IMG/VR virus record: IMGVR_UViG_3300042879_001458
Span: 1-27,771 of that record
Direction: 5' to 3' (one strand)
Length of the DNA stretch: 27,771 nucleotides
Origin: a virus
Within the stretch, counting starts at the first letter, position 1. The number at the start of each line of letters is the position of its first letter. The position numbers and the translations under genes are program-made. This document shows positions 1 to 27,771 of this stretch, piece after piece. Under the pieces are notes generated by a model. The model did no database searches and was not told the origin of the DNA. It was given only the letters and a program-made list of their open reading frames with translations.

Positions 1-2252
1 CCTATTTGCCTTATACAGCAAAATCATATTTAAATAATGCACCAAGTGCTACAATTGTACGTGTACTGGGTACTGGTGGATATGAATTAACAAATCCGAT
101 TGCAATCGTAGCAACGGATGATTCTGGGTCATACTTGCTAAGTATGCTCCATCCAACTTTTGCAGTAACAACAGACGGTTCTACCCCATTATTTGAAGAT
201 TCTATACTCGAAAACAGCGAAGAAACTGGATCGTTTAATTTAACAATCTCTGGTTCATTTGTTACTGACACTGGAACATTTACGAATGCAGTTGATAAGA
301 ACGGAACATCATTCTCAGCATCGATCGATCCAGATAGTGACAACTTCTTAGGTAAACTCTTTGGATATAGCCCAGTTGGAACATACCCAGTTTACAACTA
401 CTCTTTATTTGCTAACAAAGCAAATGAAATGGCTCTGGGTGGAAACGGTGCATTAACAATTTCAATCCAAAGTGGATCTGCATTAGATAACTGGGATTTC
501 CAGAATGAATATAGCGCAGCAACTACACCATGGATTACTTCACAAAAAATCGGTGGAGTAGCTGTAAACTTATTTAAGTTCACCCATCTATCAGATGGTA
601 CAGTTACGAACATGGATGTGAAGATCGGAATTGCAAACATACGCCCTGCTGGTACAATTGCAGGATCTTTATATGGTCAGTTTGATGTTGTTGTTCGCTA
701 TGTTGATCAAAGCGATATTAAAAACGCACCATTTGATCACGAAGATGATGACCTTCGCCCAGCAATTATTGAGCAGTTTACATGTAACTTAGATCCAAAT
801 TCTCCATTATACATACTACGTGTTATCGGCGATAGATATCAAACAGTTGATTCAAACGGAAAGGTTATCGTAAATGGTGACTATCCAAACAAATCAAATT
901 ATGTTAGAGTTATAGTTGATGACTCAGTAAACAATGGAGCAATTGATCCTTCATTAGTACCATTTGGATTTAAGGCACTCTATTCACCGATACCAGATTC
1001 ATTTACTCAGCCACCTGCTGCAACATATGTGCAAGCACAAACAATTGGCGGAACATATAATAAGCGTAAATACTGGGGATTTGATTTCGATTTACAGGGA
1101 ACTGATAACGTAAACTATTTATGTGCATTACCAGTTGCATCACAACTGACAAATGGAAACAACGTAGACTTTATTCTTTCTGATTTTTCACAGCCATTGG
1201 GCGCAGCATTTCCAAGTGCAACTGCTCCGTATACAGGTGCAATTGACCTTTCATCTAATACAGCGTTGGATAGTAGAAAGTTTGTTGTTCCGTTCCAAGG
1301 TGGATTTGATGGAACAAAGCCAAATGCACAAAAGAGAACGGGTGTTCATATAATAGCAGGAAACACACAAGGATTTGATATCTCCTCTACTTCTGCAGAT
1401 GGCTACACAGCTTATAAGAAAGCGTTGGATGCAATATCTAACAAAGATGAGTTTGATATCAACATGATAATTGTGCCGGGTGTTTTACACTCACTTCACC
1501 CAACAATTACAACTTATGCAAAAGATACAGCAGAAGAGCGTGGTGACGCATTTGTTATCTTTGATGCAGTTGGATTGGAAGCATCGGTAGCAGACGCAGT
1601 ATCAACTGTTGCTGGATTTGATTCAAATTATTCTGCAACTTACTACCCTTGGGTTAAGATTGTTGACACAGATAAAAATAAACCAGTATGGGTACCACCG
1701 TCAGTAGTACTTCCGGGTGTTATCTCGTTCAACGATAGAATTGCAGCAGAATGGTTTGCACCAGCTGGATTGAATCGTGGTGGATTGACAGAAGTTATTC
1801 AAGCAAAAACACGTCTTACACAAACAGAGCGTGATGCTTTGTATGAAAACAGAATCAATCCAATCGCATCATTCCCAGGTCAAGGTGTATGTGTATGGGG
1901 ACAAAAAACTCTACAAGGAAGACCATCTGCACTTGACAGAATTAATGTTAGAAGATTGCTTATAGCAGCTAAGAAGTTTATCGCAGCTTCAACTAGATTC
2001 TTGGTGTTTGAACAAAATACAGCAGCAACTCGCAATAGATTCTTGAATATAGTAACGCCATATTTAGAGTCTATCCAACAAAGACAAGGATTGTATGCAT
2101 TCCGTGTTATTATGGATGAAACAAATAATACACCTGACTTAATAGACAGAAATATTATGTACGGGCAATTATACCTCCAACCAACACGCACGGCTGAGTT
2201 TATCATACTTGACTTTAACGTACAACCAACTGGCGCAGAGTTTCCAGAATAA
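1..2252 (+). CDS. gp18: Contractile tail sheath protein (5'-truncated)
   Basis: Forms the contractile sheath that surrounds the tail tube and drives it through the host envelope. The frame is open to the left edge and the only nearby start is a TTG at 6, so the true start lies outside the window; about 750 residues remain. The visible N-terminus (YTAKSYLNNAPSATIVRVLG) matches the block found some 90-100 residues into T4 gp18-type sheaths. The C-terminus has the usual sheath pattern: a 'FRVIMDETNNTPDLIDRN' strand, then 'GQLYLQPTRTAEFIILDF', which donates strands to neighbouring subunits. The middle, with several aromatic and Gly-rich stretches, is probably the variable outer domain. The gene ends in TAA and is followed 54 nt later by the tail tube gene, the normal sheath-tube order. 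The family call is confident; the missing N-terminus is inferred from family length. Confidence 0.93.
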   Translation, partial: YLPYTAKSYLNNAPSATIVRVLGTGGYELTNPIAIVATDDSGSYLLSMLHPTFAVTTDGSTPLFEDSILENSEETGSFNLTISGSFVTDTGTFTNAVDKNGTSFSASIDPDSDNFLGKLFGYSPVGTYPVYNYSLFANKANEMALGGNGALTISIQSGSALDNWDFQNEYSAATTPWITSQKIGGVAVNLFKFTHLSDGTVTNMDVKIGIANIRPAGTIAGSLYGQFDVVVRYVDQSDIKNAPFDHEDDDLRPAIIEQFTCNLDPNSPLYILRVIGDRYQTVDSNGKVIVNGDYPNKSNYVRVIVDDSVNNGAIDPSLVPFGFKALYSPIPDSFTQPPAATYVQAQTIGGTYNKRKYWGFDFDLQGTDNVNYLCALPVASQLTNGNNVDFILSDFSQPLGAAFPSATAPYTGAIDLSSNTALDSRKFVVPFQGGFDGTKPNAQKRTGVHIIAGNTQGFDISSTSADGYTAYKKALDAISNKDEFDINMIIVPGVLHSLHPTITTYAKDTAEERGDAFVIFDAVGLEASVADAVSTVAGFDSNYSATYYPWVKIVDTDKNKPVWVPPSVVLPGVISFNDRIAAEWFAPAGLNRGGLTEVIQAKTRLTQTERDALYENRINPIASFPGQGVCVWGQKTLQGRPSALDRINVRRLLIAAKKFIAASTRFLVFEQNTAATRNRFLNIVTPYLESIQQRQGLYAFRVIMDETNNTPDLIDRNIMYGQLYLQPTRTAEFIILDFNVQPTGAEFPE

Positions 2253-2268
2253 TAATTGAATAATCTGA

Positions 2269-2276
2269 TATTTATT
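2269..2276 (+). promoter_or_regulatory. Candidate phage promoter box TATTTATT before the tube gene
   Basis: TATTTATT lies 38 nt before the tube start codon. It sits inside a 15-base string, GATATTTATTATAAA (2267-2281), that recurs exactly before the tape measure gene (12558-12572). The same box occurs in two other gaps at similar distances. Its promoter role is inferred from recurrence only. An alternative core would be the overlapping TATAAA, but the other two gaps lack that. Confidence 0.4.
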
Positions 2277-2306
2277 ATAAAGTAATTGAATCATAAGGAG
2301 AATTAA

Positions 2307-2795
2307 ATGGCCGATCTTTTAAGTCCCACCGAAATTATGTTTACGGCGTTTGAGCCAAAAGTGCTCAACCGGTTTATCATGTACATCGAAGGTGTACCTG
2401 CATATCTGATTAAAGCAGCACAGCGCCCAAACATTACGTTCGGTAAAGTGACTATGGAACATATAAATGTTAAGCGTCAATTAAAAGGCAAGGGCGAATG
2501 GCAAGATCTTCAGATTAAATTGTATGATCCAATTGTTCCGTCTGCTGCGCAAGCAACACTTGAGTGGATTCGTCTATCACACGAATCTGTTACAGGGCGT
2601 GATGGTTATGCAGACTTCTACAAAAAAGATATTACATTTAATACCCTTGGACCAGTTGGCGATAAGATTGAAGAATGGACTATAAAAGGTGCATTCATCA
2701 AAGAAACTAACTTTGGAGATTTTGACTGGGGAACAGAAAGTGCTGTTGAAATAACACTTACACTTTCATACGATTATGCAATCCTTCAATTCTAA
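2307..2795 (+). CDS. gp19: Tail tube protein
   Basis: Major subunit of the inner tail tube, stacked as hexameric rings inside the sheath and forming the DNA channel. At 162 residues it matches the T4 gp19 family length. Recognisable features are the N-terminal 'LLSPTEIMFTAFEPKVLNRFIMYIEGVP', the beta-strand 'VKRQLKGKGEWQDLQIKLYD' with its Gly turn, an acidic 'WIRLSHESVTGRDGYADFYKKD' helix-loop, and a C-terminal strand pair ending 'AVEITLTLSYDYAILQF'. The start is supported by AAGGAG at 2295-2300, six bases before the ATG. It follows the sheath gene and is ended by a strong hairpin terminator, so the tube can be transcribed separately from the next gene. In T4-like phages a tail-assembly/baseplate gene or the portal usually follows; here a giant fibre gene intervenes. 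Confidence 0.93.
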   Translation: MADLLSPTEIMFTAFEPKVLNRFIMYIEGVPAYLIKAAQRPNITFGKVTMEHINVKRQLKGKGEWQDLQIKLYDPIVPSAAQATLEWIRLSHESVTGRDGYADFYKKDITFNTLGPVGDKIEEWTIKGAFIKETNFGDFDWGTESAVEITLTLSYDYAILQF

Positions 2796-2817
2796 TAAAA
2801 TTAGAAATATTAATATG

Positions 2818-2848
2818 AAAATCCCCGCAATAGCGGGGATTTTTTTTA
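2818..2848 (+). terminator. Rho-independent terminator after the tube gene
   Basis: A perfect 8-bp GC-rich stem, ATCCCCGC (2821-2828) with GCGGGGAT (2833-2840), closes an AATA loop and is followed by seven T. Flanking A and T bases extend the pairing. It is 23 nt past the tube stop codon and 54 nt before the fibre start. Confidence 0.93.
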
Positions 2849-2860
2849 TATAGAAATTAA

Positions 2861-2868
2861 TATTTATT
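2861..2868 (+). promoter_or_regulatory. Candidate phage promoter box TATTTATT before the fibre gene
   Basis: TATTTATT is placed 41 nt before the fibre ATG and just after the tube terminator, where a new transcript would have to begin. It is the same box as at 2269 and 12560. Promoter function is inferred. Confidence 0.4.
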
Positions 2869-2901
2869 GATATATTTTTGTACCCATTATAGAGAATACA
2901 C

Positions 2902-5900
2902 ATGAAAATATTTGGAACCACGGATGTTCAGGGGTTAATGAAAGCAACTACCGGATCTTTTTTTAAGCAAATTCTTAGGCAACCACAAGCAGACCCAAAT
3001 GTTTTTGTAGCCGGAACAGATGCAACATACAATGACAGTCTTCCAGATAATAGATCTATTATTGCGCAGGGTGTATTTGATTATATAATTACATCAAATG
3101 ATAGTGGAAAAACTAAGTTTATACAAGCTAGCGTTCCAGCTGGATCCGTTACTGGGTTCCGAGTACAGCATGTAGATTATACAACGGTATATACGTTAGT
3201 AACAGAACATTTTGTGACCGCCGGATTAAATAATACAAACACAGCAAACAAAGTAGATGGATATGCATCAAGAGTAAATTTTTCAACTGATGGTGGGATA
3301 ACATTTAAAACTCTGCAAGGTTTTGGTGATTTCGTTGGTTTTGATATGGTTTGGATAAACAAATCAGAATGCTACATAGTTGGTGCAAAATATACACCGT
3401 TAAACCCAACAAATGCAGCTCTTCCTCAATACCAAAGAAATTGGAAAAAATTTAAACATTTAATTACTAATAGAAGTTTTCGAGTATCATCTGTTACAGG
3501 TGGTGTTTGTAGACCGGCATTGTTTAAATTAACACTGGATACCAATTCCAGCATACCCACGGTTATCAATGCAACTGAAATAACTTTAACGGGAGCACTC
3601 GCAGGAAATCCAAATGACCCACTAACTGCAATCGCATACAACCCAGTAACAGGTGTGTTCGTGTATGGAACTGAAAGTGGTAAGTTGTATAAGAACAATA
3701 ACGGTACAATAACTGATGTTACTCCGGGTCTTGTTCAAGGTGTGGTTAATCGAATATTATTTGATAAATACAATTCAACTACTGTATTTGCTATATCATC
3801 TATTCCGTTCGGAAAAATATTAAAGTCAACTGATGATGGAAGTACTTGGGTTGGATGCCAACTGCCAGTAGCTAGATTAAACGGAGGTATAAACGATATA
3901 TGGATTCCAGAAAAAGATCTTGTACTTGCTGTTACAGATGATGTAACAAAAATCCTTCGTTCTACTGATAATGGAACATCTTGGCAATTTATTAGTACAC
4001 CAATATTAAATAGCAATTCGCCAATTATAGACATAAAGACAATAAAGTTAACACCATCTACCTTACCGTCTAACATACATCTTGCGATATCTGATAAAGA
4101 CATATTTTGGTCAGTTGGACAACAATATGATCTAAATGGTAATACAACAATTGACTGGCCAAATGCAGAAAAAGATTTTAGTAGGCGATTACCATCAAAT
4201 CATTTTTACAAAGCGGTTGATATTGTAGAAGATAACGCAATTGGATACGGATTTATACTTAAGCAAACCGATAGTAAAACAGGTACTATAAACGAAATCA
4301 GACCACAATATTTGCGCATGGAATTTGATAACATATATGAAATGTCATATAACAATTATAATTTAGATTTTAACGCAATATCGGCAAGATCTGCATATGA
4401 AATATATGTTACGGCAGATGGTGGTGTTAATGGTGGATACTTATTTAAAGGAGAACGTTTATCGTTAGACAGCGGAACATCATATTACCCATTTACATTT
4501 ACACAAGATGACAGCTCATCCAAAAGATATTTAGATGTAAAATGTACTGATACTAAAGTATTTGCATGCGGTACGAATAATTTATTAAAGTATAAAACTT
4601 ATGGTGGATCATGGACTACTTTATCAGTAGTTGCAAATCATGATATATTAAAAGTTTGGCCAGTAAATGATAATTACATAGTAGTATTAACACAAGATAC
4701 CGTAAGCCCAGATAATTATTACATCTACGTTTCAGATGACGGCGGCTCAACATGGACGCAAAAACGCCAATGCTTCTATAAACCAATAGACATTCATGTT
4801 TATTCAGAAGACATAATATATATTTTACACGAAAATGGATATTCAATAGAATTTACAATAGATTTTACGCAATCATCTCCAACGTTTAATGTTGTTGAAT
4901 TAGGAAATACTACAGTACCATTTCAATTTGGAAATAAAACTATAACAGTTGATACAACAAAGACACACGCCGATGTAACAGGATTTATTATAACTGGCGG
5001 TACACAAGGACTTGTATTATCTAATTTAGACGAGTCATCTGTAATAGGTCCATGGCCAACAGATCCACAATCGTTAGCTGCTGTCACTGGTGATGGTGAT
5101 TACACATACTGGATAGGCGGTGGTACTACAACGATAGACAAATTGAATGAAAATACACCAAGACCATGGCCAGACATAGTTGGATCTGAGCCAATTTTGT
5201 TAAGCTCTAATGATAAAGGATTAACATGGGCGGATAAAACACCTTCCATAAATACACAAGAGCCAACACAAGGTGATTTTATTATAACATCTCTCAGTGA
5301 AGGTGCATACTATAATTATAAAGATATAGACAAATTTTATATATATGGATCTTCAAACAATGGTACTTCTTTTGGACTAAAATCTGATTCTGAATTTTTT
5401 GTTGATAGCAACAAATATCAAAACGGAACAGATGGAATATTAAAAATGCGCTTTTTAAATTCTTCTACCGGATTTGCAGTTGGAACTATAAAACCAACGG
5501 CACTTACACCATCAACGAGAAAATTGTCATATACATCTGATGGTGGTTCAAATTGGTCTACTCTTGCAACTCCTGAAAATTTTAATATAACATCTGTATT
5601 TTTTACTTCTGCTAATACTGGATTTATAACGGCATATCCGATAAATTCTTCTGGTGGTCCTAATTATAGCTCAAATTCAAAGATATTTAAAACAACAGAT
5701 GGTGGAACTAATTGGAATGAATCTCTGAATCTTCCAGTAGGAAAACAAAATAAGCCGTTAGATATATTCTTTATTGATGCTAATATCGGTATTGTTACAT
5801 TATACGGAAATTCTTCTGTTGAAGGTATATATAGAACTACAAATGGCGGAACATCTTGGTCATTCGTATCTATTACTGGGTATCGTGGTGGTAATACAAA

Positions 5901-8900
5901 ACAATCTTTCATGGATGATAAGAGTGGTCAAATACAATTTGTTTCAACAACACGCGGATTTATATCAGGCAAAAACTCATCAAGCAATCCTGGATTATTT
6001 ACAACAACAGATGCAGGAGCAACTTGGTCTAGAGTAACAACACCAATTAATAGTAATACTGGTGGTGCAAATATAGATACTGTTCACTTCTTAGATAAAA
6101 CTGGACAAACCGGTGTATTTTCATTTAACAATACAATTTATCGTACTACCAATGGCGGTGCAAATGCGTCTTTAGTATACACAGTTCCAAATTCAACCGA
6201 TGCGTCAACCGCAATAGCAGATATTAAATTTTCATCGGGTAACACAATCGGTGTTGCAGTTGGATCTAGAAATTTAGGTTCTTATAATGATCATTTTGTT
6301 TTATTATCAACAAATGGGGGATCTAGCTGGAGAGAAATTGATTCAAATCACACATCTATAGATTTAGAAAATTCTATAAATCCAGCAAATAGCACACAAC
6401 GTGATTCTATATTATATACAACTGCTTTTGCAGAACCATTAACTTTAACTGATGAAGAAGATAATACAAATGGTGGTGGCGGCGAGGATACAAAAGATTG
6501 TTTCCAAACAAGATTTATAAGTTCATCATTCTATAATTTAGAAAATTTCGCATATCGCTGTACAAAACCAGGAGAAACCCCAGTTTATGTTCCAAACTCA
6601 TCTGAAAATGTTGGTTTAGGTGTTGGTATTTTTGGTCAAAAAACATCACAGCAAAGAACACTACTAAGAGATAATTTAACACAAGGGGCAGCTGTTGGTG
6701 TTGGAACACTTGGAAATTCAACATACAGTAATAAAGATACTGCAGTTGGTCACAGTGCAATGGGTACTGTTATAAATGCAAAAGAAAATGTTGCAGTTGG
6801 ATATGGTGCATTACAAACTAATAAAACAATTCTACCAGTATCAATTAGACAAAAATATCAGTCAAACATAATTGGTGTTAGTCCAATTGGTCAACTTTTT
6901 AAGTCTGTTGATGGTGGGTTTTCATGGAATACAGTAATTGAATCTGGTTCAAGTTTTACGTCCGCTTCATTCGTTAACAGCTTTTTAACTGGATCAAACG
7001 TATATCTAAAACCGGCTTCAATTGTATCACCAAACAGTGATACAACATTTATATTATACAATGATTTTAATATCTCAAGTAGCTTATCATTAAATACATA
7101 CATTTTACGCTCATCAAATAAAAATAGTTCGTTTACAACTATATATTCATCATCTGTATATACAATAGATAAAATAATCCCATTAAATTCAAATATTGTT
7201 TATGGTATTGATTCTTCAAATTCTAAAGTATTACGTTCAACAACTTCTGCTAAATCGTGGGTTACATGTAGTATAAACGGTATTGGTGGAAATAGTATTA
7301 AAAATTTAAGTGTAACATCAATTAATACTGGCTTTTTGGTTGGATCAAAAATATGGTATATACAAAGTGGCAGTAATTTAAATTGGGTAACTTCCAGTTA
7401 TACGGGGTCTCATATAATAAATGCAATTGATTCCATCAATTCTGATAGTTGGATTGCAGTTGGCGAAAGTGGATCAATTTATAAAACAAATAATACTGGC
7501 GTTAGCTGGTCTTTGGTAACACAAAGTTTAACAACCGAATCATTAAATGATGTTAAAGTTCTTAAAAATGGAAATGTATTAACAGTTGGTAATTCAGGAA
7601 CTATACTCATTAGCTCTACAACGGGTAGTACTTGGTATACAGGTAGTTATGATGGCGGATCAGACTTTTCAGAGTTTGATTATACAACAATACAAACATA
7701 TTCACCTAGCATATTAATACTGGCAAGTGCATATGGAAATGTTAGATCTGATAATAGTGGAAACACTTGGTATTTAGCAGCTAATACCGCAAACGGTAGT
7801 AATAGTGATATATTATTGTCATCCGCTGTTGAAATGGGGTTGACTGACACTCAACCTAAAAAAGTATTAAATCCGCTTGGAATATCAGCTGCACCAACCC
7901 CGCCGATTGAATATATCGCAGAAAATGTTGCCGTTGGTGCATATAGTGTAGGAAACTATACAAACTCATGGGGAGTTGTTGGTGTTGGTGCAAGATCATT
8001 AGAAACATCAACTCCTTTAGAACAAAGTGTTGTTCCAAATATGGGAGTGTTTACATTAAATATTTCATCCACTAGTGGATTATATGACTTCATTAATGAT
8101 GTTGGCATGCCACCACGTCCATCAAATTATGGTCAAGTTGCAATAGGACGTTTATCACAAGGAAAGGGTTTATACAGCCAATTCAATACAAGTGTTGGAT
8201 ATGGATCTTTATATTTATCACAGGATAGTGTACAAAATACAGCTGTTGGTTTCTACAGTCAACATTTGAGTTCTAATACAGGCAGGAACACTTCTCTTGG
8301 CGTATGGGCACTTGGTGTAAACGGTCCTCTTGGAAATTTAGATCCATATGGAAATGGTTTAGATGGAACAGTTGGATCATATGCCGGTGGATCTGATAAC
8401 GTAGCGATTGGATATAAAGCAATGTTATACAACACCGATTCTAAACGAGCCGCACAATTAATACGAGCTGGTTTTGGAGATGCATCCCAAGGATTTAGCA
8501 GAATTGGATCTGTTAATGTTGCGATTGGTAATAGAGCGCTAAATCATGCGTCCGGTTCTACAAATACTGTAGCAATTGGACACCAGGCTGTTATTGACAG
8601 TTATGATTTAACGGATTCTATTTTTATTGGAGGATATGTTGGATATAGATTTAAAACATTAATTGGGTCATATTACAGTTCTTCCGTAGATAATGATTGG
8701 ACACCAACGCAAACTGTTGCAGTTGGTTCTTATGCATTATTAAATCATACTGGAACTGATCTTGTTGCAATCGGTGCAAATGCGCTACGTGGTATTTCAG
8801 TTGGAGCATTCCCAAATGAAACAGGAAATCCAAATTCAGGTGGTACAAACGGAACAACTAGAGTCCATCCAGGTGTTATAGTTGTAGGAACTAATCTTTC

Positions 8901-11397
8901 AACATTTTCACAACTAGACCCAATTGCAGACGCAGGAAAATCACATCCACCTAGACTTGATAATTGGGTTAAGGATTCGTTAGGAAACAAAGCTTCTTCT
9001 GATACATACGGCGTAAAAAACACATTTACACGTTTTTATGATATAGACATTGTGGATGATACAATTGCATATGCAGTTGCAGCAACTGTACCAACTGATC
9101 CATATTATGAAGAAGTTCCAGACTCATGTGTGCTTTGTGACAATAAAACATATCTTTTTTCAACCGCAGAAAAGTTATTTTTTAGAGTATTAAAGGCAGA
9201 GAATGTTTCATCTGGTAACCCATTAGAATGGAAACCTATTGCTCATATCGGCATGCCTGGAACAAATCGTCATAATAAACGAGTTGAAGGAATTGTCCAT
9301 AGATCAAATAGGTCAGGGGCTCCAGCTGATATTAAAATACAAGCACCTAGTAAAAATGTCATATATGTTTTAAACGATGAAAACGGAAAGCACTCTTCTG
9401 TTTTCAAATCTATTGATGGTGGTTATAGTTTTCATGGAGACGGGGTTCCTGATCCAATGGAAGCCCGTATACAAGTTGGTGAAAACTCTCGAGTTGTGGA
9501 TATGCACTTTACAAGTGAAAATAATGGGACCGTGATTGGATCTAAGCGCGATATTGGTATAAGTTTCCCAATTTATGTTAATACATATAATGGCGGTACA
9601 ACATGGTCAGACGGCTACATTAGTACTACTGTTTCTGGTAGCGCATTATCTGTTTGGTTTAATAATCAACATGGTGTTGGCTATGTTGGACTGTCAAACA
9701 GTTCTATTTTTAAAACAACAAATAGTGGATCGGCTTGGTCATTGATATTGAGTCATACAAGCTCATTATGGGATGACGTGATAGATCGTGGAACAGATTA
9801 CCTTAGAACCAGTTTAGCTATTACAAGTATATTCTTTTTAAATGATTCTATAGGATGGGCAACTGCAAATGCTGGGGGTGGTTACGGATTTAGAAAAGTT
9901 TATGTATTACGAACTACGGATGGTGGTGTAACTTGGGATAAGACAGAGTTTACGCATCGTTGTGTTCAATCTAATACATATGGAGTCCCACCAGCATTAA
10001 AAGTACGTGCGATAGATGAAAATACAGTATTGGTAGCAACTGGCTATGGTAGTTGTGCAATTAGTACTGATGGGGGTGTAACATTTAAAACAACAACAAC
10101 ATTACCACTTTTAGTAGATCCAACCAGTAGAAACTCAGAATGCTGCCCAGCTGCATCCCCAATAACAATACTCGATGTATTACCAAATTCAACAGGCGGA
10201 GATGTAGTGACACCTGATACATCTGATACAGTAGCAACTGCTATTAGATCCGTTGCAGTTGGATCTGATATACAAGTAAAACAAACTCTTGTAGCTGGAA
10301 ACGTATCAGCTGGATATAAAGTACAATTTAATGCATCTGGTAGTGCAGTAGATAGCGTTCAAATTGGAGCATACAACACATACAATGCAAATGATGTTGA
10401 TGATACTGTATCTGTTGGAAATTCGTCATTATATTTAACTAAAAAATCTGATAAAACAACAGCAATTGGCTCCGAAACATTATACATACTACAACAGTCA
10501 TCTATCCCAGTAGTATTTCCGGGTGGTGTTGTTAACGGTAAAAATAAAATTATCGATGAATTACTTACAACAAAATCTGGATATAATACTGCTGTTGGAT
10601 ATCAAGCAGCTTCTGGGTTGTATTTAGGCGATCGTAATGTTTACTTAGGTGCAAACGCAGGGAATAATCAATTCCAAATGGGCAGTAATAATGTTTTATT
10701 GGGTGCAAATTCCGTTAAAACTGTATTTAACATGACAAACCAAGTAGTAATAGGAAACCCAGACCACACAACGCATGTTGTTATGGGTATCCCAGGTGTA
10801 AATGATTGGATATGGCAATCTGACGGTAGAGATAAAACAGACACTGGATCATTTGAATTAGGATTATCATTTATTCGAGAAATACAACCAAAAGAATATA
10901 AATGGGATCCTAGACATAAATATCCATCTGGAAGCTCACCAAACGGAACACATAAGCAATCTGGAAGTTCGTATGGATATATAGCGCAAGATTTAGAAGC
11001 AGCTGCAGTTGCAGTTGGTGTAAGCGGCTCGTTGTTTGTATTCGATGCATCTGGATCATATTCTGGATCTACTGATACTTCAGGCAGTGATTTTGGTGTA
11101 AAGATGATAACACCTGGTATGGTTAATTTAGTTGCAATCAACGCAATTAAAGAATTAGATGCACTCGTTTCATATCTATCATCATCAAAGTATACAACAA
11201 ATATTGGAGATTCTACAAATTCAACATTTAGCGTTACGCACAGTCTTGCAACACGCGATGTTGTAGCAATGATATACAGCAATCTTACTGAGCAAGTTGT
11301 ATATCCTTCAATGTCAATCGATACTATCAATCATATTCAAGTTGCATTCCCTACACCACCGGGTATCAATGAGTATAGAATAGTAGTGATGCGATAA
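2902..11397 (+). CDS. Giant tail fibre/adhesin: Asp-box propellers, YadA-like trunk, S74 chaperone
   Basis: A 2831-residue virion protein, probably the main receptor-binding fibre. About 22 Asp-box (S-x-D-x-G-x-T-W) motifs occur, as in BNR/YCF48-like beta-propellers; examples are STDDGSTW (near 309), TTDGGTNW (near 931) and TTDGGVTW. They group in blocks at about residues 30-420, 430-1150, 1320-1630 and 2040-2400. Between these lie trimeric-trunk repeats of the YadA/hexapeptide kind, such as NVAVGYGAL, NTSVGYGSL and NVAIGNRAL, at about 1234-1310, 1670-1970 and 2445-2633. At 2640-2645 is SDGRDK, the S-D-x-R-x-K start of a peptidase S74 (chaperone of endosialidase) domain, with 'GYIAQDLE' downstream. 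The last ~68 residues form a small beta domain (THSLATRDVVAMIY...YRIVVMR) known from phage fibre C-termini. The start has only a weak AGAGAA ribosome site. No sialidase-type catalytic set was identified, so the propellers are more likely binding than enzymatic. Terminators flank the gene on both sides. Confidence 0.9.
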   Translation: MKIFGTTDVQGLMKATTGSFFKQILRQPQADPNVFVAGTDATYNDSLPDNRSIIAQGVFDYIITSNDSGKTKFIQASVPAGSVTGFRVQHVDYTTVYTLVTEHFVTAGLNNTNTANKVDGYASRVNFSTDGGITFKTLQGFGDFVGFDMVWINKSECYIVGAKYTPLNPTNAALPQYQRNWKKFKHLITNRSFRVSSVTGGVCRPALFKLTLDTNSSIPTVINATEITLTGALAGNPNDPLTAIAYNPVTGVFVYGTESGKLYKNNNGTITDVTPGLVQGVVNRILFDKYNSTTVFAISSIPFGKILKSTDDGSTWVGCQLPVARLNGGINDIWIPEKDLVLAVTDDVTKILRSTDNGTSWQFISTPILNSNSPIIDIKTIKLTPSTLPSNIHLAISDKDIFWSVGQQYDLNGNTTIDWPNAEKDFSRRLPSNHFYKAVDIVEDNAIGYGFILKQTDSKTGTINEIRPQYLRMEFDNIYEMSYNNYNLDFNAISARSAYEIYVTADGGVNGGYLFKGERLSLDSGTSYYPFTFTQDDSSSKRYLDVKCTDTKVFACGTNNLLKYKTYGGSWTTLSVVANHDILKVWPVNDNYIVVLTQDTVSPDNYYIYVSDDGGSTWTQKRQCFYKPIDIHVYSEDIIYILHENGYSIEFTIDFTQSSPTFNVVELGNTTVPFQFGNKTITVDTTKTHADVTGFIITGGTQGLVLSNLDESSVIGPWPTDPQSLAAVTGDGDYTYWIGGGTTTIDKLNENTPRPWPDIVGSEPILLSSNDKGLTWADKTPSINTQEPTQGDFIITSLSEGAYYNYKDIDKFYIYGSSNNGTSFGLKSDSEFFVDSNKYQNGTDGILKMRFLNSSTGFAVGTIKPTALTPSTRKLSYTSDGGSNWSTLATPENFNITSVFFTSANTGFITAYPINSSGGPNYSSNSKIFKTTDGGTNWNESLNLPVGKQNKPLDIFFIDANIGIVTLYGNSSVEGIYRTTNGGTSWSFVSITGYRGGNTKQSFMDDKSGQIQFVSTTRGFISGKNSSSNPGLFTTTDAGATWSRVTTPINSNTGGANIDTVHFLDKTGQTGVFSFNNTIYRTTNGGANASLVYTVPNSTDASTAIADIKFSSGNTIGVAVGSRNLGSYNDHFVLLSTNGGSSWREIDSNHTSIDLENSINPANSTQRDSILYTTAFAEPLTLTDEEDNTNGGGGEDTKDCFQTRFISSSFYNLENFAYRCTKPGETPVYVPNSSENVGLGVGIFGQKTSQQRTLLRDNLTQGAAVGVGTLGNSTYSNKDTAVGHSAMGTVINAKENVAVGYGALQTNKTILPVSIRQKYQSNIIGVSPIGQLFKSVDGGFSWNTVIESGSSFTSASFVNSFLTGSNVYLKPASIVSPNSDTTFILYNDFNISSSLSLNTYILRSSNKNSSFTTIYSSSVYTIDKIIPLNSNIVYGIDSSNSKVLRSTTSAKSWVTCSINGIGGNSIKNLSVTSINTGFLVGSKIWYIQSGSNLNWVTSSYTGSHIINAIDSINSDSWIAVGESGSIYKTNNTGVSWSLVTQSLTTESLNDVKVLKNGNVLTVGNSGTILISSTTGSTWYTGSYDGGSDFSEFDYTTIQTYSPSILILASAYGNVRSDNSGNTWYLAANTANGSNSDILLSSAVEMGLTDTQPKKVLNPLGISAAPTPPIEYIAENVAVGAYSVGNYTNSWGVVGVGARSLETSTPLEQSVVPNMGVFTLNISSTSGLYDFINDVGMPPRPSNYGQVAIGRLSQGKGLYSQFNTSVGYGSLYLSQDSVQNTAVGFYSQHLSSNTGRNTSLGVWALGVNGPLGNLDPYGNGLDGTVGSYAGGSDNVAIGYKAMLYNTDSKRAAQLIRAGFGDASQGFSRIGSVNVAIGNRALNHASGSTNTVAIGHQAVIDSYDLTDSIFIGGYVGYRFKTLIGSYYSSSVDNDWTPTQTVAVGSYALLNHTGTDLVAIGANALRGISVGAFPNETGNPNSGGTNGTTRVHPGVIVVGTNLSTFSQLDPIADAGKSHPPRLDNWVKDSLGNKASSDTYGVKNTFTRFYDIDIVDDTIAYAVAATVPTDPYYEEVPDSCVLCDNKTYLFSTAEKLFFRVLKAENVSSGNPLEWKPIAHIGMPGTNRHNKRVEGIVHRSNRSGAPADIKIQAPSKNVIYVLNDENGKHSSVFKSIDGGYSFHGDGVPDPMEARIQVGENSRVVDMHFTSENNGTVIGSKRDIGISFPIYVNTYNGGTTWSDGYISTTVSGSALSVWFNNQHGVGYVGLSNSSIFKTTNSGSAWSLILSHTSSLWDDVIDRGTDYLRTSLAITSIFFLNDSIGWATANAGGGYGFRKVYVLRTTDGGVTWDKTEFTHRCVQSNTYGVPPALKVRAIDENTVLVATGYGSCAISTDGGVTFKTTTTLPLLVDPTSRNSECCPAASPITILDVLPNSTGGDVVTPDTSDTVATAIRSVAVGSDIQVKQTLVAGNVSAGYKVQFNASGSAVDSVQIGAYNTYNANDVDDTVSVGNSSLYLTKKSDKTTAIGSETLYILQQSSIPVVFPGGVVNGKNKIIDELLTTKSGYNTAVGYQAASGLYLGDRNVYLGANAGNNQFQMGSNNVLLGANSVKTVFNMTNQVVIGNPDHTTHVVMGIPGVNDWIWQSDGRDKTDTGSFELGLSFIREIQPKEYKWDPRHKYPSGSSPNGTHKQSGSSYGYIAQDLEAAAVAVGVSGSLFVFDASGSYSGSTDTSGSDFGVKMITPGMVNLVAINAIKELDALVSYLSSSKYTTNIGDSTNSTFSVTHSLATRDVVAMIYSNLTEQVVYPSMSIDTINHIQVAFPTPPGINEYRIVVMR
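10819..11397 (+). other. Peptidase S74 intramolecular chaperone domain and C-terminal beta domain of the fibre
   Basis: Residues 2640-2831 of the fibre. In endosialidase and related fibres this domain trimerises the chain, guides folding of the beta-helical stalk and then cuts itself off before the Ser of the SDxRxK motif, using Ser and Lys. Here Ser2640, Asp2641, Arg2643 and Lys2645 are all present, so cleavage would release about 192 residues. The 'QPKEYKWDPRH' and 'GYIAQDLEAAA' stretches are typical of the family. Cleavage itself is inferred from the intact motif. Confidence 0.85.
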
Positions 11398-11405
11398 AAA
11401 AATAT

Positions 11406-11439
11406 AAGCCCTCCACCTAAAAAATGGAGGGCTTTTTTT
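11406..11439 (+). terminator. Rho-independent terminator after the fibre gene
   Basis: AAGCCCTCCA (11406-11415) pairs fully with TGGAGGGCTT (11425-11434) around a nine-base loop, CCTAAAAAA, and runs into a T tract to 11439. It begins nine nt after the fibre stop codon and closes the fibre transcription unit. Confidence 0.93.
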
Positions 11440-11441
11440 AT

Positions 11442-11449
11442 TATTTATA
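11442..11449 (+). promoter_or_regulatory. Candidate phage promoter box TATTTATA before the gp26-like gene
   Basis: TATTTATA follows directly on the T tract of the fibre terminator and lies 53 nt before the next ATG. It differs only in its last base from the three other boxes. Promoter function is inferred from position and recurrence. Confidence 0.35.
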
Positions 11450-11494
11450 TACTTATTATGGTAACAAAGTTTTTTAAATCAAGGAGTTTTTTAC

Positions 11495-12325
11495 ATGGAA
11501 AACCAATTAACCGATGAACAGTTAAAGAATATAGCATTACAAAATTATAATAGCGATGAGGTAAAGAGTTATAACTTTCCTACTGAAACTGTTCCCCTTC
11601 CATCTAAAGGATTATTATACCCAAAGGATCATCCACTTGCATCTGGATTTATTGATATCAAATATATGACTGCACGAGAAGAAGATATTCTTACTTCTTC
11701 AAACTTAATTAAGCAGGGTAAAGTTATTGATAAGTTGTTACAATCATTAATTGTTACTAAAGTAAATTACGGTGACATTTATGTTGGCGATAAAACTGCT
11801 ATAATGATTGCCGCTAGAATTTTGGGCTATGGTAAAGATTATGAAGTAGAAATAGAAGATCCATTTAGCCCAGGCGATAAACAAAAAGAAACAATTGATT
11901 TACAAGAAATTCAAGATAAAGAAATTGACTGGGAACTTATTACACCAAATCAAAATAATTTTGAGTTTGAACTTCCACATGCAAAACGTACAATAACGTT
12001 TCAATTAATGACACATGGCCTCGAACAAGCTATTCAAAACGATTTGAAAACAAACGCCTTAAAGCGTAAAGATGGAATTGACAGAGAATTTTCAACACGA
12101 TTAAAATATCTAATCACATCAGTTGATGGCGATGATAACAGAAAAGTTATAAATAATTTTGTTGATAACGAATTATTTGCATTAGATTCAAAAGCATTAC
12201 GTGATTATATTAATAAGATTTCACCCGATGTAGATATGACATTTGAATTTACTTCAAATGTTACAGGCGAATCAATGAATTTAGAAATCCCAATGGGCGT
12301 ATCGTTTTTTTGGCCTAGGGCTTAA
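11495..12325 (+). CDS. gp26: T4 gp26-like baseplate/tail assembly protein (zero-frame product)
   Basis: A 276-residue protein of the T4 gp26-like (T4 base plate protein) family, which acts in hub or tail assembly. The family signature is the run 'VPLPSKGLLYPKDHPL', then 'IDIKYMTAREEDILTS', 'LLQSLIVTKVNYGDIYVGDK' and 'IMIAARILGYGKDYEVEIEDP'. The C-terminus (MNLEIPMGVSFFWP) is also family-like. The start is set by AAGGAG at 11481-11486, eight bases before ATG. It lies directly upstream of the tape measure gene, where P2 E, lambda G and similar tail-assembly chaperones are found. Its last codons overlap an apparent recoding site (12305-12335); a shifted ribosome would give a product of about 349 residues ending at 12545. 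I infer it works as the short form of a chaperone pair. The exact T4 numbering is less certain than the family. Confidence 0.75.
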   Translation: MENQLTDEQLKNIALQNYNSDEVKSYNFPTETVPLPSKGLLYPKDHPLASGFIDIKYMTAREEDILTSSNLIKQGKVIDKLLQSLIVTKVNYGDIYVGDKTAIMIAARILGYGKDYEVEIEDPFSPGDKQKETIDLQEIQDKEIDWELITPNQNNFEFELPHAKRTITFQLMTHGLEQAIQNDLKTNALKRKDGIDREFSTRLKYLITSVDGDDNRKVINNFVDNELFALDSKALRDYINKISPDVDMTFEFTSNVTGESMNLEIPMGVSFFWPRA

Positions 12326-12335
12326 TTATAAGCCC
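12305..12335 (+). promoter_or_regulatory. Putative programmed ribosomal frameshift site (+1 or -2) with stem-loop
   Basis: Seven T (12305-12311) are read as TTT TTT TGG in the zero frame. A six-base spacer, GGCCTA, separates them from a perfect 7-bp stem, GGGCTTA (12318-12324) with TAAGCCC (12329-12335), around an ATTA loop. The zero-frame TAA (12323-12325) lies within this hairpin. A +1 or -2 shift on the T run enters the frame that continues to 12545; a -1 shift reaches TAG (12316-12318) after two codons. Slippery run, spacer length and stem match known recoding sites, but the shift is inferred. Confidence 0.7.
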
Positions 12336-12545
12336 ATTCTGCATGAAGAACTATTTGAATTGGTCTACTATACAAAGGGATCATTTCCATGGTCTGACGT
12401 GTACAATATGCCTGTTTTCTTGCGCAGATTTTATTTAAAACAAGTAGAAAAAGCCCTTGAAGCAAAGGCTAAAGCTATGCAAGACGCTTCTACCGGTAAA
12501 AGCTCCGGTACAAATATATCTAGACCCGGTATTGTACCTAAATAA
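12306..12545 (+). CDS. Frameshift extension of the gp26-like protein (long-form chaperone domain)
   Basis: A frame open from 12285 (after TAG at 12282) to TAA at 12543-12545. It has no ATG before residues that look conserved and folded: 'GLGLNYKPILHEELFELVYY', then 'KGSFPWSDVYNMPVFLRRFY' and a charged helix 'LKQVEKALEAKAKAM'. The first ATG in frame is at 12408, inside that block. A TTG at 12360 is the only near alternative start and has no ribosome site. The simplest reading is that ribosomes shift at the T run and add 77 residues to the gp26-like protein, making a minor long form as in the G/GT and E/E+E' systems placed before tape measure genes. A separate 61-residue protein starting at TTG 12360 is possible but would remove half of the coherent stretch. 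Confidence 0.65.
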   Translation, partial: FFGLGLNYKPILHEELFELVYYTKGSFPWSDVYNMPVFLRRFYLKQVEKALEAKAKAMQDASTGKSSGTNISRPGIVPK

Positions 12546-12559
12546 ATTGGGTTTTTGGA

Positions 12560-12567
12560 TATTTATT
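12560..12567 (+). promoter_or_regulatory. Candidate phage promoter box TATTTATT before the tape measure gene
   Basis: TATTTATT lies 42 nt before the tape measure ATG, within the 15-base string (12558-12572) shared exactly with the gap before the tube gene. The gap also has two similar strings, ATTGGGTTTTTGG at its start and ATTGGGCTTTTTTG at its end. There is no hairpin terminator here. Promoter function is inferred. Confidence 0.4.
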
Positions 12568-12601
12568 ATAAATGTATTTTTATAGTATTGGGCTTTTTTG
12601 A

Positions 12602-15600
12602 ATGGCTGATGAACAGAAATTAAGAACCGAAACCAAGCAATATCAAACGCAACAGAAAGTAATTGCGGAGAATCTCCGTGAGCTAAAGCGATTATATCTT
12701 GAGCTTACTCGGGCAGAAGCGTCATATGCAAAAACTCAAAGCGATGAAAGCAAAAAGCGGGTTGAAAATACTAATAAAGCTATATCTGATGTTAAAGCAC
12801 AATTAAATTCGTTAAAACTTTCAAAAGAAGAAACGCAAAAGCTATATAATATTCAAGCAAAGGCACTAAAAGAGTCATCTGGTTTAATGGACTCATTTAG
12901 TAATTCTGTTAAAAAGCTAAATGCATCATTAAATTTACCGGATTCAAAAAAGCAAATAATACCAAAATTTGCAGTTGATATGGTTTCCGAAGCAAATGAG
13001 CAATTAAAAAATACAGCAAAAACAATACCGGCTCTGTTTTCTATCACATCTTCACGGGCGTTGGCTCTTAATGTTGGTTCTGAAGAAAATAAAAGACAAA
13101 AAAATACATTAGCAATACAACTTAAATTAAATGATTTAGCGAAAAATACTGCGGTTGCCTTTTCTTCTGCCGCAAAAAATGAAGCTAGTATAGCCACTAA
13201 TAAATTTAAAGAATTATCAATTTCTAATTTACTTAGTCAAGTTGATTATATTAGAAAAAAATTAGATGATGATCGCAATAAATTAACAAAAGGTGCACGT
13301 GCTGATATGGTAGTGCAACTTCAAATGTTAATACAGGAAATTGATACGTTAGAAAATATAAACAAATTGCATAGATCTGCCCACGAAGAAATAACAGCAT
13401 CTCTTTCTGAAGAAAAAGAACGATTGGAAATTCAAGATAAACAGAAAAAATTTGAAGAAGATCAAGAAAAGATAAGACGCGCTAGTGATAAAGATTATGC
13501 AAGTTCTTTTGAAAATTTACTAAAGAATAAAGAACGATTGGACAGAGAATACCAGGATTATGTTGATGCGGAACGCAAAGTAACTGCAGAAAAAATGCAA
13601 GCTGAAGAAAGAGCGCGAGTAGCAAGACAAAAACTGGATGCAGAAGAAATAGAAAGAGTTAGATCTCGTGCGATAAAAGATGGTATGTCCAAAAAAGAAG
13701 CACTTGATAAAGCATACCAAGAATATCTGAAAAATGAGGAAGATGCGCTCGCTGCTGAACGTGACGCAATTCAAAAAGCAGCAACTGCAAGAGAATTGGA
13801 GGATGCAAGAATTATTGCATTAACTAGACGTAATCTTGCTAGACAGGCGTTTGATGAACAAATTGCAAGAGAAAAAGCTGCTGAGTTAGAACGCAAAAGT
13901 AAAGAAAAAATAAAGACAGAGCAAGAAAGAACTGCATTGCGTGAAAGAGAACGAGCAATACGTAAAATTGAAAGTATATCATCATCCTTTATATCTAAAT
14001 TACCTTTAGGTGGAATATTATCAATGATTGCTGCATTGGGACCAATGTTTGCACTGTTAGCTGGTTTGATTGGAATAATACTTTATTTCTTATTACGTTG
14101 GGATAAGTATATAACCGATATACAAAAATCGATGGGCGTAACTAGAGCAGAAGCAGAGGCAGGTGGAGCTGCTATGGGTAAATTTGCCGAAAAAATACAA
14201 CAGGCAAGTATATACGCACCCCAAGTGGCAAAAGCTGTTGCAGAACTTAGCGATGGTCTATCTGGCACAAACTTGCTAACCCCATTAACAGTTGGTAATG
14301 CAAAAATGGAAGAAATGGCAGCAGCGGCAACAGTTTTAACTGATAAATTCCAATTATCAGGTGATGAACTTGGAACTCTAACCGATTTATCAACATCAAT
14401 GGGAACTAGTTTATCTGGAACAACTATTATGGTTGAAAAGATGGCTAAAGGATCATTTAATGTACGTTCTATGTTCCAATCTCTTGCAAAATTATCACCT
14501 TCAATTTTAACATCATTTAGAGGATCAAACTCTCAATTGATTGCAATGGCTGCAAACGCAAAGCGTCTTGGTGTTGAAATGGGTGATATTATCGAATCTA
14601 GCATGAGTTTACTTGATGTAGAAGATGCTATTACAAAGGCGTTTGAAGCACAAGTTGTTACTGGTAAAAATATAGATATTGATAGATTGATGTTCTTACA
14701 ATTGACCGGAGATTACGGTCAATTGCTACAAGAGCAAGAAAAAATATTAAAAAATGCAGATTACCTAAATAATAGAAGCCCTGTATTTCAGAGCATGATT
14801 GCGGGTTCAATTGGCTTAACCCAAGAACAAGCTTCTCAAATTGCGCTTAGATCTCTTCTGTCTGATAGACTCGGATTAAATGAAGCAAAAATTCGTGAAA
14901 TGCAAAAACGTGGAGAAGAAGTCCAGAACGTATTTGATGCAGCATTAAAACAAGGAAAAATTACAGAGGTAGAATTTGAAGAATTAAGTAAAATTGCCAA
15001 AGAGTATGATTTCTTAACTATTCAAGAAAGAATCGTTCGTGGTTTAGATGGACTTGCTGTAAACATATCTTCATATTTCCCAAAACTTACAGATGCAATT
15101 ATATATCTTACCGATAAGTTTGAAGGATTAACTAAATCTTTTAGCGGCGGTTTTGGTATGGGAGAAACTGGTAAAATGGTTATGGGTGGAATTGGAGGTG
15201 TGGTTCTGGCTGCGCTTGCCCTAAAACTTGGAGGTAAGGGGTTTAAATTTGCAAGAGCGTTAATGCCAGGTGCTGCGTTAGCCACAGGTGCTGCTGGTGC
15301 TGCTGGATCGGCTGCTGGTGGTTCCGTGCTTGGTACTGCAGGTGCTGGGGCAGCTGGCGCTGCTGGCACTGGATTATTTTCTAGAGTATTTGGCTCCTCT
15401 ATTGCTCAATATAATACAATGGGCAGATTGACATCGGCTGGGTATAGGGCTGGTGGATTGGGGGGTGGTATGGCTGGTATGATGCGGGCAGCAAGAATTG
15501 GATTAAAGCCAGCGCTTAAATCAGGATTAATTGGTGCTGGTATAGATTTTGGCTTGGGCCTTGCATCTGGGCAATCTTTATCAAGAGCAGCAGGTGGGGC

Positions 15601-16021
15601 TGGATTTTCTCTAGCGGGTGGTGTAATTGGTGGTCTTGCTGGTGGGCCAGTTGGTGCTTTGATTGGAAGTACAATTGGTGGTTTGGTTGGTGACCAGGTT
15701 TTTGGTAATGCTGATAACGCACAAGCTCGAATGGCTGATATGCAACAAGGAAATGCACAGATGCGCGATGCACTCGCTAGATTAAATGCACAGCAAGCAG
15801 TTTCACAAAATCCAGCATCAAATGTAGAATCAAAAATTGATACAACAAATAATTTATTACGAGAATTAATTTCAAAACCAACAAATGTTACGGTTGAATT
15901 AGATGGTGAAAAGGTTGGAAAGGCTACCATGAACTATGCATCTGAAGCAATGGATAGAGGCAGAACTATTGGTAATACGTATGGACAGAATCGAGATACT
16001 ACTGCAATTAGACCAAGATAA
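12602..16021 (+). CDS. Tail tape measure protein
   Basis: A 1139-residue protein expected to set tail length and leave the tube during infection. Residues 1-460 are rich in K, E, Q and A with long coiled-coil stretches, broken by a low-charge section near 130-200. A strongly hydrophobic segment follows (about 466-498, 'LGGILSMIAALGPMFALLAG' then 'LIGIILYFLLRW'), then a mostly helical middle. Past residue 850 come a Gly/Ala-rich membrane-like section (850-925) and another (about 975-1037). The C-terminus ends with 'NVTVELDGEKVGKATMNYA', a common tape measure ending. At roughly 1.5 angstroms per residue, a known rule, the tail would be about 170 nm. The ATG follows an in-frame TGA directly and has no clear ribosome site. 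The preceding chaperone-like pair supports the call. T4 gp29 is about half this size. Confidence 0.85.
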   Translation: MADEQKLRTETKQYQTQQKVIAENLRELKRLYLELTRAEASYAKTQSDESKKRVENTNKAISDVKAQLNSLKLSKEETQKLYNIQAKALKESSGLMDSFSNSVKKLNASLNLPDSKKQIIPKFAVDMVSEANEQLKNTAKTIPALFSITSSRALALNVGSEENKRQKNTLAIQLKLNDLAKNTAVAFSSAAKNEASIATNKFKELSISNLLSQVDYIRKKLDDDRNKLTKGARADMVVQLQMLIQEIDTLENINKLHRSAHEEITASLSEEKERLEIQDKQKKFEEDQEKIRRASDKDYASSFENLLKNKERLDREYQDYVDAERKVTAEKMQAEERARVARQKLDAEEIERVRSRAIKDGMSKKEALDKAYQEYLKNEEDALAAERDAIQKAATARELEDARIIALTRRNLARQAFDEQIAREKAAELERKSKEKIKTEQERTALRERERAIRKIESISSSFISKLPLGGILSMIAALGPMFALLAGLIGIILYFLLRWDKYITDIQKSMGVTRAEAEAGGAAMGKFAEKIQQASIYAPQVAKAVAELSDGLSGTNLLTPLTVGNAKMEEMAAAATVLTDKFQLSGDELGTLTDLSTSMGTSLSGTTIMVEKMAKGSFNVRSMFQSLAKLSPSILTSFRGSNSQLIAMAANAKRLGVEMGDIIESSMSLLDVEDAITKAFEAQVVTGKNIDIDRLMFLQLTGDYGQLLQEQEKILKNADYLNNRSPVFQSMIAGSIGLTQEQASQIALRSLLSDRLGLNEAKIREMQKRGEEVQNVFDAALKQGKITEVEFEELSKIAKEYDFLTIQERIVRGLDGLAVNISSYFPKLTDAIIYLTDKFEGLTKSFSGGFGMGETGKMVMGGIGGVVLAALALKLGGKGFKFARALMPGAALATGAAGAAGSAAGGSVLGTAGAGAAGAAGTGLFSRVFGSSIAQYNTMGRLTSAGYRAGGLGGGMAGMMRAARIGLKPALKSGLIGAGIDFGLGLASGQSLSRAAGGAGFSLAGGVIGGLAGGPVGALIGSTIGGLVGDQVFGNADNAQARMADMQQGNAQMRDALARLNAQQAVSQNPASNVESKIDTTNNLLRELISKPTNVTVELDGEKVGKATMNYASEAMDRGRTIGNTYGQNRDTTAIRPR

Positions 16022-16039
16022 TTTTTTTAGAGAAAGAAT

Positions 16040-19000
16040 ATGCCACTTATAGATTTTAAATCAAACTTGTCTAATTTTAGAAAGGTAATAAAGCCAAAGG
16101 CAGAAGCCGGGGCAACTACCCCCGCTGTTCCGTTTGGCGAGTATGTACCAATCAGCAATAATTTAAATGACTATGCCGATGATAGATATCAGTTCTCAAC
16201 TAAAAAGCTAGAGTCATTTGAACGAAAAAAGGTAAATGAAGGGTATGAACCAGATTCTATCTTAAAGAATAATTCTGTATTTGACAATATAAATGATGAA
16301 ACAAAAGATTTAAAAAATTCAAGAGTAGTAGATTATACACAAGAACCAAATAAACAATTTGGTAGTACACGTAATAATGAAGAAAGTCCTGTACGAATAA
16401 ATGATTTTTTAAATAAGCAAGATAAAGAACAACAGGCAAAAACTGTACAAACAGTAAGTCAAGATGATAAAATAGTTGATCTTACTTCAAAATATGAATT
16501 AAGAAATAAAATAAACGTTAGTGATCCTAAACGGTTGGAAACAATTTCTTCAAAATATGACATTGACGGTGCACCACCTAAGTTTATTAATGGTGGGTTA
16601 TATGAAACAGAAAAGTTATCTAAGTATGGGTTCCTTGCAGGAAATAAACCAGAGGTTGATGCATTTTCAAATACATTTAGCTCTGGGTTTAAAATTAAAA
16701 ATGGTGCAAACTTTACTGGGAATGCCTTTCAATATGCATGGTCTGGCGGGAAAGATTCTGCCCCTAATGTAGACTTTTTTTCAAATGAGTATGTATTTGG
16801 CGGATTTAAAAAGTTTCAAAAATTAAATCAAACTAATTTTAAATTAGATAAATTACCATCTCCGGGTGCAGTTGATTATTTCCCAAATACATACAGTAAA
16901 AACTTTACACATAAACAAAAAGAAACTGCGTTTACATCTACTGCATTAAACTATATACGTTTAACTGCTGTAGATGCGTTTGACAATAGATATAATAAAA
17001 ATTTTATAATAAATGCAAAACAATATCAAACTGGGTTTACTCCTCTTGCATTAAATTTTGGAATATCTAAATTATCAACAACAAATTATTTTGATTTAAA
17101 CAAAAACTTTACTATAAGTGGATTTACTAGAAATCAACAACTATTGCAAACTGACTTTAATAAAAGCGCATTGGATTGGGGATTGAAGGGAACTACACCA
17201 GCAACGGATTTCTTTGATATAGGAAAAACATTTACTAACGGTGGTTTTATTATTAAACAACAACCATTAGTAACTGACTTTACAGCAGCTGCGTTAGATT
17301 GGGGATTAAATGGTAAAAACCCATCAACTAATTTCTTTGATATATCAAAAACATTTACAGTAAGTGGATTTAGAATCAGACAACGTCTGTTACAAACAGA
17401 CTTTAATCCAATTGCATTGGATTGGGGGTTAAAAGGTAAATACCCAACAACAGACTTTTTTGATTTATCGAACACATTTACAAATACTGGATTTACATTT
17501 AAACAGCCGTTGTTACAAACAGACTTTAATGCAGCAGCACTTGACTGGGGATTAAAGGGACTGTACCCAACAACTGATTTCTTTGATATATCAAAAACAT
17601 TTACAAATACTGGATTTACTTTTAGACAACCTCTGTTACAAACAGATTTTAATGCGTCTGCGTTAGATTGGGGATTGAAGGGGCTGAACCCAACAACTGA
17701 TTTCTTTGATATAGGAAAAACATTTACAATATCAGGGTTCACGTTTAGACAACCGTTATTGCAAACAGATTTTAATGCGTCTGCTTTAGACTGGGGATTG
17801 AAAGGAACAAATCCTGCTACTGATTTCTTTGATATAGCAAAAACATTTACAAATACTGGATTTACTATAAATCAACAGTTATTGGTTACAGATTTCAACG
17901 CATCTGCATTAGACTGGGGACTAAAGGGCACAACACCAAATGTAAATTTCTTTGATACATTACGTCAATTTACTATAGCAGGGTTTATATCAAGACAACA
18001 ACCACTTGTCACAGATTTTAATGCAACCGCGTTAGATTGGGGATTGAAAGGAACAAATCCCGCTACCGATTTCTTTGATGTAACAAAACAATACACAACC
18101 TCTGGATTTGTAATACGTCAACCATTGCTAACAACTGATTTTACAGTAGCCGCATTAGACTGGGGTCTTCAAGGAACAAATCCTGTAACAGATTTCTTTG
18201 ATAGGAATAAGCAATACACAATTGCTGGATTTGTTGCTAGACAGCCATTGTTGACAACAGATTTCAACGCAGCTGCATTAGACTGGGGCTTACAGGGAAC
18301 AAATCCAGCAACAAACTTTTTTGATATAACTAGGCAATACACTGTTTCTGGATTTGTAATACGTCAACCATTGTTAACATCTGACTTTACAGCAGCTGCA
18401 TTAGACTGGGGACTACAGGGAACAAATCCAGTTACTGACTTTTTTGATATAAGAAAACAATACACAATCGGTGGATTTGTTGCTAGACAGCCATTGTTGA
18501 CAACAGATTTCAATGCAAACGCCTTAGACTGGGGATTGCAAGGAACAAACCCAGCAACAAACTTTTTTGATATAACTAGGCAATACACGGTTGCTGGATT
18601 TGTTATCCGCCAACCGCTTAGAACAACTGATTTTACAACATCTGCATTAGATTATAGTCTTTTCAATATACCACCAATTGAAGGTGGTCAACCATCTGCA
18701 ACTACTGTTACTATTAGCGGAAAGCAGTACGGTGAAGTTAATTTCTTTGATGCGTTAAATATACATACAACAAAGGGATTTCATGTATTAGCAAGACCGT
18801 TAGAACCAACAAGTTATAAAACAAATTCAACACAATTTTTTGTAGTACCTGCATCTGATTTTGAAATACCTAGAATTGGTTCTCCAAATTATACAATTAA
18901 TACGCAACTTGTAAAATCTCCAATTTTTTCAAACTTAGGATTTGTAAAACAGAATAATAACACATATACTGAATTAATCCGAAGCAGAAATTATGGATCA

Positions 19001-22000
19001 TTTTTGGGAGATGTATCTGATAAACAAGGAAACCCAACTTTATTGGATATACAATATGAAAAATATGATTTACGTGAGCAATCATATAACCCAGGAGCCG
19101 GAGGTGTTCCTGGATTAAATCAATTGTTGCTAGATCTTGCAGGCGGTCCAAATAATCCGGGTACTGCACAAGGATTGGCATTTTTGGATGCAAAAGATTT
19201 AAATATATTTGATGCAAGACAGCCGTATATATTACGCGGAATTCAAAAAAGTGGTCATGTAACAAATGAGAGATGGGGATTTGGAGCATCTATTGATGAG
19301 GGGTTAATACGGGGTGGATCTACTACTGCGATTAACAGATCATTCCAAGATTTGATTAGATTGACTAAATGGACACTTAGTCCTAAAGGTACATTATATT
19401 ATGCAAAACAGCTTGGTCTACAGCTATCAAACCCAAATTCGGAGGGATCTTACAAAGGACTTTTAAATGGAACAAGCACTAAAATATATAAACCAGGATC
19501 GCCTTTAATTGCAGCATCACTTGTAGCGTTCGGGTATCACCCAGAGCGTCATGGTGGTATGCGATATGAAACTGTTTTAAAGGATAAAAAACAATTATTC
19601 CAAGAAAATCCAGTTGCGTCTAATAGAAATGTAGAGATTGCAAATGAATTGTCTTTGTTTTCAACAGTAAAAGATGTACAAATACCGATTACAGCTAAAC
19701 CAGTTGGAAGTGTTATTAGTACATTAAGCGGATTAACTGGACCCAACTCTTTATATGGAATTGGTATAACATCGATGTATAGAAATAGTTTATCTATACC
19801 AGATGGTGCTTATGCAAAATTTAGCCCAGATTTAAACCCACTGTTCACTCCGGGTAGATATTCTTCATATCAACGGGATTTAATAAATCAATATGCAAGT
19901 AATACAAATGATATTAGAATAAATAGAAATGTAGAATTAGCAAGTGAACTGGGATTTTTAGATGGAATTCAGCCAAGACAGTCAAACGAGCTTTATTTAA
20001 ATCAACCAATTTTGCGTATATCTGGCAAACAAAACGAAACAACGAAAATAAATAGATATGAAGTATCGATACCAAACGATACATACGCAAAATTTAGCCC
20101 AGATATAAACCCGCTATTTACACCAAATAGATATTCTTCATATCAACAGGAACTAGAAAGCAGATATTATTTCAACGGACCTAATGATAAAACGTTTAAT
20201 AGAAATGTAGAATTATCTGTTGATTTAGGTTTTGCAAGAGATGAATATGATTTAACATATAATACAGACACAGGATATGGAACTCTGTTTTATGTTAATG
20301 AGCCAATAAATCGTTTATCTGGAACTCAACAAAATTCAACACGCATACACCGGCACGTAGTATCATTACCGGACGATGCTCAGCAAAAATACAGCACTAA
20401 ATTCCAATATGCATCGGTATTATCAAATATAAGAAACGGTAGTTATACTAAACACCGAGATATGTTGGCTAATGCTCGATCAACTATGACGTTTGGTGAT
20501 TTACCAGGTGGTTCTTTTTTAAGAACAATTTACCTTGCGTTTGATAATTCTCGTGATAAAGAGTCTAACGCTCCTGGCTATTTAAACTTTGGTGATGCCG
20601 CAGCAGCAGATAGTAGACGAGCAACACCATCACTGCGAGTATTGGATAACCTGTGGAATGTAGTTCCTGGTATACGTTCTACGATGCTAGATATATCATC
20701 TCCACATACGGTATATAATCCGTTTGTTCCAACTCCAAATCTAACTACAGAGCTAGGAACTGTAAACGATAAAACAATAAACCGTCCATATTTATCTGAA
20801 CTTGAAAAATATGGAATAATATCCAAACGATTAAAAGGATATTATGCACCAGCAGAAATAACATTAGGAAAAAATGCAACAATTGAGCGCTCTAGCTTAA
20901 ACTTATATAAAGATTCATCTGTTATAGATGAAGCTGCTATTGCATCGGTTGGGCCATTAAGCGATAATGCATTCTCGGAATTCTTATCTAAAAATTATAA
21001 ATTATCTAATTTATATAAAAAGCTAACCAAATATGCAGCACAATATCCAACTAGAAATGATATAGCCAATCTTTCACTATCTCCAGACGAAGCATATGAT
21101 ACTGATGATAATTTAGATATAAACTTTTATGTTAAGAATTTATTAAATCCATTCAATAAACTACTAATTGATATTGAAGGCGCAGGTGATACTAATTCAG
21201 ACGGCTTTTTAAATATAAATAGACGTGCAAGTAATGTGGCAAGCACAAATGCTACAATATTCAAAAATACTGCTATAAAAGAATATGCAGTAATGAGTTA
21301 TAGTGATATATTAGGTGGGGCGTTAGATCCAAAGCGTAAAGATGTAAACGTTGTAACAACGCGTACTACTACATCAGGTGATACTCCACTTGGACCTGGT
21401 AGGCGTGTTAAAGTCCAAGAAAATGTAGCTAAACCATTAAATAATTCACGTTTTCATGATTTTAGATATAAAGTACAACCGCTAGTTGAAGGCGGTCAAA
21501 ACAATTATTACCCAAGTGCTAAAACAGGACGTTTAAACTTTATAGAAAATCCTGAGATAATAAAATTTAGATCGAATAACTTGGAAGATGCTGCTGGATT
21601 TGGACAACACGGTATGCCCGGAGTTGACCGCACTAACCCAGTATTATCGTTCTTGTGTGGGCGTGTTTCAAATGGATACAGAGATCTGCGTGGAGAACAA
21701 TATGGAGGAATTCATAAATTTAGAGGTGATCGTGTAAATCTAGTAGATTTTAGACACGATAAATCAACAACTGATATAAATCGTATTTATGAGCTAGGTG
21801 ATAATTCTCTTATCCCCGGTCAAAAAGATTTAATTGAATTTTATGTTACTGGAATGAATGCAAAAGATAGAGTTATTGTATTTAGAGCTACACTTGGCGA
21901 AGTTCAAGATAATTTTAGCCCATCATGGGAAACCGTTAAATATTTAAATAGAGCTGATCCAGTTTACTTATATCGCGGATTTGAACGAGAAGTTTCAGTA

Positions 22001-22960
22001 AACTTCACAGTTGGTATAACATCACGTGATGAATTGAGAACACGTTGGCGTTCGCTAAATGCACTTGCTGGATTTACTGCCCCTGAATATATTAATAGTA
22101 ATGACCCAACGTTTGATGGTAGAATGAAAGCGCCTTTAATGAAAATAACACTTGGGCACTTATTTAGATCTACACCGTGTATTATAACTGGATTAACTTA
22201 TTCTTTTGATAATTCGCAAGTTGTATGGGAAACTGCTAAATTAACACGATGGGTAAATGGCAAGGAAATAGTTGAAACAATAACAACGGATGATCTGGAT
22301 GATCCGGCATGTTGTGTGGCATTGCAATTACCAAAAATGATAAATGTATCAATGACATTAAAAATTATAGGCAACTATAGACCACAGTCAAACGGTGGTA
22401 GTACCGGTTATCCTGACATGGGTATATTTTATAATCTGTATGCAAGTGATGATAGCAGAAGTGATGGATTACTTCCACGTAAAGGTGGTATTTATGTAAA
22501 CTACATGAACCGAGAATGTACGGTTATTGTTGATAAAAAAGAAATACAAGACCAACCGCCGAAAACTACACCAACTCCACCGTTAGTTCCATCGGATCAA
22601 CCAGCTAAAGAAAAATTAAAGATCCAAGAAACACCCGCTAAAGATCCACCGAAAACGCCAGTAGCTGTTACGGGGTCAATTCCTGCACCACCGCCTGTTA
22701 CTGGATCGGCAACCCCGCCAGTAGAAAAGTTGAAAATCAGTGAACTTGGCGAAAAAGATAAAAAGCAAAAAACACTTACAAAGACAAAGTCCGGGGCAAC
22801 AAATACTGCACAACCAACTCGTGGAAAAACTGGTTCGGTTGGCAATACAAATGCAAAAGATGTTGATGCAACGTCTAATCCTTCAACAGCTCAAACTGGA
22901 GGACCAATTCAACAGACACGCGAAGCAACTATTGCTAGAATGAGACAACTTAGACCTTAA
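16040..22960 (+). CDS. Giant repeat-containing baseplate/tail-cap-like structural protein
   Basis: A 2306-residue virion protein of unusual build. Residues 1-210 are charged and likely flexible, opening 'MPLIDFKSNLSNFRKVIKPK' as many phage baseplate proteins do. Degenerate repeats begin near residue 215; twelve exact-length 41-residue repeats and part of a thirteenth run from about 362 to 877 (consensus TDFNAxALDWGLKGTNPATD-FFD-KxFTxxGF). Three longer repeats with NRNVELASELGF follow (about 1195-1480). Residues ~1925-2165 form a conserved-looking domain: 'FRATLGEVQDNFSPSWETVK', 'NRADPVYLYRGFEREVSVNF', 'LRTRWRSLNALAGFTAPEY'. I recognise this as the baseplate/tail-tube-cap type of phage protein often encoded beside LysM-like baseplate proteins, as here. 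The last 140 residues are Pro/Thr/Lys-rich and probably disordered. The gene starts 19 nt after the tape measure stop with a weak ribosome site. The function of the repeats is unknown to me. Confidence 0.7.
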   Translation: MPLIDFKSNLSNFRKVIKPKAEAGATTPAVPFGEYVPISNNLNDYADDRYQFSTKKLESFERKKVNEGYEPDSILKNNSVFDNINDETKDLKNSRVVDYTQEPNKQFGSTRNNEESPVRINDFLNKQDKEQQAKTVQTVSQDDKIVDLTSKYELRNKINVSDPKRLETISSKYDIDGAPPKFINGGLYETEKLSKYGFLAGNKPEVDAFSNTFSSGFKIKNGANFTGNAFQYAWSGGKDSAPNVDFFSNEYVFGGFKKFQKLNQTNFKLDKLPSPGAVDYFPNTYSKNFTHKQKETAFTSTALNYIRLTAVDAFDNRYNKNFIINAKQYQTGFTPLALNFGISKLSTTNYFDLNKNFTISGFTRNQQLLQTDFNKSALDWGLKGTTPATDFFDIGKTFTNGGFIIKQQPLVTDFTAAALDWGLNGKNPSTNFFDISKTFTVSGFRIRQRLLQTDFNPIALDWGLKGKYPTTDFFDLSNTFTNTGFTFKQPLLQTDFNAAALDWGLKGLYPTTDFFDISKTFTNTGFTFRQPLLQTDFNASALDWGLKGLNPTTDFFDIGKTFTISGFTFRQPLLQTDFNASALDWGLKGTNPATDFFDIAKTFTNTGFTINQQLLVTDFNASALDWGLKGTTPNVNFFDTLRQFTIAGFISRQQPLVTDFNATALDWGLKGTNPATDFFDVTKQYTTSGFVIRQPLLTTDFTVAALDWGLQGTNPVTDFFDRNKQYTIAGFVARQPLLTTDFNAAALDWGLQGTNPATNFFDITRQYTVSGFVIRQPLLTSDFTAAALDWGLQGTNPVTDFFDIRKQYTIGGFVARQPLLTTDFNANALDWGLQGTNPATNFFDITRQYTVAGFVIRQPLRTTDFTTSALDYSLFNIPPIEGGQPSATTVTISGKQYGEVNFFDALNIHTTKGFHVLARPLEPTSYKTNSTQFFVVPASDFEIPRIGSPNYTINTQLVKSPIFSNLGFVKQNNNTYTELIRSRNYGSFLGDVSDKQGNPTLLDIQYEKYDLREQSYNPGAGGVPGLNQLLLDLAGGPNNPGTAQGLAFLDAKDLNIFDARQPYILRGIQKSGHVTNERWGFGASIDEGLIRGGSTTAINRSFQDLIRLTKWTLSPKGTLYYAKQLGLQLSNPNSEGSYKGLLNGTSTKIYKPGSPLIAASLVAFGYHPERHGGMRYETVLKDKKQLFQENPVASNRNVEIANELSLFSTVKDVQIPITAKPVGSVISTLSGLTGPNSLYGIGITSMYRNSLSIPDGAYAKFSPDLNPLFTPGRYSSYQRDLINQYASNTNDIRINRNVELASELGFLDGIQPRQSNELYLNQPILRISGKQNETTKINRYEVSIPNDTYAKFSPDINPLFTPNRYSSYQQELESRYYFNGPNDKTFNRNVELSVDLGFARDEYDLTYNTDTGYGTLFYVNEPINRLSGTQQNSTRIHRHVVSLPDDAQQKYSTKFQYASVLSNIRNGSYTKHRDMLANARSTMTFGDLPGGSFLRTIYLAFDNSRDKESNAPGYLNFGDAAAADSRRATPSLRVLDNLWNVVPGIRSTMLDISSPHTVYNPFVPTPNLTTELGTVNDKTINRPYLSELEKYGIISKRLKGYYAPAEITLGKNATIERSSLNLYKDSSVIDEAAIASVGPLSDNAFSEFLSKNYKLSNLYKKLTKYAAQYPTRNDIANLSLSPDEAYDTDDNLDINFYVKNLLNPFNKLLIDIEGAGDTNSDGFLNINRRASNVASTNATIFKNTAIKEYAVMSYSDILGGALDPKRKDVNVVTTRTTTSGDTPLGPGRRVKVQENVAKPLNNSRFHDFRYKVQPLVEGGQNNYYPSAKTGRLNFIENPEIIKFRSNNLEDAAGFGQHGMPGVDRTNPVLSFLCGRVSNGYRDLRGEQYGGIHKFRGDRVNLVDFRHDKSTTDINRIYELGDNSLIPGQKDLIEFYVTGMNAKDRVIVFRATLGEVQDNFSPSWETVKYLNRADPVYLYRGFEREVSVNFTVGITSRDELRTRWRSLNALAGFTAPEYINSNDPTFDGRMKAPLMKITLGHLFRSTPCIITGLTYSFDNSQVVWETAKLTRWVNGKEIVETITTDDLDDPACCVALQLPKMINVSMTLKIIGNYRPQSNGGSTGYPDMGIFYNLYASDDSRSDGLLPRKGGIYVNYMNRECTVIVDKKEIQDQPPKTTPTPPLVPSDQPAKEKLKIQETPAKDPPKTPVAVTGSIPAPPPVTGSATPPVEKLKISELGEKDKKQKTLTKTKSGATNTAQPTRGKTGSVGNTNAKDVDATSNPSTAQTGGPIQQTREATIARMRQLRP
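17123..18670 (+). repeat. Twelve 123-bp tandem coding repeats plus a partial copy
   Basis: Twelve full units of exactly 123 bp (41 codons) run from 17123 to 18598, with a truncated thirteenth to about 18670. The register is fixed: units I timed start at 17123, 18107, 18230, 18353, 18476 and 18599. Each encodes F-x-x-(R/K)-Q-x-L-x-T-D-F-N-A-x-A-L-D-W-G-L then a Gly/Asn/Pro turn and FFD. Units 9-12 alternate as an A-B-A-B 246-bp pair, and units 10 and 12 are nearly identical, so this end arose by recent duplication. More degenerate units lie upstream to about 16680. There are no spacers, so it is not CRISPR. Confidence 0.95.
19622..20473 (+). repeat. Three diverged coding repeats of about 92-100 residues
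   Basis: Three copies begin at 19622, 19922 and 20198 with NRNVEIANEL, NRNVELASEL and NRNVELSVDL. Each continues with a 'LSG' turn, then 'xSIPDGAYAKFSPDLNPLFT' or a relative, and 'GRYSSYQRDL'. Spacings are 300 and 276 bp. The third copy has drifted most (SLPDDAQQKYSTKFQYASVL). This is a second repeat family in the same protein, unrelated to the 41-residue one. Confidence 0.85.
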
Positions 22961-22979
22961 CAACATGAGGAATTATTAA

Positions 22980-23318
22980 ATGGGAAATAGATACAGATCG
23001 GTAAAAACAAAAACTGCAATTGAAACAAGCGGAAGAAAATCCAAATCTAAAGAGATATTGAATACACAAATTATACCGCAAGTTTCAACAACATCTGGCG
23101 ATGTATTTATTTTATCAAGGTTTGGCGATAGATTAGATATTTATGCATATCAGTTCTACAATGATGCCAGTCTTTGGTGGTATATAGCACAGGCAAATAA
23201 TTTAGGAAAAGGAACGTGGTATATTAAACCAGGAACTGTAATTCGAGTACCAGAAAAGCCTGGTTCTGAATTTGAATTATCAAATGAGTTACAAACATAT
23301 AATGAAAAATATAGATGA
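22980..23318 (+). CDS. LysM-like baseplate protein (gpX/gp53-like)
   Basis: A 112-residue protein whose core 'FILSRFGDRLDIYAYQFYND' followed by 'SLWWYIAQANNLGKGTWYIK' and 'PGTVIRVPEKPG' is the LysM-like fold of phage baseplate proteins such as P2 gpX and the LysM region of T4 gp53. In contractile tails these proteins sit around or beneath the hub and lock the tube to the baseplate; they are structural rather than wall-degrading. The N-terminal 35 residues are basic (RYRSVKTKTAIETSGRKSKS). The start has a good ribosome site, ATGAGGAA at 22965-22972, eight bases from the ATG. Its TGA stop overlaps the next start as ATGA, implying translational coupling with the hub gene. Assignment to gpX or to gp53 cannot be settled from sequence alone. 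Confidence 0.8.
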   Translation: MGNRYRSVKTKTAIETSGRKSKSKEILNTQIIPQVSTTSGDVFILSRFGDRLDIYAYQFYNDASLWWYIAQANNLGKGTWYIKPGTVIRVPEKPGSEFELSNELQTYNEKYR

Positions 23319-26300
23319 GAATAACACCGTATTATAATATATACACAAATCAAGTATCCGATGCAGTTGCTGATGAAATAGTAGCTAGAATGGATGCATT
23401 GTCTGCATTAAATCGAAACGTATCACCATATGCATCCTCAAAACAATTTTTTGCTGTTAGAGATAAAACAACTGCAAAACCTGAATTATTGAGAAAGTTT
23501 CAAGAATGGAGAGATACCAAAGTTGCGTTTGGTGAAGTTAGAGCATTTAGACGTGTGTCTAGTTGCTGTAAAGGGAAACTTAAAAAATCATTAGAACCAG
23601 CACCATTTTTGGTATCGGTTGCATATGATGATGAAAATAATATGGTCCCTGGTATGAATGATAAAACAGGGACATCATCTCGCCTTTCTTACGGTGACAT
23701 AAAATACTCAGTATCAAATGGATTAAATAAACCATCTTTTTATAACGGACAGCCACAGGCATTTTTACAAACGGTTTCTGTTACAAATGAAGGATACGCA
23801 GGTGCTGTGCAGAAAGTTAGAATTAGAATGCGCGTTTTCACACGAGAAGCATTCGAAGTTATAGACAAATGGTTCCTAAGACCAGGAAATGAAATGCTAG
23901 TTAAGTTTGGCTGGTCTGTGCCATTGAGTAGCACAGATACGGCATGTGAAGTAATACACGCAGTTATATTCAATTTTAACGCAACATTAACAGATGATAT
24001 GGGATGGGACATAACTGTATATGGAATCGCAAAAGGAAACGTTGCAGTTGGTCTCGGTATAAATGCGTCTGCTGATCTTGAAACAATTACACAGCAACAA
24101 GAAGATGCAACACAGCAACAATACTTAGTTCCAAGTTTAACAACAGTATTGCAAGAGCAGTTAAAAGAAATAAAAACAATTGCCCCATCACTGGAACAAA
24201 ATGACAACGTAAACGGATTAACACCAGATGATACTGATGGTCAGGGTGGTAGATATGGTATAATATATGAATCTAGTATTTTTCCACATGGAATTGGAAG
24301 AGTAAAGTTTTTAGTTGAAAACTCAGAAGTACACCCTGATACAGTAGAACAACAAACCAATACTGGGACACCTGGCGATCCTGATTCAATCCAACCCGCA
24401 TCTGATGCAGAGTATGAAAAGTATATTAGTGATTTAATAGCGCGGGAAAAATCAGAAATAGATGATGATTGGGTTGATACAGAAGTTGATCCAGATGAAA
24501 CGTATGGAACTGGATTGGATGCATTAAAGGGCAAAAATGATAGAGGCGCTAGGTTGGTTAGATATTTTAAAAGTAACTTTGGATTTTTACAACCAACCGT
24601 AACTGCATATGCATTCGGTTCTGTTTTTGGCGGAGGAGATGGGTCTGTATTTCCAGACCCCCTTAATGCAAATTATAGAGAACAGCTATACACTTTTTTT
24701 ACAGAAGAGGATGTAAGCTGGTATAGCTTATTTTCGTCTCAGACACTCGAAGGAAGAGGAAAGGGGTCAAAATTTTTTGTTAATGATAGACCGCCAACGC
24801 CTGGATTAAGAAAAAGAATTTGGCAGGAAATGGAACCATACATAAAAGAGATTTCATTATATATTATTAACAATAGTCTTAGTGATGAACAAAAAAAACA
24901 ATTTCAACAGGATGCGGAAGAAAGAAAAAAATTAGCAGAACAATTTAACGCTAAAATACAACAACTAACAGGACAAGTAGAAACTATAGAAGATTCAGTA
25001 AATGATCTTGGTCAACGGATAACTAATCCACAGAGTTCGGCAAGATACTTTATATGTTTAGGTGATCTTGTTTACTTTTTTAATGAGAAAGTTTTTAAGC
25101 AAGCGCCTGAATTATATGAATCTGTTCAAATTTTAGTTGAAAATCAAATAACAACATATGATCCAAACGTAGTATCATCAAACCCAATGGAAGTAATTTT
25201 TTCTAACGCATTAAACTATGCGGGTGGAATGAGCCGCTATGGTGAGGTTGAGTATGGATTTTTAAGAAAACGTATAGGGTTTGGAACACCAGCAGGAGCT
25301 CCGAGGTCTACTGGTGGTAGTTCTCAGTCTGGTGTGATTGCGTATACAGGCGCTAGTGGCGGTGTTGATCCGCATTTACACGTACAATGGGGAGACAAAC
25401 GTCCTATTACTATAGAAGATGTGGATAAGTATCTACGCGTAGAAAATAAATTACCATCTTCATATAGAGTTTCATCTAAATATGGAAAACGCAAACCACC
25501 TAGAAAACCAAACGGAACATATGGAAGTGCATTTCATCGTGGAATTGATGTTGCAACTCCAACAAGACAGGCAATTTCTCTTGTAAACGGTGCAGTTTTT
25601 CTAAAAAATCGTGGTTATAGAGGTGGTGCTGGTCTTGTTGCACAAATTGATACAGCAGACGGTATCATGGAATTGTTACATTTAGATGAAATTCCAATAG
25701 CAGCCCCAAGTAATAACGAAGAATTTATTGTATCGGGTGGTGATAATTCGTTTGAATTGACAGATGCACCTGGAGTTGACGGTGTAACATATCTATCTGG
25801 CATAGATGAATTTACTTCAGAAGAAGATATCGAAGAACATACCGAGGATTGGGGAATATTACTTGATAATGGTACACTTATAGCAGCATTTAATATAGCT
25901 CATATTTGGATATCAGTTGATACTGTAAACGAAATATATGTTGGATTATTAAAAGATAAAGCAGTAGATCCACAGTATAAAACAATATTGATGTTTTTTG
26001 AACATATCTTTGGAAAAATTGCTGATGCGTCTGGTGGTATTATGCAACTTTCTTTTGTGCCGGATTTAAATGAATTATATACATCTGCAAAAGAAAAAGA
26101 TCCTATCAATGTAAAATCAACATCAGAAGAAAATCCATTATTAAAACAAACTCACATGTTACGGATTGTAGATGTTAACCATCAACTTCCTTTTAATTTA
26201 GGACCCAAAACACTTTCGTTTAAGGTTAATGATGTAAATACTACACTCCTGAGAGACTTAGACGTGACAATGAAGTTGCCATCAAAAATGCAAACAGTTG

Positions 26301-26980
26301 CATATACATTCGGACGTCAAGGTTTAAACGATGATATCGTAGATATTAGCGAAGAGTCTGGTATATGTCAAGTTGATAATTCAAAATTAATAGAAACTAG
26401 ACAAAAAACATATGATACATTGCAACATTGGAAGTCAGAAGTTGGAAAATCTATGTCAAGGGAAAACTTAGAAAATCTGCAAAATGCATTAATAGAATAT
26501 GCAAAAAATCCGGTACCAATTGCAACTAGTCCGAACGATACATCAAATATACAGGTGGCACATCAAGGATGGATTTTTTCAAGATTATACCCAATTGAGC
26601 TACAATTAAAATTGGATGGTATATCAGGGTTCTTATATGGAAATAAGATAGATGTTTTAAACGCGTTACCGTCTAGATATAGTGATACTGTGTATTTTAC
26701 TATAACTAAAATAGAGCATGAAGTGGCAGACAATGATTGGGTGACAACTATAACTGGTATTGCTAGATTAAAATTCTCTCATACTCAATTGCAGTTCCCA
26801 AACATAATTGAAAATAAAGAGGAGTGTGGAGGACCAGAAGCAGTAGTTGAAACCGGTGCATATAAGGTATTAGAATGGAATATGCAGGAATCACAAACAC
26901 AAAATACCAACAACACTGGTGGTGGTACGGGCGGTGGCGGTATAATCGCTCCAGGAAATATACAACGTACTGATTTCTAA
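23315..26980 (+). CDS. Baseplate hub protein with embedded M23-type peptidase
   Basis: A 1221-residue protein that probably forms the central hub and carries tail-associated cell-wall hydrolysis. The N-terminal ~260 residues contain hub-like strands ('KVRIRMRVFTREAFEVIDKW', 'GNEMLVKFGWSVPL', 'FNFNATLTDDMGWDITVYGI'). The C-terminal ~300 residues end with 'LKLDGISGFLYGNKIDVLNA' and 'FTITKIEHEVADNDWVTTIT', a pattern I associate with phage hub proteins (gp27/gpD type). Between them, about 670-800, lie all M23 metallopeptidase ligands: HLH at 687-689, H741 and D745 of HRGID, and H789 of LLHLDE, with the order of halves reversed from normal. A charged helix is near 525-560. Its first ATG overlaps the LysM gene stop by four bases. 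A 26-residue Asn/Gly-rich tail (NTNNTGGGTGGGG) follows. T4 uses gp5 lysozyme joined to gp27 for this; here the enzyme seems built into the hub. Confidence 0.8.
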   Translation: MRITPYYNIYTNQVSDAVADEIVARMDALSALNRNVSPYASSKQFFAVRDKTTAKPELLRKFQEWRDTKVAFGEVRAFRRVSSCCKGKLKKSLEPAPFLVSVAYDDENNMVPGMNDKTGTSSRLSYGDIKYSVSNGLNKPSFYNGQPQAFLQTVSVTNEGYAGAVQKVRIRMRVFTREAFEVIDKWFLRPGNEMLVKFGWSVPLSSTDTACEVIHAVIFNFNATLTDDMGWDITVYGIAKGNVAVGLGINASADLETITQQQEDATQQQYLVPSLTTVLQEQLKEIKTIAPSLEQNDNVNGLTPDDTDGQGGRYGIIYESSIFPHGIGRVKFLVENSEVHPDTVEQQTNTGTPGDPDSIQPASDAEYEKYISDLIAREKSEIDDDWVDTEVDPDETYGTGLDALKGKNDRGARLVRYFKSNFGFLQPTVTAYAFGSVFGGGDGSVFPDPLNANYREQLYTFFTEEDVSWYSLFSSQTLEGRGKGSKFFVNDRPPTPGLRKRIWQEMEPYIKEISLYIINNSLSDEQKKQFQQDAEERKKLAEQFNAKIQQLTGQVETIEDSVNDLGQRITNPQSSARYFICLGDLVYFFNEKVFKQAPELYESVQILVENQITTYDPNVVSSNPMEVIFSNALNYAGGMSRYGEVEYGFLRKRIGFGTPAGAPRSTGGSSQSGVIAYTGASGGVDPHLHVQWGDKRPITIEDVDKYLRVENKLPSSYRVSSKYGKRKPPRKPNGTYGSAFHRGIDVATPTRQAISLVNGAVFLKNRGYRGGAGLVAQIDTADGIMELLHLDEIPIAAPSNNEEFIVSGGDNSFELTDAPGVDGVTYLSGIDEFTSEEDIEEHTEDWGILLDNGTLIAAFNIAHIWISVDTVNEIYVGLLKDKAVDPQYKTILMFFEHIFGKIADASGGIMQLSFVPDLNELYTSAKEKDPINVKSTSEENPLLKQTHMLRIVDVNHQLPFNLGPKTLSFKVNDVNTTLLRDLDVTMKLPSKMQTVAYTFGRQGLNDDIVDISEESGICQVDNSKLIETRQKTYDTLQHWKSEVGKSMSRENLENLQNALIEYAKNPVPIATSPNDTSNIQVAHQGWIFSRLYPIELQLKLDGISGFLYGNKIDVLNALPSRYSDTVYFTITKIEHEVADNDWVTTITGIARLKFSHTQLQFPNIIENKEECGGPEAVVETGAYKVLEWNMQESQTQNTNNTGGGTGGGGIIAPGNIQRTDF
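25331..25710 (+). other. M23-like peptidase region with swapped halves
   Basis: In ordinary M23 enzymes HxxxD comes first, then a YAHL histidine, and finally 'IGxxGxTGxxxGPHLHFE'. Here 'GVIAYTGASGGVDPHLHVQW' (residues about 673-692) comes first, followed by a 50-residue linker, then 'SSKYGKRKPP', a turn, HRGIDVATP (741-749), and 'IMELLHLDEI'. Every zinc and catalytic position is present (H689, H741, D745, with H687 and H789). It is either a circular permutation or two partial domains completing each other. Activity on peptidoglycan is inferred. Confidence 0.75.
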
Positions 26981-26995
26981 TCAAATTATTATAAA

Positions 26996-27688
26996 ATGAT
27001 GACAAAACGATTAAAATTATATTATCCAAAAAGCTCGATAGTAGAAAATTTGTATACACCGGGTGGAAAGTATATGCTTGAAAATGGAACTGCTTATTCT
27101 GGGCAGTACCACAAGTACGATACAGGAGAAGTCTACACTGGGGCAATTTGGGATCCCAACACATCTCAAAAGCTATTGCCATTATCAAATAGTGCAATAC
27201 CAAAAATACAAAGAGCGTCACAGCCTCAATTTAACCACTTCGTAAATTCAGATTTAAATGTTAGGAAGTATTCTAATCCAAAATCAGAAATAAGCATACC
27301 GATTGAATCTGATTTTGATAGAGGATATTATTATAGATATTTTTGTGAAAAACGAAATGAACCATCACATATCTATGAGATTTCAAATAATTCTTACATA
27401 TCATATGGAAAGCCAAGTGGTATAAACGAATTTCTTTATAAAAGAGGACGTGTAAGATGGACGTTGGTTGGTGATGAATTTGATATATATGAAAATAATA
27501 GAATCATACGTTATGGTGTATTAAATCAAAATTATAGAGAAGTATTTGCTTTAAGCAAATCTTTTCCTTATATTCATAGTGTATTTGGAGATTATAGACA
27601 GTTTACCGAGTACAGTAGAATGAACTTAAATAATCCCGTAAAGCAAAGAAATATAAACATAACGGTAGAAAATGGATCACATAGTTAA
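26996..27688 (+). CDS. Conserved-type structural protein of unknown function
   Basis: A 230-residue protein, 15 nt after the hub gene and in the same direction, so probably another baseplate or tail-end component. I do not recognise a named family with certainty. The N-terminus 'LKLYYPKSSIVENLYTPGGK' followed by 'NGTAYSGQYHKYDTGEVYTG' resembles short proteins near baseplate genes of marine T4-like phages, and the Y-x-G-x-Y...G-x-x-Y-x-G pattern is loosely MORN-like. The middle and C-terminus are rich in Tyr, Asn and Arg, with 'RVRWTLVGDEFDIYENN' forming likely beta strands. No signal peptide or membrane segment is visible. Two ATGs lie in tandem (26996 and 26999) and neither has a Shine-Dalgarno sequence. 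The next reading frame begins 17 nt before its stop. Confidence 0.7.
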   Translation: MMTKRLKLYYPKSSIVENLYTPGGKYMLENGTAYSGQYHKYDTGEVYTGAIWDPNTSQKLLPLSNSAIPKIQRASQPQFNHFVNSDLNVRKYSNPKSEISIPIESDFDRGYYYRYFCEKRNEPSHIYEISNNSYISYGKPSGINEFLYKRGRVRWTLVGDEFDIYENNRIIRYGVLNQNYREVFALSKSFPYIHSVFGDYRQFTEYSRMNLNNPVKQRNINITVENGSHS

Positions 27689-27771
27689 TAATGATAAAAT
27701 GCAACTTGCAAAAATAAAAAATGCAATATGCATTGCTGTACCAAGAACAAATAAACATTATTTATTGGATT
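27672..27771 (+). CDS. Start of a further gene, cut by the right edge
   Basis: An ATG at 27672 opens a frame (MDHIVNNDKMQLAKIKNAIC, then IAVPRTNKHYLLD) that continues to the window end, 33 codons. The previous in-frame codons hold TAG at 27666, so this is the first possible start; a second Met is at codon 10. It overlaps the preceding gene by 17 nt, in line with the tight packing. The upstream GGTAG is a weak ribosome site. No function can be assigned from this length. Confidence 0.5.
   Translation, partial: MDHIVNNDKMQLAKIKNAICIAVPRTNKHYLLD

Follow-up and report, generated by a model that had tools for sequence, protein, structure and literature searches.

The tail assembly chaperones G/GT of phage lambda and E/E+E' of phage P2 consist of a short form and a rarer, frameshifted long form, both encoded just before the tape measure gene, and both pairs use a −1 shift (PMC5009743). 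A 2016 review names T4 as the exception to this near-universal tail-chaperone frameshift (PMC5009743). Its gp26 and gp51 are encoded by two separate genes, 26 and 51, and in some T4-like phages the frameshift is reportedly replaced by two chaperone genes, one short and the other longer and fused (PMC10885494, citing Vladimirov et al. 2022). In a 2025 paper, T4-like chaperones are cited in connection with −1 poly-T sites (PMC12846349), so −1 shifting in this family is not new. A +1 form of the T4-like chaperone gene was not found described in the literature searched, a body that did not include Vladimirov et al. 2022.

Here we describe a locus within a 27,771-nt stretch of viral DNA (the window) that very probably encodes a T4-type pair of short and long tail assembly chaperones in a single gene, with the long form predicted to arise by a +1 shift.

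A T4-like tail module with a gp26-like gene

The window is a tail module of a T4-like myovirus, in which sheath, tail tube, a very large fibre, the gp26-like gene, tape measure, baseplate protein and hub protein follow one another (Table 1). The gp26-like gene adjoins the tape measure gene, as in the lambda G/GT-like arrangement. A long open reading frame (ORF) lies 3' of the chaperone locus in all 159 relatives with enough sequence, at a median gap of 57 nt, and the tape measure protein is the presumed client of the chaperone pair.

We also note several features of the neighbouring genes. A single gene for a 2831-aa fibre or spike (2902-11397), the C-terminal part of which matches the tail spike family phrog_4636, separates the tube gene from the gp26-like gene; in phages Mel-JY01, immuto and LIS04 the gp26-like gene comes straight after the tube gene. 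The ORF at 16040-22960 translates into a 2306-aa protein in which a unit of about 35 residues is repeated many times in tandem (TDFNAAALDWGLKGTNPATDFFD...FTNTGF), and the hub-like protein at 23315-26980 contains a stretch that, judged by eye only, resembles an M23-type peptidase (HRGIDVATP...LLHLDEI).

The gp26-like gene ends in the zero-frame codons TCG TTT TTT TGG CCT AGG GCT TAA, where a run of seven T (T7) could allow the P-site Phe tRNA to re-pair from UUU to UUU one base forward. The +1 frame is preceded by a TAG stop at 12282-12284 and stays open from 12285 to the TAA at 12543-12545. It contains no ATG, and the sole ATG, GTG or TTG listed in it is a TTG at 12360. The −1 frame reaches a stop two codons on (TTG GCC TAG). 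The preliminary description of this DNA had pointed out the T7 run, the spacer, the 7-bp stem holding the zero-frame stop, the +1 frame lacking an ATG and the closed −1 frame, and every one of these is in place.

Table 1. Features of the candidate frameshift locus, with positions in the window
Feature	Position	Strand	Basis
Source DNA (the window), IMG/VR record IMGVR_UViG_3300042879_001458	1 to 27,771	one strand	
gp26-like gene; zero-frame product of 276 aa (short tail-assembly-chaperone form)	11495..12325	+	phrog_150 match, AlphaFold2
T7 slippery run, zero-frame TTT TTT T	12305..12311	+	homologous slippery codons in 102 dereplicated relatives
TGGCCT: in the zero frame, A-site Trp codon and Pro codon; post-shift, GGC CTA (Gly-Leu)	12311..12316	+	conserved in relatives
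6-nt spacer GGCCTA	12312-12317	+	sequence
+1 frame, 77 aa plus stop: putative C-terminal domain exclusive to the long form	12312..12545	+	codon bias, profile matches, AlphaFold2
7-bp perfect hairpin GGGCTTA/TAAGCCC, loop ATTA; encloses the zero-frame stop	12318..12335	+	sequence
Zero-frame stop TAA, ends the short form	12323..12325	+	12 nt past the start of the codon with the last T of the run
Tape measure protein gene, directly downstream	12602..16021	+	phrog_167 tail length tape measure protein, E = 7.6e-11

Relationship to T4 gp26 and gp51

The zero-frame protein matches the profile of phrog_150 ('baseplate hub') over columns 8-233 of 282 (E = 3.3e-10, 40.9 bits), and the fused protein matches it over columns 8-280 (E = 3.9e-12, 47.2 bits). 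On the same profile T4 gp26 covers columns 14-235 and T4 gp51 covers columns 13-280. Because the column ranges agree in this way, the shift site falls where gp26 ends, and the hidden domain corresponds to the part that gp51 has and gp26 does not. This parallel bears out the earlier proposal that the products are the short and long forms of a tail assembly chaperone. In T4 gp51 and in phrog_150 this C-terminal domain is fused to a gp26-like part, and the window locus shows the same combination: a match to the family profile, together with predicted short and long forms that have a common N-terminal part and a long form that has the gp51 C-terminal domain.

The link to gp51 runs through phrog_150 and the cyanophage forms. 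In profile comparisons, the long form of the window matches the cyanophage long forms at E = 8e-9, and these match gp51 at E = 6e-15; for the C-terminal domains alone, the corresponding values are E = 1.9e-5 for window and cyanophage and E = 2e-9 for cyanophage and the gp51 C-terminus. Direct profile comparison with T4 gp26 or gp51 is weak, and for gp51 alone gives E = 0.043, but the match is in register over the shift point. Pfam gave no match to the window proteins at E <= 1, including T4_baseplate (PF12322), a family that T4 gp26 and gp51 both match strongly. Going by these profiles, the window protein is a distant family member, visible only with the broader PHROG profile. A PDB sequence search found nothing relevant, and a search of phages with the domain alone gave two records only.

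The short form and the C-terminal domain were modelled separately with AlphaFold2. The short-form model (pLDDT 86) has full-length fold matches to models of phage 'baseplate hub assembly' proteins, and the domain model (pLDDT about 90) has helices at 6-20, 27-31 and 35-61. Among PDB fold matches the HK97 chaperone 2ob9 has the highest listed probability (0.20), at an insignificant E of 3.2. We infer the chaperone role from homology, from citing papers and from the title of Vladimirov et al. 2022, which reportedly proposes a different mechanism for T4-like tail assembly chaperones.

Conservation of the shifted frame

A scan of viral contigs yielded 80 relatives of 54-65% identity, and all 80 retain the open +1 frame as well as the T7 run with GGCC behind it. 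Further scans, seeded with Flavobacterium phage immuto and a metagenomic huge phage, added 100 more relatives. Both halves of the protein were found by profile in 182 loci, with the second half in the +1 frame in 180 and in the other frame in two; in the dereplicated set the domain is in the +1 frame at 102 of 104 loci. The zero frame terminates 3-6 codons past the site in all 102 of these relatives, and in 94 the −1 frame has a stop within eight codons, placing the downstream domain outside the −1 frame.

Across the 102 loci, substitutions in the +1 frame fall 438, 240 and 1470 times on codon positions 1, 2 and 3, and the synonymous share of single-base codon changes is 77%, where 20% would be expected. 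Because of this codon-position bias and synonymous excess we regard the +1 frame as a real coding frame: it is protein-coding and under purifying selection. The recurrence of one frame relation in 180 of 182 loci, together with the selection on that frame, supports the original claim of a frameshift through which the gp26-like protein gains a domain concealed in the +1 frame. The same arrangement is found in isolated phages of several hosts, namely Microcystis phage Mel-JY01, Flavobacterium phage immuto, Rhodothermus phage RM378, Bacillus phage SP-15, Listeria phage LIS04, Streptococcus phage GXN1 and Streptomyces phage BRock. Between the upstream +1-frame stop and a point 12 codons into the domain, 24 of the 102 loci, among them the window, lack any ATG, GTG or TTG; many of the others do have some possible start codon, so that an argument from missing starts covers part of the set.

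Slippery codons and candidate stimulators

The codon pair before UGG in the 102 dereplicated relatives is UUU UUU in 66, UUU CUU in 26, UUC UUU in seven and UUU CUA in three. Only the first of these forms a 7-base homopolymer, and the T run is therefore broken in 36 relatives. Where the second slippery codon encodes Phe it is UUU in 73 of 73 cases, although UUC makes up 21% of the other Phe codons in these genes; where it encodes Leu it is CUU in 26 of 29, against about 21% of the other Leu codons. The slippery codons are thus conserved beyond amino-acid need. These counts are not phylogenetically independent: on the zero-frame tree the site types need seven changes, with CUA arising three times. 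At every position of the UGG CCU that follows, no more than one of the 102 relatives differs. The first C of CCU is conserved although it is free in the +1 Gly codon, being fixed by the zero-frame Pro, and conservation of TGGCCT extends to positions at which one of the two frames imposes no constraint.

This pattern fits a +1 shift by re-pairing of the P-site tRNA at UUU_U, CUU_U or UUU_C. CUU_U is the +1 site of release factor 2 genes, and UUU_U is used in a minority of them (PMC5009743). At the second codon no slip is possible in the three UUU CUA variants, which arose independently and would require a slip at UUU_C, so the exact slip codon may vary among lineages, with UUU_C the likely choice in the CUA cases. 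Streptococcus phage GXN1 (UUU CGU) and Streptomyces phage BRock (UUU CGC) have sites that look like UUU_C-type forward slip sites and unlike a T7 run.

No conserved stimulator was found among the relatives, which have no hairpin in common. All seven pairs of the stem form in the window only, six of seven form in 4 of 102 relatives, and most relatives keep two to four. The local fold of the window is stable (z = −2.5), but we reject the hairpin as a stimulator on account of this lack of conservation. Mean folding energy downstream of the site is slightly below that of simple shuffles, which do not preserve dinucleotides and therefore make this no evidence of a common structure. Inspection of the aligned upstream sequence by eye revealed no internal Shine-Dalgarno stimulator. 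The preliminary description had counted the hairpin as part of the signal, a view that we abandon, and had looked to relatives for joint conservation of run, hairpin and downstream frame; of the three, the frame is kept (102 of 104 loci), the T run is intact in 66 of 102 and the hairpin is not conserved.

Alternative explanations and proposed mechanism

The shifted frame could be reached in other ways, and the variants of the slippery site bear on most of them. A −2 ribosomal shift on the T run would lead into the same frame with one extra Phe; the T7 run of the window allows it, and phage Mu is cited as a −2 user (PMC5009743). The preliminary description had left '+1 or −2' undecided. Yet UUU CUU UGG (26 of 102) and UUC UUU UGG (seven) offer no sensible −2 re-pairing and keep the frame. 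The +1 half of that statement is favoured because the 36 broken runs permit +1 and not −2 re-pairing, and we regard a −2 shift as very improbable. Slippage of RNA polymerase, for which a 7-base T run is a possible site, would leave some mRNA one U short and produce the long form by ordinary reading, but the longest T run is only 3-4 in the CTTT and TTCTTTT groups, which retain the +1 frame, and this makes polymerase slippage exceedingly improbable. Homopolymers are also prone to sequencing and assembly errors, and the window is a metagenomic contig; an error, or a truly broken gene, is nonetheless refuted by the recurrence of the frame relation in 180 loci, in several isolated phages and at sites that have no long run, and its probability is negligible.

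A different possibility is that the domain is a separate small protein made by reinitiation or from an internal start. A small separate ORF is annotated at this place in Mel-JY01, immuto and cyanophages, the window has the TTG at 12360, and two relatives (L196 and L202) have an ATG for the domain 2-5 nt past the zero-frame stop. Against this, homology extends upstream of the TTG as far as the slip site, a usable start is missing from 24 of 102 loci, the domain is fused to a gp26-like part in T4 gp51 and phrog_150, and the conservation of the slippery codons exceeds amino-acid need. A separate protein is therefore given very little weight. An own ATG before the domain had been named beforehand as evidence against a frameshift, and it occurs in the L196/L202 sub-clade (support 100/99), where it follows just past the zero-frame stop. 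In L196 the slippery codons have also been lost (TTC TTG TAT), and for this reason we read the sub-clade as what looks like a derived split, an apparent switch from frameshifting to split genes. Separate translation of the domain can thus evolve.

Taken together, the comparative evidence makes it highly likely that a programmed +1 ribosomal frameshift allows one gene to make both tail assembly chaperones. Most ribosomes would terminate at 12323 and release the 276-aa gp26-like short form. A fraction would pause while tRNA-Phe sits on UUU in the P site and the A site presents the Trp codon UGG, the slow Trp codon being our suggestion for the pause. The tRNA would then move one base forward (UUU_U to UUU) and reading would resume at GGC CUA, and the resulting long form of 349 aa would have the gp51-type helical domain at its C-terminal end. 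Both forms may act jointly on the downstream tape measure protein in tail assembly, as is thought for T4 gp26 and gp51. We infer ribosome shifting, the exact slip codon, the ratio of the forms and their chaperone role from sequence comparison. A +1 shift would also account for the small ORF, labelled 'hypothetical', that many phage annotations show after gp26, and it offers a rule for how to annotate this ORF.

Shift direction across T4-like phages

Codons at the homologous Phe-Phe position vary among isolated phages with the +1 arrangement: TTT TTT TGG in RM378, TTT TTT CAC in SP-15, TTT TTT AGT in LIS04, TTC TTT CGT in GXN1 and CTG TTT CGC in BRock. The domain is found in the −1 frame in cyanophages S-CAM9 and S-PRM1, in Melnitz and in jumbo phages 121Q, PA5oct, XacN1, RAS14 and Vibrio phage 2.275.O; several of the single-genome frame assignments in this comparison, +1 and −1 together, were made by eye. 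In the cyanophage-type set all 83 loci have a −1 frame open for at least 35 codons, none has such a +1 frame, and 82 have UUU UUC. S-CAM9 annotates its −1-frame domain (L213:3211-3384) as a separate 57-aa 'baseplate hub assembly catalyst', an ORF that probably represents the C-terminal portion of a long form made by frameshifting.

A quick tree requires five changes among the +1, −1, split and two-gene states, at least three of them for the +1 label on supported branches. Repeated switching of shift direction is therefore likely on this tree, which has long branches and an arbitrary root that leaves the order of events unfixed. We think it probable that the T4-like chaperone pair is made at one homologous Phe-Phe pair by opposite shifts (+1 in the window lineage and several phages of Gram-positive hosts, −1 in cyanophage-type and some jumbo phages) or by gene splitting or duplication. 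On this reading, the direction would have switched at least twice with the same product retained, and +1 shifting would take place with the A site occupied by a sense codon and with no conserved stem.

Comparison with known systems

The locus resembles lambda G/GT and P2 E/E+E' in its placement before the tape measure gene and in having a conserved slippery site near the 3' end that joins an open out-of-frame domain; no sequence relation to those chaperones was detected, and their shift has the opposite direction. The earlier suggestion that the shift here goes in the rarer direction is supported. Other +1 shifts in phage structural or assembly genes are those of Listeria phages PSA, A118 and A500 (CCC_U) and of the haloarchaeal HSTV-2 chaperone (PMC5009743), which differ from the window in their slip codon and involve proteins with no established relation to it. 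The release factor 2 gene (prfB), with its CUU UGA site, offers a likeness at the codon level, since a P-site CUU_U or UUU_U slips +1 at a slow A site; the A site in the window is the sense codon UGG in place of a stop codon, and no conserved Shine-Dalgarno-like element was seen.

In protein content the locus resembles T4 itself. Both loci belong to phrog_150, gp26 ends with the zero-frame protein, gp51 spans the shifted domain and the genes are located with the tape measure gene; T4 has two genes for what the window would make by shifting within a single gene. It appears that frameshifting is used after all, in the +1 direction, by a large T4-like lineage that includes several isolated phages. 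Cyanophage and marine T4-like gp26 genes (S-CAM9, S-PRM1, Melnitz) have homologous long forms and C-terminal domains and shift at homologous Phe-Phe codons, but they do so into the −1 frame, at U_UUU_UUC, whereas the window lineage uses +1 and has UUC as second Phe codon in 0 of 73 cases. Because these relatives use −1 at homologous codons, the same protein pair provides a natural comparison of what sets the direction of a shift, with UUU_U or CUU_U before UGG on one side and U_UUU_UUC on the other.
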